This document shows positions 1 to 64,000 of a stretch of DNA of 64,000 nucleotides, in pieces. A program made the position numbers and the translations under genes. How positions within the stretch are numbered: the first letter of the stretch is position 1; each line of letters begins with the position of its first letter. The DNA is taken from NCBI GenBank assembly GCA_026003615.1, contig BPHQ01000002.1:62001-126000 (forward strand), read 5' to 3'. Source of the stretch: Bellilinea sp. (GTDB lineage Bacteria > Chloroflexota > Anaerolineae > Anaerolineales > Anaerolineaceae). The notes beneath the pieces are model-generated. The model was given only the letters and a program-made list of their open reading frames with translations, had not been told where the DNA came from and ran no database searches.

Positions 1-593
1 GACATATTCAACAACCCATCCCGCAGGACGATGATCGGATTGATACGAAGGAGGGAGGACAAAGCCGTTTGCAGCTTGTTGATCCTCCCACTCAGGTAAG
101 CAAATTCCAGATTCTCCAAAGTAAATATCACGGTCAGGCGATCCCGCATCGTTTCCAGACGCCGAATAATCTTGGGAATCTCCCATCCTTTTTGACTGAG
201 CAACCGGGCTTCGCGGCACATAAATCCAAGTGCCGCAGAACCCGCTCCCGAGTCAAACGGGTACACTTTAATCTCATCGGCGATTTCATCGGCAGCCTGT
301 TTTACTGCTGCAAAGGTGCCCGACAATTTACTTGCCAGATGGATGGAAAGGACTTCCTCTCCCTTTTGGGCGATGGAGCGGTAAAATCCCATGATTTGAT
401 GCGGGGATGGTAAAGAGGTTTTGGGCGGAAAGCGTTTCTCCTTCACCAGCTGGTAAAAATTCTTTGAAGTTATATCTCTGAATTGAAGATATGTCTGCTC
501 CCCCATTACGATGGACAGGGGGATAATTTTGATGTCGTATTTTTCTTCCCATCCTTCCGGCATATCTGCCGATCCATCGGTCACAATCTTCAT
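1..593 (-). CDS. DegV family protein (partial, C-terminus beyond window)
   Basis: Reading from the ATG at 593 towards base 1 gives about 197 codons without a stop; the gene runs off the left edge. The start (MKIVTDGSADMP) and the motif TSLPSPHQ at residues 59-66 are typical of DegV, whose members are about 280 residues and bind a fatty acid; some supply acyl groups to fatty-acid kinase. A second DegV-like stretch, SKLSGTF, follows near residue 97. The ATG overlaps the stop of the upstream sigma-factor gene (ATGA, 590-593), and AAGGAGAGAG lies just before it, so the two are probably translationally coupled. Family assignment is secure; the role here is not known. Confidence 0.88.
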   Translation of the reverse strand, partial: MKIVTDGSADMPEGWEEKYDIKIIPLSIVMGEQTYLQFRDITSKNFYQLVKEKRFPPKTSLPSPHQIMGFYRSIAQKGEEVLSIHLASKLSGTFAAVKQAADEIADEIKVYPFDSGAGSAALGFMCREARLLSQKGWEIPKIIRRLETMRDRLTVIFTLENLEFAYLSGRINKLQTALSSLLRINPIIVLRDGLLNM

Positions 594-1159
594 CTTTCTT
601 CTCTCTCCTTGCCTGATAGATCCAATTCATCGCGCAAAGCAATCAGCGTACGATGATACAAACTTTTGATAGCTCCTTCACTCCTTCCCATAATTTGGGC
701 AATCTCCTCATTCGATAGCCGCTCAACGAATTTGAGAATAATCAGGGTCTGGCGATCCTCCGGTAATTTTTGTAATACTTTTACTAAATTTTCAATCTCC
801 TGACCTTTCACCAACGCACTTTCGGGATGTTCTCCAGGGTGTCGAATGGTGTAGGCATGATCTTCAAGTGGTACTTCTTTTCGTCGTTTATTGTCACGAT
901 GCCAATTCGCCACCAGATTGTGCGCGATGCGGTACAACCAGGCCGAAAAAGGCAATCCGCGATTGCGGTAGTTGTGAATATGATTCATGGCGCGAAAGAA
1001 GACTTTTTCGGTCAGATCTTCTGCATCATGCACACTACCGGTACGGTAGTAGATGTAATTATAGATACGCTTCACGTATCGTTGGTAAAGAACACTAAAG
1101 GCTTCCTGATCACCTTCGGATGCACGGATGATGACTTCGGCGTCGCTTAATTCTTCCAC
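590..1159 (-). CDS. ECF-type RNA polymerase sigma factor
   Basis: This 189-residue protein has sigma-70 region 2 at about residues 22-90 (AEDLTEKVFFRAMNHI, then FSAWLYRIAHNLVANW) and region 4 at about 130-180, where LSNEEIAQIMGRSEGAIKSL forms the helix-turn-helix that reads the -35 element. Regions 1 and 3 are absent and the size is usual for an ECF factor. The start is GTG, with GGGA shortly upstream. No anti-sigma gene is visible on either side; instead the stop overlaps the start of a DegV gene. A candidate promoter and a 10-bp inverted repeat lie in the roughly 120-base leader. Target genes cannot be named from sequence. Confidence 0.92.
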   Translation of the reverse strand: MEELSDAEVIIRASEGDQEAFSVLYQRYVKRIYNYIYYRTGSVHDAEDLTEKVFFRAMNHIHNYRNRGLPFSAWLYRIAHNLVANWHRDNKRRKEVPLEDHAYTIRHPGEHPESALVKGQEIENLVKVLQKLPEDRQTLIILKFVERLSNEEIAQIMGRSEGAIKSLYHRTLIALRDELDLSGKEREER

Positions 1160-1209
1160 GGTGTCATCCCTGCCTGACTTTTCAACGCATTAAATAAACC
1201 CCAAACCCT

Positions 1210-1244
1210 GATTGAGGTTACACCGTCTTGGGAAAACCTCAATC
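1210..1244. repeat. 10-bp perfect inverted repeat in the leader of the sigma-factor gene
   Basis: GATTGAGGTT at 1210-1219 is repeated in inverse at 1235-1244 (AACCTCAATC) with a 15-base loop. It lies between the candidate sigma-gene promoter and its GTG start. No U-run follows on either strand, so it is not a clear terminator; an operator or leader hairpin is possible. Confidence 0.5.
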
Positions 1245-1288
1245 CCCAGTATTGTTTCACCTTCATCATTCGAAAAATATTTATTTCC

Positions 1289-1294
1289 ATTATA
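1289..1294 (-). promoter_or_regulatory. Candidate -10 element of the sigma-factor gene
   Basis: A perfect TATAAT on the minus strand lies about 130 bases before the GTG start of the sigma gene. The -35 region, which would overlap the end of the protease gene, is weak. The leader predicted from it would contain the inverted repeat at 1210-1244. Confidence 0.5.
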
Positions 1295-1315
1295 CAAAAT
1301 TTTTTGGGGGACGGT

Positions 1316-3763
1316 TTATCGAACCTCTTTGGCTCGCTTAACTGCCCGGTAAGCGTCAATAATCCCGTAACCAACTCCCTGCGCGGGGTAAATGTTTGCA
1401 TCCACACATTCTGGCAAATAACCCGCATATTGTTGAGCCGTTTCAAAAATGATTCGACGAGTTAAGTCTACTTGCCCGATCAAATTTGGATTTGCGGACC
1501 ACATTAAGGCAACCACGCCAGCAACATGCGGCCCAGCCATAGATGTACCGCTCGCATATTCATAAGTATCATTGGGAAAGGACGAGAAAATTTCCTCCCC
1601 CGGCGCTAAGATCTCTGCCTTAAGTCGCTGACTACCATCTACGGTTACCGGACCCAAGCTGCTAAAGCCAGCCAAATCGCCATTGCGATTCACTGCTCCA
1701 ACGGTCAGCACTTCTTCATAAATCGCCGGTGGCGCATCCACGCTGCCACAACCAGAATAACCCGAATTGCCTGCTGAAACAACCAAAAAAACTCCGGCAG
1801 CCTTGAGGGCGCGTACTGCCGGTAAGAAGACCGGCGGGTCGCAGCCTTCCACCTCCGGACACCCCCAAGAATTGTTAATTATATGAGCTCCCAACTCCGG
1901 TCTGCCATCTCGAAAAGAATCACCGCCTTGGGGGTAAGGGGCAAATAAAAATTGCCAGCAATCCAGATAAACCGCCGGATTTCCCAAGTTGCGAGCCAGA
2001 TTGACACAACCGATCCATTGAGCATCCGGTGCAACTCCTACATCCTTACCTAGAATGCTGCCAAGGGTATGTGTGCCGTGTCCACTGGTATCCTGCGGGA
2101 AAGGATTTTCAAACCAGACATCAAGCCAGTTATAGGTGTGATCACCGTTCTTTCCCCGGTATTGATCCAACAATTGAGGATGTTCCCAATCCGCCCCTGA
2201 GTCAGCCAGCCCAACCACAACCCCTGCACCGCGCACACCCAACTCACTCCACACCTGGGGTGCGCGCATCATGGCCAAATTCCAATCCTGACCGGTTTCA
2301 AATTCTCGAATACTGCCCTCTACTGCCGGAAGTGATTCGGACAAAGGCCGCAACCGGGGACTGGGTAGCACGCGTTCAACGGCGGGGTGGTTGGTCAGCC
2401 ATAGTTTAACAAGCGGCCCCCCGTTGACCTCCATTGCATTAACCAAATAATAGGACTGATAAGGAATTCGCCAACGATTCAACAGTCGTTGTATGTCTGC
2501 TTGAGTCGCTTCGGCATTTCTAACCAAAGCGTTATAGACAAAGGTTCGCTTTTCGGCATAATCCTTTGGGAGCATTTGTTCATCAAAAGTAACCTGGGGA
2601 CGAAATACCACAAACAACCGCTCCCCATAAAACCCCGCCTGTCCAATTGTCAGAAACACTACCAGACCGCCTACCCAAATCAATCCGAGCAGCAGGTACA
2701 ACCAGCGTCGGAAGGCAACTTCTCTTAATTTCTTTAGTAAGAATATGCCAGATATTACCGCTGCTAAAAGTATCAGAGAATGAGCAAACATCATTCTCAA
2801 GGCATAACCCATTAATTCTCCCGGTGTTGAACTGATCACCAGCATCAATTCATCTCCATCAACAAACACCAACGGGAGAAGCGCAGCCGAACCAACAAAC
2901 AATCCAATCGCTTTTTGACGCGTTACACGTGATGAATTCTCTAAAATGCTGTCAATCACGGCCGCCCCAATCGCACTCAGAATCATCGGTAGCATCAGGC
3001 TAAACGGATACCCTACAAGCGGTAAACTATTGCCAAAAATTAAACTGGCTACCACCATGAAGACAATTTTTATCATTAGTGAAGGGAATTGCCGTGAAGG
3101 ATGAGACAAGCGAAATTGCTCAACGAACAACTCCAGCAACAAGGCCATGAACCACCCCAGTAAGGCCGCAACCGTAATTCCCAGAAGTGTATCCCATGGT
3201 GAGCCTAAAGCTCCCCAAAGAGCATAAGGAATCCATGCTAATCCGAAAATAATCCAGATGATCACCTTGTAGACTGGATGGAGCGAATTGTTAAGCACGC
3301 CCCCCTCTGGATGCCGGGATAATAACTTCAAACAAACCCAGATACCAATCCCAAGCGAGCCAATCACAATTAAGGCCGCAGTTTGGAACTCTGTTAAAAA
3401 CAGCCATCTGGCAGGCAGCATCATCAGACCGATTGCCAGAGAAAAACCTGTAACTCGATAAAACCCTCGCAAAACACCCGGAAGCCAGACCAAAACAGCA
3501 ATGGGAATCCCAACCCCAAGGAGATAAGCCAATCCCACCCAACCCCGCACATCTGGAAGCCCAAGCGAACCTTCAAACAGCAAATTTTCTAAAAGCCACA
3601 TTCCCGGCAGGGTAATCAGGCTGATCAGCCCTAACCAGATGAGATAGAGAATAAAGAAGGTTGACGGCAGACAGCCCCCATTTTGAGTCTGAGATGGAAC
3701 CATGCGATCATTATCAGTAGGGGGGGATTGGGGCGGATTCGCCATAATCAAAAAAAAATTCAA
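1316..3763 (-). CDS. Membrane-anchored subtilisin-like (S8) serine protease
   Basis: Residues 35-380 hold roughly nine or ten hydrophobic segments, residues about 400-475 resemble an S8 propeptide (I9-like), and the catalytic domain follows. The triad is Asp521 (GLADSGADWEHP), His562 (SGHGTHTLGS) and Ser741 (SGTSMAGPHVAG), with the oxyanion Asn631 in NNSWG. Classical secreted subtilisins lack such a large membrane part. The domain probably works outside the membrane. The start is uncertain: a TTG at 3763 overlaps the aminopeptidase stop (TTGA), while an ATG at 3745 gives MANPPQ. A run of nine A/T bases (3750-3758) lies between them. It is coupled to the M29 aminopeptidase upstream, which suggests joint peptide breakdown. 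Confidence 0.9.
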   Translation of the reverse strand: MNFFLIMANPPQSPPTDNDRMVPSQTQNGGCLPSTFFILYLIWLGLISLITLPGMWLLENLLFEGSLGLPDVRGWVGLAYLLGVGIPIAVLVWLPGVLRGFYRVTGFSLAIGLMMLPARWLFLTEFQTAALIVIGSLGIGIWVCLKLLSRHPEGGVLNNSLHPVYKVIIWIIFGLAWIPYALWGALGSPWDTLLGITVAALLGWFMALLLELFVEQFRLSHPSRQFPSLMIKIVFMVVASLIFGNSLPLVGYPFSLMLPMILSAIGAAVIDSILENSSRVTRQKAIGLFVGSAALLPLVFVDGDELMLVISSTPGELMGYALRMMFAHSLILLAAVISGIFLLKKLREVAFRRWLYLLLGLIWVGGLVVFLTIGQAGFYGERLFVVFRPQVTFDEQMLPKDYAEKRTFVYNALVRNAEATQADIQRLLNRWRIPYQSYYLVNAMEVNGGPLVKLWLTNHPAVERVLPSPRLRPLSESLPAVEGSIREFETGQDWNLAMMRAPQVWSELGVRGAGVVVGLADSGADWEHPQLLDQYRGKNGDHTYNWLDVWFENPFPQDTSGHGTHTLGSILGKDVGVAPDAQWIGCVNLARNLGNPAVYLDCWQFLFAPYPQGGDSFRDGRPELGAHIINNSWGCPEVEGCDPPVFLPAVRALKAAGVFLVVSAGNSGYSGCGSVDAPPAIYEEVLTVGAVNRNGDLAGFSSLGPVTVDGSQRLKAEILAPGEEIFSSFPNDTYEYASGTSMAGPHVAGVVALMWSANPNLIGQVDLTRRIIFETAQQYAGYLPECVDANIYPAQGVGYGIIDAYRAVKRAKEVR

Positions 3764-4875
3764 TTTCCTAAATCAATCACAAATTGCCCGTTTTTATAGA
3801 ATAATTGTCCATCAACCCAAATTTCCCCGCCATCGCGCAAATCACAAATCATGTCCCAATGGATAGCCGATTGATTTTGCCCGCCAGTTTCAGGGTAACT
3901 TGCACCTAAAGCCATATGAAAACTACCACCAATCTTCTCATCGAACAGGATATTGCGGGTAAAACGACGAATTCCCTCATTGGTACCGATGGCAAACTCA
4001 CCCACATACCTTGCTCCTTCATCCGTATCCAGCGTTTTATGTAAAAATTCTTCGTTCTTTTCAGCCGCCGCCTTAACCACTTTACCTCGTTCAAACCATA
4101 ACCGCACACCGCTTACTTCCCGACCGCCAAAAATTGCCGGATATGAAAAATAAACCTGTCCTTCAACACTATCCTCAACAGGGCCGGTAAACACTTCACC
4201 ATCCGGTACATTTTCATGACAGTCACAATTGATAAAACGCCTCCCTTTGATTTTCAAACGCAAGTCGGTTTCCTTACCAATAACCTTGACTTCCTCTTTA
4301 TCACGCAACCACTCCACTACCTTTTGTTGACGGGCAGAAAATTTCTTCCAATAGCCAACCGGGTCATTGATATCCGGCATCATCGCCTGAAAAACAAAAT
4401 CTGTATATTCGTCCAGGCTCATTTCTGCATCCTGAGCATGAGCATTGGTTGGAAACTGTGCCAGTGTCCAACGAAATTCCTTTCGGGCAGCCCTTTCCAG
4501 ATATGTCTTAAAAACAGGTTGCTGTGCCTGTGAAGCAATCACCATTTTTTGCGGGTCAACGTTGGAAAGGGCTTTGGTATTTTCATCACCCAGAATGTTG
4601 ATCGAACAGTCATAGGTTTCAATGATCAACTTGCGAGGCGGATCAATAAATTTCAATTGATCTTCATTGGCTGTCTTGTAAAAAATTTCTGCAATTTGTG
4701 GAAAGATGGGTGTCAGGTAAGGGTATCCCCCCGCTTGTAATACTTTCTTATAAATTTCGATCAAGAGTGGTTGAGCAATCACCCCGCCGCGAATCCAAAC
4801 CTTATCACCGGGTCTAACTGCCACAGAATAATTGACCAGCATATCCGCCAGTTTTTCAATCCTTGAATCGATCAT
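3760..4875 (-). CDS. M29 family metallo-aminopeptidase (thermophilic aminopeptidase type)
   Basis: The 371-residue protein matches the M29 (AmpS/aminopeptidase T) family in length and motifs. The expected metal ligands are all visible: Glu227 (VPDGEVFTGP), Glu293 (YVGEFAIGTN), His320 (GSFHMALG), Tyr327, His339 and Asp341 (SAIHWDM). Such enzymes carry two divalent metals and remove N-terminal residues from peptides in the cytoplasm. No signal peptide is seen. GAGGTGA precedes the ATG. The gene is first in a two-gene unit with the S8 protease, whose start overlaps its stop, and it diverges from the hydrolase gene at 5002. Confidence 0.93.
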   Translation of the reverse strand: MIDSRIEKLADMLVNYSVAVRPGDKVWIRGGVIAQPLLIEIYKKVLQAGGYPYLTPIFPQIAEIFYKTANEDQLKFIDPPRKLIIETYDCSINILGDENTKALSNVDPQKMVIASQAQQPVFKTYLERAARKEFRWTLAQFPTNAHAQDAEMSLDEYTDFVFQAMMPDINDPVGYWKKFSARQQKVVEWLRDKEEVKVIGKETDLRLKIKGRRFINCDCHENVPDGEVFTGPVEDSVEGQVYFSYPAIFGGREVSGVRLWFERGKVVKAAAEKNEEFLHKTLDTDEGARYVGEFAIGTNEGIRRFTRNILFDEKIGGSFHMALGASYPETGGQNQSAIHWDMICDLRDGGEIWVDGQLFYKNGQFVIDLGN

Positions 4876-4921
4876 GGTGAATTCACCTCAGGAGAAAATT
4901 TGACAACCCTTTTCTCGAACA

Positions 4922-4927
4922 ATTCTA
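4922..4927 (-). promoter_or_regulatory. Candidate extended -10 of the M29-S8 protease unit
   Basis: On the minus strand TAGAAT is preceded by TGG, giving an extended -10 (TGnTAGAAT). It would start transcription about 40 bases before the aminopeptidase ATG. No good -35 is seen; that position is occupied by the palindrome at 4933-4948. Confidence 0.4.
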
Positions 4928-4932
4928 CCACC

Positions 4933-4948
4933 ATCCGGCTTGCCGGAT
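4933..4948. promoter_or_regulatory. Palindrome between divergent promoters, candidate operator
   Basis: ATCCGGC and GCCGGAT are inverted copies separated by two bases (16 bp in all). The element sits between the divergent aminopeptidase and hydrolase genes and covers the -35 areas of both candidate promoters. A regulator binding here could affect both; this is inference from position. Confidence 0.4.
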
Positions 4949-4968
4949 TGCGCCCACAGGTATAAACT
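4940..4968 (+). promoter_or_regulatory. Candidate promoter of the alpha/beta hydrolase gene
   Basis: TTGCCG at 4940-4945 and TAAACT at 4963-4968 are 17 bases apart, about 34 bases before the ATG at 5002. The match is moderate. Confidence 0.4.
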
Positions 4969-5001
4969 ATTAAGGCAATTAACCTAATATAGAGGATCCC
5001 C

Positions 5002-5844
5002 ATGACCGTCACCGAATTTAATTGGGAAAGCACTCATCAGATTACTTACTACGGGATTGAATGGAAACCCGATTTAATTACGCGAGGCGTGATCATATTA
5101 GTTCACGGGCTGGGCGAACACAGCGGCAGATACCGCCACGTCGCCCAAATTCTCAACCACAAGGGTCATGCCGTAATCGCCTCCGATCATGCGGGACACG
5201 GTCAAACCGGAGGGAAACGAGGTCATGTCGATTCCTATGATTGCTTTTTTGAGGAGCTGGAAACACTATTAGAGCGCGCCCGCAAAAATTTTCCGAATCT
5301 TCCGGTCTTTTTATACGGCCACTCGCTCGGTGGAAGCATTGTGCTGGCCTACCTGCTCAAGCATAAGCCGAAAGTGGCAGGAGCCATTGTAACTTCACCC
5401 GGTATCAAACTCGTTTCGGATCCGGGAGTCATGCTCTTTTTTGGAAAAATTCTCAACCGATTGGTGCCCTCCACCGCCCTGAATAACGGCTTGAAACTTG
5501 AAGGACTTTCCAAAGACCCTCAAGTCATCCAGGCTTATAAAAACGACCCCCTTGTTCACCCATGGATTTCAGCCCGGCTTGCGATTGAGCTCATTGAAAA
5601 GGGTGAGTGGATTCGGGATAATGGAGACAAAATCAATGTACCTGTCCTTCTATTGCATGGCAACTCCGACAAACTCACTTCCGTGGAAGGGTCTCGTGAA
5701 TTGGCAGAAAAAAATCGTCAACTCATCACTTATGTCGAATGGGATGGGGGCTATCACGAATTACACAACGAACCGGATAAAGACCGCGTGTTCGAGGTTA
5801 TTCTGGATTGGTTAGAAAACCAATTGCAGGACTCCACATCTTAA
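5002..5844 (+). CDS. Alpha/beta hydrolase, monoacylglycerol lipase / lysophospholipase type
   Basis: The 280 residues form one alpha/beta-hydrolase domain. The nucleophile elbow is GHSLGG (Ser108), the acid is Asp223 in LLLHGNSDKLTS, and the base is His252 in GGYHELHNE. The oxyanion segment LVHGLGEHSGRY near residue 35 and the AGHGQTGG motif are characteristic of the monoglyceride lipase (PldB-like) branch. No signal peptide is present, so a cytoplasmic esterase acting on monoacylglycerols or lysophospholipids is likely. AGAGGAT lies eight bases before the ATG. It is a single-gene unit, divergent from the aminopeptidase. The exact substrate is not decided by sequence. Confidence 0.88.
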   Translation: MTVTEFNWESTHQITYYGIEWKPDLITRGVIILVHGLGEHSGRYRHVAQILNHKGHAVIASDHAGHGQTGGKRGHVDSYDCFFEELETLLERARKNFPNLPVFLYGHSLGGSIVLAYLLKHKPKVAGAIVTSPGIKLVSDPGVMLFFGKILNRLVPSTALNNGLKLEGLSKDPQVIQAYKNDPLVHPWISARLAIELIEKGEWIRDNGDKINVPVLLLHGNSDKLTSVEGSRELAEKNRQLITYVEWDGGYHELHNEPDKDRVFEVILDWLENQLQDSTS

Positions 5845-5882
5845 TCCGTTACAACTTTCACCCCAGTTCAGGATGAATGGAC

Positions 5883-5911
5883 TTGACCCGAATATTCCGG
5901 CGGGCTACAAT
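5883..5911 (+). promoter_or_regulatory. Sigma-A promoter of the SHMT-GcvT gene
   Basis: TTGACC at 5883-5888 and TACAAT at 5906-5911 are separated by exactly 17 bases and lie upstream of the ATG at 5994. The predicted leader is about 75 bases. A 12-bp palindrome follows directly after the -10. No glycine-riboswitch core is visible. Confidence 0.7.
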
Positions 5912-5921
5912 AATCATGGAC

Positions 5922-5933
5922 GCGGTGCACCGC
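5922..5933. repeat. 12-bp perfect palindrome at the expected transcription start
   Basis: GCGGTGCACCGC is self-complementary and begins about ten bases after the -10 of the SHMT-GcvT promoter. The position would suit an operator that blocks initiation or early elongation. Confidence 0.4.
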
Positions 5934-5993
5934 TTGGGCACGGCTGCGCTGCAACTTAACAATCTAACAAATGGTTAAAAGAGGAGCGTTTCA

Positions 5994-8900
5994 ATGGCTG
6001 ATTATTTGATTCGTGGCGCGTTAAAGGATATTGATCCTGCCGTTCATGATCTCATTCAAATTGAAACGGAGCGCCAGTTTCGCAAGCTAATCCTCATTCC
6101 CAGTGAAAGCACCGCACCACTGGCAGTCCGCGAAGCCCTTGGCTCAGTTTTTCAAAACTTATACGCCGAAGGGTATCCGGACGAAGAAACTCGCTGGATG
6201 AGCGAGGACGAGATTCTCGATTATACCGCCCGCCTATCCTATTACAGACGCTATTCCGATCCACGATACTATAAAGGCGTTGAGTACGCCGACATCATCG
6301 AGTCACTTGCCCGTCGCCGTTGTGCGGAAGTTTTTGCAACTTCCCGCGTTTCTGCCGATCAATTGTACGTCAATGTACAACCTCTCTCTGGAGCACCAGC
6401 AAACAACGCAGTTTATCATGCTCTGATCAATCCCGGTGACACCATTTTGGGTATGAACCTCCTCCACGGTGGCCACCTCACCCATGGTTCATCGGTCAAC
6501 CGTTCTGGAAAGCTGTACAATGTCATCCACTACAATGTCAATCCGCACACCGAACAGATAGATTATGATGCTGTTGAAGCCCTCGCTAAGGAGCATAAAC
6601 CCAAAATAATCATTGCAGGCTATTCCTCCTACCCCTGGGTGCCGGATTGGTCGCGTTTTCGCGTCATTGCTGATTCCATCGGTGCTGTTTTACTGGCTGA
6701 TGTATCTCACATTGCTGGACTGATTGCGGGTGGAGCAGTTCCTTCGCCGGTCGGAATTGCCCAGGTGGTGACTTTCACCACACACAAAACCTTGATGGGA
6801 CCCCGCAGTGCCGTAATTTTGACCCACGACAGCGGTCTTGCCAAAAAGATTGATCGCGCTGTGTTTCCGGGGGAACAAGGCGGGCCGCACATGCATGCCA
6901 TTGCCGCTTTGGCCACAGCCTTAAAAATTGCCAAAACCGATTCCTTCCGGGAATTGCAGCACCAGATTGTCAAAAACTGTCAGGCGCTAACGCAGAGGCT
7001 GATGGAACGCGGCTTGCGCATTCCTTATGGCGGTAGTGACACCCATTTAGGAAACGTGGACTGCAAGACCATTGTAGGCAAAGACGGCACTCCGCTTTCC
7101 GGTGATTTAGCCGCTCGAATACTGGACATCGCCGGAATTGTCCTCAACCGCAACACCATCCCCGGTGATAAATCCGCTCTCAATGCGTCCGGCATCCGCT
7201 ACGGCACACCGTGGGTGACTCAGCGAGGAATGAAAGAGACTGAGATGGTTCAAATCGCCGATATTATGGCCGATGTATTGCTGGCGATTCAACCCTATTC
7301 CCTTGAAACCCGCAAAGGGGGTGCCATTCGCGCCAAGATTAGCTTCGATGTTCTGGAAGATGCCAAGATTCGTTCCCGTACCATAGCAGAGAATGCCGGT
7401 ATGGATCTGGAAATCTCCCGCCACGGTTATCCCCATTTCTTCTTTATGGATGATCAGGCTATAAGCAAAAATGGCTGGATAGCCTATAACCTGAAAGGGC
7501 GCGGAATTCGCACATTTGTCAATTATGTTTTTACCGGCGATAGCGAGGATTTGAAACCGGGCGAGTCCCAAACCACTTCTCTGGTCACACCATCGGTTGA
7601 GGTGCAGGGAATTCTGACTTGCGTGGAGTCCGAGCACTTCCGATTCAGTTTACCTGCAGAAAATGCAGGACTGGCGGCCGCATGGCTTCGCGATTTATCA
7701 GATGGTTATGTCAAATTTGATGAAGACCTGCTCCGACGCACACCGGGACCAATCTACGTAACCGAATCTGCGGAAGATGTTGTCACTTCAGCCATGGCAT
7801 CAGGAGATGCGAGCCGCAAACCATATTACATCGGCATTCAACCCGCAGGACAAGGAACACCCTTACCCGCTTTTCATTGGGAAGAAAAAGATCCCGATCA
7901 ACTCCGCCGTACACCGCTTTATGAAGTTCACAAACAACTTGGAGCAAAATTAATTCCTTTCGCCGGCTGGGAAATGCCTGTGTGGTACACCTCTGTAGTG
8001 GAGGAACATTTGGCAACCCGTCAGGCAGCCGGATTATTCGACGTCGCTCACATGGGCGTTTATCAAGCCGAAGGCCCGGATGCAGGTGTTTTTCTGGATT
8101 GTGTTTGTGGCAATGACATTTCGGCACTGGAAATTGGTGAGTCCTGTTACACCCATTTCCTAGACCCTGATGCTAACGTGATTGATGACCTGCTGGTTTA
8201 CCGCCGCTCCTCCCAGAAATACCTCATCGTGGTTAATGCCGCAAACGACGATAAAGACTGGGCATGGCTCAATGCAGTTCGCAACGGAGAAGTCATGGTA
8301 GACCGTCGGCGTCCATGGGCGCGCGCCTTCGGGCGCAATGTAATTCTCCGCAACCTGCGCGATCCAAAAGAGGGCAAGGAAATGCGCGTGGACATTGCCT
8401 TACAGGGTCCAAAATCGCGGGATATTCTACTGGCACTCGGCACTGATGCCGAAACCCGCCGACGTATCCTGGCTCTCAAGCGCACCGAATTGTGCGAAGC
8501 CGTTGTCGGCGGCATTGATCTGGTCGTTTCCCGTACCGGCTACACCGGCGAAAAGATGGCATTTGAGTTGTTTGTCCATCCCGACCAGGCAGTACAATTG
8601 TGGCAAGCCTTACTGGAAGTCGGAAAACCAATGGGTTTAAAACCCTGCGGGTTAGGCGCACGTGACTCATTGCGCACCGAAGCCGGTCTGCCACTTTATG
8701 GACATGAAATGGGAGGTCAGCTGAATTTAGGCGTTGCCGAGGCTGGTTTTGGCAGTTATGTAAAGACTTACAAACCCTGGTTCATCGGACGCGAGGCATT
8801 TTTGGAACGCGAGAAAACTCGCCATGGTGTGGTGGTTCGATTCCGCTTTACTGAAAAGGGAGTTCGAATGGCTCATCTCGGAGACCCGGTCATTGACCGA

Positions 8901-9122
8901 AAAGGTCGTACCATTGGAGTCGTCACCAGCTGCGCCATTGACTCTGAAGGTTTTCTGACCGGGCAAGCTTTCGTCGAAATCAAATCCTCTGAAGAAGGGA
9001 CTCCCCTGTTGATTTACCAATCGGCTCCCGCTACCGCCGGGAAACCGCCCGCTGAACTGAAAACCGGAGACCGGGTGTTGCTTCCCAGCGCGGCTGTAAT
9101 TATCAGCCGCTTCCCGATATAG
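5994..9122 (+). CDS. Serine hydroxymethyltransferase - glycine cleavage T protein fusion
   Basis: One continuous 1042-residue reading frame joins two one-carbon enzymes. Residues 1-430 are SHMT (GlyA): the PLP lysine is Lys265 in FTTHKTLMGP, and RYYKGVEY and FPGEQGGPHMH are family signatures. Residues about 637-1042 are GcvT (aminomethyltransferase): it begins LRRTPLYEVHKQLGAKLIPF and carries SRTGYTGEKMAFEL and CGLGARDSLRTEAGLPLYGH. About 200 residues between them match neither family as I know them. SHMT has an extra 25 residues (about 61-85) between YAEGYP and RYYKG. Both activities exchange one-carbon units with tetrahydrofolate, so channelling is plausible. It is followed by a strong terminator. 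GAGGAG precedes the ATG. GcvP and GcvH are not in the window. Confidence 0.94.
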   Translation: MADYLIRGALKDIDPAVHDLIQIETERQFRKLILIPSESTAPLAVREALGSVFQNLYAEGYPDEETRWMSEDEILDYTARLSYYRRYSDPRYYKGVEYADIIESLARRRCAEVFATSRVSADQLYVNVQPLSGAPANNAVYHALINPGDTILGMNLLHGGHLTHGSSVNRSGKLYNVIHYNVNPHTEQIDYDAVEALAKEHKPKIIIAGYSSYPWVPDWSRFRVIADSIGAVLLADVSHIAGLIAGGAVPSPVGIAQVVTFTTHKTLMGPRSAVILTHDSGLAKKIDRAVFPGEQGGPHMHAIAALATALKIAKTDSFRELQHQIVKNCQALTQRLMERGLRIPYGGSDTHLGNVDCKTIVGKDGTPLSGDLAARILDIAGIVLNRNTIPGDKSALNASGIRYGTPWVTQRGMKETEMVQIADIMADVLLAIQPYSLETRKGGAIRAKISFDVLEDAKIRSRTIAENAGMDLEISRHGYPHFFFMDDQAISKNGWIAYNLKGRGIRTFVNYVFTGDSEDLKPGESQTTSLVTPSVEVQGILTCVESEHFRFSLPAENAGLAAAWLRDLSDGYVKFDEDLLRRTPGPIYVTESAEDVVTSAMASGDASRKPYYIGIQPAGQGTPLPAFHWEEKDPDQLRRTPLYEVHKQLGAKLIPFAGWEMPVWYTSVVEEHLATRQAAGLFDVAHMGVYQAEGPDAGVFLDCVCGNDISALEIGESCYTHFLDPDANVIDDLLVYRRSSQKYLIVVNAANDDKDWAWLNAVRNGEVMVDRRRPWARAFGRNVILRNLRDPKEGKEMRVDIALQGPKSRDILLALGTDAETRRRILALKRTELCEAVVGGIDLVVSRTGYTGEKMAFELFVHPDQAVQLWQALLEVGKPMGLKPCGLGARDSLRTEAGLPLYGHEMGGQLNLGVAEAGFGSYVKTYKPWFIGREAFLEREKTRHGVVVRFRFTEKGVRMAHLGDPVIDRKGRTIGVVTSCAIDSEGFLTGQAFVEIKSSEEGTPLLIYQSAPATAGKPPAELKTGDRVLLPSAAVIISRFPI

Positions 9123-9128
9123 TGTGTT

Positions 9129-9172
9129 TCACAAGGTGTACCGGTAATATCCAGTACACCTTGTGATTTTAT
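9129..9172 (+). terminator. Rho-independent terminator after the SHMT-GcvT gene
   Basis: CACAAGGTGTAC at 9130-9141 and its inverse at 9154-9165 form a perfect 12-bp stem (13 bp with the flanking T-A pair), followed by ATTTTAT. Confidence 0.85.
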
Positions 9173-9232
9173 AAAGAAGAAAATTAACCAAAACCTATCT
9201 ACCCATCCAACCCTGATAAGGAGAGTGAAAAA

Positions 9233-10477
9233 ATGCAGACCCTTTGGGACCACCGCTACGCCCAGCGAATGCAACGCATCAAGGCTTCCGCCATCCGAGA
9301 GTTGCTCAAATTAACCGAACAGCCGGACGTAATTTCGTTTGCTGGCGGCCTTCCCGCCCCCGAGGTGTTCCCCATCGAAGAATTCAAAGAAGCCTGTGTT
9401 CGGGTACTCCAGGAGCAAGGAGATTTTGCCCTACAATACGGCTCAACCGAGGGCTATCTGCCTCTGCGAGAAATGATTGCCCGTCATACCAGCCGCTACG
9501 GCATCCAGATTTCTGCCGAGAATGTCATGATCACATCGGGTTCTCAACAGGCCTTGGATCTCATCGGCAAAGTATTCATCAACCGCGGAGATCGAATTTT
9601 GGTCGAATCACCTACTTATCTGGGTGCCTTACAGGCCTGGAATACGTATGGAGCCGAATATGTCACCGTTCGTACCGACGACGACGGAATGGTTACCGAG
9701 GACATTGAAGGCGCCTTGAGAGCCGGGCCGAAATTCATTTACGTGCTTCCCAATTTCCAAAATCCAATGGGGGTAACGATCTCATTGGAAAGACGCGAGC
9801 AACTGGTCGAAATGGCCGATCGTTACGGAGTGCCCATTGTGGAAGATGATCCTTATGGTCAGTTGCGCTTTGAGGGAAAGCACCTGCCTGCCGTCGAGGT
9901 GATTGACGCACGCACTCGTGTTCAGAACGGCCACTACACCGGTAATGTCATTTACCTCAGCACTTTTTCCAAAATTCTTGCTCCTGGCATCCGTTTGGCC
10001 TGGATCATTGCCCCTCCCGAGGTGATTCGCAAACTGGTGCTGGCAAAGCAGGGCACCGATTTACACACCGCCACCTTCAATCAAGTCGTTGCCTACGAAG
10101 TCGGCCGGCATGGATTTCTGGACCAACACGTCAAGAAAATTTGTCAGGTGTACAAAGAGCGGCGGGATGTCATGTTAGAAGCGCTCGAAGAACACATGCC
10201 GGAGGGAGTCACCTGGACCCACCCGCAAGGGGGTTTGTTCCTCTGGCTGCGTCTGCCAGAACAGTGTGATGCCACTGAGCTCTTTCCTGCCGCTGTAAAA
10301 AACAAAGTGGCTTACGTCCCCGGTGAAAGTTTCCACCCCAACGGCGGCGGCAAGAACACCATGCGACTGAATTTCTCCTATCCCACTCCTGAAAAGATCA
10401 ACGAAGGAATTGCTCGATTGGGTAAAATGCTCAAAGAAGAAATTTGTGCCAATCAAAAAGTTTATCAGGGTATTTAA
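9233..10477 (+). CDS. PLP-dependent class I/II aminotransferase (2-aminoadipate/LysN type)
   Basis: The 414-residue protein is a fold-type I aminotransferase. Lys in STFSKILAPGIRLAW binds PLP; VEDDPYGQLRF carries the pyridine-contacting Asp; RLNFSYP holds the carboxylate-binding Arg. The order GSQQALDLIGKV, SPTYLGALQAW and PNFQNPMGV is characteristic of the MocR/LysN-like subgroup, which includes 2-aminoadipate and broad aromatic or branched-chain transaminases. No DNA-binding domain is present, so it is not a MocR regulator. GGAGAG precedes the ATG. The terminator upstream separates it from SHMT-GcvT, so it is probably a separate unit. The donor and acceptor cannot be fixed from sequence. 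Confidence 0.9.
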   Translation: MQTLWDHRYAQRMQRIKASAIRELLKLTEQPDVISFAGGLPAPEVFPIEEFKEACVRVLQEQGDFALQYGSTEGYLPLREMIARHTSRYGIQISAENVMITSGSQQALDLIGKVFINRGDRILVESPTYLGALQAWNTYGAEYVTVRTDDDGMVTEDIEGALRAGPKFIYVLPNFQNPMGVTISLERREQLVEMADRYGVPIVEDDPYGQLRFEGKHLPAVEVIDARTRVQNGHYTGNVIYLSTFSKILAPGIRLAWIIAPPEVIRKLVLAKQGTDLHTATFNQVVAYEVGRHGFLDQHVKKICQVYKERRDVMLEALEEHMPEGVTWTHPQGGLFLWLRLPEQCDATELFPAAVKNKVAYVPGESFHPNGGGKNTMRLNFSYPTPEKINEGIARLGKMLKEEICANQKVYQGI

Positions 10478-10503
10478 TTCCACATCGAACCTCTAAATAC
10501 AAC

Positions 10504-10540
10504 ATCAAAAACGAGCCGCGGTATGCGGCTTGTTTTTGAT
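10504..10540. terminator. Bidirectional terminator between convergent genes
   Basis: A 16-bp stem (10504-10519 and 10525-10540, one G-T position) with a five-base loop has an A-rich left and T-rich right arm, so it can end transcripts from both the aminotransferase and the kinase. Confidence 0.85.
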
Positions 10541-10555
10541 AGACAAAAAGGTTTG

Positions 10556-12283
10556 TTATTGTGTGGGTTTTCGCCAGATTTTGAATTCTCGCAAAATTGA
10601 ACCGCCTATGAATTCCCTCAAAATGGAATTGTCGGGAATCAAATCCATATTGAGTGGTAAAAACCACTCAATAAATGCCAGTAATCGTTTTGCCTCGATG
10701 TATTCGTGAGTGCCGTAAGGCACCTGGCGCAATAATGGCTCAGCCAATGGTTTGAGCGCGGAGAGTTCGTAAACCAATGCCGAGTTGAAGATCTCATCGG
10801 CATTTTCCTGATAAGGGAAAATGTGGCTCTTTTCGCCCCGTCTCACCGATTCCCAACGCCCGATAGTTTCCTGGGCCGAATAACCACGCTCACGAGCATC
10901 TCTGACGATTCTTCTCAGCAGACGCGTATCAGTGGTAGATATTCGGTTGTGACGATCCAGATTTAATTGGGTTAAGCAGGATACATAAATTCGAAAGGTC
11001 TGCTCCGTTGGTAAATTGGGAAGCAGACGCGGATTCAAACCGTGGATGCCTTCTAAAATCACCAACTGGTCTTTTTCTAATCGAACCACCTCCCCAGGAA
11101 AACTTTTACCCTCTCGGAAGTCAAAACGCGGTAATTGGACTTCCTCACCCTGAATTAACCTTGTCAAGTCTTGTTCTAACCGACGAATATCCAGCGCTTC
11201 AAGGGCTTCAAAATCATAATCGCCATTTTCATCCCTTGGAGTAAACTCTCGGTCCACAAAATAATTATCCATCTCCAAGGCAAAGGGCGATAAACCATAA
11301 GCCAAAAGTTGTACTGACAGCCGCTTTGAAAAGGTGGTTTTTCCAGATGATGACGGGCCGGCAATCAGAATAATTCGGCTTCGATTAGCACGCCTCACTA
11401 TTTCCCGGGCAATTTCGGCAATTTTTTGTTCGTGCAAGGCTTCAGAAACCAGGATGATCTCCCGAATACGATTGGCCGAAATGGCATCGTTCAAAGCCCC
11501 TACACTGTCAATTCCAAGATGAGCCAGCCAGGCCCCGTATTGCTTGAAGGTTTTCAGTAAAATCGAAAAATCTGGCAGTGGCAGCAATTCTTTCGGGGCA
11601 TGCCGGCGTGGATATTGGAGTATAAACCCTTCATCCATGACTTTCAGTCCAAACCAACGCAAATAGCCAGTGGACGGTACCATATATCCATGATGATAGT
11701 CACGATGAGAACCAAGTTGATACAATACCAGCGTATCGCGATGGCGATATTTCAATAAACTTACTTTATCCTGATGCCCCTTGGAATCAAAGTATTGAAT
11801 CGCCTCGATAAGCGGAACCGTCAAACGCTCAAAGGGTAAATCCTCTTCCACCAATTCCCGCATTCGGGTTTCTAAACGACTTAATTCTCCTTCACTCAAG
11901 GGGTCTCTTCCACCCACCTGACAGTAATATCCGCCGGAAGTAACCGAATGATCAACGGTTAAAATCGCATTCGGAAAAAGTTCCTCAAAAGCGGCTTCCA
12001 GCAGGAAAGTCAGCGAGCGTCGGTAGATACGTGCGCCATCCGCGCTGGCCATCGTCAATGGGGTAACTTTCGATTCGATGGTGATTGGATAGGTCAATTC
12101 CCTCAATTCATGGTTTACAATCGCTCCAACAATCGGGGGATTGTCCCATTCAGGCAAGGCTTTCAAAAATTCGCCAATTGGAGTATTCCTTTTCCCTTGT
12201 AACACCCTGCCGTCCGGCAGGTAAACTTCCACCTCATCGCGTGGTTTAATGAATGTAATTTGAGCTTTTCCCGAATGTTTCAT
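10556..12283 (-). CDS. TGS-domain nucleoside (uridine) kinase-like protein
   Basis: The 575-residue protein combines an N-terminal TGS domain (about 1-70), a ThrRS/AlaRS-type second additional domain (about 75-230) and a C-terminal P-loop kinase of the uridine kinase/phosphoribulokinase family. The Walker A is GPSSSGKT near residue 310; ALEMDNYFVDRE and ILEGIHGLNPRL are the substrate-binding signatures. This architecture is known from Thermotoga, Clostridia and Chloroflexi, usually annotated as uridine kinase; its true substrate is not settled. No aminoacylation domain is present, so it is not a tRNA synthetase. An extended -10 promoter is visible upstream. The gene stands alone, convergent with the aminotransferase. 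Confidence 0.88.
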   Translation of the reverse strand: MKHSGKAQITFIKPRDEVEVYLPDGRVLQGKRNTPIGEFLKALPEWDNPPIVGAIVNHELRELTYPITIESKVTPLTMASADGARIYRRSLTFLLEAAFEELFPNAILTVDHSVTSGGYYCQVGGRDPLSEGELSRLETRMRELVEEDLPFERLTVPLIEAIQYFDSKGHQDKVSLLKYRHRDTLVLYQLGSHRDYHHGYMVPSTGYLRWFGLKVMDEGFILQYPRRHAPKELLPLPDFSILLKTFKQYGAWLAHLGIDSVGALNDAISANRIREIILVSEALHEQKIAEIAREIVRRANRSRIILIAGPSSSGKTTFSKRLSVQLLAYGLSPFALEMDNYFVDREFTPRDENGDYDFEALEALDIRRLEQDLTRLIQGEEVQLPRFDFREGKSFPGEVVRLEKDQLVILEGIHGLNPRLLPNLPTEQTFRIYVSCLTQLNLDRHNRISTTDTRLLRRIVRDARERGYSAQETIGRWESVRRGEKSHIFPYQENADEIFNSALVYELSALKPLAEPLLRQVPYGTHEYIEAKRLLAFIEWFLPLNMDLIPDNSILREFIGGSILREFKIWRKPTQ

Positions 12284-12328
12284 TTTTGCGTTCGTCTACT
12301 CCATGATGGGTTGTCAAGGATAAAAATC

Positions 12329-12358
12329 AGTATACCATTTTGATTTCCAGCCGTGAAA
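12329..12358 (-). promoter_or_regulatory. Promoter of the uridine-kinase-like gene
   Basis: On the minus strand TTTCAC (12353-12358) and TATACT (12329-12334) are 18 bases apart, with TG one base before the -10 (TGGTATACT). The start codon is about 46 bases downstream. Confidence 0.6.
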
Positions 12359-12391
12359 AGTTTTTTAGATGGCATCTTGAAGAAATGCCTG

Positions 12392-12430
12392 CAAAATTGC
12401 AAGGGCTTTGAATAACCAAAGCCCTTGCAG
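12392..12430 (-). terminator. Terminator of the starch/maltodextrin operon
   Basis: A perfect 13-bp stem (12398-12410 and 12417-12429) with a six-base loop lies 26 bases after the GH57 stop; on the minus strand it is followed by ATTTT. Confidence 0.82.
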
Positions 12431-12455
12431 AAACGTCAGGTTATGCACCAACTCT

Positions 12456-15400
12456 TTAAGGTTTGAGCAGCTCAACCTGTGCAAAATCATCTGCCGATAA
12501 AGTGCCGGGGTCAGCCTGACTGGGAGGATAGGTGCTGCTCAACATCACCTCCTGGCTTGTTTGGCTATCCGCAGGCCAGATCAAGTCAATGATACGCGTG
12601 TGGTTTCGCCGACCGTCGCTCGGCGCTCCACCAAACCGCCATTGGGCTGATTTTTGCTCAACATCCCGCACTCTCCACACTCCCGCCGATGGGTAACCTT
12701 CCTGTCCAAGCACAGCAACCACAAAGCCCCAGGTGGAGGGGTCTCCGCTACCCAGCGAAGAGCGTGGAACCCGGACTGTAACCGTCCGTGCAGCCGGGTC
12801 AACCAATATTTTCATACTGATTTCACTGGCTTGGACCGGTTCGAGAGTATCACTTTTTGGAATCAGGACCTGAGGAGTCCAGCCCTCCAACCAGAGAGCA
12901 TACTCCCATCCATTACCGCTTGTCAAAGCTGCGTTGCGGCCAGGCAATAACATTCGCGCTCCTGTTCCACTTCCGGGATCTTGATCAATATAGATGTCAA
13001 TTGTCTGAATCGCCAAACCATTGGGGGATCCCCACGGATTGGGAATAGGGCCGTGAAATCCCACTCGGAATATTAAATTGTTGTCGTCATAAGAAACCCG
13101 GAAAGACTTGAGGTCAAAGGCTTTGTTCTGAAAGACCGCATCGGTTGGATAAGTATAAGTTCCCGGTCCGTAATCATCTCCTTCCGGGTCTTCAACCTCG
13201 AACAAGACAGTCGAAAGGCCCAGATCTGGGATCACGAATTGTGCCGGTCCTTTTTGCGGAAAGAGCGTCTGGCCTGCTCCTACCCCAATGAGAAAACGAT
13301 ACTCATCACCGGTTTCGAACTCCCCCAGTAAAGTTAGCGGCAAAGAAACCTCCAGCACCCCAGCACTGGATGCCGCTGATCCAACCGATACACCTTCGAC
13401 CCAGCCCTCTTCTGCTGCATTGTAAAACGTTAAGTTTGTGCCGCCATTCCACACCAGAGCATAACTGGCTGCCATACCTAACAGCCCAGGAGTTTCTGCC
13501 AAAGTGTATGGGTAACTGGATTTGAAGCGGCGATCTTGGAGGTAAATCACCACTGGTGTTTCGAGCGTGCGCGCCATAGCGCCGCCGTTACCGGCATCCA
13601 CTCGAATAAACAGGTTGTTTGCATCCATCGCATACGCAAATCCCGCCAGTTGACTGCCTTCGCCAGCTGGATAGTAAGCCGCCTTGTCCCATTCACCAGA
13701 ACCAATTGTCCCATCAATGGTTGGGGTGGAAAGACCCTGAAGTGGGGTTTCGGCACTCACCGGCCGAGCCTGAATAATCGGCACATCCACAAAGGTTGGT
13801 ACTGGCTCACCAAGGGTTTCAAACACTTTTCGCAACAGTTCGCGAAAGCCAAGATCAAAATACTCATCCTGACCCGAATCCTGATCGGCCCCATACCACC
13901 AAAACCAGTCTGAACCCTCGGCAAGCAGCATGTAATCCAGTGCCGTTTCGATCTGTTCGGGAGGTGCCTGACGCACCTTTGAAATATCGTATTTTGCCAT
14001 CACCTCTCGTGTTTGCCGCAGGTATTCCCAGGCAGTATTCTCTTCGGCCTCACCAATCCAGGTATCGTAATTCGGGCTGAACCACGCCCCAGGGAAAAGG
14101 TCCTCAATCATCCGCTGCTCAGGGAATTTTTGAATGTATTCGCTGGGGGTTATCGTGCGAATAGTTGCACTTTCGGAAAGAAGCTGATAAAAAGTGCTTA
14201 GGAACTCGATTCCATCGTTCTCGTAATATTCCCAGGCATTTTCGCCATCCAGAATTATCGAAACGACGTGAGGCCCCGCAGCGTTTTGCTCCTTCAACTT
14301 TGCACGGATGTTTTCCAGCCGTTGCATCAGGTCTTTGGCTGCGGTGGTTCCAGAAACTCCCGAATAAGTGAATCCAATCTTATCCGAAAGGACACCATCT
14401 CGGAAGAACACTGCCAGTTTGTCACCAGCCTGATTGGTCACATAATAGGGACGGTAGAGTTCATCGGCTTGATTTACAGTTTCTTTGCTGTCCCGGGTAA
14501 AACTATCCAACCCCAGGGATTTTGCCAAAACCGGTTCCCCGGTTGCCATCCATGAGTAACCTGCCCGCAAAACAAATGGCACCATGATCTGTGCCACGGC
14601 GCCCTCACCCGGCCACAAACCACGAGGTGATTGACCAAAATTCTCCTCATATAGGGCCACACTGCGCTGCAGATGAGTCAGCGCGTCCTGGGGGTAGGAA
14701 AACTTTTGAGGTAAATCCGAGCCAGGGTTGCCTTTGGCCTGTAAGTTGGTATCAATCAACAGCGGTAATATTGGGTGCGCATAAGGTGTTGTAGTGACCT
14801 CGATCTGACCGGCATCTTGCAACTTTCGATGCAGGGGGATGATTTCTGCCATCACCCGTCTCACTTCCTGGAAAAGGATGACTTTATCCTCCTCGCTGAA
14901 ATTCTGGCCTTTGTCCACCAAATCCTTCAATGGCGGTTGATTAAGGAACATTGGGTCAAACCAGACCAGATTCCACCAGATTTGCAGATCGCGGAAATCC
15001 TGTTCCGTAAAGATATTCAATGCGTTTTGAATAGCTTCCGCATCCGTACCGCCGCGCTTTTCCAGCAATTCTTTATATCGGGGATAGCGCCCGATTAGTT
15101 TGTCCCAATTGGCATCAAAGAATCGCTGTAAAATAAAGCGTTTTTCATCTTCCGTCAACTGATCTGCCGGTTTTTCGGTCATGACCCAATAAAGATCTTT
15201 TGCCCCATTCTTCACAAAATCTTCCAGCTGGCGCAACAAAACCGGGGTAAGGTTAAAGGTGACATGCACATTCGGGTACTGTGATACCAGATAAGCCATA
15301 TCATAATAATCTTTCGTGGCATGAACACGAACCCATGGACGGGTATAAATCCCATTTTCATCCTTGTAGTACAAAGGCTGGTGTTGATGCCACATCAAGT

Positions 15401-15581
15401 TGAGGTAAAGTACCTCCTCCGGTAGTACAGGTTCGGTTGTGGGGGTTGGCTCAACAGGCGCGGGTGTGTTCACAACCACCGGCTGGGTAGGGAGTGCTGG
15501 CGTAACAGTCTGCGTTTGGCAGGCCGACAATACCAGAACAATGATCATGAAAACCCACAGAACACGCATTGTCATTTTCAT
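12456..15581 (-). CDS. GH57 amylopullulanase-like lipoprotein with C-terminal sugar-binding-type domains
   Basis: The protein (1041 residues from the chosen start) opens with a lipoprotein signal ending LVLSAC and a Thr/Pro-rich linker. GH57 motifs follow: WHQHQPLYY, TTPYAHPILPLL, GLWPGEGAVAQ (probable nucleophile Glu326) and ILDGENAWEYY (probable acid Asp445), then EGSDWFWWYG. Two beta-type domains end it: one starting near TPTIDGTIGSGEWDKAAYY, and a glucodextranase C-terminal-like region (DPEGDDYGPGTYTYPT). This arrangement is known from archaeal amylopullulanases that hydrolyse alpha-1,4 and alpha-1,6 glucan bonds. GGAGG eight bases before the ATG at 15581 fixes this start; in-frame upstream codons overlap the previous gene. 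It is last in the operon and probably surface-exposed. Confidence 0.9.
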   Translation of the reverse strand: MKMTMRVLWVFMIIVLVLSACQTQTVTPALPTQPVVVNTPAPVEPTPTTEPVLPEEVLYLNLMWHQHQPLYYKDENGIYTRPWVRVHATKDYYDMAYLVSQYPNVHVTFNLTPVLLRQLEDFVKNGAKDLYWVMTEKPADQLTEDEKRFILQRFFDANWDKLIGRYPRYKELLEKRGGTDAEAIQNALNIFTEQDFRDLQIWWNLVWFDPMFLNQPPLKDLVDKGQNFSEEDKVILFQEVRRVMAEIIPLHRKLQDAGQIEVTTTPYAHPILPLLIDTNLQAKGNPGSDLPQKFSYPQDALTHLQRSVALYEENFGQSPRGLWPGEGAVAQIMVPFVLRAGYSWMATGEPVLAKSLGLDSFTRDSKETVNQADELYRPYYVTNQAGDKLAVFFRDGVLSDKIGFTYSGVSGTTAAKDLMQRLENIRAKLKEQNAAGPHVVSIILDGENAWEYYENDGIEFLSTFYQLLSESATIRTITPSEYIQKFPEQRMIEDLFPGAWFSPNYDTWIGEAEENTAWEYLRQTREVMAKYDISKVRQAPPEQIETALDYMLLAEGSDWFWWYGADQDSGQDEYFDLGFRELLRKVFETLGEPVPTFVDVPIIQARPVSAETPLQGLSTPTIDGTIGSGEWDKAAYYPAGEGSQLAGFAYAMDANNLFIRVDAGNGGAMARTLETPVVIYLQDRRFKSSYPYTLAETPGLLGMAASYALVWNGGTNLTFYNAAEEGWVEGVSVGSAASSAGVLEVSLPLTLLGEFETGDEYRFLIGVGAGQTLFPQKGPAQFVIPDLGLSTVLFEVEDPEGDDYGPGTYTYPTDAVFQNKAFDLKSFRVSYDDNNLIFRVGFHGPIPNPWGSPNGLAIQTIDIYIDQDPGSGTGARMLLPGRNAALTSGNGWEYALWLEGWTPQVLIPKSDTLEPVQASEISMKILVDPAARTVTVRVPRSSLGSGDPSTWGFVVAVLGQEGYPSAGVWRVRDVEQKSAQWRFGGAPSDGRRNHTRIIDLIWPADSQTSQEVMLSSTYPPSQADPGTLSADDFAQVELLKP

Positions 15582-15606
15582 CTTTTCATCCTCCATATGG
15601 TTTGAT

Positions 15607-17778
15607 TTAGCGTTTAGCATGGGCAGGATCGTAAATCTGCAAACCATTTAAGGCAGTACCAATCCATAATCTTCCCATGGGGTCAAAGGCAAACGCCAGT
15701 GGTTCACCCCCATTAAAACCAGAATTATTCTGCCGGTAAATAGTCCATTGATTAAGCCCGTCAAAACGGCTGATCAATCCCCCCGGTTCGGTTGGGAAAC
15801 CATGTCCAAGCCAGTATCCTTTTCCGGGTTGTTCGATGATACTGTTGACAACACTAGTAGGCAACAAAGATGTACCCAATCGGTAGAACTTCCAGTCATT
15901 CTGATCCCAACGGGCTATCCCCCCGCCTATGGTGGTAATCCAAACCTGATTTTTGGAATCCACAATCAGATGAGATACTCCACCCCATCCCAAATCGCGC
16001 GAGGAGAAGTCCCAGCTCTCACTCGCCCTTGTGGATAAATTTAACCGAGTAACCCCCTTCTTCGTTCCCAGCCAAAGAAATTCCTCTTCACCGTTGACCT
16101 GATGGGCAAGTGAGAAAATTAAGGTATCCGGCAGGACGATAGAATCATTGCTATGCGAAATTAATTGATTCCCTTCCCACTCATATAATCCATATAATGT
16201 ACCAATCCACAGGTGTCCTTCCTTATCCTCAACCAGAGAGCGAACCTTGACTCCCTGATCTGTATTATTCATCACAAGGATTTGTCTCCATTCCCCAACA
16301 CACAAACAGCTCAAACCGCTTTCCGTCCCAAACCATAAATTCCCTTGCCGATCCTCGTAGACCACTCGCACTCGATCATCATTTATGCCCGAATTTTGAC
16401 GAGTATACACCTGACTATCCTCACCCCAGGGTGATCCCTCGCTGACATGCCATAGGGCCGCCCCTCGATCGGTGGCAATCATCATCTCGCCGTTTGAACG
16501 CAAATGTAAGTCATATATCGTGTCGGATGGCAATGGAGATGTTTGTGCCGTTAAGTGCAGCCAACCGCGCCGCAACAAAGCCTGGTCATATTCGTACGTT
16601 ACCTTACCGATAACGATAAATCCTGTAAAACCAATAATCAACCACCAGAACACTTTAGGGGGTTTCGGGAGCATTTCTTCCAGATAATCCCAATACTGCT
16701 CCTTCTCCAAGATCCAGGCATAGGCCGACCTTAGGAACCCGGATCCACTCATACTCAATGCCGGAATGACAATCAAAGAGTATTGCGGCCATTTGGTCGG
16801 ATATACCAGTAAAGTTACAAATTGCACAACAAACCACCCCGTTAACCATGGTTCTTTTCGTCCGTAAAAATAAAGCCCTACCACCCCAGCCCAGAAAATA
16901 AACTCATCCAGTGTCAGGAAGAAGAACACGCGCGGATGCCACGGTAACGCAGTAGCCACCCAGATTATGGGTTGCCACCAGGGGTAACCAGCCCTCAGTA
17001 CATCTCCACCTTGAGTGTATTGACGGTGAAAGGCAATGATATCAACAAGCCGACGCAGAGGATCATTCCACAGATAGGGATTTAATGCTAAGAAAGTGAC
17101 CCCGGCAACCCCGCCCCAAAGGATTATCTCCCGCCAACCGACCTTGCGTCGGAATTGGCCAACTAGAAAAGCTATGGGGATGAGCATCAAGGCATATGGA
17201 TATTTGCCAGCAATTGCAGCACCCATTGTGGCCCCAGAAAACCCCAATAGCAATGGATTTCCTTGTTTTGATTCACCCTCAAAATACTTTCGGAATAATA
17301 AGACGGCCAGTAAGGAGGAGAACAGTGGAAAGCTTTCCAGATAAACCTGAGAGGTATATTTGATGGTATAGGAATGAAATGTCAGCAGAAATGCCGCCAG
17401 CGGATCAAAAAGCGCCAGCACAAAAACCTGCAAAACGCCGAAAAACGCACTGATGGAACGGTTGAAGTAAAATTCAAAATCCGGGTTGATACTTTCTCCC
17501 CTCAACAAAAACGGCAGGCTATACATTAACTTAATGAGGGGTGGGTGCTCCATATTCTGATCGTAGTTTATGATTCCACCCCAATCCCCCTGGCGAATTA
17601 ATTGTGCGTACTCCCGCCCTATCCGCATGTAAACCGGTTCGTCAGCATCCAGAGGTAACTGCCACACCGCCCAGGCGTGGATGAGGGCAGAAAGCAACAC
17701 AATCAGCGCAATTGTGTGCCAGCGTTTCCACCACTTGGGCAATGTACGGAGAGGAAAATTAAGCAGTTTAGCGAACAT
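15607..17778 (-). CDS. GT39-type (PMT/ArnT-like) glycosyltransferase fused to a seven-repeat propeller
   Basis: Residues about 20-400 are a polytopic membrane transferase: the first external loop holds LPLDADEPVYMRIG (acidic pair near 44-47) and HPPLIKLMYSLPF, as in the PMT/ArnT family that moves sugars from polyprenyl phosphate. Residues about 425-723 contain seven 'two-component regulator propeller' repeats, seen as GNLWFGTESGL, GHLWIGTLYGL, FLWLGTKKGV, QVWITTIGGG, GYWLGHGF, GRLWIGTALNGL and an earlier MMIATDRGAALW. Seven repeats fit one complete beta-propeller, presumably outside the membrane. The gene lies between the amylase and the GH57 gene in the starch operon. Acceptor and role are unknown; the propeller could bind glycan or protein. 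Confidence 0.82.
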   Translation of the reverse strand: MFAKLLNFPLRTLPKWWKRWHTIALIVLLSALIHAWAVWQLPLDADEPVYMRIGREYAQLIRQGDWGGIINYDQNMEHPPLIKLMYSLPFLLRGESINPDFEFYFNRSISAFFGVLQVFVLALFDPLAAFLLTFHSYTIKYTSQVYLESFPLFSSLLAVLLFRKYFEGESKQGNPLLLGFSGATMGAAIAGKYPYALMLIPIAFLVGQFRRKVGWREIILWGGVAGVTFLALNPYLWNDPLRRLVDIIAFHRQYTQGGDVLRAGYPWWQPIIWVATALPWHPRVFFFLTLDEFIFWAGVVGLYFYGRKEPWLTGWFVVQFVTLLVYPTKWPQYSLIVIPALSMSGSGFLRSAYAWILEKEQYWDYLEEMLPKPPKVFWWLIIGFTGFIVIGKVTYEYDQALLRRGWLHLTAQTSPLPSDTIYDLHLRSNGEMMIATDRGAALWHVSEGSPWGEDSQVYTRQNSGINDDRVRVVYEDRQGNLWFGTESGLSCLCVGEWRQILVMNNTDQGVKVRSLVEDKEGHLWIGTLYGLYEWEGNQLISHSNDSIVLPDTLIFSLAHQVNGEEEFLWLGTKKGVTRLNLSTRASESWDFSSRDLGWGGVSHLIVDSKNQVWITTIGGGIARWDQNDWKFYRLGTSLLPTSVVNSIIEQPGKGYWLGHGFPTEPGGLISRFDGLNQWTIYRQNNSGFNGGEPLAFAFDPMGRLWIGTALNGLQIYDPAHAKR

Positions 17779-17805
17779 AGGCAGAGGCTGCCTTCATCAG
17801 ATCAA

Positions 17806-19500
17806 TTAACCCTCTGGTATTTGAATTAACCGATAGATTAAAACATCTCCAGCCCGAATGGTAGCCGGAAATTCGAAATCGCTCAACGCTCCACTTTGAT
17901 CTATTGAAACATTTCCGGCAACCTCATAGCCTAGTAGCGGCTGCAAACGATATTTACCGGGATTTAATCCTTCCAGAGAGCGAAAGGTTACCTTATCTTG
18001 CGGCTGATCACTCAAATTCAACATAATCAAGACCTGCTCGTTCTGACTGACACGGGCATAGGTCAGGATAGAGGACGAGGTACTGCTCAGTGGATACAAC
18101 TGCCCGCTTTGTAATGCCTCTGATTGCCCACGTATCTTTATTAAGTTAATGTAGAACCGGAGGATTGAGTCGGGACTGGTTAATTGGTTTTGCACGTTTT
18201 TCTCGGTGTAATCCGCTTTCGGAAATAACCATGGTGTACCGCTGGTAAAACCAGCCATTCTTGCGGATGACCAGTGCATCGGCGTTCGGATATTGCGATG
18301 ATCACCCACCCCGGTTAAACCGATTTCTTCGCCGTAATAAATAAAGGGTACCCCCGGACTGGTCAAATATACCGCAGCCGCAAGGCGCGCCTTGCCCTCA
18401 TCATTCATCAGGACGCTCATCACCCGGTCCTGATCGTGATTGGTTAAAAAGATACCCATGCTGCCAATTGGGAATAGTCGGGTTTCAAATGTCAGGGTAT
18501 TGCTCAAAGACGCGCCATTCCGATTATTAATATTGCTCAAAATGGAGCGCGCCAGGTCAAAATTGAACACCATATCCAATTCCGCATTGCGGACGTAGCG
18601 GACTGCTTCAAAGCTATTCGACCATACCTCGCCAACAGTCATGGTTTGAGGATTGAGCGATTTGTAATACGCCCGGAACTCAGCCAACCATTCATGAGTT
18701 AAGGTTGTGTTTTCCTGTTGGGACTCTTCTTCAATCAGATGTTTGGCAGCATCCAGACGAAAGCCATCTACACCCACATCCTCCAGCCAGAAACGCACAA
18801 TTTTATAGATTTCTTCAGTGACAGCAGGATTTTTCAGGTTCAAGTCGGGCATCTGATCCCAAAAGAGAGCGTAATAATATTTTCCATTCGCAGCCCGATG
18901 CCAGACTTTTTGTCCATCTGGTCCGCCATACCCTGGATTTTCATCCTGCCAGATGTAATAATTATCATAAGGCGACTGAAAGTCTAGCGATTGTTGAAAC
19001 CACGGGTGCTGTGTGGAAGTATGGTTGATGACCAGATCTATGATAACTTTCATCCCACGCTGATGGGCAGCCTCAATAAACTCCCTGAAATCATCCAAAG
19101 TGCCATAATCGGGATTGACATTGTAATAATCGGTAACATCGTAACCGTGGTAAGATGGCGATGGGTGAATGGGCATTAACCACAGCGCCGTAACCCCTAA
19201 ATCGCTGTCCGTTTCCGGGTTTCCATCATTCAGGTAATCCAGTTTCTCAGTTAAGCCGCGAAAATCTCCAATCCCATCCCCATCCGAATCGTAAAAGCTC
19301 CGGACGAATATTTGATAGAACACGGCCGTTTTCCACCACTCCCCATCCTCATAAATGGTCACAGTTGGGGTGGATCTTTCAAGTGGTCCATCAACCTCGC
19401 CTATACTCTCAAAAGGAGATGTTTGAGGCAGGCTGCAGGCGTTAATCAGAGCCAGAATGATGAAAAGAATCACAAACCGCTTATGTTGGACAGAAATCAT
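17806..19500 (-). CDS. GH13 alpha-amylase-family lipoprotein
   Basis: A lipoprotein signal (lipobox LINAC, Cys22) precedes a GH13 barrel. The catalytic residues are Asp250 (VDGFRLDAAKHL), Glu291 (MTVGEVWSN) and Asp356 (LTNHDQDR); the calcium-type motif DSDGDGIGDFRGL and DLVINHTS are also present. The 564 residues include a short C-terminal beta domain. Localisation outside the cytoplasm and the neighbouring MalEFG genes suggest that it shortens starch or maltodextrin before uptake. The best subfamily guess is alpha-amylase or an oligo-glucosidase-like enzyme; sequence alone does not settle endo or exo action. Its start overlaps the stop of the upstream GH13 gene by four bases. Confidence 0.92.
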   Translation of the reverse strand: MISVQHKRFVILFIILALINACSLPQTSPFESIGEVDGPLERSTPTVTIYEDGEWWKTAVFYQIFVRSFYDSDGDGIGDFRGLTEKLDYLNDGNPETDSDLGVTALWLMPIHPSPSYHGYDVTDYYNVNPDYGTLDDFREFIEAAHQRGMKVIIDLVINHTSTQHPWFQQSLDFQSPYDNYYIWQDENPGYGGPDGQKVWHRAANGKYYYALFWDQMPDLNLKNPAVTEEIYKIVRFWLEDVGVDGFRLDAAKHLIEEESQQENTTLTHEWLAEFRAYYKSLNPQTMTVGEVWSNSFEAVRYVRNAELDMVFNFDLARSILSNINNRNGASLSNTLTFETRLFPIGSMGIFLTNHDQDRVMSVLMNDEGKARLAAAVYLTSPGVPFIYYGEEIGLTGVGDHRNIRTPMHWSSARMAGFTSGTPWLFPKADYTEKNVQNQLTSPDSILRFYINLIKIRGQSEALQSGQLYPLSSTSSSILTYARVSQNEQVLIMLNLSDQPQDKVTFRSLEGLNPGKYRLQPLLGYEVAGNVSIDQSGALSDFEFPATIRAGDVLIYRLIQIPEG

Positions 19501-21275
19501 TTTTTTGTAGATAAAATCACACCACCCAGGGGTGGAAGAATTATTTTTGTAGCATCGTTTTGAACTTTCACATCACAATTCTGATCAGTTTGAATCTGAA
19601 CCATCCACGGACCGGTTAGGGAATGAGTCTGCGAGGCAGAAGATAGATTTATCACTGCCGCTAATGTTTGTTGCTCGTGCTGCCGTTCCACGATGACCAG
19701 GGCGTCATTACATTCCAAAACTTTAAAGCTTCCTCTGCTTAAGGCAGTAAACTTTTTCCTTACCTCAATCAGGCGCCGGTAAAAGCTTAGGAGTTGCAAA
19801 TCCTGGTCATTGCCCCATAACATCGGTAAACGAGCTTCTTCCGGAACACCGCGCCCATCCTGACGAACATCCTGTTGTTGGGATAAGCCGACTTCTGTAC
19901 CATAGTAAATCACCGGGGGGCCGACAAGGCTGAATTGTAATAAAGCGGCCAGTTTAAGGCGGCGTTGGTCGTTGCTGGCTGCCCAAAGGAAACGGTTCAT
20001 ATCATGATTATCCAGAAAGGATGGCCGAGAAAAATCTGCCGGGAAATAAGCGTGATGCCTCTCCAAAAATGAGGCCAGTCTATGACCATCCCAGCGCCCA
20101 AATGCAAGCGACTGGCGCAGCCCCTCCAGCAGGATAAAGTCCAGCGCACCGTCCAATTGACCGGCAAATGTCAATTGAACATCGGAAGGGTCCACGATTT
20201 CTCCAAATGTCCAGCAATCCGGCTTTACCTGTCTCGTCACCTTGCGAAAGTCAGCCCAAAAATCGGACGCCGGACCGATGGCATAATCTACCCGGAAGCC
20301 ATCTACGCCAAATTCCAGCCAGTAACGAGCCGCGTTCAATACATACTCTCGAGCAGGCGGATAGCGAAGGTTCAACTGGGGAAGACTCTTCACCCCAAAA
20401 AAAGTTTCATAGTCATCCGGGTAATGATGAAAGGTGAACCATTCACGGTAGGGACTTCGCGGGTCGGATATAGCCGACTGAAAATATGGATGCAGGCTAG
20501 ACACGTGATTGGGGACAAAATCCAACAACACCCTCATTCCCAACCGATGGGCTTCAACCAATAGCAAGCGCAGATTCTCCTTTCCGCCAAGCCGCTCTTC
20601 AACATCGAAGAAATCAGTGGCATCATATCCATGATGGCTGGGGCTCGGAAAGACAGGTGTAAGCCAGAGCGTATTTACACCTAAATCAGCCAGATAATCA
20701 AGGTGATCGGTGATTCCTTTCAGTGTTCCGCCAAAAAAACCCCCCAGATTAGTCGGCTTTTTCCATTGTTCTCCTTTGGCGGGAGAAAAACGATCGACAA
20801 ATATCTCATACACGACTGCATCTTTCGTCCAGTCAGGCACAGAGTCGTCATCCACATAGAAAGCATACACCCGACCCTTGTCCGAAAAGATTTCTCCTTT
20901 CCCGCTTACTTCAAAACCAAAGGAATAGCGCACCACCGAACCCGCCGGAAAGCCGGGCAAGTAAGCCTCGTAATAAGAGAGATACCCCCATAGGTAATTA
21001 TCCCATTCTGAGTGAGTAAAGAACAACGGGGCAGCGTATCCATTTAGCACCTTTCCAAAGCTGCCTCGTGGATCACTGCCGTCAGTTGTCCAATAAACCC
21101 AGCCCCGTCTCACTGGATAACTCGGGCCAACAGAAATCACCAGCTTTACTGCCTGAGCAGGCAATGGATCGAGTGGAAACCGGCGAAAAGCATGGCTGAT
21201 ATCCGCGCGTTGACCATATACCCGCGCCAGTCTTAATGGTTCGGTTGCTAATGTTCCAAAGATGAAATCGTCCAC
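19497..21275 (-). CDS. Cytoplasmic GH13 hydrolase, neopullulanase/cyclomaltodextrinase-like
   Basis: No signal peptide is present. Residues about 1-145 form an N-terminal beta domain, as in neopullulanase and cyclomaltodextrinase, before a GH13 barrel starting near AVVYEIFVDRFSP. Catalytic residues are Asp330 (VDGFRVDYA), Glu359 (CWTFGEIV) and Asp425 (FLDNHDMNRF). GHHGYD-type substrate contacts appear as SPSHHGYDATDFF. The start is GTG with AAGGA upstream. It follows malG by 26 bases and overlaps the lipoprotein amylase gene by four. The likely job is to degrade imported maltodextrins or cyclodextrins. Which of the neopullulanase, maltogenic amylase or cyclomaltodextrinase names applies cannot be told from sequence. 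Confidence 0.9.
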   Translation of the reverse strand: MDDFIFGTLATEPLRLARVYGQRADISHAFRRFPLDPLPAQAVKLVISVGPSYPVRRGWVYWTTDGSDPRGSFGKVLNGYAAPLFFTHSEWDNYLWGYLSYYEAYLPGFPAGSVVRYSFGFEVSGKGEIFSDKGRVYAFYVDDDSVPDWTKDAVVYEIFVDRFSPAKGEQWKKPTNLGGFFGGTLKGITDHLDYLADLGVNTLWLTPVFPSPSHHGYDATDFFDVEERLGGKENLRLLLVEAHRLGMRVLLDFVPNHVSSLHPYFQSAISDPRSPYREWFTFHHYPDDYETFFGVKSLPQLNLRYPPAREYVLNAARYWLEFGVDGFRVDYAIGPASDFWADFRKVTRQVKPDCWTFGEIVDPSDVQLTFAGQLDGALDFILLEGLRQSLAFGRWDGHRLASFLERHHAYFPADFSRPSFLDNHDMNRFLWAASNDQRRLKLAALLQFSLVGPPVIYYGTEVGLSQQQDVRQDGRGVPEEARLPMLWGNDQDLQLLSFYRRLIEVRKKFTALSRGSFKVLECNDALVIVERQHEQQTLAAVINLSSASQTHSLTGPWMVQIQTDQNCDVKVQNDATKIILPPLGGVILSTKK

Positions 21276-21301
21276 TAAATTTCCTTTGTCAAACCAGAGG
21301 T

Positions 21302-22147
21302 TTACCCCTTCACGCCACCAACCGTCAGGCCGGCTTCAAAGTAACGATTCAACGCCAGATAAACCAACACCGTGGGGATTACAACAATCACAGCCCCAGC
21401 AGCAAATTGACCCCACGGCACCGAAACGCTGTTGGCAAGCGAATACAACGCTGGCACAGCCAGCTTGACCGTGTCTGGCGCCGGTACAAGAACAGAGGAG
21501 AAGATAAAATCGCCCCAGCCTGTCATAAAAGCCAGAATGGCAGTAACTGCCAGAGCCGGGCGCGCCAGTGGTAAGGCAATTAAGAAGAAGGCTTGCACGG
21601 GAGTTGTTCCGTCTATCTGCGCAGCCTCCTCCAAATCAATTGGAATGGTATCAAAGTACCCTTTCAAGTTCCAGGTACAAAACACCAGAGTTGCCGAGGT
21701 GAAGGCTAAAATCAGGCCTAGATGTTTACCGAACAACCCAATGGCTGTCAGTACCTGCGCAATTGCCACCAGCGAGAGAATGCCGGGAAAAGTCGAAATC
21801 GCGAGCAAGAAAATCAGAAAAAATTCTCTTCCCTTGAATCGAAACCGGGACAGGGCAAAAGCCGCTGAGGTGCAAATCACTAGACTGGCAATGGTTGTGA
21901 TACTGGCAACTTTGAAACTGTTGGTAAGCCAAGTCAAATAAGGCCGCTCGAACAACATGAAACGGTAGTTTTCAAAACTCCACTCCACCGGAAAGAACAT
22001 CCCCGGCAGGCTGAGGGTATACAACCGCCCTCCCGAACGCCCGGAAGCCAGAATGGCAAACCACACCGGGTAGAGCGCAAAAATCACCGCAATCACCAGG
22101 AAGGTGTATTGCAAAATTCGTACACCAAGCGGGGTTTTCCGGATCAT
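21302..22147 (-). CDS. malG: Maltodextrin ABC transporter permease, MalG type
   Basis: The 281-residue protein has six predicted membrane spans and the cytoplasmic EAA loop (LEEAAQIDGTTPVQAFFLI), which contacts the ATPase. The C-terminus GLTVGGVKG is the classical end of MalG-type permeases. The ATG overlaps the malF stop by four bases (22144-22147), so translation is coupled. It forms the channel with MalF and takes sugar from MalE. Specificity for maltodextrin is inferred from the adjoining amylases. No ATP-binding subunit gene is found nearby, so a shared MsmX/MalK-type ATPase elsewhere is likely. Confidence 0.93.
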   Translation of the reverse strand: MIRKTPLGVRILQYTFLVIAVIFALYPVWFAILASGRSGGRLYTLSLPGMFFPVEWSFENYRFMLFERPYLTWLTNSFKVASITTIASLVICTSAAFALSRFRFKGREFFLIFLLAISTFPGILSLVAIAQVLTAIGLFGKHLGLILAFTSATLVFCTWNLKGYFDTIPIDLEEAAQIDGTTPVQAFFLIALPLARPALAVTAILAFMTGWGDFIFSSVLVPAPDTVKLAVPALYSLANSVSVPWGQFAAGAVIVVIPTVLVYLALNRYFEAGLTVGGVKG

Positions 22148-23364
22148 GATTCGTACGCTCCTTTCGTGATTCGGGTAATTCTCAGGCTATAGAGGGTTGC
22201 CAGGAAAAGCATAATAAAAATCAGCACCGCAAAGGCGGTTGCACGGCCGTAATTTTGCAACTGGTAAATCTGGCGATAGGCATACACCATCACAAATTCA
22301 GTTGCACCAGGGGTATCGGCTCCAGCCAGCGGTCCGCCCGCCGTGATTGCGTAAGCAGTCCCGAACATTTGAAAAGCCGTGATAGAAGTCAGCACCGTTG
22401 CAGGCAGCACAGCCGGGCGAATCAGTGGCAAAGTTATCCGCTGTAACTGTACCCACCAGTTTGCACCATCCACTTCGGCAGCTTCGTAAAGCTCAACCGG
22501 AATGGATTGGAGTGCACCGAGGATAGCGACCATAAAGAAAGGATAAGAAAACCACAAATCGGCAAGCACCACCACCCCAAACGCACTGACCGGGTTTTGC
22601 AGCCAGATAGGACCCTGAATACCTAACTGAGCAAGCAACTGATTAATTGTTCCCTGCTGGCGGAAGAAAAACTGCCACACCAGAGCCATCAAAATCGCCA
22701 CAGAGGAAGCGCCCCATGGCACAAACAGAGCCACACGGAAAAAGGTTTTCCCTTTCAAGCGGGTATCATTCAAAATCAATGCCAGCGCAAGGCCGAACAC
22801 AAAAGTCAAAGGCACCCGAATGGCAACAAAAAGGATAGTGCGCAGCACCACCACAATGAAGGGACCGGTGGACATCAATTGATTGAAGGCAGCCCGGATC
22901 GAAAGCACATAAGCCAACCCAACCACCAGCAGGACGGCGATCAGCCACACCATCCCGCTGGAAATTGGCCTGTCAATTTCTCGGTCAAACCTCCGGTTGA
23001 CATACACCGCCCCAACCAATGGCACAAAAACCAGTAAAATCTTGCCGAGAGCCATTAAAGCTTCTGCCGAAAATAATTTGCCAAGCAGGGCTTGATAATT
23101 GGCAAACAAAGGATCTGCCAGACGATACGGCGACCCAAGTCCCCCCTGTGCATTTTCTCTGAATTGAGGCCAGCAAAGAGGATCGAGGAGACCGGTCAGG
23201 AAAACTTCGCAATCCGGTTTGGGGCGAAATTTATTTCGATTTGTGAACGAAATGTAGGTATTCAAGACAATCGGGTATACATTGAATACCAGAATGCCCA
23301 ACATGGTTGGAAATAGAAACAAAAAAATCGTCAGGCTCTTACGTGTTCCCTTCCAGGTGACCAT
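22144..23364 (-). CDS. malF: Maltodextrin ABC transporter permease, MalF type
   Basis: The 406 residues include an N-terminal span (FLFLFPTMLGILVFNVYPIV), a long external segment, two further spans near residues 135-160 and the core permease domain with the EAA motif (LYEAAEVDGANWWVQLQRI). The extra N-terminal spans are typical of MalF as opposed to other sugar permeases. GAGGAG lies six bases before the ATG. It is separated from malE by 89 bases that hold a stem-loop, and overlaps malG. Function as half of the membrane channel follows from family and context. Confidence 0.93.
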   Translation of the reverse strand: MVTWKGTRKSLTIFLFLFPTMLGILVFNVYPIVLNTYISFTNRNKFRPKPDCEVFLTGLLDPLCWPQFRENAQGGLGSPYRLADPLFANYQALLGKLFSAEALMALGKILLVFVPLVGAVYVNRRFDREIDRPISSGMVWLIAVLLVVGLAYVLSIRAAFNQLMSTGPFIVVVLRTILFVAIRVPLTFVFGLALALILNDTRLKGKTFFRVALFVPWGASSVAILMALVWQFFFRQQGTINQLLAQLGIQGPIWLQNPVSAFGVVVLADLWFSYPFFMVAILGALQSIPVELYEAAEVDGANWWVQLQRITLPLIRPAVLPATVLTSITAFQMFGTAYAITAGGPLAGADTPGATEFVMVYAYRQIYQLQNYGRATAFAVLIFIMLFLATLYSLRITRITKGAYES

Positions 23365-23407
23365 TGCGGACTCCTCTCTGCTGTTTCCAAAGAACGGGAA
23401 GGATAAG

Positions 23408-23442
23408 AAGAGGGAGAGCCCTCAATTAGAGCTCTCCCTCGT
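23408..23442 (-). promoter_or_regulatory. Intercistronic stem-loop between malE and malF
   Basis: A perfect 10-bp stem (23410-23419 and 23431-23440, GAGGGAGAGC) with an 11-base loop lies just after the malE stop. It lacks a clean U-run, so partial termination or protection of malE mRNA is more likely than a full stop. E. coli malE-malF carries REP elements at the same place. Confidence 0.65.
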
Positions 23443-23453
23443 AGATGGTGGAC

Positions 23454-24782
23454 TTACTTCATTCCCTCAACGGCTTCCAGAATCGCAGCCTGAGCTTCCT
23501 GCAAAGCAGTCTGCGGATCCTGCGCACCGGTCCAAATGGCAGCCGAAGCACGGCCAACCGGCCCCCACTGAGCGGAGGAGAACGGTGACGGTGACATCGG
23601 CACACCGATAGCCAGGGCTTTACCAAAGCCAACGACTGCCGGCAATTGAGCCACTTCCGGATCTTCGATGGCGGCCTTTTGAGCGGGGATAGTCTTATTG
23701 ACCAGAGCCAGTTTCTTCTGAACCTCGGCGCTGGTGAAGTACTTCATCACATCCAGGGCTACTTCGGCTTTGCCGCGGTCTACAGCATTCTTGCTCAGCA
23801 TGAGGGTCTTGATCCCCACGAAAGGTTTACCCATCGGGACGATGGTGTAATCAATACCCGCATCTTCAATGCCGGCAATTGCCCATGGGCCGGTCCACCA
23901 CATGCCAACCTTGCCTTCTTGCAGAGCGGCATTGCAGATATCGTAGCTGTTTTCAGCCAGCGAAACTGCCTTGAGTTTGACCAGCCATTCGGCTGCAGCA
24001 AGGGCTTCGGGGGTGTCCATGTAGGCATTACCGTCTTCATCCACATAAGCCGGCACACCAAAACCAAAGTAAATTGGTGACATGTGATAAGCATCCTCAG
24101 CACCAAAACCCTGGTTGCAGATTAACGGAATGCCCTTGTCCGCATAGAACTTCTCAGCTTTAGCCAGCAAGTCATCCCATGCGAAAGGATCGGTAGGCAG
24201 GTATTCCTCGGTGACGAGGGCTTTATTAGCCACCAGCGCAATACCTTCCATGGTTTCGGGTAATGCCCAAATTTGATCCATCCAGGTTACGCCGTTGATA
24301 CCCGATTCGGTATAAACGCTTTCAAGAAAAGCTTGATCAATACCCAAATCGTTCAACGCTACAATGTTACCTTGCAAAGCCTGTTCACCGATTTTGTCAT
24401 TTGCCCACCCAATGATGTCGGGGCCTTCGCCAGCCGGGATCGCCACGTTCAGAGCATTGGCGACATCCTCAGGTTTGGAAAGGTCAATTTTGACATTTGG
24501 ATTGGCAGCTTCATAATCCTTGAAAGCCTGAGTGATGGCTTCGAGGTATTTACCATCCCACTGATGCCAGATGGTAATGGTCACCTGCTCCGCCGTGGGA
24601 GGCGTGGTGGGTTCTGCGGGCGCAGATGTTGGTTCTGCAGGGGCAGTCGTCGGTTCTGCAGGAGCAGTCGTCGGTTCTGCAGGAGCAGTTGTGGGAGCAG
24701 GGGTTGCTGCGGGTTGGCAGGCTGCCAGAACGAACGAGGCGATCAGCAACAAGCCAATCAAGGGCATGAATTTTTTCAACAT
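23454..24782 (-). CDS. malE: Maltodextrin-binding lipoprotein, MalE type
   Basis: The 442-residue protein starts with a lipoprotein signal (lipobox VLAAC, Cys22), followed by a Pro/Ala/Thr/Glu linker of four near-identical seven-residue repeats, then a solute-binding protein fold (TITIWHQWDGKYLEAITQAF, later KVGMWWTGPWAIAGIEDAG). Motifs are those of family 1 sugar-binding proteins. The linker should hold the binding domain away from the membrane and is common in Chloroflexi lipoproteins. AAGGAGGAAAG gives a very strong ribosome site. Position before malF-malG and the amylases makes maltodextrin the likely ligand. Confidence 0.93.
   Translation of the reverse strand: MLKKFMPLIGLLLIASFVLAACQPAATPAPTTAPAEPTTAPAEPTTAPAEPTSAPAEPTTPPTAEQVTITIWHQWDGKYLEAITQAFKDYEAANPNVKIDLSKPEDVANALNVAIPAGEGPDIIGWANDKIGEQALQGNIVALNDLGIDQAFLESVYTESGINGVTWMDQIWALPETMEGIALVANKALVTEEYLPTDPFAWDDLLAKAEKFYADKGIPLICNQGFGAEDAYHMSPIYFGFGVPAYVDEDGNAYMDTPEALAAAEWLVKLKAVSLAENSYDICNAALQEGKVGMWWTGPWAIAGIEDAGIDYTIVPMGKPFVGIKTLMLSKNAVDRGKAEVALDVMKYFTSAEVQKKLALVNKTIPAQKAAIEDPEVAQLPAVVGFGKALAIGVPMSPSPFSSAQWGPVGRASAAIWTGAQDPQTALQEAQAAILEAVEGMK
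24610..24693 (-). repeat. Four 21-bp in-frame repeats coding the MalE linker
   Basis: Units at 24610-24630, 24631-24651, 24652-24672 and 24673-24693 differ at only a few bases and encode seven-residue repeats of the APAEPTT type. They are a likely site of length variation between strains. Confidence 0.9.
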
Positions 24783-24816
24783 CTCTTTCCTCCTTAAAAA
24801 TTTTGAATTTACATAT

Positions 24817-24849
24817 CCCTCCGAGGGAGGGCAACCCTTCTAAAAAGGG
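24817..24849 (-). promoter_or_regulatory. Two small hairpins in the leader of malE
   Basis: CCCTCC-GAG-GGAGGG at 24817-24831 and CCCTT-5 bases-AAGGG at 24835-24849 lie between the ROK stop and the malE ribosome site. They could be processing, stability or attenuation elements. I see no strong promoter in this gap. Confidence 0.5.
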
Positions 24850-24920
24850 TATTCTCTTCTGGGTTAATTACGGCTTTCCATTGGCTCTGATAATCCTCCA
24901 CACCACCTCCTTTCAAAGAA

Positions 24921-26153
24921 TTAACTTGCTTCAGCCAGTTGATGTAAACTCAATGAAATTGCCTGAGCAACGGCACCCATTGCAGAAGAGCGCCTGCCAA
25001 GCACGGCAGAAGTAATGGTCACTGCTTGAGAGGCAACTTTAAGACTGCGCTTCTTGGCAACTTTACGCACCGGTTCAAGCAGTAGATCGCCCACTTGAGC
25101 AACTCCCCCGCCAATCACAATCATAGTTGGATTAAACAGATTGATCAAATTGGCCAGAGCAGTACCCAGGTAATAACCCGCTTCCTGAACTAACTTTTGG
25201 GAAAGATGATCCCCTTTGCGGGCGGCCGCGATCACATCCATGGCATTAATTGTTTCTATAGATGGACGTTCACTCAGGGTTGTGCGCACACCGAATCGGA
25301 TGGACTGAATAGCCTTCTGAGCAATTGCCCGTCCGCCAGCCAGTGCCTCCAAACACCCGCGATTTCCGCAGGTGCATAACGGACCGTTTTCCTCGATCGT
25401 AACATGACCAATTTCCCCAGCGCAACCGGTTGTTCCGCGGTAAATTTGACCTTCAATAAGTAAACCTGCTCCAATACCGGTTCCAACCTTAATATAGACC
25501 AGATTATCCACCCCCCGCCCCGCTCCAAACGCCCATTCTCCCAACGCGCCAAACTCGGCATCATTTCCAAGGGTCACGGGGCATCCCCAGGATTTTTCAA
25601 GCCACTCGCGAATTGGGAAAAGGTCCCATCCGGGCATAATTGGGGGACCACTAACCATTCCCGCGTCGGTCACTATCGGGCCGGGTACACCAACGCCGAT
25701 CGCAGAAATCTGACTCAATTTCACGCCGAGCTGTTCAAGCCATGAGCGCATCACCTGATCCACAAATGGCAGGCAAACTGTGGGCCCCTCAAAAATATCC
25801 AGCGTGGCTTCGATTTCATCAATGACATGAGCGAGGTAATCAGCTAAAACAAAAGTAACATGGGTTGCCCCAATGTCCACCCCCACCACAAGACCACCTT
25901 GCGGGTTAATTTCCAGAGCGATTGCACGCCTCCCGCGTGAAGATTGGCCATTTGTTTCCCTCACCAGACCAGCTTTAATCAAATCCCCAACAATTGCAGT
26001 GACCGCCGCCCGGGTCAAGCCTAATTCGCGCGAAAGTTCAATTCGAGAAATCCCGCTTGGGCTGAATCGGATCAAGTCCAATGCGGCATGTTTGTTAAGA
26101 TTTTTAACATTCGTCTTGGGGACTTGCCAAAAAGTCGTATCCAAAGAGCGCAT
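24921..26153 (-). CDS. ROK-family transcriptional regulator (NagC/XylR type)
   Basis: The 410 residues comprise an N-terminal winged helix-turn-helix (about 20-75, ISRIELSRELGLTRAAVTAI) and a ROK sugar-kinase-like domain starting at VVGVDIGATH. The ROK zinc motif is complete: CTCGNRGCLE. Such proteins usually repress sugar operons and release DNA on binding a sugar. The gene is first of the maltodextrin operon, so it probably controls its own operon through the palindrome that overlaps its -35. GGGAG lies close to the ATG. A kinase role is unlikely with an attached DNA-binding domain. The inducer is unknown, presumably glucose or a maltodextrin. Confidence 0.92.
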   Translation of the reverse strand: MRSLDTTFWQVPKTNVKNLNKHAALDLIRFSPSGISRIELSRELGLTRAAVTAIVGDLIKAGLVRETNGQSSRGRRAIALEINPQGGLVVGVDIGATHVTFVLADYLAHVIDEIEATLDIFEGPTVCLPFVDQVMRSWLEQLGVKLSQISAIGVGVPGPIVTDAGMVSGPPIMPGWDLFPIREWLEKSWGCPVTLGNDAEFGALGEWAFGAGRGVDNLVYIKVGTGIGAGLLIEGQIYRGTTGCAGEIGHVTIEENGPLCTCGNRGCLEALAGGRAIAQKAIQSIRFGVRTTLSERPSIETINAMDVIAAARKGDHLSQKLVQEAGYYLGTALANLINLFNPTMIVIGGGVAQVGDLLLEPVRKVAKKRSLKVASQAVTITSAVLGRRSSAMGAVAQAISLSLHQLAEAS

Positions 26154-26174
26154 TTCTCCCTTTTTCTTGAAACT

Positions 26175-26202
26175 ATTATAACGAAGTTCAAAAGAATGTC
26201 AA
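26175..26202 (-). promoter_or_regulatory. Consensus sigma-A promoter of the ROK-mal operon
   Basis: On the minus strand perfect TTGACA (26197-26202) and TATAAT (26175-26180) are 16 bases apart. The predicted leader is only about 15 bases. Confidence 0.85.
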
Positions 26203-26213
26203 GTAACTTAACA
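26197..26213. promoter_or_regulatory. Candidate ROK operator overlapping the -35
   Basis: TGTCAAGT-A-ACTTAACA is a 17-bp palindrome with one mismatch between arms. It includes the -35 hexamer, so a bound regulator would block polymerase, consistent with autorepression. Confidence 0.55.
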
Positions 26214-26274
26214 AATATTGGGAGAACAGGATAAATGTATATACAACATTATACCATGCCCCAACAGTGTCGGG

Positions 26275-26280
26275 TATAAT
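26275..26280 (+). promoter_or_regulatory. -10 element of the lipoate ligase gene, apparently leaderless
   Basis: A perfect TATAAT ends seven bases before the ATG at 26288, leaving no room for a ribosome site; the transcript would begin at or next to the start codon. The -35 is poor. Confidence 0.5.
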
Positions 26281-26287
26281 TTGTCCT

Positions 26288-27115
26288 ATGTTTCCAAAAG
26301 CGAATTGGCGATTGATCAAAACTGAGCCTTCTTCCGGCGCATGGAATATGGCACTGGATGAAGCCATCCTTCAATTTGTGGCTGAGGGGAAATCTCCTCC
26401 GACTCTGAGATTGTACGCATGGGAGCCCGCCTGCCTGTCCCTGGGTTATGCACAATCGGTTAAGGATGTAGATTTTCAAAATCTGGTTGAAAATGGTTGG
26501 GAACTTGTCCGCCGCCCCACCGGAGGAAGGGCAATTCTTCACACCGATGAACTCACTTATGCCGTTATTGCACCTCAGACCGAACCAAGGGTTGCGGGTT
26601 CTATTCTGGAAAGCTACCGCCGCCTTTCCATTGCATTAGTGAAAGCGCTGCATCTACTTGGGCTTCCTGCTACGGCCGATAAAGAATATGCCCTTCCCGA
26701 AGGCAGCCAACCGAATGCGGCTGTCTGTTTTGAAGTGCCATCCAATTACGAAATTACCGTCAACGGTAAAAAACTAATTGGCAGCGCTCAAGCCCGCCGC
26801 TATAAAGGTGTGCTTCAGCACGGTTCTTTGCCCTTATACGGTGACCTGACCCGCATCACACTGGCCCTGCGCTTTGAATCGGAAATCGAACGTCAGCAAG
26901 CTGCCCGGCGATTGTTGGACCATGCCACTACGGTTGAGATGGTACTCGGCAAAGTCTTAGATTGGGAAACGGCTGCAGAGGCATTTGAAACCGCCTTTGA
27001 AGAAGTATTGAATATTGAATTTGTAGAAACCGAACCGGCGCCCGAAGAATTAAGATGCGCAGAGGATTTATTTGTCCAAAAATACGCGCATCCTTCATGG
27101 ACCGATCGCATCTAA
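26288..27115 (+). CDS. Lipoate-protein ligase A / octanoyltransferase (LipM-like)
   Basis: The 275-residue protein has the BPL/LplA fold motifs RRPTGGRAILH and VNGKKLIGSAQAR (Lys162 as the conserved lysine). Cys147 in AVCFEVPSNYEI occupies the place of the catalytic cysteine of octanoyltransferase LipM, which has about the same length. Thus transfer of octanoyl groups to lipoyl domains is more likely than ATP-dependent lipoate ligation, though both belong to the family. The ATG at 26288 is preferred over one 21 bases upstream because the family start matches and TATAAT sits between them. Lipoylation is needed by the glycine cleavage H protein, partner of the GcvT module in this window. Confidence 0.88.
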   Translation: MFPKANWRLIKTEPSSGAWNMALDEAILQFVAEGKSPPTLRLYAWEPACLSLGYAQSVKDVDFQNLVENGWELVRRPTGGRAILHTDELTYAVIAPQTEPRVAGSILESYRRLSIALVKALHLLGLPATADKEYALPEGSQPNAAVCFEVPSNYEITVNGKKLIGSAQARRYKGVLQHGSLPLYGDLTRITLALRFESEIERQQAARRLLDHATTVEMVLGKVLDWETAAEAFETAFEEVLNIEFVETEPAPEELRCAEDLFVQKYAHPSWTDRI

Positions 27116-27126
27116 TCCCGATTTCT

Positions 27127-27798
27127 TTACTTTACAAAAATCACCTCTGCATAGCCCAAACTTCGGAACAATCTACCAAGATAAGATTCGGCGTTCAATC
27201 GAGCCCAATCTAAAATTCCGTCAGCCATCGCACTTTTCTCAATTTCGCGAACAGCTGCCTGGCGTGCCAGAGTTTCTAATTGAATTTCTCCCCGCCGCAG
27301 AATTCCGGTTTCGCGGTCATATACATACGAAAGATCATTGTCGAGGGTGGTCATGAAAATTTCAGCCTCTGGTAAGCGGACATATAATACCGTATTTTGA
27401 ATCCATAAATCTTCTGGGTTTAATTTTTCCAGATCAACCCCCGCAATGACCTTTCCGTGAGCCACAAACAGCAATTTATCTCCAAACAAAAAACCCAATT
27501 CGCTTTGTCCCGTTTCAGCCGTAATGATTTTTTCCATAGAGTACTGGGCGGTTTCTAACCGAGCCAGCGAACGAATTTCATATATAATCGTAACCGGATC
27601 GGGCAAAACAGTTGGAGTGGGGTTAAGGAAGAGAGCCGACTGAGTTGCAAGCGCATCTCGGACTTGCTCGACAGGCTGCAGTGCTTGTTGGGTTGTATTC
27701 CGAACCACCGAAATCAACACCAGAATAGCCAGCGCAAAAACGAACGCAAACGAAACAACAACCACGAAAATTGTCTTAAGAAGGGATTTGATGTTCAT
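27127..27798 (-). CDS. DUF4230 membrane-anchored protein
   Basis: From the preferred ATG at 27798 the protein has 223 residues: a short cytosolic N-terminus, one membrane span (VVVVSFAFVFALAILVLISV), then an outside domain of the DUF4230 type (IYEIRSLARLETAQYSMEKI, VRLPEAEIFMTTLDNDLSYV). The function of this family is unknown. In-frame start codons lie upstream at 27822 and 27864, but the latter is ahead of the -10 element and would not be transcribed; GGCGGTGA precedes 27798. The gene is convergent with the lipoate gene, with 11 bases between the stops, and divergent from the PhnD-like gene. Confidence 0.75.
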   Translation of the reverse strand: MNIKSLLKTIFVVVVSFAFVFALAILVLISVVRNTTQQALQPVEQVRDALATQSALFLNPTPTVLPDPVTIIYEIRSLARLETAQYSMEKIITAETGQSELGFLFGDKLLFVAHGKVIAGVDLEKLNPEDLWIQNTVLYVRLPEAEIFMTTLDNDLSYVYDRETGILRRGEIQLETLARQAAVREIEKSAMADGILDWARLNAESYLGRLFRSLGYAEVIFVK

Positions 27799-27845
27799 CT
27801 CACCGCCAATATCATATTTCATTCGCTCGACCGATCCTGTAATCC

Positions 27846-27855
27846 GATTATAATC
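27846..27855. promoter_or_regulatory. Self-complementary -10 shared by divergent genes
   Basis: GATTATAATC reads the same on both strands, giving TATAAT on plus (27849-27854) and on minus (27847-27852). It lies 31 bases before the GTG of the PhnD-like gene and about 50 before the DUF4230 start. -35 matches are weak on both sides. Confidence 0.65.
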
Positions 27856-27884
27856 AAGATACATCCTTGCGGAGAAAAATCTCT

Positions 27885-28943
27885 GTGGTTAAACCCCTCG
27901 TTGCTTCGAAAATCTATGCCACTGTTACAACCCTTAGCGGATTTTTGCTGATTTTGGTACTGTCAGCCTGCAATATCCGGTCGACCATTCAGCCCACGCC
28001 ATCGGTCACATCAACCCCTGCTAAGGTCTCCACTTCCACACCTACCCCAGCACCGCTTGGCAGCATTCAAAACCCCTTAAAAATTGCCTTCCTTCAGGAG
28101 GGTGAAGTCAACCGTCGAATAGAAATCTCCCGCGAAGAGATCCGCAATTACCTGATAGAACAGACGGGTTACCAGTTTGAAATCGTAATTTTCGAAAAAC
28201 CCACCGAACTGTTTGATGCCCTCCTAGACCAGAATATTCATCTCACATGGTTACAACCGCTAACTTATCTCAATGCCCAAAACAAAGGATCGGTTAAGAT
28301 TGGCCTGCTGACTAACCATTTTGGGACATTCTATTATGGCACTCAGTTTCTTACCAATGTCGAAAGTGGTTATGTCTCCTATTTTGACCCCCTTGCCAAT
28401 ATCAGCACTGCTGATGCTCAAACCGCCTTATCCCAATTAAGTGGCAGCCGTCCTTGTTGGGTGGAGCCCGGCTCAATTTCCGGCTACATTCTCCCATTTG
28501 GGATTTTGCAACAATTGGGAATTCCTACCCAGAACGGTGTAATTACTCAGACACATCCGGCAGTGGTTCGTTCCCTGTATATCAAAGGCATTTGTGATTT
28601 TGGAGTTACCTTTTCAATCTCCGGCGACCCTCGCACTTCCAGTCAAGTAATCAGCGATCTCACGGACGCCCCTCAACGGGTAACGGTTATCTGGCAGACA
28701 AACCCGGACATTCCCAATATGAACTTATCCTATGCTAAATCCGTAAGCGACTCAATGATCAAGGAGATAAACGCAGCCTGGATTGAAATGGTTAAGTCAA
28801 GCGACGGAAAACGGCGCATCACGCAAGCCCTGAACGACTATGATGTTCAAGACTTGCAGGTGGTAGATGACTCGGTTTACGACGCGTTGCGTGCAGCTGT
28901 GCGCTGGTCCGGAGTAGATTTAGCAGACTGGATTGGACGTTAA
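27885..28943 (+). CDS. PhnD-like substrate-binding lipoprotein (orphan)
   Basis: The GTG at 27885 follows GGAG by ten bases and gives a lipoprotein signal with lipobox VLSAC (Cys29); a TTG 18 bases upstream is the alternative. After a Thr/Pro-rich linker comes a domain of the phosphate/phosphonate-binding (PhnD, Phosphonate-bd) type: PLKIAFLQEGEVNRRIEISR, then WLQPLTYLNAQNKG and CWVEPGSISGYILPFGIL. The family binds phosphonates, phosphite or other oxyanions outside the cell. No permease or ATPase gene lies nearby, so transport or a sensor role cannot be told apart. It shares a symmetric -10 with the DUF4230 gene. Confidence 0.82.
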   Translation: MVKPLVASKIYATVTTLSGFLLILVLSACNIRSTIQPTPSVTSTPAKVSTSTPTPAPLGSIQNPLKIAFLQEGEVNRRIEISREEIRNYLIEQTGYQFEIVIFEKPTELFDALLDQNIHLTWLQPLTYLNAQNKGSVKIGLLTNHFGTFYYGTQFLTNVESGYVSYFDPLANISTADAQTALSQLSGSRPCWVEPGSISGYILPFGILQQLGIPTQNGVITQTHPAVVRSLYIKGICDFGVTFSISGDPRTSSQVISDLTDAPQRVTVIWQTNPDIPNMNLSYAKSVSDSMIKEINAAWIEMVKSSDGKRRITQALNDYDVQDLQVVDDSVYDALRAAVRWSGVDLADWIGR

Positions 28944-29016
28944 ATTCTTCTCTCCCACTTCGCTTCGTTCCTGGCATGAACCTTGTACGATTGGAAAAAT
29001 GATTGTTCGGGCGGGG

Positions 29017-29027
29017 CATGGTAAAAT
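29017..29027 (+). promoter_or_regulatory. Extended -10 of the SanA-like gene, apparently leaderless
   Basis: TGGTAAAAT (extended -10, hexamer 29022-29027) ends six bases before the ATG at 29034. The transcript would start at the codon itself; no ribosome site exists. Confidence 0.55.
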
Positions 29028-29033
29028 CGCCGC

Positions 29034-29723
29034 ATGCTGAAGAAAATCCTGATGTTCGCTATTCGCTTTTTATTTTTCGGTGCTATCACTCTTATCCTCA
29101 TTTTGGGCATCCCTAATTTAATTGCAGAGTGGTATGCTCGCGCTCGGCAATTTCAGGTTGCCCAAACCCCACCTGCACCGGTAGCCATCGTTTTCGGCGC
29201 AGGCTTGACCCGTGATGGACAACCCTCACCGGTACTGCGCGATCGGGTAGCTACTGCCGCTCAATTATATTTTGAGGGAAAAGTTCAAAAAATCCTGATG
29301 AGTGGAGATAACCGTTTTGTGGATTACAATGAGCCGGGGGCAATGAAACGCTATGCACTCTCACTGGGAGTGCCCGAGGAAGATATTGTGTTAGATTATG
29401 CCGGCCGGCGCACCTATGATACTTGTTACCGTGCACGCCATATTTTCGGTGTTCGGCAGGCAATTTTGGTCACCCAACGTTTTCACCTGCCACGCGCCAT
29501 TTTTACCTGTAACAGTCTGGGGGTCGAATCCGTTGGCGCAATCGCCGATCAGCGGGTCTACAGTCGTTATGCGCACAGTTTTTGGCGCATCCGCGAAATT
29601 CCCGCAACCGCTATGGCCTTTGTGGATGTGTTTGTTATTCGCCCATTACCCGTCCTTGGTACGCCAGAACCAATCTTCGGATCACACAACGAAACTTCCT
29701 TTAAGGAGCAATCCCAACCATGA
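29034..29723 (+). CDS. SanA/YdcF-like DUF218 protein
   Basis: The 229 residues contain one N-terminal membrane span (residues about 7-28) and a DUF218 domain with its usual motifs: AIVFGAGLTRDGQPSPVLRD, ILMSGDNR, GRRTYDTCYRA and LVTQRFHLPRAIF. E. coli SanA of this family affects envelope permeability to vancomycin; the enzymatic activity of the family is poorly known. The domain should lie outside the membrane. The stop overlaps the start of the HD-domain gene by four bases, so the two are coupled. The start is supported by the extended -10 just upstream, which rules out anything earlier. Confidence 0.87.
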   Translation: MLKKILMFAIRFLFFGAITLILILGIPNLIAEWYARARQFQVAQTPPAPVAIVFGAGLTRDGQPSPVLRDRVATAAQLYFEGKVQKILMSGDNRFVDYNEPGAMKRYALSLGVPEEDIVLDYAGRRTYDTCYRARHIFGVRQAILVTQRFHLPRAIFTCNSLGVESVGAIADQRVYSRYAHSFWRIREIPATAMAFVDVFVIRPLPVLGTPEPIFGSHNETSFKEQSQP

Positions 29724-30292
29724 AACGGGAAGACGCGCTTTTAATTGTCAAAAATTATGTCAAGAATCAAAACCTGATCAACCACATGCTTGCCGTTGAG
29801 GCCGCGATGCAGTTTTATGCCGAAAAATTCAATCAAGATGTGGAACTGTGGAGGGTCACGGGACTCTTACATGATTTTGACTGGGAAATTCACCCTACAT
29901 TAGAAGAACATCCCCAGGCAGGTGTACCCATCTTAAAAGAACATGGCGTCCCGGAAGAAATCATCCGTGCTATTCTCAGTCATGCCGATCATACTGGGGT
30001 CCCTCGCCAAACCTTGCTGGAAAAGGCCCTGTATGCCTGTGATGAAATCACCGGTTTGATAACCGCAGTGGCACTGGTTCGACCTTCACATTCCCTTTAT
30101 GATCTTACTTCAGCTTCGGTTAAGAAGAAATGGAAAGATCGTGCTTTCGCTGCTGGGGCTAATCGCGACGAAATCGCCCGAGGAGCTGCAGAATTTGGAG
30201 TGGAATTATGGGAGCATGTGGACAATGTGATTATGGCTATGCGTAAAATTGCACCTCAATTAGGGCTGGAGGGCAGCCTAAAATCAGAGTAA
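29720..30292 (+). CDS. HD-domain metal-dependent hydrolase
   Basis: The 190-residue protein is one HD domain. Metal ligands are visible in order: His near HMLAVEAAM, the HD pair in GLLHDFDWEIHP, His in EEHPQAGVPIL and LSHADHTGV, with a later Asp in YACDEITGLITAV. The family contains nucleotide and phosphate-ester hydrolases acting in the cytoplasm. Similar small proteins are widespread in Chloroflexi, Firmicutes and archaea as 'HD domain-containing protein' without known substrate. ATG overlaps the sanA-like stop (ATGA), so both come from one message. Confidence 0.88.
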   Translation: MKREDALLIVKNYVKNQNLINHMLAVEAAMQFYAEKFNQDVELWRVTGLLHDFDWEIHPTLEEHPQAGVPILKEHGVPEEIIRAILSHADHTGVPRQTLLEKALYACDEITGLITAVALVRPSHSLYDLTSASVKKKWKDRAFAAGANRDEIARGAAEFGVELWEHVDNVIMAMRKIAPQLGLEGSLKSE

Positions 30293-30337
30293 TCACTTTC
30301 ATTAACTTCGCTGATGGACTGAGAAAGAGAGGAAGGC

Positions 30338-31441
30338 ATGAATGGATTAGCGGGGAAAGGTTTTTTCATCTGGAAAATTCAGGATTGCGAAGGAGGTAAT
30401 CCTCAGGCAATTGCCGACGCTGCTCAGCAAGCCGGCTTCACCCATGTATTGATTAAAATCGCCGATGGCGGTTGGGCGGTGAATATTGACCGCAAAACCA
30501 ATACCGACCTCCTCCCTCCGGTAGTTCAGGCCATTCGGCAAAAGGGCATCCAGATATGGGGGTGGCATTATGTCTATGGCAATGATCCGCTGGCTGAGGC
30601 TAACATCGCCATCCGCCGTATCCAGCAGTTTCAACTGGATGGTTATGTTGTGGATGCAGAAATCGAATACAAACAGGCGGGTAAGGAGCGGGCTGCCCGC
30701 CGGTACATGACCAAACTCCGGGAAGTATTACCCGATCTCCCGATTGCCTTATCCTCATACCGCTTTCCATCCTACCACCCTCAACTACCATGGAAAGTCT
30801 TTCTGGAATTTGTGGATTACAACATGCCTCAGGTTTACTGGGAGAAAGCCCATAATTCCGAAGCCCAATTACGGCGGAGTGTACGAGAATTTCAAAGCAT
30901 GACGCCTTTCCGTCCAGTAATTCCTACCGGCCCCACCTACAAAACCGGCGGATGGGCTCCTACCGAACAGGATATTCTCGAATTCCTGCGAACAGCTCAG
31001 GCTTTAGGTTTGAGTGCTGTCAATTTCTTCTCCTGGGATGAATGCCGTAAACAGACTCCTACCCTTTGGAATGTGATTGCCCAATTTTCCTGGTCATCCC
31101 AGCCAACCCCCCCCGATATCCTGGACCTCTATTTTCAAGCGCTCAACCTGCACGATCCATCGCTCATACTTCATTTATATCACCCGGATGCAGTCCACAT
31201 CACCTCTGCCCGCGTAATTCAGGGTAGTCAAGCAATCCAAGGTTGGTATACAACCTTGTTCAACGACCTTCTACCTCAGGCAAGTTTTACCCTTACTCAC
31301 TCGAGTCAAACTGGCAGTACGCGACACTTTAACTGGATAGCTCAATCAGGTAACACTAACGTGAAAAACGGTGCAGATACCATTGGGATCATGGACGGTA
31401 AAATTGCCTACCATTACACCAACTTTACCGTTTCGACATAG
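30338..31441 (+). CDS. TIM-barrel glycosidase-like protein with C-terminal SnoaL/NTF2-like domain
   Basis: The 367-residue protein has no signal peptide. Residues 1-255 look like a glycosyl-hydrolase-type barrel: GKGFFIWKIQDCEGGNPQ, THVLIKIADGGWAVN, IQIWGWHYVYGNDP, LDGYVVDAEIEYKQAG, VDYNMPQVYWEKAH and AVNFFSWDECRK match successive strands. Residues about 262-367 resemble a SnoaL/NTF2-like cone (DILDLYFQALNLHDPSLILH, VIQGSQAIQGWYTTLF). The acidic pair in VVDAEIEY is a candidate active site. I do not recognise a characterised family. A ribosome site (AGAGAGGAAGG) precedes the ATG; it follows the HD gene by 45 bases and ends two bases from the gyrA stop. Confidence 0.7.
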   Translation: MNGLAGKGFFIWKIQDCEGGNPQAIADAAQQAGFTHVLIKIADGGWAVNIDRKTNTDLLPPVVQAIRQKGIQIWGWHYVYGNDPLAEANIAIRRIQQFQLDGYVVDAEIEYKQAGKERAARRYMTKLREVLPDLPIALSSYRFPSYHPQLPWKVFLEFVDYNMPQVYWEKAHNSEAQLRRSVREFQSMTPFRPVIPTGPTYKTGGWAPTEQDILEFLRTAQALGLSAVNFFSWDECRKQTPTLWNVIAQFSWSSQPTPPDILDLYFQALNLHDPSLILHLYHPDAVHITSARVIQGSQAIQGWYTTLFNDLLPQASFTLTHSSQTGSTRHFNWIAQSGNTNVKNGADTIGIMDGKIAYHYTNFTVST

Positions 31442-31443
31442 TT

Positions 31444-34221
31444 TTATTTCTCAATCGGCTTTCGACCGCGCTTCTTCGGTGCAGGTTGAATGCCTTCGGA
31501 TTGGGAACCCGGCCTTTTTGTTCTTGCTTTACCCGTAGCAGGGGGGTTGGAAGATGATTTTGTCTCCGATTTTGGTTTGGTAGATTTTGAACTCCGTTGA
31601 TGCTTTACCGGCTTCGGTATTTCAGTCTGATTTTGCAAGGGAAGTTCCGCTTGCATGGGCAGAACAGTTTTTTCAGCGGTTTTCGGCGATCGCTGGGATT
31701 TCGCCGCAACAGTTGAAGGTTTGGCCGCCTTTGCTTCAGAACGGCGCCGACTTCGCCTGAGCGTTTTTTCCTGGCCACCGGTTTCCCAATATCCCAAGTC
31801 CGTAGGAATGGGTCTGATCCCTCTGATTTTCTCACCAGCCTTCACTTCAATGACAGTTTTTCCACTGGTCGCCCGGTTTACCTCTGGCAGGTTATCCATG
31901 CGAACAACTTTCGCCGCCAAACGCTCGAAGTAAACCAACACACTCAAATCTGCCAGCCCACTGACGACACCAACCAGCCCACTTCCTTTTCCCACTTTTG
32001 CAGCGATGATCCCTTGCCCATAGCGGCCCTGTAGCACCGTTTGAGAAGCGGGAATACGCCATCCTTTTCCATCCTCACCAATTAGGAGCAAATCTTCTTC
32101 CTGGTTGAAAAGCACACCCCCAACCACTTCATCCCCATTGCTCAACTTAATCCCGTTCACACCCGCCGCGACCAGCCCCATCGGACGGACTTCGCTTTCC
32201 GAAAAGCGTATCATCATCCCATCTTTGCTCACCAGGACAACTTCATCCTTTCCTTGTGTCAGCAGAACATGAACCAGTTCATCACCGCTGTTAATCTTTA
32301 CCAACGTAAAGGTCTGCGCCGAAGGACCAGGCAATTCCCTCAAATCCGTTTTTTTGACCATCCCATTTCGACTGATCGTAAAAACGTAATATTCTTTTTC
32401 CTGCGGGAGCCGCACTGGGGCAGAAAACAGCGCAACCGGCAAGTTATCACTCGTTAAAGGACACGCTTTGTAGACGGGTACACCATCCGCAAATTCCCCC
32501 ACTTCCGGCAGGGATTGAACAGAAATCGCCGCACACCGACCGTCTTTTGCAACCAGATAAAGGGTGTGATTCGAGTTGGTCAAAAGCAATAAATCGGGGG
32601 CATCTTTACCACTAAAGCGGGACATCTTTTCGGAGGCTACTCGCCCGATCACGCCCTCACGTGTCATCCCCACCCATACTTTTTCCTCTGGCATTAACTC
32701 GTTGGCAGTCAGCACATCTCTGGCTGCTTCGCCTTGTTTGAGAGAAACAATTTGTGTCCGACGGCGGTCCGCATACTTCTGCTTGATGCTGACCAATTCC
32801 TCGGCAACTGCTTCTCTCAATTTTTTCGGCGACCTGAGCAATTCTGTGAGTGCCTTAATTAATTTGAGCGTCTCCTGGTATTCCAATTCGATTTTTTTTC
32901 GCTCCAATGCAGCCAGCCGTCTCAATTGCATTTCCAGGATGGCATTTGCCTGAATTTCACTCAGTTTATAACGTTTCATTAATTTTGCCCGGGCATCTTC
33001 AACATCCTGCGCCTTGCGGATTAAATTAATCAATTCATCCAGATTGGCGAGAGCGATGCGTAGCCCTTCAAGAATATGCGCTCGCTGCCGGGCTTTTTCT
33101 AAATCATGTTCACTCCGGCGCTTTACAACCGTGATCCGATGATCCAGATATACTCTCAAGGCTTGTTTCAACGAAAGCAAGCGCGGTTCGCCATCCACCA
33201 ACGCTAAGAGCGAGATCCGGAAAGTCGTCTGCAATGGTGTGCGTCGGTAAAGTTCACGCAGCACATTTTGTTCTTCGGCAACCTTGTTCAATTCAATGAC
33301 GATACGCATTCCCTGCCGATCCGACTCGTCCCGGAGGTCGCTAATTCCCTCCAATTCATTTTCGCGGGCAAGTTCGGCAATTCGTTCAATGAGAGAAGCC
33401 TTATTTATCTGATAGGGTAACTCAGTGATGATAATGCGGCTCTTACCCCTGCCCATTTCCTCCAATTGAACTTTACCACGAAGGGTAACCTTACCCCGCC
33501 CGGTTGCGTAAGCCGAGAGCAAATCGTCCCCCTCATTTTCCTGAAGAATAATCCCCCCGGTCGGAAAATCAGGGCCGCGCACAAATTTCATCAAGTCATC
33601 AACACCAATATCTTCAAGTCGCTCCCATCGTTCCAACATGTGGATGAGAGCATCAATCACCTCCCCAAGATTATGGGGGGGAATACTGGTCGCCATGCCC
33701 ACGGCGATCCCGGAGGCTCCATTGATCAGTAAATTGGGCAAAGCCGCTGGCAGAACAAGTGGTTCGCTCAGGGAGTCATCAAAATTTCGCTCAAAATCAA
33801 CTGTGTTGCGGTCCAGTTGGAGCAATAAATCTAATGCAATCGGTGTGAGGCGCGCTTCGGTATATCGCATCGCTGCCGGGGGATCCCCATCAATTGAGCC
33901 GAAATTACCCTGACCATCAATCAGTGGATAACGCATGGTAAAATCCTGTGCCATGCGCGCCATTGCATCATAAACTGCCTGATCCCCATGAGGGTGATAC
34001 TTTCCCAGAACTTCCCCAACAATTCGGGCGGACTTTTTATAGGTCGAATCGGCTCTCAACCCCATATCGTACATACCATAGAGGATACGCCTTTGAACGG
34101 GTTTTAAACCATCTCTGGCATCTGGTAAAGCTCTGGCAACAATGACGCTCATGGCATAATCCAGATACGATTGCTGCATCTCCACGTCAATATCCACTTT
34201 ACGAACAAGTCCAATTTCCAT
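31444..34221 (-). CDS. gyrA: DNA gyrase / type IIA topoisomerase subunit A
   Basis: The 925-residue protein has the breakage-reunion domain with catalytic Tyr120 ([10 protein letters not shown]), the long coiled arm, and a C-terminal six-bladed wrapping domain up to about residue 815. A basic, Ser/Lys/Pro-rich tail of about 110 residues ends it. A clear QRRGGKG GyrA box is absent; QGRYGQG near residue 731 is the closest match, so ParC-like activity cannot be excluded. At the site matching E. coli Ser83 it has Gln81 ([10 protein letters not shown]). AAGGAG ten bases upstream supports the ATG at 34221 over an earlier codon at 34266. It is a separate unit after the rpoC terminator. Confidence 0.9.
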
Positions 34222-34269
34222 AAAAAATCCGCTCCTTGCTGGATTACCTTGCAAAAGAATATTCATTTC

Positions 34270-34296
34270 AGTTTATCATGGAAATCTGGTTGCCAA
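34270..34296 (-). promoter_or_regulatory. Candidate promoter of the gyrase A gene
   Basis: On the minus strand TTGGCA (34291-34296) and TAAACT (34270-34275) are 15 bases apart; TG one base before the -10 makes it an extended type. It follows directly after the rpoC terminator. Confidence 0.5.
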
Positions 34297-34299
34297 ACT

Positions 34300-34334
34300 T
34301 AAAAACAGCGAGGGCAATTCTCTGCCCTCGCTGC
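34300..34334 (-). terminator. Rho-independent terminator of rpoC
   Basis: A perfect 11-bp GC-rich stem (34306-34316 and 34323-34333, CAGCGAGGGCA) with a six-base loop is followed on the minus strand by five T, 24 bases after the rpoC stop. Confidence 0.9.
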
Positions 34335-34357
34335 CGTTCTTCTTTTCCGAACTTTAA

Positions 34358-37300
34358 TTAATCGGAACTGGTGATATTAGCGACCGAAATTCGATGAACG
34401 TCCTGATCGTTGTTTTTGTTTTCCTGTAGTGCTTTGAAACGTCCGTATTCAAATCCTGTTCCGGCAGGAATCAACTTACCGATGATCACATTTTCTTTCA
34501 ACCCATACAGTGGATCCTCGGCTCCGGCAATGGCGGCTCCCGCCAGAACTTTGATCGTGTGTTGGAAAGAGGAAGCAGAGAGGAACGAATCGGTGCTTAA
34601 GGACGCCTTGGTCACACCCAGCAAAATTTCCGCAAAGCGGGCGGGTTGTTTACCTTCTCGAATCATCTGTTCATTAACCCGGCGCAATTCAAGACGATCC
34701 ACAATATCCATCGGCAGGTAATGCGTATCACCCGGCCGGATGACCTGGACCCTGCCCATCATTTTGCGGATAATCACCTCAAAGTGTTTATCGTTGATAT
34801 TTTGACCCTGAGCGCGATACACTTTCTGAATTTCGCTCAGCAGGTACAGTTGACAGGCATCGCGCCCTTTGATTTTTAAGATGGTGTGCGGGTTCAAAGA
34901 ACCTTCGGTCAGGGGCTGACCGGCTTCAACATGTTCACCATCCTTGATTAAAATGCGGGATGTTGAAGGAATTTCGTATTCCTCCGATTCGCGTTGTTCA
35001 TAAGTAACAATCACTTTGCGGCCTTCAATTCGCACCCGCCCGGTGTGTTGGGCGGTGATGGACGCCTCACCTTGTACCGCAATCGGATCACTCAAGGATA
35101 CTGTTCCCTCATCCTTGACCACAATATCCCATTCTTCCGGAATTTCATACTCGTCACTGACCAGTTCGCTGTGTTCGACTCTGACCACCCGCTGGTCGCT
35201 GTAACGGTCGGACTGAATGATCTTTGCCACGCCAGAAATGCGGGTAATCACAGCTTCACCTTTGGGAGTTCGTCGAGCCTCGAACAACTCCTCCACACGC
35301 GGCAAACCAGTGGTAATGTCGCCACCGGCAGCCACACCACCCGTGTGGAATGTACGCAAAGTCAACTGAGTACCCGGTTCACCAATGGACTGGGCCGCAA
35401 CAATTCCAACGGCTGCCCCCAATTCCACCATTTTACCGCGCCCGAGATCCATCCCATAACATTTGGCACAAACACCGTGAATTAACTCACAGGTGAGTGG
35501 CGAGCGCACCTTAACTTCATCAATACCGGCTTGCAGCAAGCGGCGGATGCGGTCATGGTCGAGCAAATCATCTCGTTCGGCAAGCACCTCACCGGTCAAC
35601 GGATCAATGACCCGTTGGGCAACCGTTCGCCCGTACAGCCTTGCGCTCATCGGCTGACCAGCGACATCATCCGATTTCCGGATCCAGATGCCCTCCTGGG
35701 TTCCACAATCTACCTCATTGACAATCATATCTTGGGCCACATCAACCAACCGGCGGGTCAAATAACCCGCATCAGCCGTGCGCAGGGCTGTGTCTGCCAG
35801 ACCTTTGCGCGCACCATGGGTAGAGATGAAGTACTCCAGTGCAGTCAAACCTTCGCGGAAATTGGATTGAATCGGCAAGCGGATGATACGACCGGCTGGA
35901 TCCGCCATCAAACCACGCATTCCAGCCAGCTGAGAAATCGGCCCAAAACCGCCTTTCGTGGCACCCGAATTCGCCATTGTCGCCAGGTTACCAGTTGGAT
36001 TCATGGCACGGCGCACGGCGTCAGCCACTTCTTTGGTGGTTTGCTGCCAGATTTCAATTTCGCGCTCGTTGCGTTCCTGTTCAGTCAACAAACCGCGCCG
36101 GTAAGATCGTTGAACATTTTCAATTTTTTGTTGGGCGCGTTCCAATATTTCTTTCTTATCTGCCGGCATGGTGATGTCATCCACCGAAATGGTTGCACCA
36201 GAACGCATGGCATACTCAAAGCCAATGTCTTTGATCCGGTCAGCCACCTCGGTAGTGACATCCTCACCGCAAAATTCGTACACATCAGCAATCAGGTCTT
36301 TGACACCGCCTTTATCCAGCGTCTCGTTAACAAACTGCACCTTTTCCGGCAGAATACGGTTGAACAACGCCCGCCCCACCGTAGTTTCAACCATTGTCCG
36401 GCGAGGTTCCATTAAACGATTGTTCTGATCATCGTACCATGTGTCCACAACCAGCTTGATTCGGGTGTGAACATCCACCTGTTCCAGCTGGTATGCCAGT
36501 TCCACCTCATCCAAATTGGCAAAGTAACGGCCATTACCAGGGTGTTCCTTGTCATCGGTCATGGTCAAATAATAAACACCCAACACCATGTCTTTCGATG
36601 GGCTGATGATTGGTTCGCCATCTGCCGGTTTGAGCAAATTGCGTGAAGAAAGCATTAGCTCGCGTGCTTCCCGCACTGCCTTCTCGGAAAGCGGAACGTG
36701 AACTGCCATCTGATCACCGTCAAAGTCGGCATTGAAAGCGGTGGTCACCAGCGGATGCAATTGAATGGCACTGCCTTCAATCAAAATTGGTTCAAAGGCC
36801 TGAATACCAAGTCGGTGGAGCGTCGGCGCACGATTTAACAGCACTGGCCGATCCTTAATCACCTCTTCGAGGACTTCCCAAACCTCTGGGCGGTTGCGTT
36901 CGATAAACCGGCGGGCGCCTTTCACATTGGCTGCATAACCATGAGCGACCAGTCGTGCAATCACAAAGGGACGGAACAATTCCAAAGCCATGGTTTTGGG
37001 AAGGCCGCATTGATACAATTTGAGGGTCGGGCCGACCACAATTACCGAACGGCCAGAGTAGTCCACTCGCTTCCCCAGCAGATTGCGGCGGAAGCGACCT
37101 TTCTTGCCTTTTAGCATATCGCTCAAAGACTTCAATTCTCGTCGGCCTCTCCGTGAAAGAGCCTTACCGCGTTGAGAATTATCAATTAGCGAGTCTACCG
37201 CCTCCTGAAGCATGCGCTTTTCATTGCGTACGATCACATCCGGCGCCCCTAACTCGAGAAGACGTTTTAGACGATTGTTTCGATTGATCACCCGCCGATA

Positions 37301-38605
37301 AAGGTCATTCAAATCCGAGGTGGCAAAACGTCCACCATCCAGCTGAACCATCGGGCGCAAGTCGGGTGGAATGACCGGTAAAACCGTTAAAATCATCCAT
37401 TCGGGGCGATTCTGCGAGCGGCGAAACGCTTCAACTACCTTGAGGCGGGTGGTTGCTTTTTTGCGTTTCTGTTTGCTTTTGGAAGTACGCACCTCATGCC
37501 ACAACTCTTCAGAGAGTTTATCCAGATCCAACCTGCGAAGCACATCGTAGAAGGCCTCTGCACCCATGTCTGCCCGAAAGACCTGGCCCCAGCGTGACTT
37601 AAGTTCGCGATAGCGGTTTTCCGTCAGGAAAGTGAAAGGCCGCAGTTCCTGCAACTCATCCCGCAGACGGGAATTCGCATTTTGAGAAACATTGGATTGG
37701 TCCTCCAGTTGATTGCGCAGGGCTTCCATTTCCATTTCAGCCTGAGCGCGGACCTCATCAATTTGCATTTTGATCTGTTCCAGATCCCGCTGGAATTGAT
37801 CTCGAAATTCGTTTTCCAGCTCGTCCAGCCGTTCCTTGACAACCCGTTGTACCCTTCCGATGTGCTGCGCGGTGATTGTCTCACCGGCTCCAATAATTTC
37901 AGTATTCGTGGCGGAAAATACAATTGCTGTGCGAGTAACATTGCCAATCTTATCCTGCAACTGACGCTCGAGCGACTGGCCTTCTTGAATGACAGGCTCC
38001 AATCGTTGGGCAATCAGTTCATCACGACGGACTTCCATATCCTGCCGGCGCTGGTTCAGTTCGGCAATTTTACGATCACGCGCCTGTTTGACTTCCAGAA
38101 TTCGCGCATTGATTTCGGCTGCCTGTTCTCGTTCCGAAACACTGATTTCATCTTCCAGCCGCTTAAGCGCCTTGTTACGGGCGTCTTCGTCCACATAAGT
38201 CACGATATATTGAGCAAAATAGAGAACACGGTCAAGATTACGGCGTGAAATATCCAGCAGCAGACCCAAATAAGAGGGAACGCGGCGGGTATACCAGATA
38301 TGAGCCACTGGAGTCGCCAATTCAATGTGTCCCATCCGTTCGCGCCGAACAGAGGCACGCGTGACTTCTACACCGCATTTATCACATACAATGCCCTTGT
38401 AGCGTGGATTTTTATACTTTCCACAATAACATTGATAATCTCGGGTGGGACCGAAAATGGCTTCACAGAACAGACCATCTTTTTCGGGCCGCAGTCGGCG
38501 GTAGTTGATGGTTTCGGGTTTCAGTACTTCCCCATACGACCAGCTGCGAATAGTATCGGGGGACGCAAGGCTAATGCGCAGTGCAACTAAGCTTTTCGTT
38601 TCCAC
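34358..38605 (-). CDS. rpoC: DNA-directed RNA polymerase subunit beta'
   Basis: The 1415-residue protein is a complete beta' subunit. The N-terminal zinc finger uses Cys59, Cys61, Cys74 and Cys77; the Mg-binding loop [14 protein letters not shown] lies near residue 625; the second zinc cluster is in the C-terminal half ([19 protein letters not shown]). Residues about 150-330 hold a long charged coiled-coil-like insertion ([20 protein letters not shown]), and a second insertion near residues 1140-1240 carries short repeated beta motifs. GTG is the start, with AGAGGAGG before it. No rpoB lies upstream: the neighbour is a histidine kinase gene, and the gene has its own promoter and terminator. 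Confidence 0.98.
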
Positions 38606-38723
38606 GAACGTGCCTCCTCTTTTATTTCAAACCAGACCATTTAAACAAATAGAAACGCACGAGAAAATTCCCTTGCGTTGAGCTTATGAAATTAATAAAT
38701 CGAACACATGCATGCAAATAATA

Positions 38724-38751
38724 ATTATAGCACAATCTGTCAATATTCAAG
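38724..38751 (-). promoter_or_regulatory. Promoter of rpoC
   Basis: On the minus strand a perfect TATAAT (38724-38729) has the extended TG (TGCTATAAT). CTTGAA at 38746-38751 is a plausible -35 with 16-base spacing. The leader to the GTG would be about 112 bases. Confidence 0.75.
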
Positions 38752-38771
38752 TGTGAATTTTCAATCAATCT

Positions 38772-41700
38772 TCATTTTTTAAGGTTTGAAATACCCCCGT
38801 TTTTTACTGCCTCTTCAGTCATCGTTATCGGTTGGTCCACCGGTAGTTCCATATAAAAGGTGCTTCCCTTGCCCAGTTGACTATCCACCCATACCCGTCC
38901 ATGGTGCCGTTCGGTAATGGATTTTACAATCGCCAGTCCTAGCCCAGAACCCCGTTTCTCGTAGGCTTCTCGTCGCCCACTTCGGTAAAATTTCTCAAAC
39001 AGTCGGGGTAGGTCCAGCGGTGCAATCCCGATACCATTGTCATGCACCTCGAAAATTAATCGTTCATTGCCTGGACGTACCCGTACAACGACCTGACCAT
39101 CGTTGCGCGTGTATTTTATAGCATTATCTACCAGATTAATCAAGGCCTGTTGTAATAATGCCAGATCCGCTTTGATCATCAATCGCTTGCCGTCTTGCGG
39201 GCCTTCAAAGGTTAATTGAATATTCTTTTGAGAAGCATGTGGTTGAAACTGGCGGATAATTTTTTCCACCACAATCATCGGATCCACCTCTTCCAACTTG
39301 AGCGGTATTCCCGACTCAATCCGACTCAGATCTAATAAATTATTCACCAGATGGGTCATATCCTCGACGGTTGAGACAATTTTGTTGACATAGATTTGCT
39401 GCTGGTCGTTCAACTCTCCAATCATGGATAACATGGTGCTGTAACCACGTAAAAGCGTCAGGGGTGTGCGTAAGTCATGGCTGACCGTTGCCACAATCTC
39501 AGATTTGAGCGTGTCCAGTTCTTTATAGTGGGTAATATCCCGTAGTACACAAACCTTGCCGAGTTGAGTGTCCTCCCCCATGACCGGCGCGACACTGGCA
39601 TAAAACACCTTGCCATTCGATAGTTGTATTTCACGTGAGGCAATTCGATCTTCCACTGAACCACCGATCAATCTGATCAGACTTTCTGAGGTCACCACCT
39701 CCTGAAGCGGACGCCCCGGCAATGCCGCCGAAATTAAACCCGGGACATGAATGGCAGCCGGATTGAGCAGCAACAACCGATCCTTCTCATCAAACACCAA
39801 CACCGGCTCAGGCACTGAGGTCAGCACCGCTTCCAAGCGACGCCTGCCAATTTCAGCCGAAGCGTACAAGCGAGAATTTGCAGCAGCTAATGCGGCTTCA
39901 CTTGCCAGCGTATTTAAGAAACGTACTTCATCCTCGGAAAAATTTTTCGGCTTGTCATACGCCAACCAAAAAGCCCCATAATAAGTGGTTTCAAAAAACA
40001 AACCAAAGGCGATCAGGGCAGCAGGATGCGGTTTACTATTTACCGGACTGATTCGGCGAACTCGTGCAGTGTTGGGAATAGAAAGCATGTGATGCGACCG
40101 CATTTGTTCAAAGATTTGATCGTCTAAATGTTGATACATATCTGGCCTTTTTCCCGCACCCCACCTGACCAGTTGATCGCCCTCCAAATCCATCTGCACT
40201 TCCTGAATCAACACAACCCGGGCAGAAACACAATCCTCATCCATAGCCGCTTTAAGAATTGGTTGAATCGCTTCCGAAATTTCCAGATTAGCGGCTACCC
40301 CCTGACTGACAAAAAGAAGGCGATTCAATTCGTCCAACCTCTTTTTCAGGCTGATTCGCATAGATTCGAAGGCTTTGGCCAGCTGTCCGATTTCATCACT
40401 CCCTTTGCTCTCGATAGAATGATCCAATTCTCCGTGTGAAATGCGAACAGCCTGATCCGTCAATTTGAGTAAATTGCGGGTAACGACGCGGACAATGACA
40501 AACATCAGTGCCGCACCGGCACCAAATAAGATCAACAGGATGATCAAAGTTGGCACCGCAATATTCAGCGCAATTTGCTGGGCGACACTGGCCGGAACCC
40601 GCGCCACCACTTGCCAAGGCCTGCCGCTCACCTGCTCAGCAAGAACAAATAAGCGCGTGCCCGTTGGAGATGTATCCTCATACAAACCAGAACCGACTTC
40701 CAGTCTCCCAATGAACTGATCCGCTGCCGTTAAAGGCATGACATTCGATGTCTGGTAAAGAATAATTCCTTGTTCATCCAAAATAAACCCCTCGCCGCCA
40801 TTCTCTAAAACCCCCTCCAATGCACTGAGAGCGGGTTGGGTAAAGGGGTTACTTTCAAAGTCGGTTCTACCGAGGATCGCGCCCTGGATTATTCCTGCCT
40901 CGTCTTTTATGGCTGCAATAAAGGCTACCCGTGCTGATTTTTCGCCGGGATATGGTGGTAGCGGATAAACCTGCACAACCACTCCATTTAACGCCAGTTT
41001 TATCCCCACTTCCTCATCCGGTGAAAGTTTATCGTCCCCGCTTCCTTCTGGAGGATAAGCACTCAGTAATTGAGCGTTTTTATCAAAGACGACCAATTGA
41101 CGAAAATAAGGTACAGCCCGGAGTTGTTCCATTAGGAGAAATTGGATTTCTGAGGGTTGACTTTGAATTAATTCGGGCTTTGCAAAGTCAATAATCAAAC
41201 TCTGCCCGCTTTCCAAGAAATATGGAAGGGATTGAGAAGCAACCTGTGTTAAACCTTGCAGGCGCGATTCCATCATTTGCCGAGCAGCTCGACCGGCCAC
41301 CCACCAGTCTACCAGAATCAAAAGGATAAACAACAACAAGGCGAGCGGCACGGTAAACATTAAAAATCGGCTTTGCAAACTAACTTCACTGGGAGAAGGG
41401 ATCAATTGTACAGGCCTTCGCCAGAATGTCGGTAAAAACAGGTAGACCACCTCGAAAAACAAACCAGCCAAACCCATTTCCATCCCACGAACGAGGTAAA
41501 GCTGCCAGTTTTGTGCAAGGGCAAAGTCCAATCTTTCAGCTAAACTACCGGGAACTGCAAAAAAGGAAATTATTAAAAACAGCGGCAAATACGCAATCCA
41601 TACTGCGAAAGCCCCACCCAAAGGATGGCGTAAAATTTTATAAAATATCGTCCGGTAACTTTGTGAAAGTGCAACACCGAGGAAGAAACCCAAAAATCCC

Positions 41701-42113
41701 CACTCGACAATCGTAAAAAGATCATGGGTTACAAATAATCCCAAAAAAAAGCCATTAAAAAGACCGATCAATAACGAAGGTAGCAAGCCAGCCAATCCTG
41801 CTGCAATAAACACCGGAAAAGCCAAAAACACCAGCACACCCGTCCGGTTCATTTCCAACGGGAGATTAGGTAAAGCTTCTCTCTGAAAAAATGGAGGTCG
41901 GAATTCAATCAGCAGAATAGCCAGCGGTACAAGCAGCAATGTCCACAAGAAGACACTCCACCTGAACGGTTTCCGAAAATCGGAATTGCGCCAAAGATTG
42001 TTTCCGCTGAAAATCAGCAGTGCCAGCAAAACCAGCCATACCACCCATCCTGATGTGTGAAATGGCAGGTAAAAGAAAGGATTTTGAAAAAATTGAAAAT
42101 TAAATAAATTCAT
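38772..42113 (-). CDS. Multidomain membrane sensor histidine kinase
   Basis: The 1113 residues run: a polytopic membrane region (about 1-250, roughly seven spans), a span near 265, an external Cache-like sensor (about 290-520), a span and HAMP linker (about 545-595, RISHGELDHSIESKGSDEIG), a GAF-like domain (about 610-750), a PAS domain (about 770-870), HisKA with the phospho-accepting His near 881 (ATVSHDLRTPLTLLRGYS) and an HATPase domain with N, G1 and G2 boxes (DNAIKYT, VHDNGIGIAP, GSGLGLAIVK). It is longer than usual because of the additional membrane module. No response regulator gene adjoins it directly. The ligand is unknown. Confidence 0.93.
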   Translation of the reverse strand: MNLFNFQFFQNPFFYLPFHTSGWVVWLVLLALLIFSGNNLWRNSDFRKPFRWSVFLWTLLLVPLAILLIEFRPPFFQREALPNLPLEMNRTGVLVFLAFPVFIAAGLAGLLPSLLIGLFNGFFLGLFVTHDLFTIVEWGFLGFFLGVALSQSYRTIFYKILRHPLGGAFAVWIAYLPLFLIISFFAVPGSLAERLDFALAQNWQLYLVRGMEMGLAGLFFEVVYLFLPTFWRRPVQLIPSPSEVSLQSRFLMFTVPLALLLFILLILVDWWVAGRAARQMMESRLQGLTQVASQSLPYFLESGQSLIIDFAKPELIQSQPSEIQFLLMEQLRAVPYFRQLVVFDKNAQLLSAYPPEGSGDDKLSPDEEVGIKLALNGVVVQVYPLPPYPGEKSARVAFIAAIKDEAGIIQGAILGRTDFESNPFTQPALSALEGVLENGGEGFILDEQGIILYQTSNVMPLTAADQFIGRLEVGSGLYEDTSPTGTRLFVLAEQVSGRPWQVVARVPASVAQQIALNIAVPTLIILLILFGAGAALMFVIVRVVTRNLLKLTDQAVRISHGELDHSIESKGSDEIGQLAKAFESMRISLKKRLDELNRLLFVSQGVAANLEISEAIQPILKAAMDEDCVSARVVLIQEVQMDLEGDQLVRWGAGKRPDMYQHLDDQIFEQMRSHHMLSIPNTARVRRISPVNSKPHPAALIAFGLFFETTYYGAFWLAYDKPKNFSEDEVRFLNTLASEAALAAANSRLYASAEIGRRRLEAVLTSVPEPVLVFDEKDRLLLLNPAAIHVPGLISAALPGRPLQEVVTSESLIRLIGGSVEDRIASREIQLSNGKVFYASVAPVMGEDTQLGKVCVLRDITHYKELDTLKSEIVATVSHDLRTPLTLLRGYSTMLSMIGELNDQQQIYVNKIVSTVEDMTHLVNNLLDLSRIESGIPLKLEEVDPMIVVEKIIRQFQPHASQKNIQLTFEGPQDGKRLMIKADLALLQQALINLVDNAIKYTRNDGQVVVRVRPGNERLIFEVHDNGIGIAPLDLPRLFEKFYRSGRREAYEKRGSGLGLAIVKSITERHHGRVWVDSQLGKGSTFYMELPVDQPITMTEEAVKNGGISNLKK

Positions 42114-42130
42114 CTCAACCAGTGGTTAAG

Positions 42131-42139
42131 ATTATAGCA
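42131..42139 (-). promoter_or_regulatory. Extended -10 of the 1113-residue histidine kinase gene
   Basis: TGCTATAAT on the minus strand (hexamer 42131-42136) lies 17 bases before the ATG at 42113. The same nine bases form the rpoC -10. The -35 is poor. Confidence 0.6.
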
Positions 42140-42164
42140 TTGCTCTTTGGATGATGTTTCGGTT

Positions 42165-43505
42165 TTAGCCGACGAATGCGCTTAACCCCGCTTCCCGGTT
42201 GAATCGCTTCCATGCCTGTGCATAGAACAAATCCAATCCTCTTGCCGGCACTTTTAGAACACGCTCCAACCAGTTTTGCTCTGCAATTTGCGATCTGTGA
42301 AAACATTCCTCCGTAAACGCTTTTCGGTCCATTTCACTCTGAGATCGCTTCTCCATTTCCTGAAAAATAAACTCGTCCTCCAAATTATTCCGCTCCAACA
42401 TAAATAAGCGGCCTCGCTCAGGATAATTTCTTAACACCGTTCGGTGAAGAATCTCATGCCTCCAGAACAAGGTGCTCTCATCAAATGTTCCTTGGGGATG
42501 ACCGATGATCTCCTCCGGAAACCCACTGTCAATCCAGACCGGTTTAAAAATACTCAGACACGGTGCGGACGTGCCCGTCAACCAATGGGTAGCCCCATTC
42601 GAAGTCAGGCGACTGACCATAGATCCAACAGATTGACTGCCTCTCACCGGTCCGAATCCAGCATGCATGCAAATTTCTGAACCGGTCAAGCCGCGGTCAA
42701 TTCGGCGTTCTTCCTCACCGATACCGGCATGAGACCGCAGCACCGCAAACATCGTCTTTTCGGTTATTTTTCCGCGTTTGATGGAAAGCAAATCGGTGCT
42801 GCATTTTTGTCGTCGGCGCGCATCACTAAATCGGGTATACAACCAATCGGAATAACAGCGGGCAAAATGAAAATCGGTTTTGGATTGACACCACCCTTGC
42901 TTAATCGCATGTTCAATCAGCCCTGGCGAAGCCATATCCCATGTTTCCCCAATGGTTAAAGCATTGGAAATAGAACGGATATCTTTTACTTTTTCGGCTG
43001 CCCAAAACTTCCCTGCGGTTTCTAACACCCACGCTTCTCTGGCATCTGCCAGAATAAAACTATTGTGATAAACCATCCGATGACGAAAACCGCAATTGCC
43101 ACCCTGGCCGTATTCCTCTAGAAGACCGGTGATACAGTGTAAAGCTTCCTCCGCATTACGGCTGCGTTCCAAAGCCAGACGGATAAAATCCATCCCGATT
43201 AATCCATTTTCCTTCTGATGAGGAACCCGGGTAAACACAGCCTCGTTACCAATAACTACTCCGTGTTCGTTCGCTCCCATTTCAGCACCCCAAATCCAAA
43301 ATGGTTTTGCCAGCAACACCGCATAGGTATGACTTACCTGCGGAACTTCAATATAAGTACATCTAACTCTCGCATTGGTTGGGTGATCGGCTGCCGGAAT
43401 GATAACGACTTCGTGCGCCTCATTGGGTTCTCTATCTGAATTTTTAGCAAAAAATACCGAACCATCCCCCGTTGCATTGCCTAAAACCACCATCGTATCG
43501 CACAT
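42165..43505 (-). CDS. Peptidase C69 / secernin-like hydrolase
   Basis: The protein (446 residues) begins MCDTMVVLGNATGDGSVFFA, so removal of Met exposes Cys2 as the N-terminal nucleophile, as in C69 dipeptidases and secernins of the Ntn-hydrolase fold. AKNSDREPNEAHEVV, EMGANEHGVVIGNEAVF and NALTIGETWDMAS are further family signatures. There is no signal peptide. The family includes dipeptidases and amide hydrolases; secernin substrates are not known. GGGAGGA gives a strong ribosome site. It lies 18 bases after the response-regulator/kinase gene and before the large kinase, so it may be cotranscribed with signalling genes. Confidence 0.88.
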   Translation of the reverse strand: MCDTMVVLGNATGDGSVFFAKNSDREPNEAHEVVIIPAADHPTNARVRCTYIEVPQVSHTYAVLLAKPFWIWGAEMGANEHGVVIGNEAVFTRVPHQKENGLIGMDFIRLALERSRNAEEALHCITGLLEEYGQGGNCGFRHRMVYHNSFILADAREAWVLETAGKFWAAEKVKDIRSISNALTIGETWDMASPGLIEHAIKQGWCQSKTDFHFARCYSDWLYTRFSDARRRQKCSTDLLSIKRGKITEKTMFAVLRSHAGIGEEERRIDRGLTGSEICMHAGFGPVRGSQSVGSMVSRLTSNGATHWLTGTSAPCLSIFKPVWIDSGFPEEIIGHPQGTFDESTLFWRHEILHRTVLRNYPERGRLFMLERNNLEDEFIFQEMEKRSQSEMDRKAFTEECFHRSQIAEQNWLERVLKVPARGLDLFYAQAWKRFNREAGLSAFVG

Positions 43506-43523
43506 ATTGGAATCCTCCCAATT

Positions 43524-44624
43524 TCATCCCAACAGCAAAAAAATCTCCACTTTTGTCCAGTTGCCCGGTTCACTTTGTATACTTAAAGTCCCCTGGTAAA
43601 TATCCAGAATTCGTTTGACAATTTCAAGCCCTAAACCACTATGTTGAGATGGATATAACTTTCTCTCCTTGTAGTTGAATCCAGCCAATCCAGCTATTTG
43701 TTCAGGTGTCATCCCTTTGCCATGATCGGTAAGTTGAATTCTATATAAGCCCTTTTCGCGAAGTATTTCCCCTTTCACGCTAATCATGCTGCCGGCCGGC
43801 GAAAACCGAATTGCATTATCTAGCAACTCCTCAACGAGTTTGTGAAAGTAATTTTCAGAAATACAAATCAGAGCCGGACTAACCTCCAAACGAATATCCT
43901 CTTGCCTGTCAGAACTTTCAGGGATGGCTGCAATGGCTGCCTGAAACTCTTGTTGATTGATCTGAAAACGGGAATGTCTCGCTTTAGTAATCTTTTCCGA
44001 GTCCGAAAGAATTACTTCCAGTTCGGCGTAAAATAGATATTTTTGTAGCGAATGTAGCAACCGATTGGCAGCATGGTGAATATCGCTGACAATTTCAATG
44101 GTTTGCAGGTTGGTTGGTTCGGGGGTTAAGTTCTGGATCAAAAACTCCGAGAATCCCAAAATCACACTCAAAGGGGTCAAAAGCTCATGGGGAAGAGAAA
44201 GACTGATATTGGTTCGCAACTCGATTAATTTTTGCTGTGCCTGCAAACGCAGCTGCTCGTGCTTTAATAAACGTGTTTCAATCGCTTGAAGCAATTCCAA
44301 ACGCGTAAACGGTTTCGTAATATAATCATCCGCCCCTAAAACCATCCCTTTTCGGAAGTCTTCTCGTTGGGTTTTTGCAGTTAAGAAAATGAAGGGGATG
44401 GTAGAAGTAATTGGGCTTTTACTGACGACTGTTAATACCCCATACCCATCTACTTTGGGCATTAAAATATCACACAAAACCAAATCGGGGAATTCCTGCC
44501 AGATTTTGTGGATACCCTCCTCGCCATCTTGGGCACCAACCGCCAGATATCCCTCTTCGCTAAGTAAATCAATGATATTTTCCCGAATATCCGCTTCATC
44601 CTCTATGACAAGAATTTTTTTCAT
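43524..44624 (-). CDS. Response regulator - histidine kinase hybrid
   Basis: The 366-residue protein begins with a receiver domain (MKKILVIEDEADIRENI; phospho-acceptor Asp52 in LVLCDILMPKVDGYG; Lys in YITKPFTRLE) and continues with HisKA (His146 in SLSLPHELLTPLSVI) and an HATPase domain (DNAIRFSPAG, DHGKGMTPEQ, HSGLGLEIVK). No membrane spans or DNA-binding domain are present. Receiver-first kinases usually receive phosphate from another kinase and pass it on, or are switched by it. The upstream PAS kinase, whose stop it overlaps by four bases, is the natural partner. Confidence 0.92.
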   Translation of the reverse strand: MKKILVIEDEADIRENIIDLLSEEGYLAVGAQDGEEGIHKIWQEFPDLVLCDILMPKVDGYGVLTVVSKSPITSTIPFIFLTAKTQREDFRKGMVLGADDYITKPFTRLELLQAIETRLLKHEQLRLQAQQKLIELRTNISLSLPHELLTPLSVILGFSEFLIQNLTPEPTNLQTIEIVSDIHHAANRLLHSLQKYLFYAELEVILSDSEKITKARHSRFQINQQEFQAAIAAIPESSDRQEDIRLEVSPALICISENYFHKLVEELLDNAIRFSPAGSMISVKGEILREKGLYRIQLTDHGKGMTPEQIAGLAGFNYKERKLYPSQHSGLGLEIVKRILDIYQGTLSIQSEPGNWTKVEIFLLLG

Positions 44625-46138
44625 CCCCGATTACTCTCTCCTGTTAAGTGTTTCAAGGGAATACGGACACTGAATACCGAGCCTCCCCCTGCTTTTTCCT
44701 CGTAATGAATTTCACCTCCTAATGCCTCCACCGAGCGCTTGACAATCGTCAACCCAAGGCCAGTTCCGGGAATAGATGACACATTTTCCCCGCGATAAAA
44801 TGGCTCAAATAGATTTTCACGATCCTTTTCGGGAACCCCAATTCCACGGTCATGCACCTTAACCCAAAGGTGATCCGGTTGGGTACTTAATTCCAGGATT
44901 ACATCCTTGCCGGGATCGGAGTACTTTATTGCGTTAGAGAGTAAATTTGATATGATATTTCGAAAAGATCTCGTATCCATCCTGACGCTGCTCAATTCAC
45001 CGGTATGGACGAATATGACTGGGTGCCGATTCTGATCCGATTGCTGTATCTCACGGATGACCTCATGGCATAACTGGGAAAGGTCAACCTTCTCGTTTAT
45101 CACTAACCCAACGCTATTATCTACCCGATTGACCTCCAAAACATCACTCAGCATTTGATTTAACCGTTGGGCTGCGGTCTTGATGCGGTTAATGTGATCA
45201 TTGCGTTTTTCCGGACTCCAACGCTCACCATAAGTTTCCAGAAGTTCAATTGAAGATAAAATCGTACTGATTGGCGTCTTAAATTCGTGGGTGGTCATGG
45301 TCAAAAAACGATAACGCAAGGAGTTCAGTTCCTGTTCAGCTTTAAGTGCCCGTTGAAGTTCCTCCTCCGTTTCTCTCTGACGGGTTATATCTCTGGCAAC
45401 CGCCATCACAAACTCAACATCGTTGTGAGGATTAGAAATCGGCACCAACCACGTACCCAGCCAGATTTTTCGCTTTGAAATAATGGCTGAATTTTCGGTA
45501 TACACAGCCTGCTGCGTTTGAAAGGCCTGTTGAATTGAACCTTCAGGAATTAATTTCAAAATATGGGCATAAGATGGCAATTTGGTTTGGGATTCTCCCC
45601 ACCCCAGCGCCTGACGCGCATAACTATTGATGTACTCAATCGTCTTTTCACTGGAAATCAATATGATTAAGTCACGAGAGGCTTCTGCCAGACTCCTGTA
45701 GAGATTTTCACTCTGGCGAATTGCCTCTTCGTAATTTCTTTGACGCGTAACATCAATGAAATAACCGATTCCTTCAATCGGATGACCTGTTGTATCACGC
45801 AGGACCTTTATTTCTTCGTGGAGAAAATGATATTGTTCATCAGCACACAAAAAGCGGTATTCCATTTCTAAAAAGTCGAGCAATTGCATTTTGTCCAGCT
45901 GCTCCAGCACCATTAAGCGATCTTCGGGGTGAACTCTCGACTTCCAGAAGTTGGCATCTTCAATGAATTGATCCGGTGAATAGCCCGTTACAATTGTCAC
46001 ATTTTCACTAATGTACCGAACTTGATAAGGAGGAAATGGTGTTGTGGAATAAATTACGGCAGGGCTTACCGCCAAAAGCCGATTAAGAATATGACGGGTA
46101 TCCCGCAGTTCTTGCTCAACCGGATTGTTTTCACTCAT
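44621..46138 (-). CDS. Cytoplasmic PAS-domain sensor histidine kinase
   Basis: From the ATG at 46138 the protein has 505 residues: two PAS domains (about 10-130, with a PAC-type end GIGYFIDVTRQRNYEE, and about 140-260), a short coiled segment, HisKA (TMTTHEFKTPISTILS) and HATPase (SNAIKYSDPG, VHDRGIGVPE, GTGLGLTIVK). No membrane span is seen, so it senses an internal signal. GAGG nine bases upstream supports this start rather than one 24 bases earlier. It overlaps the end of cmk by eight bases and the following receiver-kinase gene by four, so these three are cotranscribed. Confidence 0.92.
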   Translation of the reverse strand: MSENNPVEQELRDTRHILNRLLAVSPAVIYSTTPFPPYQVRYISENVTIVTGYSPDQFIEDANFWKSRVHPEDRLMVLEQLDKMQLLDFLEMEYRFLCADEQYHFLHEEIKVLRDTTGHPIEGIGYFIDVTRQRNYEEAIRQSENLYRSLAEASRDLIILISSEKTIEYINSYARQALGWGESQTKLPSYAHILKLIPEGSIQQAFQTQQAVYTENSAIISKRKIWLGTWLVPISNPHNDVEFVMAVARDITRQRETEEELQRALKAEQELNSLRYRFLTMTTHEFKTPISTILSSIELLETYGERWSPEKRNDHINRIKTAAQRLNQMLSDVLEVNRVDNSVGLVINEKVDLSQLCHEVIREIQQSDQNRHPVIFVHTGELSSVRMDTRSFRNIISNLLSNAIKYSDPGKDVILELSTQPDHLWVKVHDRGIGVPEKDRENLFEPFYRGENVSSIPGTGLGLTIVKRSVEALGGEIHYEEKAGGGSVFSVRIPLKHLTGESNRG

Positions 46139-46820
46139 TCCCACAATCCTCGAATAATTCAAACACCTTTTTCATTACTTCTTCAATATTCATTCCATCC
46201 GTATTTAGGACGACGGCGTCTTCTGCCGCTTTTAATGGCGCCACCTCACGGGATGTATCAATTTGATCACGTTGCTTCAGGCCAGCCAATACATCTTCGA
46301 ACTTGACAACCTCACCCCGTTGAACCAGTTCCAGATAACGCCGTCTTGCCCGTTCTTCCAATGATGCATCTAAATAAATCTTAAGATCGGCGTCCGGCAT
46401 GACCACTGTACCGATATCTCTGCCGACCATCACGACCCTACCTCGTTTACCTATCTGGCGCTGCAACTCGGTCATCGCCTTACGCACCCCTGCATAGGCA
46501 GAAACTTTGGAAACCCACTTTTCCACCTCGGGTTCGCGGATTGCCCAGGTGACATCTTCACCATCTAAAAGCACGTCCTCTTTTCGACCATCAGCTACAG
46601 TGGGCGGACGAACGTCAATCTGAACATGCCGAGCAAGTTGAGTAACCCTGTTTTCATCCTCGACGTTGATCCCTGCACGGATGACTGCCAGCGTTACAGC
46701 ACGGTACATAATTCCTGTGTCAAAAAACAAATATCCCAATCGTTCAGCAAGTCTCAACCCGATTGTTGATTTACCGGACGACGCCGGCCCGTCTATCGCA
46801 ATGCTTTTGGGTATGTTCAA
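46131..46820 (-). CDS. cmk: Cytidylate kinase
   Basis: The 229 residues show the full CMP kinase pattern: P-loop GPASSGKS at 11-18, the NMP-binding segment LFFDTGIMYRAVT, GRDIGTVVMPDADLKIYLDA and the lid region ERARRRYLEL. CMP kinase phosphorylates CMP and dCMP in the cytoplasm. It overlaps the GT39-type gene before it by four bases and the PAS kinase gene after it by eight, so this housekeeping gene is embedded between a glycan-assembly group and a signalling group. CDP-sugar metabolism nearby (the CDP-paratose-epimerase-like gene) also depends on cytidine nucleotides, but no direct link is shown. Confidence 0.95.
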   Translation of the reverse strand: MNIPKSIAIDGPASSGKSTIGLRLAERLGYLFFDTGIMYRAVTLAVIRAGINVEDENRVTQLARHVQIDVRPPTVADGRKEDVLLDGEDVTWAIREPEVEKWVSKVSAYAGVRKAMTELQRQIGKRGRVVMVGRDIGTVVMPDADLKIYLDASLEERARRRYLELVQRGEVVKFEDVLAGLKQRDQIDTSREVAPLKAAEDAVVLNTDGMNIEEVMKKVFELFEDCGNE

Positions 46821-48754
46821 GGCTGCACCTCGTTCGAAATTTCACTCCCCGGAAAGAGACTTTCTCTTGCCCAGAGGAAAACCATTTTGTTTTCCAGTGG
46901 AGCAACTTTAAAAATTGCCCACCTCGCCCACTCCTCGATCGTCATCAGATTCCAAATCGGTTGTACTTGCCAATGAAAATCCTGTCCGCGATAATTTTCA
47001 CCAAAAACAACTCCTTCAGATGATCCGGTTAAAACAACCGAACTCTGATGTTGAGGTTGGAAGGTGTTTTCAAAAGAAAATTTTGGATAATCTCTGGCCA
47101 GCCAGCGCATCGCCGGTTGATCTAATCCAATTGCCACCACATCCAGTCCCGTACGTGAGCGCACATTCAATTCCGCTAAATCTCCAATGGTATCTTTGAT
47201 CAAATCCGCTTCGCTGATGAACCAACCACGTCGAAATGGATTTGTCTCAGGATTGCCGCTAATACCGGCTGCATGAAAACTCCCTGAAAGCCAAAAGAGG
47301 ATTAATAAGGTCAGCCCACCCCATAATGCGCCATAACCAGACACACGAGTTGACCAACCCCAGACGATCAGGATGATGAAGATAATCACAAACAACAAAT
47401 CCGCTTCTCTGATTATCCCCCGCAAGGGACTCGTTTCCGGATTTTCACCTATACCGGCCGCGTATAAACTCCCGGAAAGCCATAAGTAGATTAATAACGT
47501 CAGCCCACCCCATAGTAGACTGAGCCATTTTGCGCCACAACCAGACACATGAGCTGACCAACCCCAGCCGATCAGGATGATCGAGATAATCACAAACAAC
47601 ATCGCAGCCAGAACAGCGATGAGTTCAGTCTGTAGGTTAACAGCCACCCGCCCTGGGCTTAACAAACGCATGATGTTTTGTGAGATAAACAGTAAAAACA
47701 CCAAAACGACCGCACCGTACACCAGCGCCTCAGTACGTTGCTCAAAATCAAATTTCAGCCGGGATGAAAGAAAACGTGCCGCCAAACCAAAGAGTGGCAG
47801 GGAAACCCACACCAAATCCAGAACTTCACGCGCTGGATAAAGGATGGAATGGAGCAGCGCAAAAAAGCTCCAAATCGTCAAAAAGATTTCCAGATTCACA
47901 GATTTTTTGATCTGCCGGCGCAAAGCGGATAAACCAAACAAGGTGCTGATTGGTTGATAAATTAGCATGGCTGCTAAGATTAATCCCGCCGAAACACCTG
48001 TTGGGTTGATCCAGCCGCGTAAATAAGAAACTAAACCACCCCCTACTGCACTCCATCCCACTGGCAGGATCAAAAACAGGCTCCCAAAAACCAACAGGGT
48101 TCCGCCTGCCCAAATTAGCCATTCTCTCCAATAAGTCTTAATCGAGTGCCACACTTCGTTTCCCTCAAAGGCTCCCCGATTAACCCAGCGATGATATACC
48201 CAAATGGCGACACCAAAAGGAATCAACCCTTTCCAAGCTTCCATCCCCCCAAATAACAACAGACCACAAAAGATACCCGCCATTCTCCAGCGCCGAGAGG
48301 ATATCGCCCAAATCGTGGCTAAAAAGAACAGGACTGCCCAGGTCTGGCTGCCAGCCTGACGGGAAGCCGCAAGCCAAACGCCGTCAAGCGCTAAACCCAA
48401 CGCGGCAATTAAAGCCGCTTTTCCCCCCAGCCATTTTCGAAAAGCCAAAGGCATCAGACAAACCAACGAACCCACGAATGCTGGCACAAAACGCCCCAGA
48501 AACTCCGTGGCAGAAAAAACGAAAAATAAGGCGGCAGTCGTAATTAGATACCCCCCATCCGGATTCATAAACGGCGAATTTTCGCCGCGAGCTAACCAGT
48601 AGGCCTGTAAAGCTAATCGGGCTTCTTCATCATTGAACGGTAACCTGTCCAATTGCATAAATCTTAACAATAGCCCAACGACTAAAACCAGTCCATACAA
48701 GACCTGTTCGACATTCAGTGTAAATGTCTTTTTCTTCATCATCTCAACGCTCAC
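46817..48754 (-). CDS. GT39-type membrane glycosyltransferase with internal duplication
   Basis: The 645-residue polytopic protein opens with the family loop RLPFNDEEARLALQAYW (acidic residues near 42-44), followed by about a dozen spans and a small C-terminal outside domain, as in PMT/ArnT-like transferases that use polyprenyl-phosphate sugars. Residues about 385-453 and 453-518 are repeats of each other, each with one or two spans (LLWGGLTLLIYLWLSGS versus LWGGLTLLILFWLSGS). The GTG at 48754 overlaps the stop of the upstream DUF2298 gene; ATG codons at 48742 and 48739 are alternatives. Donor and acceptor sugars are unknown. Confidence 0.82.
   Translation of the reverse strand: MSVEMMKKKTFTLNVEQVLYGLVLVVGLLLRFMQLDRLPFNDEEARLALQAYWLARGENSPFMNPDGGYLITTAALFFVFSATEFLGRFVPAFVGSLVCLMPLAFRKWLGGKAALIAALGLALDGVWLAASRQAGSQTWAVLFFLATIWAISSRRWRMAGIFCGLLLFGGMEAWKGLIPFGVAIWVYHRWVNRGAFEGNEVWHSIKTYWREWLIWAGGTLLVFGSLFLILPVGWSAVGGGLVSYLRGWINPTGVSAGLILAAMLIYQPISTLFGLSALRRQIKKSVNLEIFLTIWSFFALLHSILYPAREVLDLVWVSLPLFGLAARFLSSRLKFDFEQRTEALVYGAVVLVFLLFISQNIMRLLSPGRVAVNLQTELIAVLAAMLFVIISIILIGWGWSAHVSGCGAKWLSLLWGGLTLLIYLWLSGSLYAAGIGENPETSPLRGIIREADLLFVIIFIILIVWGWSTRVSGYGALWGGLTLLILFWLSGSFHAAGISGNPETNPFRRGWFISEADLIKDTIGDLAELNVRSRTGLDVVAIGLDQPAMRWLARDYPKFSFENTFQPQHQSSVVLTGSSEGVVFGENYRGQDFHWQVQPIWNLMTIEEWARWAIFKVAPLENKMVFLWARESLFPGSEISNEVQP
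47201..47599 (-). repeat. In-frame tandem duplication of about 195-204 bases inside a GT39-type gene
   Basis: The unit at 47201-47395 recurs at 47396-47599. Both begin CAAATCCGCTTC and share long blocks such as GTCAGCCCACCCCATA and CAACCCCAG. Length differences are multiples of three (copies of 65 and 68 codons), so the frame is kept. Confidence 0.9.
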
Positions 48755-51321
48755 GGTGTTTTTTCTACCAATGAATCGGGCACTTCATAAATCCGGACAT
48801 TTGAATTCGCAAAGAGCAAACCCAGGTTGGTGGAGAACTTGTTTTCGGATACGCGGTAGGTACTTCGTTCGACTGGCCCAATATAAATATACCGGATGCC
48901 ATACTGTTGGATGATATCTCTGGCTCTTAACCAATCACCAGTTTGATAGAGCGTTTCAATATCTGTCCGGCGCGAACCCATTTCCCTGGCACTTCCGCGC
49001 CATTGAATTTCATGACCCTCCCAGCCCAGCAAACCCGGTTGACCGGCATGGGTGGCAACCCGCGCAAATTGAGGATTATATTGAGGACCAACCGCTTCAA
49101 CTACATATCCCAACGGCATATTCCATAAAAATTGGAACGCCTGCCACTCTTCCGGTTCATCGCGCTGCAAATAGGCTTTACCATCAAGCGTCAACTGGAT
49201 GGGTTGACCGCGCAACAATCCTGTTTTTGCAGGCAACATCACCCCCGGATACACCAGAGAACATGCCAGCAGAATCACCCAACCCGTTTTCACTGTCCAT
49301 CCCCATTTACTGTTCAAGGAGTCTAATAGCAAAGCGCTGGAAAAAGCCGCTGCAATTCCCCACAAAATCCAAGCCTGAAAATAGAACTTAAAAATCGTAT
49401 TCATCCGGGTGCCAAAATCATCCTGTAAGTAGAAAAATTCTGGCACAAGCGTTAAACCCGCACCCAATAAAATTACCAACAAAACAAAACCACGATTTTG
49501 ATCTTCTTCTGGTTGTAAAGAAGAAAGATTTTCATCTTCACCGGAAGAATAGGGGTGTGACCGACGCAGGGTGACCATCATCGAAAAAACCAATATGAGG
49601 ATAATCATCAAGGTCAGCCATGTACCAGGACTGGTTATCCGCCTGAGGAAGGCAGCCTCAAATAATTCCGCACCAGATCCACCTTGTTTAATAAAAAACA
49701 AACTGCTAAGACCACTCAGAGTCTGTCCCATCCTTGCCAGATTGCTGTCGGCGGAAGCCATCCATCCTTGTCCCAATAATCCAGCCAGCTCGATAACTTT
49801 GCTGGCTACCAACATCAAAATCCACCCAACCGCCACAATCCCGGAGCCAACCAATGCACCCCAGCGCAGCCCAGAACGCAGGTCAGTTCTCCCCTGACTG
49901 ATCAACCACGCCAGGATGGGTATCAACAAGGGTGCAAACATAACCCAAAAGTGCACCCCGCGGGTGTGGAAAATCAGGCTGGGTAAAAAGCCGCCTGCTT
50001 GCGACGAAAATCCAAAATAAAATGGTAAATACAACAAAATGCCTAAAAAACCCACCGCAGCCGCAATAAACACAAAATCACCAACTCGCTGCCAGCTCCA
50101 TCCTCCACGCAGGTACCGATGAAGGGCGTAAACACCGGCAAACAAAGCCAGATAGATAGGAAAATCCCATGTATTCAAAAAAGAAAGACCGCCAAAAATC
50201 AGAGCGCCCAGCCAGATATTTGTATCTTTGAACCAAATTACCAACGATGGTTTCGGAGGGGGTTGTTTCTTAAAGGAGTAATAATAGTTCAACGCTAAGC
50301 CAGCAGCCAAAAGGACAAAGGGCATTCCCAGTACATGCGGGTGCATATCAGCTAGAAGATAGGAGAAAAAAGGAAATTCATCAATGACTTCCTCGCGTTG
50401 ATTGACCAGATTAAAATCCTGCAACACCCGTGAACCGCGCCACCATAACCAGTAGGTACGCTTCGGCGTCCAGGAGAGCGGTTCCGGTGGAGGCTGGTCA
50501 AATTCCTGAATCCCCAACCATGTCCAGAAGGATGATTCCAGAACGCCTTGCTCATTGCGCTTCCAAAAGATACCCCGTGCATGAAGCACATCTAACAATC
50601 CAGCCAGGTTACTCACAACTAGAATAAACAACGGTCCCAATAACGCCCACCCAACCGCTTTTCGGCTCGAATACCCCGGTTTCCCCCCTTTAAGGACACC
50701 GCTTAATAAATTGAATACAACCCCATAAGCAGCCAGGGCAGTTAATCCAAACCACATGGCAATCCCCAAGTTAAATCCAATTGAACTGGGAACCCCGCTC
50801 AGGTGAATCAGCATCGAAACAATGACGTATCCGAAATAGTAGTAGGAAATTGCATAACCCGCCAACCAGGGGTCGAATGGAGGAAAGGTCGGTGACCGGA
50901 GGATCGCATTAATAAACGCCAATTCCATTGGCTTTTCAGTGTAGATGATTTCCGGATTGGCAGCCCGTACGATGACCCAAAAAAGGTAGGCAGTGAAAAA
51001 AAGGCTTTCGGCGGTTATGATCAACCGCAACTGCCCTTTAAGCCAGTCACGGAACTCTTCCCATTTTCCGCGCATCACAAGGACGCTCACCCCACCCAAT
51101 AGAATCAGCCCAAACACAACTCCACCGGAATTATTTTGCAATAAGCCGAAACTAGTCAGCAGCCAGAAGATATACCCCCACAGCAGCAACCCCAACGGAC
51201 GGCTTAATGTATAGCCACGATCTGGCAAGAATTTCAGAAAGCGATAAGCCAGTGGCAGGGCAATAAATCCCACACCTAAAACAATCACGTACCACACAAA
51301 GGTCATCAGAATCTGGCTCAT
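48751..51321 (-). CDS. DUF2298 (Chlor_Arch_YYY) polytopic membrane protein
   Basis: The 856-residue protein has about 14-16 membrane spans and the family's defining aromatic motif near residue 157 (LAGYAISYYYFGYVIVSMLI), preceded by EKPMELAFINAILRSPTFPP. FPFFSYLLADMHPHVLGMPF and MNTIFKFYFQAWILWG are other conserved blocks. The overall plan resembles PMT-type transferases, and the last part holds a small soluble domain. Function is not established; a role in surface glycan or lipid-linked sugar handling is inferred from neighbours. GAGGTGA precedes ATG 51321; a GTG three bases earlier is the alternative. Confidence 0.85.
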   Translation of the reverse strand: MSQILMTFVWYVIVLGVGFIALPLAYRFLKFLPDRGYTLSRPLGLLLWGYIFWLLTSFGLLQNNSGGVVFGLILLGGVSVLVMRGKWEEFRDWLKGQLRLIITAESLFFTAYLFWVIVRAANPEIIYTEKPMELAFINAILRSPTFPPFDPWLAGYAISYYYFGYVIVSMLIHLSGVPSSIGFNLGIAMWFGLTALAAYGVVFNLLSGVLKGGKPGYSSRKAVGWALLGPLFILVVSNLAGLLDVLHARGIFWKRNEQGVLESSFWTWLGIQEFDQPPPEPLSWTPKRTYWLWWRGSRVLQDFNLVNQREEVIDEFPFFSYLLADMHPHVLGMPFVLLAAGLALNYYYSFKKQPPPKPSLVIWFKDTNIWLGALIFGGLSFLNTWDFPIYLALFAGVYALHRYLRGGWSWQRVGDFVFIAAAVGFLGILLYLPFYFGFSSQAGGFLPSLIFHTRGVHFWVMFAPLLIPILAWLISQGRTDLRSGLRWGALVGSGIVAVGWILMLVASKVIELAGLLGQGWMASADSNLARMGQTLSGLSSLFFIKQGGSGAELFEAAFLRRITSPGTWLTLMIILILVFSMMVTLRRSHPYSSGEDENLSSLQPEEDQNRGFVLLVILLGAGLTLVPEFFYLQDDFGTRMNTIFKFYFQAWILWGIAAAFSSALLLDSLNSKWGWTVKTGWVILLACSLVYPGVMLPAKTGLLRGQPIQLTLDGKAYLQRDEPEEWQAFQFLWNMPLGYVVEAVGPQYNPQFARVATHAGQPGLLGWEGHEIQWRGSAREMGSRRTDIETLYQTGDWLRARDIIQQYGIRYIYIGPVERSTYRVSENKFSTNLGLLFANSNVRIYEVPDSLVEKTP

Positions 51322-51338
51322 CACTTCACCTCAACACC

Positions 51339-51689
51339 TCACGCAGACCGGACTTCCAATGAGCGATTTGTCCAATCAATTATAAATACGCGCCGAACTG
51401 CTTCGAGAGGAATTTCGCCATAAACATGCGGGTAAGATTTTCCATTTGGAGCCGTTTCATACTTTACTTCGATCGGCAGGTTTGTTTGCTCAATTTCCAA
51501 CACCACCACATCTGTTCGCTTAGAGAATAACCGTTCTGCCACTTCCATGACCTGTTCACGGGTTGAACAATGAATGAACCCCTCGCTACTCAGAGAATCG
51601 GCATAATACGAACCCGATTCGATGGCATTGAACCACGCCTGACTCTCTGCTATATGATAAATCATTTCCGAAAATTGTTCGCTTCTCAA
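51339..51689 (-). CDS. DUF952 family protein
   Basis: This 116-residue soluble protein matches DUF952 over its whole length: MIYHIAESQAWFNAIESGSY, EGFIHCSTREQVMEVAERLF and YPHVYGEIPLEAVRRVF are the characteristic blocks. The family is widespread and of unknown biochemical function. Its ATG overlaps the stop of the 1766-residue gene by four bases and its stop is 17 bases before the DUF2298 gene, so it sits inside the membrane-glycosyltransferase operon. A second Met at residue 9 is where most family members begin. Confidence 0.85.
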   Translation of the reverse strand: MRSEQFSEMIYHIAESQAWFNAIESGSYYADSLSSEGFIHCSTREQVMEVAERLFSKRTDVVVLEIEQTNLPIEVKYETAPNGKSYPHVYGEIPLEAVRRVFIIDWTNRSLEVRSA

Positions 51690-54600
51690 GGAATTACCTC
51701 GTAAATTGCAGTGTCCATATCACGGTAAACTTCTTTCCAAAGTTCCCCGTCCCATTGTGGGAATTTGGATAGTCCGGCTTCCTCGTAATAGGCCTGTTCC
51801 AGCTGTCCCACAATAATATATTGCACATCGTAACGATCTAAAAGTTCTCTGATGGTTTCCTTTGAAAGACTATTGTAAATTTCGGCAACATCGAAAATCC
51901 GATTTTGTACACTAAAATCATTCGGTACGGCCGCTCGTTGCTGCCGTTGATGCCAGTCCCAGCCAATGATGGTTGGCAGTCCGGTGTAAATCGAAAATCG
52001 CGATCCCCACCGATACAACGGAGTGTTTGCTTCAACAATCACTGGTGAACCTTTCACGTTTTCCTGCATCCAACGAATCGCCCGGTAATCCTGACCCAAA
52101 TCCATCGTCCGCCCCTGATCGGAGTACTCCGCCGTCCGCATATAGGCCATTCCATCCAGACCATGTGGAGCAATACTGCTCATTCGATCACGAACCTTTG
52201 CCACACCAGCCATCAGTGGATACAGCATGGCCGCCACAATCAAAGCACTCAACCCAAGCTGCCAAATGGGTTTCCAGCCGGATTTCCACTCCCGTTCGAT
52301 TGCTGGCAACAACCAACCGGCGGCAGCCGCTGATCCAATGGCGAGTAAATTCCACGCCTGTAAATAAAACTTAAACACCGTGTTCATTCTACCAATATCG
52401 CCTACCAAAACAATAACTTCTACCATCAACGTAAGAATGACACCGGTACCAATCAAAAACAGCACCGCGCGTTTGGCATCCGATTGATTTGGGCGCAGCA
52501 ACAAAATCAAACACCATACTGCTAAAGTGAGCGGGTAAAAGGCAATTTCGACTTTCAATGATACATTCAACAATACAACAGCCAGTAAATAAATCCCCAA
52601 CCCGCTAAAAATCCAGAAGCGCCAAGGGCGCAATTTTTCCAGGGCCGAAAGCGGAGTATTTGCCATCCAGTTGATGGTTTCATAAATCAGCCACGAGGCA
52701 ATCACAAAGAAAAACAATCCCCAATGCGTGAGGTACGAAGCCACTGGTGAGCGGCCACCTTCCCAAATTTGCACACTGCCATAGCCTTGCGCATACCAGA
52801 ATGAATATGGCATAAACAATAGAAAAGACATGCCCGTCAATAGCAAACTTGCTCCTAAGGCAACCCCAAATCGTTTCAACCAAACCGGAAAACCCTTTAA
52901 GTAATTACCGTTACTGATTCCATAACGAATAGCGGCATAGAACAGGGCGGAAACCCCCAAACCCAGATATGTCGGCATATCCCACGTGTTTGTGGGTCGT
53001 AAAACCCCAATGGCAAGCCCGCCCACCAGCATCGAAAGCAGAAAACCTGCAACCGGCTTTATCCGCCCAAATCCCCAACGCCATTGACCAAATACCACCG
53101 AAAGACACCAGCCCAGTGCCAGCATTGTCAACGGCAAGGCAAACAGGTGAGCATGTGGATCGGCATATAAGAAGGTAAAAAACGGGAATTCAGTGATGGC
53201 TTCGCCCGGTAATGCCCGACTTGGAATCCAGTACCAGTCTCCGGTACTGTAAGGCAGACGTGCTCCGGTCAAAAAGCGTGAAATTCCCTGAACAGTCCAA
53301 GAAAGTTTTAAGAAAAAGTTCGCCTCTTCCAGCGACGATCCGGTCATTGCAAGCCGCATCAAACCATGCCAGATCATTCTGGCAGTTCCCAAATTACCCA
53401 GAATCAAGGCTGCTATGGCAGCCCCTATCCCAACCCAAAGTGGTTTTCCGAAGGAAGACCGTATCCCCGTGGTTTTTTCATCAGATTGACTGCTCTCTTT
53501 GACAAATTGAGCAGCGATATTCCAACCCGCGCTGAATGCTCCCAATGCAAACGTGGCGAACATGGTCGGCAGAATCAAATTGTAGGCTATTGAAGGGATA
53601 ATACCCAGCCATTTGGTGGGCACACCTACCAAAACAAATCCGTAGTAATAGTAATTAATGTATCCACCGCTGAACCATGGGTTATAGGGAGGAAAAATGG
53701 TACTTTTGAGTATGGCGTTGAAGTAGGCAAAATCCATTGGTTTTTCACCACCAAATGCAGGATGCCATAAATCCGGATTACCTACCCGAATCAACGTAAA
53801 AAAGATAAAAAATGCTAAACCAATCCCTTCAACCCACAGGTAGTACCTTTTTCGCTCACGAAATTCCTGAATTAAGTCATCTCGCTGCCAGAAGGCTGCC
53901 AACCCGCTGAATACCAGCAGTATCAGGAAAACAATGGTTATGGTATCCCGCTCAAACGTCCCCCCTAGCGATGCAATCAACCAAACCCCCCAAGATAAGG
54001 ACAGCATACCGGCTATCTTAATCAGAGGATAACCACGATCTGGCAATCCCCTCATGGCTATGCGCAAAACCGGATAAACAATCCATCCCAAAATGCTGAT
54101 GACCAGATACCATACCACTAAACCCAAAAACGGATAACGATTCAGCAAACCATCACTGTTGAATAATTCTGCCCAGGTACCACCGATGCGTTGTTTTGCC
54201 AGCAAATGGTCAGGAAGCATTAAGTTTGCGGGAAAAGAAGGCGCCTTTCCGGGTAGAACATGAATAACGGATGATAAATCCACACCCCTTAAGATGCGGA
54301 CGGTTTGCAGGGGGTCATATCCCTCGCTCTTTTTAAAGATCAACACCTTTGGGTGATCATATACCGTGAAAGCTTCTTCGGCAAATTGGGTATTGATCTC
54401 AATCCCACCCAATTTCGGGTTGGATTGAAACACGGCTGCCAGTTCAAAACCCAATTGACCGCTGAACATGCCCGGTTGGGCAACGCGGTAGCACCATAAA
54501 AGGTCTTTCTCCGCCGGACAACCCAGCAAGTAACGATAATAAGCGGTGGTTAAGGGATACCGTTCGGGTAATCGGGTAGTCGTTCCCCATTGGCGATTGG

Positions 54601-56986
54601 ATGAAATAAAAATATAGTCTGCCCGATTGAGCAGATCAATCATTCGCTCGCGTTTTTCCACTGTATCATCTGCGTAGAGATCGAGCGTTAGATCGCGTGG
54701 GTAAATTCCCCCGTAGGGGTCATACCCCTCTAACCGCAAAGGCAGACCATCATCCCACACGGTTTCATTTACGCCAGCAGCCGGGAAAAATGCAATTTCT
54801 CCATCTCCCTTCACCACATCCATATGAATGGTGTAGGTTTTTCCTGCTTCCACGTTCAGAGGTGGATTCAGTTGAAAACTCACCCTCTCACCCCGCGCAT
54901 CCAGACCATTTGCTGTAAACTCGTCCGTTAGGGATGCACTGCTGAGCGGTTGACCGGTTACACTGCGGTCATACACTGCAACTTGAATTGTTTTCAATCC
55001 TTGCGAGGCAGCCCGGTCCACCAACCGATAAAACACAATTTCTTCCAGTATCCCCGTTCGCAACGGCTGGAAAGTCAGTTCCAGCGGGTGATTTGCCCGG
55101 ACAGCTTCGGTCCAATCCGGCAGGATCTGCCGAAAAGTCCCTTCTTCATTTCGGATCAGAACTGCACCCCCGCCTTGTAACGTAAGGGCTGTTTCGGCGC
55201 CATCAAACTGAACCGAAATCGTATACAGCTTGCCTTCTTCAACTGCCAACGGAAAATCCAGAACGATTCGGTATGGTCGGGGTTGAGTTTCCCCAAAGCT
55301 TTGCATCAAAGATCCCGAACCAATGGCAGCATAGGGATTGCCAGCCTCATGGATGGTGACCACGAGGGTTTTGAGACTATCATTCAAGGTCAGGTCACGG
55401 ATTGAATCGAAGTAAATTTCGCTGATCGTCCCATTTTGAGTCGCGCGAAAACTGGTATGAATGGGCTGCTCACGTTGTATCACTACCAGAGAGTTAAAAG
55501 CCAGCGGTTGATGAAATTCTCCCTCTAAGGTTTTTATCGAAAGATTCACCGGACCGGGCACATTTTGATAAATCCAATGTGACGCTTCAACCCGTGTAAT
55601 TGGGCGGGTGTAAATCCCATCAAAGGCAATAGCCCAGCCAGCGGTCAACCCCAAAACAGCTACACCAAGACCTATTACCCCCCAACGGATAACTTCTCTC
55701 CTGATTGGACTCCTCAAATAACCTCGATTAACCTTTTCCCACATGGTTGGAAGAGTCCAGCCAGCTGCAAGCGCCAAAATGGGATAGATCGGCAATTGAT
55801 AACGCATTGTGGGATTGCCCTGTAAGGATTGCCAGAGGAAATAAAGGATTGCCCATCCCCATACAGCCGTAAAGGGGTGACAGAACCGATACTTGAAAAT
55901 CTGCCACCCCATCCACAGCATTCCCGTCCAGGCCAGCAAACCCATTGGCAGCCCCATTCCCCATAACACCATGTTTTGCAAGGAAAAAGTAACGGGACGA
56001 CGCGCCCATTGTAAAGCGGGTGGAAAATCCACATCACCGCCCGTCTGAGCGATCAAACTTCTCAAATTTTCCACCCACAAAGGATTTGGCAGGATATTCC
56101 AGATTTGTGGTCCTTGAAAAGCATACGGCTGAAAAACGCGAAAAATGATGAAAGCGCTGATCCCTCCTGACAGCAAACCACTCAGCACTGCCCTCAGGAG
56201 AAAATTCCTGTTATTACGCTGGTGCTGGATCAATTTCCATAACAGGACGCCCGGCAGAATCAAAGCCACAACACCAACATGAATCTTGGAAGCAGCCGCC
56301 AAACCGGCTGCTGCCCCAAAGGCAACACAATTCCAAATGAATCTCGTAAAATGCTTTTTATCCAAATTGCCAGCGAATATCCTATTGTCCGTTATTTCTG
56401 GCATGGTTGCCAACCGAACAGCAAAATAAATCGCCAGGGTTGAGAAAAAAGCAGCGAATGTGTCGGTTGTATAAAAATGGGCTTGCTGAATTTGTAATAC
56501 CGCCAGAGCAGAAAAAGCCGCCCCTAAAATCCCTGTCATTTTTCCCCACAGGTGTTCCCCAATCAAAAAAACCACCAAAACGGTTAATAAATCAACCAGC
56601 GCACTCAGACTTCTCCCAACAATTAGGATTTGTTCCCACCCACTACTTGAAAAAAGCCATTCGGTCAAATAGCGAGTTAAGAAAATTGGGAATGTACCAT
56701 ATACAAAAAAGCGATGACCGACATTATGAGGGTTCAATGTGGATTGAGCCGTATCAAAATACACTCCTAGTTGATCAACCGGTTTCAAATCGGCTGTAAC
56801 CCACACCAGAAACCGCTCATCCGGGTGGAGAAATTGTCCCTGACCCCAATCCAAACCTTTGAACCTGAGAAATAATCCAAGCAGTAAAATACCAAGAAAA
56901 GCAGCATCTAAAAGCCAGCTCAATCGCACCGATTCAAGAAAAACCCGGCTTTGTACTTTCCTGGATGTTGTAACATTCTCGCTCAT
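51686..56986 (-). CDS. Giant fusion of GT39-type transferase and DUF2298 protein
   Basis: One 1766-residue frame joins two membrane proteins. Residues 1-480 are a PMT/ArnT-like module with FLHPDERFLVWVTADL in its first loop. Residues about 480-930 are mainly non-membrane and beta-rich, with two similar segments (EEGKLYTISVQFDGAETALT and EAGKTYTIHMDVVKGDGEIA). From about 930 on the protein is a DUF2298 module: EKPMDFAYFNAILKSTIFPP, then GGYINYYYYGFVLVG near 1095, FPFFTFLYADPHAHLFALPL and MNTVFKFYLQAWNLLA, each matching the separate DUF2298 gene at 48751. More than 25 spans are expected. The frame is uninterrupted, so this is a real fusion rather than two misread genes. Confidence 0.85.
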   Translation of the reverse strand: MSENVTTSRKVQSRVFLESVRLSWLLDAAFLGILLLGLFLRFKGLDWGQGQFLHPDERFLVWVTADLKPVDQLGVYFDTAQSTLNPHNVGHRFFVYGTFPIFLTRYLTEWLFSSSGWEQILIVGRSLSALVDLLTVLVVFLIGEHLWGKMTGILGAAFSALAVLQIQQAHFYTTDTFAAFFSTLAIYFAVRLATMPEITDNRIFAGNLDKKHFTRFIWNCVAFGAAAGLAAASKIHVGVVALILPGVLLWKLIQHQRNNRNFLLRAVLSGLLSGGISAFIIFRVFQPYAFQGPQIWNILPNPLWVENLRSLIAQTGGDVDFPPALQWARRPVTFSLQNMVLWGMGLPMGLLAWTGMLWMGWQIFKYRFCHPFTAVWGWAILYFLWQSLQGNPTMRYQLPIYPILALAAGWTLPTMWEKVNRGYLRSPIRREVIRWGVIGLGVAVLGLTAGWAIAFDGIYTRPITRVEASHWIYQNVPGPVNLSIKTLEGEFHQPLAFNSLVVIQREQPIHTSFRATQNGTISEIYFDSIRDLTLNDSLKTLVVTIHEAGNPYAAIGSGSLMQSFGETQPRPYRIVLDFPLAVEEGKLYTISVQFDGAETALTLQGGGAVLIRNEEGTFRQILPDWTEAVRANHPLELTFQPLRTGILEEIVFYRLVDRAASQGLKTIQVAVYDRSVTGQPLSSASLTDEFTANGLDARGERVSFQLNPPLNVEAGKTYTIHMDVVKGDGEIAFFPAAGVNETVWDDGLPLRLEGYDPYGGIYPRDLTLDLYADDTVEKRERMIDLLNRADYIFISSNRQWGTTTRLPERYPLTTAYYRYLLGCPAEKDLLWCYRVAQPGMFSGQLGFELAAVFQSNPKLGGIEINTQFAEEAFTVYDHPKVLIFKKSEGYDPLQTVRILRGVDLSSVIHVLPGKAPSFPANLMLPDHLLAKQRIGGTWAELFNSDGLLNRYPFLGLVVWYLVISILGWIVYPVLRIAMRGLPDRGYPLIKIAGMLSLSWGVWLIASLGGTFERDTITIVFLILLVFSGLAAFWQRDDLIQEFRERKRYYLWVEGIGLAFFIFFTLIRVGNPDLWHPAFGGEKPMDFAYFNAILKSTIFPPYNPWFSGGYINYYYYGFVLVGVPTKWLGIIPSIAYNLILPTMFATFALGAFSAGWNIAAQFVKESSQSDEKTTGIRSSFGKPLWVGIGAAIAALILGNLGTARMIWHGLMRLAMTGSSLEEANFFLKLSWTVQGISRFLTGARLPYSTGDWYWIPSRALPGEAITEFPFFTFLYADPHAHLFALPLTMLALGWCLSVVFGQWRWGFGRIKPVAGFLLSMLVGGLAIGVLRPTNTWDMPTYLGLGVSALFYAAIRYGISNGNYLKGFPVWLKRFGVALGASLLLTGMSFLLFMPYSFWYAQGYGSVQIWEGGRSPVASYLTHWGLFFFVIASWLIYETINWMANTPLSALEKLRPWRFWIFSGLGIYLLAVVLLNVSLKVEIAFYPLTLAVWCLILLLRPNQSDAKRAVLFLIGTGVILTLMVEVIVLVGDIGRMNTVFKFYLQAWNLLAIGSAAAAGWLLPAIEREWKSGWKPIWQLGLSALIVAAMLYPLMAGVAKVRDRMSSIAPHGLDGMAYMRTAEYSDQGRTMDLGQDYRAIRWMQENVKGSPVIVEANTPLYRWGSRFSIYTGLPTIIGWDWHQRQQRAAVPNDFSVQNRIFDVAEIYNSLSKETIRELLDRYDVQYIIVGQLEQAYYEEAGLSKFPQWDGELWKEVYRDMDTAIYEVIP

Positions 56987-59202
56987 GGCTGAACCGTATC
57001 CTCTACTGCACCAGCCGGAGGCACAAAGTAGAGCAGAAAATCTTTTCCTTCCAATTCAACATCATAAAAATACAACCAGCCAGTCGGGTATAACTCCTGC
57101 AATTTATGAACAGCATCCTCATCACGTGGATTAATCACAAATAACTTTGCCCGTTTCTCGTTCAATGTTGTTTCAAATTGATCAGGCCACAGGGCATAAT
57201 CTTTCATTGGATAACCCGCATTGATTCCCACCAGGCGGGTATCTACCCAATGGGGATAAGGCACCACATACGCTGTATCCGGGTTGCCCTGCGACTCGCT
57301 GAAACCACGAATCACCGCTCCAATTTGAGAGGTATTCCACGCCCCAGCCATGAACTGCCGGTCAAATTGCCGGAATACCAGATCATAATTGGCAGAACCA
57401 ATGAAAAAGAGCAGGAAAGCAGTTACCGCAACAGGAATGACACGGGAAAGGCCGACCGAATAACGCCGTTCGAAAGAGCGCATGACAGCATCCAATCCCA
57501 CCGCCGCTAAAATGAAAACCGGGATGATTGCTCCGCCGCTGCGGTTTAGGGATGGATTTTCTTCCGGAAAAGCAAGCGAAAGGATCGAAGGCATCATCAA
57601 GAGTGGGATAGATACTAACAGGAAAAGGTCAAGCCAGTGGCGTTGACGAATGTAACGAATGACCACAAGCGCACTGCCAAGAAAAAACAGTGCTGCACTA
57701 ATCACATCCAACGCCGGACGATTGGGAATAGAATGAACCCAGATATTCCCATTTTTGTAGAAGAACATAATCATGGACTTCCACAAATTATTGAGAAAAA
57801 TAATCCAAACCGGTGCCGGATATACCGTTTCAGTCTCACCAACTCGGCTCAAAGCCCGATAGGCAAACATTTCCGGCTCACTGAGTGCGTAGCGAAGCAA
57901 GGGCAGGAACACTACAAGAGAAGTCACTGCCAACAGGATAAGGCCCACAACGGCTTCGCGCCGATTCCCACTGGATTGACGGTGAAACAGATAAATCAGA
58001 ACTGCCGCAACAACGACAACGGGGACGAGACGTGCCGGACTGTAACCATGTAATCCTAATCCCAGAAAAATTCCCGCCCAGATAAAATCATTCCGGTTAC
58101 GATATTTCAATCCTTTGACTAGAAAGTAGAGCGTTGGCGCAGCGAACAGTGGATACAGCGGAAACCGCAACCCGATTCGAGCGATCACATTTGCCCAATA
58201 AGCAACGCCCGCCAGCAAAAATGCAAACAGCGCAACCCGCTTTCCACCAACTTCCTTTCCCAGTAAGTAAATGAAGGGCAAAGTCAGCACACCTGCCAGA
58301 GCAGTTCCAATCTTTAGACTCATAAACGAAAGTTTGGTACCTGCCACAATGGCAATCAATGCCGTAAGGTACATTTGGATGGCTTCACGCCCGGTGTTAC
58401 GCGGGAAAAAGATGGAAGTTTGTCCCTGCAGCACATCCGCCACATCCATTAATTTTTCAGCATGGTCACTGAACATTTCTCCCGGAACTTCACTCAACCG
58501 GTAAAAACGGAAAAAAACCACAACTCCAATCGCCAGCAAAACCAGCATACTCCAGGGTGTGATCCGGATTATCCATTGCGGTGCGTGAAAAAACGATCTG
58601 ATTTTACTTTTCAAACTCACCCGGCTTCGAGAAGGGATATAAAACGCTGCTACGAGGGCTGCTGTACCTGTCAGCCACAGGGTGAGGTTTATTGTATTAA
58701 AACGGTTTCCGCTGAAAAAGATAAAAGACAGGAGCAATAAAGGGATTGAAAGCACGAGCGGATTCCGGCTTATCGTTACCGGCATAGGGATAGAAGATGG
58801 ATCTTCGTAATCCGGCACCAGCCACTCTTTGGAGAACACCGCAAAAAGCAGGGAAGCAAGGGCCAGACCATAAAAAATCAAAGCAACGTTGACTTGCTGA
58901 CGAGGGGGTTCTAAAAAAGATTGCCCAACCACTGCCAGAACAAACGCCACCAGTGTCCGCCACCCAAGGGGTTGTTTATCTTGGCTTATGGGTTGCGATG
59001 CAACCTTCACCGGTTCGAGCTTTTCTTCAACCTTTTCTTCAGTGAACCTGGAAGAACTGGTTAAGTCTTTTTTTGCTTCAAAAACAGGTTGATCGGGGGT
59101 AGCCTCTTTATCCCTGGCCAAAAGAGTCGGTGGCTTGCCTTTCCAAGGCATCAGTAAGGCTTTGACATAATCCAGAACAGTAGGTTCTTTCGATTCGTTC
59201 AT
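56983..59202 (-). CDS. GT39-type (PMT/ArnT-like) membrane glycosyltransferase
   Basis: The 739-residue protein has a soluble N-terminal stretch of about 75 residues, two or three spans, then a PMT_2-like module. The first loop reads EVPGEMFSDHAEKLMDVADV near residue 243, with the acidic Asp of the family, followed by FPRNTGREAIQMYLTALI and many spans. A small outside domain ends it. It should transfer a sugar from a lipid-linked donor to an outside acceptor. The stop overlaps the start of the 1766-residue gene by four bases. A promoter with 17-base spacing lies directly upstream, so a new transcription unit may begin here. Confidence 0.85.
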   Translation of the reverse strand: MNESKEPTVLDYVKALLMPWKGKPPTLLARDKEATPDQPVFEAKKDLTSSSRFTEEKVEEKLEPVKVASQPISQDKQPLGWRTLVAFVLAVVGQSFLEPPRQQVNVALIFYGLALASLLFAVFSKEWLVPDYEDPSSIPMPVTISRNPLVLSIPLLLLSFIFFSGNRFNTINLTLWLTGTAALVAAFYIPSRSRVSLKSKIRSFFHAPQWIIRITPWSMLVLLAIGVVVFFRFYRLSEVPGEMFSDHAEKLMDVADVLQGQTSIFFPRNTGREAIQMYLTALIAIVAGTKLSFMSLKIGTALAGVLTLPFIYLLGKEVGGKRVALFAFLLAGVAYWANVIARIGLRFPLYPLFAAPTLYFLVKGLKYRNRNDFIWAGIFLGLGLHGYSPARLVPVVVVAAVLIYLFHRQSSGNRREAVVGLILLAVTSLVVFLPLLRYALSEPEMFAYRALSRVGETETVYPAPVWIIFLNNLWKSMIMFFYKNGNIWVHSIPNRPALDVISAALFFLGSALVVIRYIRQRHWLDLFLLVSIPLLMMPSILSLAFPEENPSLNRSGGAIIPVFILAAVGLDAVMRSFERRYSVGLSRVIPVAVTAFLLFFIGSANYDLVFRQFDRQFMAGAWNTSQIGAVIRGFSESQGNPDTAYVVPYPHWVDTRLVGINAGYPMKDYALWPDQFETTLNEKRAKLFVINPRDEDAVHKLQELYPTGWLYFYDVELEGKDFLLYFVPPAGAVEDTVQP

Positions 59203-59240
59203 GGTTCGGAGGAAGAATCAATTCATCACTACGATGGTAT

Positions 59241-59269
59241 ATCTTACATCAGGCTCTAATTACTGACAA
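59241..59269 (-). promoter_or_regulatory. Promoter ahead of the GT39-DUF2298 gene group
   Basis: On the minus strand TTGTCA (59264-59269) and TAAGAT (59241-59246) are exactly 17 bases apart, about 39 bases before the ATG at 59202. Confidence 0.65.
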
Positions 59270-59281
59270 GCGCTTCCAGGA

Positions 59282-60100
59282 TCAAGTATTTTTTAAATGC
59301 GTTTTTCGAGCAACATAAAAAGAATAAACGCCATTGTCTTGTTCAGGTGACTCCAGGTACACTCCCTCACATATCTTGCGAGTGATTGCCAGATTCCATG
59401 GTTGACTCACCAGAATCCATCGCTTAAACAACCAACGCATGATTAAGGATGGTAGACCAAAATAATGGCCCCATTCCAAAATGGCTAAAGCACGTGGTGA
59501 AAAATAATCCCAATGACGCAACACTTCAAAACCTGCATTGTGCAGACGATTTTTCCAGACTGTAAAATCATCACAATGGTAATGGCGAGAGATGCGGTTA
59601 AAAAATCTCCGGTATTGTTGCGCCATACCTGTCAAACCAACTTGATCGAATAACCGGGCAATGGACAGATTTTCCAGAAAACGGTGATTGGGAACACAGA
59701 ACACAAACAAGCCACCCGTTTTGAGAACCCGTGCGGTTTCTTCCAGCACAGGATTTAAGTCGGTTATATGTTCTAACACCGAATTACTGACCACACTGGC
59801 AAAAGTTTCATCCTTGAAGGGCATTCGGGAACCACTGCCTCGTAAAGTAAGGCGATAAGTGCTTCTCCTGGCTGCCTCTCTGACCGGATTCCACCACGGG
59901 TCCAAACCAACTGTCAGGGGCTTTTCAAAAGCAATCGAGGCGAAGTGTCCATCTCCACAACCCAAATCGAGAACCGGCTCATTGAGTTCAATGATTTGGT
60001 AAAATCGGGCTTCAACTGCGCGAAGCATACCCCGAAAATAGGGTAATTCACGGATATTAAGCCACAAAAAATCTTTCTCAATAGATGAAGTCTGCCCCAA
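59282..60100 (-). CDS. Class I SAM-dependent methyltransferase
   Basis: The 272-residue protein has motif I at 43-52 (VLDLGCGDGHFASIAF), an acidic residue after beta-2 (VGLDPWW), motif SVVSNSVLEHITDLN and GGLFVFCVPNHRFLE, the methyltransferase type-11 pattern seen in polysaccharide and lipid modification clusters. No membrane span is present, though the C-terminal part is hydrophobic. The acceptor is unknown; neighbours suggest a sugar or lipid-linked glycan. The start appears to be TTG at 60100 with GAGG 13 bases upstream; the GT4 stop lies 20 bases before it, so they share a message. Confidence 0.85.
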   Translation of the reverse strand: MGQTSSIEKDFLWLNIRELPYFRGMLRAVEARFYQIIELNEPVLDLGCGDGHFASIAFEKPLTVGLDPWWNPVREAARRSTYRLTLRGSGSRMPFKDETFASVVSNSVLEHITDLNPVLEETARVLKTGGLFVFCVPNHRFLENLSIARLFDQVGLTGMAQQYRRFFNRISRHYHCDDFTVWKNRLHNAGFEVLRHWDYFSPRALAILEWGHYFGLPSLIMRWLFKRWILVSQPWNLAITRKICEGVYLESPEQDNGVYSFYVARKTHLKNT

Positions 60101-60119
60101 AGCCTGTCAACCTCAAAAA

Positions 60120-61289
60120 TCAGAATTTACGAAGATTTTGTTGTATCTCAGCAAATAATTTTTCATATTCTTCAGCAATCGTATCCGGCAGATACCGCTG
60201 GCGAATAGGTTGAGGATCTCGAATATAAGCCTGCCGATTACCCAACACCTCCAACAAAGCATTTGCCAGACCGTTCGAATCGCCAATTTCAACCACCTTT
60301 CCCATTTCGTGAATCCGGACAGGTTGCCGCACGCCGGGTAAATTGGATGCTATGGAAGGGGTTCCGCTGATCATGGCTTCAATTTGAACAAGACCAAATG
60401 CTTCGGTTGAATTCAACGAGGGTAATACTAAAACATCCAAATTGGGGTAAAAACAAGCCATCTGTTCGGGAGGAAGATTTCCAAGAAACTGCCATGCCCC
60501 ACTTTGTTGAAAACGAGCAATGCGAGGCATAATTTTGGCATAATAAGCCTCTTCTCCTACAATATTTTGGTAAGTGCCAGCAAATTGCACCTGAGCATTG
60601 GGATAAACCTCCAAAACCCTGGGCAAGGCTTCAACCAGCACCTCCACACCCTTTTCGGTTGCCAGCCGAGCAGCCATCCCAATCACAGGTTTGCGATTTT
60701 GTGGATTTGTGCGCTGACGGAATTCTCGAATCATCTGAGGTGAGACTTGCGGCAATTCCACAGGCGGGGGAATAACCTTCAATTTATGCAGATAACGGCG
60801 AAGATAAGGAGAATTTTCCGCATAATCCTGAGTATAAGTCACAATCCGATGAGTAAACTTAGCAGCAAGTTCATTCATCAGCAAAACAGCCTGGTTTGCC
60901 GCCCAGCTAAGCACCCCCGGTGGCATTCTCAAATCACAATGGTAGGTGATAACAGTGGGTTTCTTAAGCAACCGACCACGTAAAGCCACCCCCGCCGCAT
61001 CAAATTGCGGCAGGTGCAGTTGAATCACATCGTGTTCGCTCACCAGCCGATTCGCAGTAATGCCGAACGAAGGCATGATCACCCCCTTGCTGACCCGCAT
61101 TAAAACCGGCACTCGTACAATTCTTACCCCGGCTGCCTCCTCTTCCACTGGCAGCGATTTATCATACTGCGAGGTCATTACCGTAACCGTATGCCCCCGG
61201 CGAGCAAAAGCCTGCGCCAATCTTTCTGCGTATATCGTCAACCCTGAGGTATGAGGGCGATAATAAGTCAGGATGATCAGAATACGCAT
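60120..61289 (-). CDS. Glycosyltransferase family 4 (GT-B fold)
   Basis: From the ATG at 61289 the protein has 389 residues and begins MRILIILTYYRPHTSGLTIY, the normal GT4 start. The C-terminal half holds KPVIGMAARLATEKGVEVLV and the nucleotide-sugar-binding E-x7-E pattern in EAFGLVQIEAMISGTPSIAS. These enzymes use a nucleotide-activated sugar in the cytoplasm to extend a glycan or glycolipid. An upstream codon at 61352 would overlap the epimerase gene by about 60 bases and lacks a better ribosome site, so the shorter form is preferred. It lies directly after the epimerase gene. Confidence 0.9.
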   Translation of the reverse strand: MRILIILTYYRPHTSGLTIYAERLAQAFARRGHTVTVMTSQYDKSLPVEEEAAGVRIVRVPVLMRVSKGVIMPSFGITANRLVSEHDVIQLHLPQFDAAGVALRGRLLKKPTVITYHCDLRMPPGVLSWAANQAVLLMNELAAKFTHRIVTYTQDYAENSPYLRRYLHKLKVIPPPVELPQVSPQMIREFRQRTNPQNRKPVIGMAARLATEKGVEVLVEALPRVLEVYPNAQVQFAGTYQNIVGEEAYYAKIMPRIARFQQSGAWQFLGNLPPEQMACFYPNLDVLVLPSLNSTEAFGLVQIEAMISGTPSIASNLPGVRQPVRIHEMGKVVEIGDSNGLANALLEVLGNRQAYIRDPQPIRQRYLPDTIAEEYEKLFAEIQQNLRKF

Positions 61290-61293
61290 AACC

Positions 61294-62319
61294 CTAGAAT
61301 AAATCCTGATTGGTCTTGACCCACTCAAATAGGCGTTGTATACCTTCTTCAACGCCGACTTTGGGTTTCCAGCCCAGCAGCTTCTGCGCTTTGCGAATAT
61401 CTGAAATAAAAACTCGCTGATCGCCCGGCCGCCAATCCCCTCTTTTTATGGGGATATTTTCGCCGAGGAGTTTTTCGAGCAATTGGCCAAACTCTTCCCA
61501 AACGGAAATGGTTAATTCGGCTCCTCCGCCAATATTAAAGACCTGGCCAGCAGCAAGGTCTATATGTTCAATGGCAAGATCGTAGACATCGCAAAGGTCC
61601 TCAACAAAAAGGACATCCCGCACTTGCTTGCCATCACCATAAATTGTAATTGGCAGCCGTTTGACCGCCGCAATCACAAACCATGCCACCCAACCCTGAT
61701 CTTCAATGCCAAACTGCCGCGTGCCGTAGATACAAGATTGGCGCATGACCACTGTACGCAAGCCGTAAATCCGGGCATAATCGCGGGTGTATTGGTCTCC
61801 GCACCCTTTCGAGCAACCATAGGGAGAATGAAAATCCAGTCCAAAGGTTTCTGGAATGCCCAAGGGATAATCCACATACGCATAACGACTTTCCAGCTCC
61901 TTGACCCTTACCTCCTCCATTCCGCCGTATACCTTATTCGTAGAAGCATATATCACAATCGGATCGCGACCGGAAAGCCGGGCCGCTTCTAAAACATTGA
62001 AAGTTCCCAAAGCATTGACTTCGAAGTCGTTTCGAGGGTCAACCACCGAGGTCGTCACTGCAACCTGCCCGGCCAGATGTACAATCACATCCGCTTGTGC
62101 GGCAGCCTCTTGAATTGATTGAAAATCACGAACATCCGCCCGAACAAGTCGAAATGAGTTCTCACCATAGATATTTTTCAACCAATTCAGATTGCGGATA
62201 GCGCCGGCACGGGACAAATTATCAAAAACAGTTACCTGCTCGCCTCTTTGTAAAAGCCGGGCAACATAATTTGAACCGATAAAACCCGCCCCGCCGGTGA
62301 TTAAGTAGTTTCTCGGCAT
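61294..62319 (-). CDS. NAD-dependent epimerase, CDP-paratose 2-epimerase-like
   Basis: The 341-residue protein is an extended short-chain dehydrogenase: TGGAGFIGS at 8-16 binds NAD, and Tyr167 and Lys171 in HSPYGCSKG form the catalytic pair. FDNLSRAGAIRNLNWLK, YASTNKVYGG and MRQSCIYGTRQFGIEDQGWV are strikingly like RfbE, CDP-paratose 2-epimerase, which makes CDP-tyvelose. A dideoxyhexose role is not proven, as no CDP-glucose dehydratase gene lies in the window. GGAGG seven bases ahead selects the ATG at 62319; an ATG six bases earlier sits directly on the ribosome site. Confidence 0.87.
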   Translation of the reverse strand: MPRNYLITGGAGFIGSNYVARLLQRGEQVTVFDNLSRAGAIRNLNWLKNIYGENSFRLVRADVRDFQSIQEAAAQADVIVHLAGQVAVTTSVVDPRNDFEVNALGTFNVLEAARLSGRDPIVIYASTNKVYGGMEEVRVKELESRYAYVDYPLGIPETFGLDFHSPYGCSKGCGDQYTRDYARIYGLRTVVMRQSCIYGTRQFGIEDQGWVAWFVIAAVKRLPITIYGDGKQVRDVLFVEDLCDVYDLAIEHIDLAAGQVFNIGGGAELTISVWEEFGQLLEKLLGENIPIKRGDWRPGDQRVFISDIRKAQKLLGWKPKVGVEEGIQRLFEWVKTNQDLF

Positions 62320-62337
62320 ATACATTCCTCCCCGGTT

Positions 62338-63357
62338 TCAGTATGATGATGGATTAATGACCCTGGCTTGAATATCCTTCAAAAAAGTTCCAACAGATTT
62401 TCCCTGTCGAACGAGGGCAGTTAGACCTAAAATGCCGGTAACCACGAATTGAATGAAGTGAAGAGTAATCGCATAAGCCAAAGCCGCAGTCTGATCAATC
62501 CCCAAAATGGTTAGCGCACCAACTATAGAAGCCTCAAAAGTCCCCAAAGCCGCCGGAGCAGAGGGAATGGCGATTCCCATTGCCAGGACTGCATCGGTAA
62601 ACATTCCCCACCAGAACGGTGCTTGAGGATTAATTGGAAGCAGGAAGACGTAATAAGTGGAAACGGCTACTCCCCAAGAAACGCCAACCCAAAACAGACT
62701 GAGGAGAAACTGGCGCGGCTCAGACAAAGTTGACAACCCCTGCATGAGCGCGTTTAATTGGGGAACAACCACCCTGCGGACGAACCCCCACTTTGCCCCA
62801 ACTTTCTCTACAATGCCAATAACCCATTCCTGGTTACGGGACATGAGAAATAATATCAATAAACCGGCGATCACCAATCCTAATGTCAGGAGAGCAACTG
62901 ACCGCGCCCAGGCCATGCCCAAAGCCAGCGGTAAAGTTGCCAGCAATAACCCTGCTGCAATCGCCAGATCAAAGGCTCGTTCGATCACGATGCTGGAAAG
63001 TACGCGAGCAGGTGATAGATGCGCCGCCTGTCCTAACAACAAAGCCCGTCCAAATTCACCCGCTCGAAACGGGAATAAATTATTTAAGAGATAACCTTGA
63101 TTAATCGCCCAAAAGGTCTGGCTGATCGTGGCATGGTTGCCCAGAATAGCCCGCCATGCCACAGCCCGCACGATCAAGAAGAATATAGTCAAAAGCACCG
63201 CTGCCACGATGAAATGAATGGGTATTCTGGCAATGGCTGGCCCCAACTCATCCCATTGAGCCAGCCGAAAAACCACAAATAAAGCAATCATGCTGACCAG
63301 AACACCGGGTAGCCAACGTCCGATGTTTTTGACAGTTCCTTTTTGTTGAGTGTTCAA
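62338..63357 (-). CDS. UPF0104 / lysylphosphatidylglycerol-synthase-like membrane protein
   Basis: From TTG at 63357 the protein has 339 residues and about eight membrane spans. NLFPFRAGEFGRALLLGQ, ARVLSSIVIERAFDLAIAAG and IPSAPAALGTFEASIVGAL are the motifs of the UPF0104 family, related to the membrane half of MprF and to AglD; several members act in glycolipid synthesis or flipping. The chosen TTG overlaps the lepA stop (TTGA) and is preceded by GGAGGA; any earlier start would run deep into lepA. No aminoacyl-transfer domain is present, so lysyl-PG synthesis is unlikely. Confidence 0.85.
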   Translation of the reverse strand: MNTQQKGTVKNIGRWLPGVLVSMIALFVVFRLAQWDELGPAIARIPIHFIVAAVLLTIFFLIVRAVAWRAILGNHATISQTFWAINQGYLLNNLFPFRAGEFGRALLLGQAAHLSPARVLSSIVIERAFDLAIAAGLLLATLPLALGMAWARSVALLTLGLVIAGLLILFLMSRNQEWVIGIVEKVGAKWGFVRRVVVPQLNALMQGLSTLSEPRQFLLSLFWVGVSWGVAVSTYYVFLLPINPQAPFWWGMFTDAVLAMGIAIPSAPAALGTFEASIVGALTILGIDQTAALAYAITLHFIQFVVTGILGLTALVRQGKSVGTFLKDIQARVINPSSY

Positions 63358-64000
63358 TCTTCCTCCAAGCGAAGAATGGCCATAAAGGCTTCCTGAGGAA
63401 TTTCCACATTCCCCACCATTTTCATGCGCTTTTTGCCCCGTTTCTGCTTTTCGAGCAATTTTTTCTTTCGAGTGATATCGCCGCCATAACATTTAGCCAG
63501 CACATCTTTACGCAGGGCTTTGACATTAGCACGCGAGATAATCCGCCCGTTTGCAGAAGCCTGAATGGCCACATCGAATAATTGACGGGGAATCAATTCT
63601 TTCAATTTGCTGACCAGCGCTTGTCCTTTGTGATAGGCATTATCACGATGGACAATTGTTGCCAGCGCATCAACCGGTTCGCCTCCCACCAGTACCTCCA
63701 ATTTGGTCAGGTTACCCGGCCGGTAATCCGCAAAATGATAGTCCATGGAGGCATAGCCGCGAGTACGGGATTTGAGCTCATCAAAAAAATCTACAATTAA
63801 CTCGGATAGAGGAATTTCAAAAGTCAATTGGACCCGCGTAGGGGCAGGATATTCCTGTTCTTTAAATATCCCTCGTCTTTTCTTAACCAATTCCATTACG
63901 GTGCCATAGTAATCTACTGGTGTAATGATCTGAAGAATCATCCATGGCTCACGAATTTCGGCAATCTGAGATTCTTCCGGTAGTTGCGCCGGTGAATCAA
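63354..64000 (-). CDS. lepA: Elongation factor 4 (LepA), C-terminal part only
   Basis: The reading frame enters from the right edge and ends at 63354; about 215 C-terminal residues are present. IAEIREPWMILQIITPVDYYG starts the EF-G V-like domain (split here by the window only, not by a frame break), and ANVKALRKDVLAKCYGGDITR with the terminal KLLEKQKRGKKRMK are the LepA-specific C-terminal domain. LepA is a ribosomal GTPase of about 600 residues; the GTPase domain lies outside the window. The following UPF0104 gene starts on its stop codon, so lepA leads into the glycan genes. Confidence 0.97.
   Translation of the reverse strand, partial: DSPAQLPEESQIAEIREPWMILQIITPVDYYGTVMELVKKRRGIFKEQEYPAPTRVQLTFEIPLSELIVDFFDELKSRTRGYASMDYHFADYRPGNLTKLEVLVGGEPVDALATIVHRDNAYHKGQALVSKLKELIPRQLFDVAIQASANGRIISRANVKALRKDVLAKCYGGDITRKKKLLEKQKRGKKRMKMVGNVEIPQEAFMAILRLEED

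Follow-up and report, generated by a model that had tools for sequence, protein, structure and literature searches.

Why is a putative membrane glycosyltransferase with an attached propeller encoded among amylase genes, and what would it modify there? The question arose from a 64,000-nt stretch of DNA, hereafter the window, from Bellilinea sp. (Chloroflexota, Anaerolineaceae; contig BPHQ01000002.1, positions 62,001–126,000), in which a sequence-only reading had placed a GT39-type module followed by Reg_prop repeats within a starch operon, and had suggested either a link between alpha-glucan uptake and surface glycosylation or glycan binding by the propeller.

The fusion gene and its operon

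The ORF of the fusion was recovered at exactly the coordinates given by that reading, and the starch-operon setting was borne out by a GH13 gene directly upstream and a GH57 gene downstream, with a second GH13 gene, the genes of a MalEFG-type importer and a ROK regulator gene further upstream. The genes, in 5′ to 3′ order along the minus strand, and the parts of the fusion protein are as follows.

24921–26153, minus strand: ROK-family regulator (NagC/Mlc-like)
23454–24782, minus strand: MalE-like substrate-binding lipoprotein with a Thr/Pro-rich linker
22144–23364, minus strand: MalF-like ABC permease
21302–22147, minus strand: MalG-like ABC permease
19497–21275, minus strand: GH13b, a cyclomaltodextrinase/neopullulanase-like GH13 protein without a lipobox, probably cytoplasmic
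17806–19500, minus strand: GH13a, a lipoprotein of the GH13 alpha-amylase family (Pfam, 351.9 bits; lipobox found by eye)
15607–17778, minus strand: fusion ORF, 723 aa, ATG start
16573–17778, minus strand: residues 1–402 of the fusion, GT-C (PMT/GT39-like) membrane module with 11 predicted TM helices (AlphaFold2 helices within residues 19–402)
17482–17658, minus strand: residues 41–99, first outer loop, predicted outside, with conserved D44-x-D46-E47 and E77-H78-P79-xxx-K83
15607–16572, minus strand: residues 403–723, C-terminal seven-bladed Reg_prop propeller (PF07494, AlphaFold2 model, 4a2l), predicted outside
12456–15647, minus strand: GH57 lipoprotein with a Glucodextran_C module (Pfam)

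The GH57 gene probably starts at 15581, as in its relatives, whose alignments begin at residue 23; with this start, all intergenic gaps from MalF to GH57 were at most 27 bases long or were replaced by overlaps of a few bases. No importer ATPase gene was recognised by reading the ORFs of at least 150 aa at 8–28 kb of the window, eight of which were also searched in Pfam. Elsewhere in the window, a 1042-aa ORF (5994–9122) reads by eye as a fusion of serine hydroxymethyltransferase with a GcvT-like aminomethyltransferase and has relatives of up to 93% identity, and at 48751–59202 a pair of DUF2298 membrane proteins, 857 and 1766 aa long, adjoins a 739-aa PMT_2 protein to form a further cluster of large membrane proteins, probably glycosyltransferases.

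Predicted fold, topology and active-site loop

The propeller half was readily assigned by sequence: PF07494 scored 66.6 bits in the window protein (cut-off 20.4; E 4.2e-19) and matched all 25 members of sequence set A4 at E 0.01. The AlphaFold2 model, built from an alignment of 25 sequences, had a mean pLDDT of 85.4 and a pTM of 0.56, a low value that leaves the angle between the membrane half and the propeller half uncertain. It placed the membrane helices at 19–402, a closing strand at 406–409 and seven blades at 421–458, 470–501, 512–541, 554–590, 601–632, 643–681 and 693–716, in keeping with the earlier proposal that seven repeats make one closed propeller; the Reg_prop domain is thus predicted to close into a seven-bladed ring. 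The best solved structure for this half was BT4663 (4a2l; Z 33.0, rmsd 2.6 Å over 292 residues), followed by BT3049 (3v9f; Z 32.3).

Both of these structures come from Bacteroides hybrid two-component sensors (HTCS), with which the window protein shares the propeller family and fold. This likeness favors a sensory role, in which the propeller would sense maltodextrin and gate the transferase, by analogy with the part that Reg_prop domains play in the control of histidine kinases. The window protein differs from BT4663 and BT3049 in having a glycosyltransferase module attached, and its Pfam matches included no kinase, receiver or other output domain. It also carries a single propeller, whereas BT4663-type sensors contain a second one. 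We therefore regard the sensory role as distinctly unlikely.

The membrane half was harder to name. PMT_2 (PF13231) reached 17.8 bits in the window protein, below its cut-off of 26.1, which makes the PMT family name weak by sequence; for this reason we describe the protein as GT39-like and do not file it as a GT39 member. A relative at locus L148 scored 28.1 bits with PF02366 (PMT), over the cut-off of 22.7. The structures listed as matches to the full model of the window protein were propellers and are uninformative on its membrane half, and a profile search of solved structures with a 15-row alignment of the membrane module returned no match at E ≤1, so that the claim of a PMT-like fold rests on fold comparison. 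The query for this comparison was the orthologous module of a permease-fused relative (L062, residues 3–378), standing in for the window's own module. Its predicted structure had a GT-C fold closest to Pmt4 (Z 27.7) and Pmt1-Pmt2 (Z 27.5), with lower scores for ArnT (25.1) and STT3 (24.6). ArnT and STT3 belong to GT83 and GT66, respectively, and their accessory domains and gene context differ from those of the window fusion.

The 11 helices, with basic inner loops and long acidic outer loops, follow the positive-inside pattern, which predicts an inner N-terminus and an outer location of both the active loop and the propeller. Conservation was tabulated over 35 propeller-fused and 38 permease-fused sequences (described below). 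D44, D46, E47, H78, P79, R107 and K140 were kept in at least 34 of the 35 propeller-fused rows (D46 in 34, E47 in all 35), and in every permease-fused row having the column, with the exception of one Tyr at H78. E77 was replaced by Gln in seven propeller-fused rows. Position 48 was specific to architecture, being Pro in 34/35 propeller-fused rows and Asp in all 36 permease-fused rows having the column. We take the D-x-D-E (Asp-Glu) motif of the first outer loop to be the equivalent of the PMT motif. The family resembles the GT39 PMTs (yeast Pmt1-Pmt2 and Pmt4, actinobacterial Pmt) in the GT-C fold (the ortholog module scored Z about 27), in this outer-loop motif and in the N-in/C-out topology, and differs from them in the added seven-bladed propeller or MalF permease and in its place in a maltodextrin operon.

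Propeller and permease forms in Chloroflexota

A profile of the membrane module, applied with a threshold of E 1e-25, matched 49/396 class, 37/147 family and 29/400 phylum genomes in panels that overlap, and the fetched loci were sorted by profiles built for this analysis. Two fused architectures were found, some of their ORFs being cut by contig ends: the propeller form of the window (membrane module plus Reg_prop propeller), present 36 times across 35 Chloroflexota genomes (35 ORFs in 34 genomes plus G112), and a permease form, in which the same module is joined to a MalF-like ABC permease, with 39 copies in 39 genomes (38 in 38 plus G393). A contig holding the propeller part alone (L069, G030) was left out of the counts. 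No genome examined contained both forms. The other architectures comprised 14 stand-alone modules, three loci at contig edges, five with a long N-terminal extension and one with another C-terminus; 11 further loci, classified later, all lacked propeller and permease. In five genomes of genus g17 (G467, G469, G470, G474 and G479), module matches contained one in-frame stop codon within the matched stretch; on closer inspection these loci were open ORFs of 575–638 aa with a long N-terminal part.

The fusion is thus not unique to the assembly of the window, where it was the single match in a genome of 1.65 Mb (two contigs, 71.5% completeness). Such a genome could invite suspicion of an assembly artefact or of a functionless chance fusion. 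This explanation is refuted by the number of copies, including that of the isolate Bellilinea caldifistulae GOMI-1 (84% identical along its entire length), and by the comparison with the same species, which gave dN/dS of about 0.07 for the membrane module (dN 0.068/dS 0.959) and about 0.08 for the propeller (dN 0.133/dS 1.679), indicating purifying selection on both parts; we assign it a negligible probability. Other named members of the propeller form were an uncultured Bellilinea and Anaerolineaceae bacterium UBA9135. A whole-protein search of 61 relatives gave some match in 41, mostly to the propeller or membrane part alone, and a contig scan with close-relative patterns gave three full-length matches, all in Anaerolineaceae, with the other 21 confined to the propeller part. 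A last-blade signature ([ND]SG, one of several residues, x, G or A, x, EP) was considered as a family mark and dropped, being present in just 17 of 33 full-length propeller-form proteins.

The permease form is newly found here and is more surprising than the propeller fusion. In the model of L062 (pLDDT 86.7, pTM 0.80), the PMT-like module runs into a MalF-like core (residues 384–712) that matched SugA (Z 24.4) and MalF (9bcr; Z 24.0), and PF00528 (BPD_transp_1) was matched by 28/28 members of set A5, which represents this architecture. The protein therefore shares a full MalF-like core with MalF/SugA subunits and differs from them in having an entire PMT-like module as its N-terminal part. 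A MalG-like gene lay directly downstream in 38/39 permease-form loci, the remaining locus being cut by a contig end. At one locus (L065:9786–11947), a 367-aa PMT-like module and a MalF-like permease were encoded by overlapping neighbor ORFs, which represent either a split version of the permease fusion or a frameshift in it. Three operons of the permease type encoded binding proteins, each about 800 aa long, in which two MalE-like domains lie in tandem (L133:16864–19299, L138:8760–11153 and L146:4535–6955). A literature search, mostly of papers outside subscription, found no description of either fusion.

Both forms occurred within the genus of the window (permease form in G001, G003 and G004; propeller form in G000, G002, G005 and G006), in matching places near ROK and UDK genes. 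Their MalEFG proteins also differed, with about 30% identity, so that the entire operon was apparently exchanged. In a tree of 96 membrane modules, made by a quick method, the two forms were separated by a branch supported at 96% SH-aLRT, with two label changes for the propeller form and four for the permease form.

Coupling to maltodextrin import and the candidate acceptor

Window-type MalF/MalG genes lay upstream in 25 of the 35 propeller-form loci tallied, and at six of the ten other loci the available upstream sequence was shorter than 4 kb. A window-type MalF was encoded somewhere in 32/35 propeller-form genomes (absent from G077, G184 and G112), being non-adjacent, or on a contig too short to tell, in G170, G061, G099, G130, G089, G481 and G562. 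Across the class panel of 396 genomes, 22 encoded a window-type MalF at a threshold of E 1e-60: 10 of the 13 with the propeller form as against 12 of the 383 others (Fisher p 7e-12, uncorrected for relatedness), a test that also covers the last 7 of the 49 class matches, which added G112 and G393. Counted by family, the propeller form and window-type MalF coincided in 7/9 families. The same MalF was found in none of the 21 permease-form genomes of this panel (p 0.62), a result that argues neither for nor against an association. Twelve of the 22 MalF-bearing genomes had no confirmed propeller fusion (in one of them, G153, the contig ends within the module), so the importer probably does not depend on it. 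A GH13 or GH57 gene was located near 20/35 propeller-form loci, that of L148 matching weakly and lying on the other strand. Two propeller fusions without neighboring MalEFG genes adjoined lipoproteins with three (L153:11844–15062) and two (L151:117–2306) PnrA-like (Bmp) binding domains.

Taken together, gene order, the co-occurrence with MalF even where it is not adjacent, and the alternative permease fusion strongly support a link of the fusion to alpha-glucan uptake, so that this part of the earlier proposal stood. The joining of the same module to a permease in relatives further suggests that the transferase and uptake activities cooperate, and coupling of the transferase to the importer is well supported.

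The operon linkage would also fit a role in capture: the propeller would bind alpha-glucan or serve as a dock for MalE and the amylases, and the chief task of the membrane module would be to anchor the protein next to MalFG. In line with such binding, structure titles describe the Reg_prop domains of BT4663 as the periplasmic portion of a sensor for heparin/heparan sulphate. Near-invariance of the active-loop residues in both forms, needless for an anchor, and the existence of a permease form without a propeller make this explanation unlikely.

We tentatively favor, at somewhat less than even chances, an outward-facing GT39-like transferase coupled to MalEFG that O-glycosylates exported proteins of the alpha-glucan system. 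With a polyprenyl-phosphate-linked sugar as donor, the enzyme would modify, at the outer face, Ser/Thr residues of MalE and of the GH57/GH13 lipoproteins. Docking of the acceptor or of the glucan may fall to the propeller in the window's form; in the permease form, the permease itself would keep the enzyme beside the binding protein. Precedents come from actinobacteria. According to PMC3460810, O-hexosylation of the N-terminal peptide of LppX, a lipoprotein of Corynebacterium glutamicum, depends on Ppm1, and the reference list of that article cites Streptomyces coelicolor PstS as glycosylated through a protein-O-mannosylation-like pathway. Together with the PMT-like fold, these O-glycosylated lipoproteins suggest O-glycosylation of the binding protein and the surface amylases.

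The acceptor was approached by counting Ser/Thr in the 30-residue stretch that follows the lipobox Cys in MalE, GH57 and GH13a, compared with 30 other lipoprotein-like ORFs from the same loci. No enrichment was detected in any of the six groups (lowest p 0.089). MalE of the propeller-form loci averaged 5.84 Ser/Thr per 30 residues versus 7.33 in the other lipoprotein-like ORFs, and the MalE linker of L056 had almost none. This negative result lends no support to a specific protein acceptor, so the glycosylation part of the earlier proposal did not gain the backing that its uptake part received; surface glycosylation by the membrane module, or glycan binding by the propeller, is plausible.

The same test is compatible with a non-protein acceptor, as is the nearly equal fold match to ArnT: an ArnT-like enzyme would decorate a lipid or cell-wall glycan beside the importer, perhaps storing or presenting alpha-glucan at the surface. 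The best structural matches were nevertheless protein O-mannosyltransferases, and the annotated operon genes included none for lipid or wall-glycan synthesis, which renders this alternative improbable.

Returning to O-glycosylation of the exported alpha-glucan proteins, a wider and slightly more tentative proposal is that Chloroflexota possess a class of importer-tethered PMT-like enzymes, existing as either a separate propeller subunit with MalEFG or a MalF-like fusion, the two being mutually exclusive, in which glycosylation of the surface machinery or of the incoming glucan would be physically coupled to import. GT39-like enzymes are usually viewed as general modifiers of exported proteins; here, such an enzyme is tied to a single nutrient importer through its operon and an alternative gene fusion. 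The PMT-MalF fusion is also relevant to the question of how enzymatic modules come to be joined to ABC permeases. Should the coupling prove functional, it would illustrate how glycosylation of proteins or of the surface can be directed to one uptake system in bacteria, and isolates, B. caldifistulae among them, offer a defined case for asking why importer lipoproteins become glycosylated.

Follow-up and report, generated by a model that had tools for sequence, protein, structure and literature searches.

The window, the whole stretch of 64,000 nucleotides analysed here, comes from a Bellilinea-like Anaerolineaceae genome and contains a single open reading frame of 1766 aa (51686..56986), with an ATG start and no internal stops, which profile matches and predicted folds mark as a putative tandem GT-C fusion gene. 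This gene and all features described below lie on the minus strand. Its product consists of an N-terminal half (the N half), a linker (residues 891–951; 54134..54316) and a C-terminal DUF2298/Chlor_Arch_YYY half (residues 952–1766; 51689..54133). At its start the gene overlaps that of a PMT_2-family GT-C transferase (56983..59202; PF13231, E 2.5e-11), which is preceded by a SAM methyltransferase in the same gene run (59282..60100; PF08241), a GT4 glycosyltransferase (60120..61352; PF00534) and an NAD-dependent sugar epimerase/dehydratase (61294..62325; PF16363/PF01370). At its other end, a small DUF952 protein (51339..51689; PF06108, E 4.5e-28) separates it from a solo DUF2298 paralog of 857 aa (48751..51324; TIGR03662, E 5e-152; PF10060, E 1.7e-112), and beyond this lies an Agl23-like membrane protein (46817..48754) related to TIGR03663 by a partial match below cut-off (E 6e-13). 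Four-base overlaps join PMT_2 to the fusion, the fusion to DUF952, the solo DUF2298 to the Agl23-like gene and the latter to cmk. The order epimerase, GT4, methyltransferase, PMT_2, fusion, solo DUF2298, Agl23-like, cmk recurs, whole or in part, at many loci.

The original prediction had claimed a 1766-residue fusion and had singled out the region near residue 930 as a place where a sequencing error might hide a stop or frameshift. We found one intact gene. The orthologue in B. caldifistulae, a member of the same genus, also has 1766 codons and aligns without gaps, and overall dN/dS between the two genes is 0.08. The junction linker, with dN/dS of about 0.04, is under strong purifying selection. 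Because the orthologue is intact and the linker is selectively constrained, a sequencing artefact at the junction was ruled out.

The N half

The GT-C membrane domain of the N half (residues 1–480; 55547..56986) is followed in the model by a beta-rich insert (residues 480–740; 54767..55549) with a weak DUF4082 match (PF13313, E 1e-4, below cut-off). Next comes a predicted extracytoplasmic globular domain (residues 741–890; 54317..54766), seen in the model, which by comparison with the orthologue is the most conserved stretch of the fusion (94% identity to Bellilinea). The fusion of the window matches PF02366 (PMT) at E 1.2e-4, just under the cut-off, and its ORF passes the PMT_2 cut-off in a genome-wide profile scan; among relatives of the N half, 41/54 matched PMT_2 and 28/54 matched PMT.

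Neither half has relatives in the PDB that can be found by sequence, and we therefore turned to fold prediction. The top structural matches of the N-half AlphaFold model (pLDDT 89) were all GT-C enzymes, namely AglB (Z 30.5), ArnT (27.2) and Pmt4 (27.1). D56-E57, D175 and R395-Y396 are invariant in the 54 sequences; D56-E57, within HPDE (56816..56821), form the acidic pair of the first external loop, the place of the DE motif in PMT and PMT_2 proteins. By its profile matches and predicted fold the N half is a PMT-like GT-C, as its proposed PMT/ArnT likeness had implied.

Profile matches and predicted fold of the DUF2298 half

Fusion residues 953–1764 match TIGR03662 (E 8.5e-150; 500.7 bits against a cut-off of 300.25), and residues 998–1548 match PF10060 (E 2.9e-108; 363.4 bits against 27.8). 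BLASTP aligned residues 958–1764 with residues 10–848 of the solo protein at 28% identity (E 6e-41); since the alignment spans 547 + 270 columns, nearly the full length, the two proteins do correspond block by block, as had been claimed.

The AlphaFold model of this half (pLDDT 93.6, pTM 0.94) has a predicted membrane fold followed by an extracytoplasmic C-terminal domain, as in GT-C enzymes. Foldseek returned five matches with E<0.001, all GT-C (DPY19, AftA), and in VIA-align ranks 1–39 were all GT-C (Z 7.9–17.8), after which Z dropped to 5.5. These ranks included STT3, AglB, ALG9, ALG12, ArnT, DPY19, AftA/B/D, PglB, Emb and PIG-U. The best was STT3 (8agb, Z 17.8 over 473 residues); AglB scored 15.9, ALG9 15.6, ArnT 14.8 and PglB 12.8. 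The C-terminal domain aligned with the globular domain of AglB (3vu0) at Z 11.2, with an rmsd of 2.4 over 118 aa. Structure prediction, which had been proposed as a check, thus put GT-C enzymes at the top of the searches for both halves. Foldseek TM-scores against single GT-Cs were low (0.28–0.39) and VIA rmsd values were mostly 6–8 Å, so DUF2298 would be a distant member of the superfamily. When the profiles of the two halves were compared with each other, no homology signal emerged, and it is therefore the fold that relates them. On these profile matches and this model, the C-terminal half is DUF2298/TIGR03662 with a GT-C fold.

The DUF2298 half begins with three extra transmembrane helices in the model (residues 952–1034; 53885..54133). 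Their loops alternate in basic residues, matching the positive-inside rule with the N-terminus outside. Because the basic loops alternate in this way, the extra helices appear to turn the chain round, and they would reset its topology once the N half has ended on the extracytoplasmic side.

Conserved sites and catalytic competence

Common to GT-C enzymes are an acidic pair in the first loop, an Asp in the second and an Arg in a late loop (PMC6801728, PMC12331936), and these residues are essential in the PMT of M. tuberculosis (PMC12331936). We found counterparts of each among 91 DUF2298 modules. In the acidic first-loop motif EKPMD (residues 1081–1085; 53732..53746), E1081 is present in 90/91 modules and D or E at position 1085 in 89/91, and both lie directly after model helix 84–118, where the first external loop of a GT-C has its acidic residues. 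The second-loop acid lies in DxHxH (residues 1276–1280; 53147..53161), at the start of model helix 328–349, in the position of the second-external-loop Asp; D1276 is kept in 86/91 modules, the exceptions being Cys in four solo proteins of family f28 and Thr in one other solo, and H1278 in 91/91. In RMNTVFK (residues 1533–1539; 52370..52390), R1533 and N1535 are universal (91/91) and K1539 is nearly so (89/91); R1533 falls in a late external loop, as assigned by the model, and the Arg/Lys residues are likely to contact the lipid phosphate. The acidic (EKPMD), DxHxH and Arg/Lys residues are also kept in the Halarchaeum and Pseudobutyrivibrio homologues. Across both paralog clades, archaea and Clostridia, E1081, E1266, D1276, H1278, R1533 and N1535 thus show little or no variation. 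An apparent clade-specific switch (D/E1085 with A/P1279) was clean in the first 74 modules and was lost in the wider set, where some lineages were swapped.

An alternative is that DUF2298 is a GT-C-like subunit devoid of catalysis, binding the acceptor or donor in support of an active N half, in the manner of PIG-U in the GPI transamidase. Some proteins with a GT-C fold have no known transfer activity, PIG-U itself was among the VIA-align matches, the fused form ties DUF2298 to an apparently active GT-C, and D1276 is lost in some solo members. However, the near-invariance of the six residues exceeds what a scaffold would need, and DUF2298 also occurs alone, for example as the sole, free-standing copy in genome G057. 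We therefore consider a dead subunit unlikely and DUF2298 probably an active GT-C. The earlier suggestion that DUF2298 is itself a transferase is well supported by both the fold and the active-site-type conservation, read from sequences and predicted models.

Association with Agl23-like proteins

TIGR03662 and TIGR03663 were found together in 190 of 301 Chloroflexota genomes, TIGR03662 alone in 8, TIGR03663 alone in 2 and neither in 101, as counted by eye from tables at E<1e-20 in genomes that are related and thus not 301 independent observations. Agl23 of Haloarcula hispanica, which is counted as a TIGR03663 member on NCBI's family name, flips Man5GlcNAc2-PP-Phy in vitro when purified (PMC11182771).

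One half of the fusion, or DUF2298 in general, might accordingly move lipid-linked sugars across the membrane and pass them on to the other half, as Agl23 does in Haloarcula. Besides the co-occurrence and frequent adjacency of TIGR03663 genes and the activity of the purified Haloarcula protein, this reading can draw on the PMT_2 match of the genome's own TIGR03663 ORF, by which a PMT-like protein can be tied to flipping. Yet neither half of the fusion matched TIGR03663 at E<=1, and both retain the acidic residues and the Arg seen in transferases, for which a flippase would have no need. A flippase joined to a transferase therefore seems to us quite unlikely.

Distribution of fused and solo forms

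We surveyed 301 Chloroflexota genomes by profile search, counted fusions at 119 loci and built a tree of 91 DUF2298 modules by a quick method with midpoint rooting. TIGR03662 was found in 212/301 genomes, above the cut-off in 193, and the N half in 198/301. The usual form across the phylum is a frame of 1400–1850 aa holding the N half and DUF2298, so the co-occurrence in other genomes on which the prediction had been made to depend was indeed found. Families f23, f33 and f59 have frames of up to about 2500–2900 aa, and a 2498-aa protein of Chloroflexia (L051) combines the N half with two DUF2298 modules and TPR repeats.

The tree split the modules into a solo clade of 40 rows, which includes the solo protein of the window, and a fused-type clade of 51 rows, in which both modules of the double proteins fall; each clade has support 100. 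The proposed survey of fused versus split forms gave a sharp result by clade: 86/88 intact Chloroflexota genes of the fused-type clade were joined to the N half, as against 0/102 intact genes of the other clade, which often adjoin the fusion. This split into two deep clades places the DUF2298 duplication before the sampled Chloroflexota families and links fusion to a single paralog.

Fused-type DUF2298 occurred without the N half at two loci (L077 and L117), which shows that the link between the halves is not absolute. A 783-aa ORF upstream at L117 was considered as a split N half and rejected; it is PMT_2-like, holds the usual position of the upstream PMT_2 gene and did not match the N-half profile. 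At three loci of family f28 (L049, L050, L053), a stand-alone N half adjoins a DUF2298 gene, and N half and DUF2298 can therefore each exist alone. We rejected fission of the fusion as the origin of these apparent split forms, since the tree places their DUF2298 in the solo clade and the fused-type module is thus absent there.

Outside Chloroflexota, the TIGR03662 family was also found in H. volcanii and M. acetivorans, our archaeal context comprising controls and one Halarchaeum plasmid gene. The lone DUF2298 of Pseudobutyrivibrio sits inside a polysaccharide cluster. No relative was found on viral contigs.

It had been claimed that the fusion was direct evidence that the two halves act together. 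That wording was too strong, as only one of two ancient DUF2298 paralogs is fused, and the stand-alone N halves beside solo-clade DUF2298 in f28 and the two fused-type modules lacking an N half weaken it further. Joint action itself is favoured by near-fixed fusion, gene order and co-occurrence; that it concerns the same glycan we infer. Two enzymes of separate pathways that share no substrate, whether their joining was accidental or serves co-expression and nothing else, would accord with the few lineages in which the halves are separate genes or single, but we think this improbable given 86/88 intact genes still fused across the phylum, a consistent choice of partner from one clade, a junction under purifying selection and conserved neighbours.

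Proposed function

We read the fusion as most likely two GT-C transferases in tandem and not a transferase with an accessory module, because both predicted folds are GT-C and the DUF2298 signatures are kept across two paralogs, archaea and Clostridia. Sequence and models together make it probable that the protein is a two-headed extracytoplasmic glycosyltransferase, with two GT-C enzymes per chain, and we lean towards both halves serving one glycan.

Polyprenyl-phosphate sugars would be made inside the cell and then flipped. At the outer face, each half would draw a sugar from a polyprenyl-phosphate donor, and the two sugars would be attached one after the other to a single growing surface glycan, candidates being a lipid-linked oligosaccharide, an S-layer glycoprotein or an exopolysaccharide. 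The fusion would hold successive active sites together, with the three extra helices of DUF2298 bringing it back into the right orientation behind the N half's extracytoplasmic domain. ALG3/9/12/6/8/10 add sugars in the ER lumen; neighbouring GT-Cs may likewise add further sugars here, and the Agl23-like protein may work alongside in building the surface glycan. More tentatively, DUF2298 may be a new active GT-C family of archaea, Chloroflexota and some Clostridia that in Chloroflexota has entered two- and three-headed polypeptides of up to 2500 aa or more, which add successive lipid-donor sugars to one surface glycan.

If true, two GT-C enzymes per chain would order extracytoplasmic sugar additions in an unusual manner, and the putative tandem suggests that a phylum with little-studied cell envelopes has a surface-glycan pathway. 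Most Chloroflexota sampled have DUF2298 (193/301 over cut-off), as do H. volcanii and M. acetivorans, and the proposed assignment of the family to GT-C with named candidate catalytic residues makes it a direct target for mutagenesis in the genetically tractable Haloferax.

Comparison with known systems

Both the C-terminal half and the solo protein match TIGR03662/PF10060 over their full length and well over cut-off, families that are listed with unknown function. We found no literature of use on DUF2298 or tandem GT-C proteins, and the papers found described neither the extra N-terminal region as a second GT-C nor a GT-C fold for DUF2298. The TIGRFAM family note on TIGR03662 mentions a class whose members have additional N-terminal sequence, two copies of the module and TPR repeats, which is exactly the layout of L051, and DUF2298 may already belong to the GT-C clan of Pfam. 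Both points limit novelty; most of the originality lies in the function assigned to DUF2298 and in the architectures with two and three heads.

STT3/AglB (GT66) gave the closest fold match to both halves, also for the globular domain at the C-terminus of DUF2298, at 9–17% identity in structural alignments. However, the WWDYG-type motif (WW[DE][YFW]G) was absent from all YYY-containing and N-half proteins of our set, and DUF2298 therefore lies outside the oligosaccharyltransferase family, even though that family is nearest to it in fold. Agl23 (TIGR03663) co-occurs with the fusion, often adjoins it and is PMT_2-like too, but its profile was matched by neither fusion half. With PMT and ArnT (GT39, GT83), the N half shares the PMT/PMT_2 matches of its relatives, HPDE and Z scores of about 27 against Pmt4 and ArnT; unlike them, it carries about 260 aa of beta-rich insert ahead of its globular domain and is joined to a second predicted GT-C.

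Variant arrangements and neighbouring genes

A 2498-residue protein of family f23 (locus L051:9100-16593, minus strand) joins the PMT-like N-terminal half to a pair of DUF2298 modules and ends in TPR repeats, so that a single chain apparently contains three GT-C modules. A further tandem of PMT-like modules was observed in a surveyed genome, where a 1624-residue open frame (G016:C93:63640-66903, minus strand) has two matches to TIGR03663, the Agl23 family.

Unfused and broken forms were also found. In the Chloroflexota MAG RUG13631, adjoining separate DUF2298 genes of the fused and solo clades (L117:5991-13314) both come after a PMT_2 gene, and the N-terminal half is absent at this locus. The fusion gene of another MAG (L120:5517-10480) is split into several overlapping frames, which are likely sequencing errors. 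Within the window, the fusion and the solo DUF2298 are separated by a DUF952 gene (51339-51689, minus strand; PF06108, E = 4.5e-28), which shares 4 nt with the end of the fusion. At the matching position, L077 has a small ORF resembling this gene, whereas the gap there in L033 and L074 is equal to it in size.

The solo DUF2298 proteins of family f28 (L049:7562-9940, L050:5824-8202, L053:8791-11553 and L066:10395-12824) have Cys for the second-loop Asp (SCFHAH) and EMFM or EMYM for the EKPM motif; their activity is possibly altered or lost. Outside Chloroflexota, a DUF2298 gene sits within a polysaccharide gene cluster on pNP95, a plasmid of the rumen Clostridia member Pseudobutyrivibrio xylanivorans (L157:9917-12172), and may have been acquired by horizontal transfer.

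Elsewhere in the window, a glycoside hydrolase run (12456-21275, minus strand) comprises two proteins of the alpha-amylase family and a GH57 protein that carries a glucodextranase module at its C-terminus.

The genome of the window also encodes a 1158-residue ORF (G000:C2:322173-324227, plus strand) that matches TIGR03663 above the cut-off and PMT_2 as well. From this double match, the flippase-associated Agl23 family looks PMT-like in its own right.
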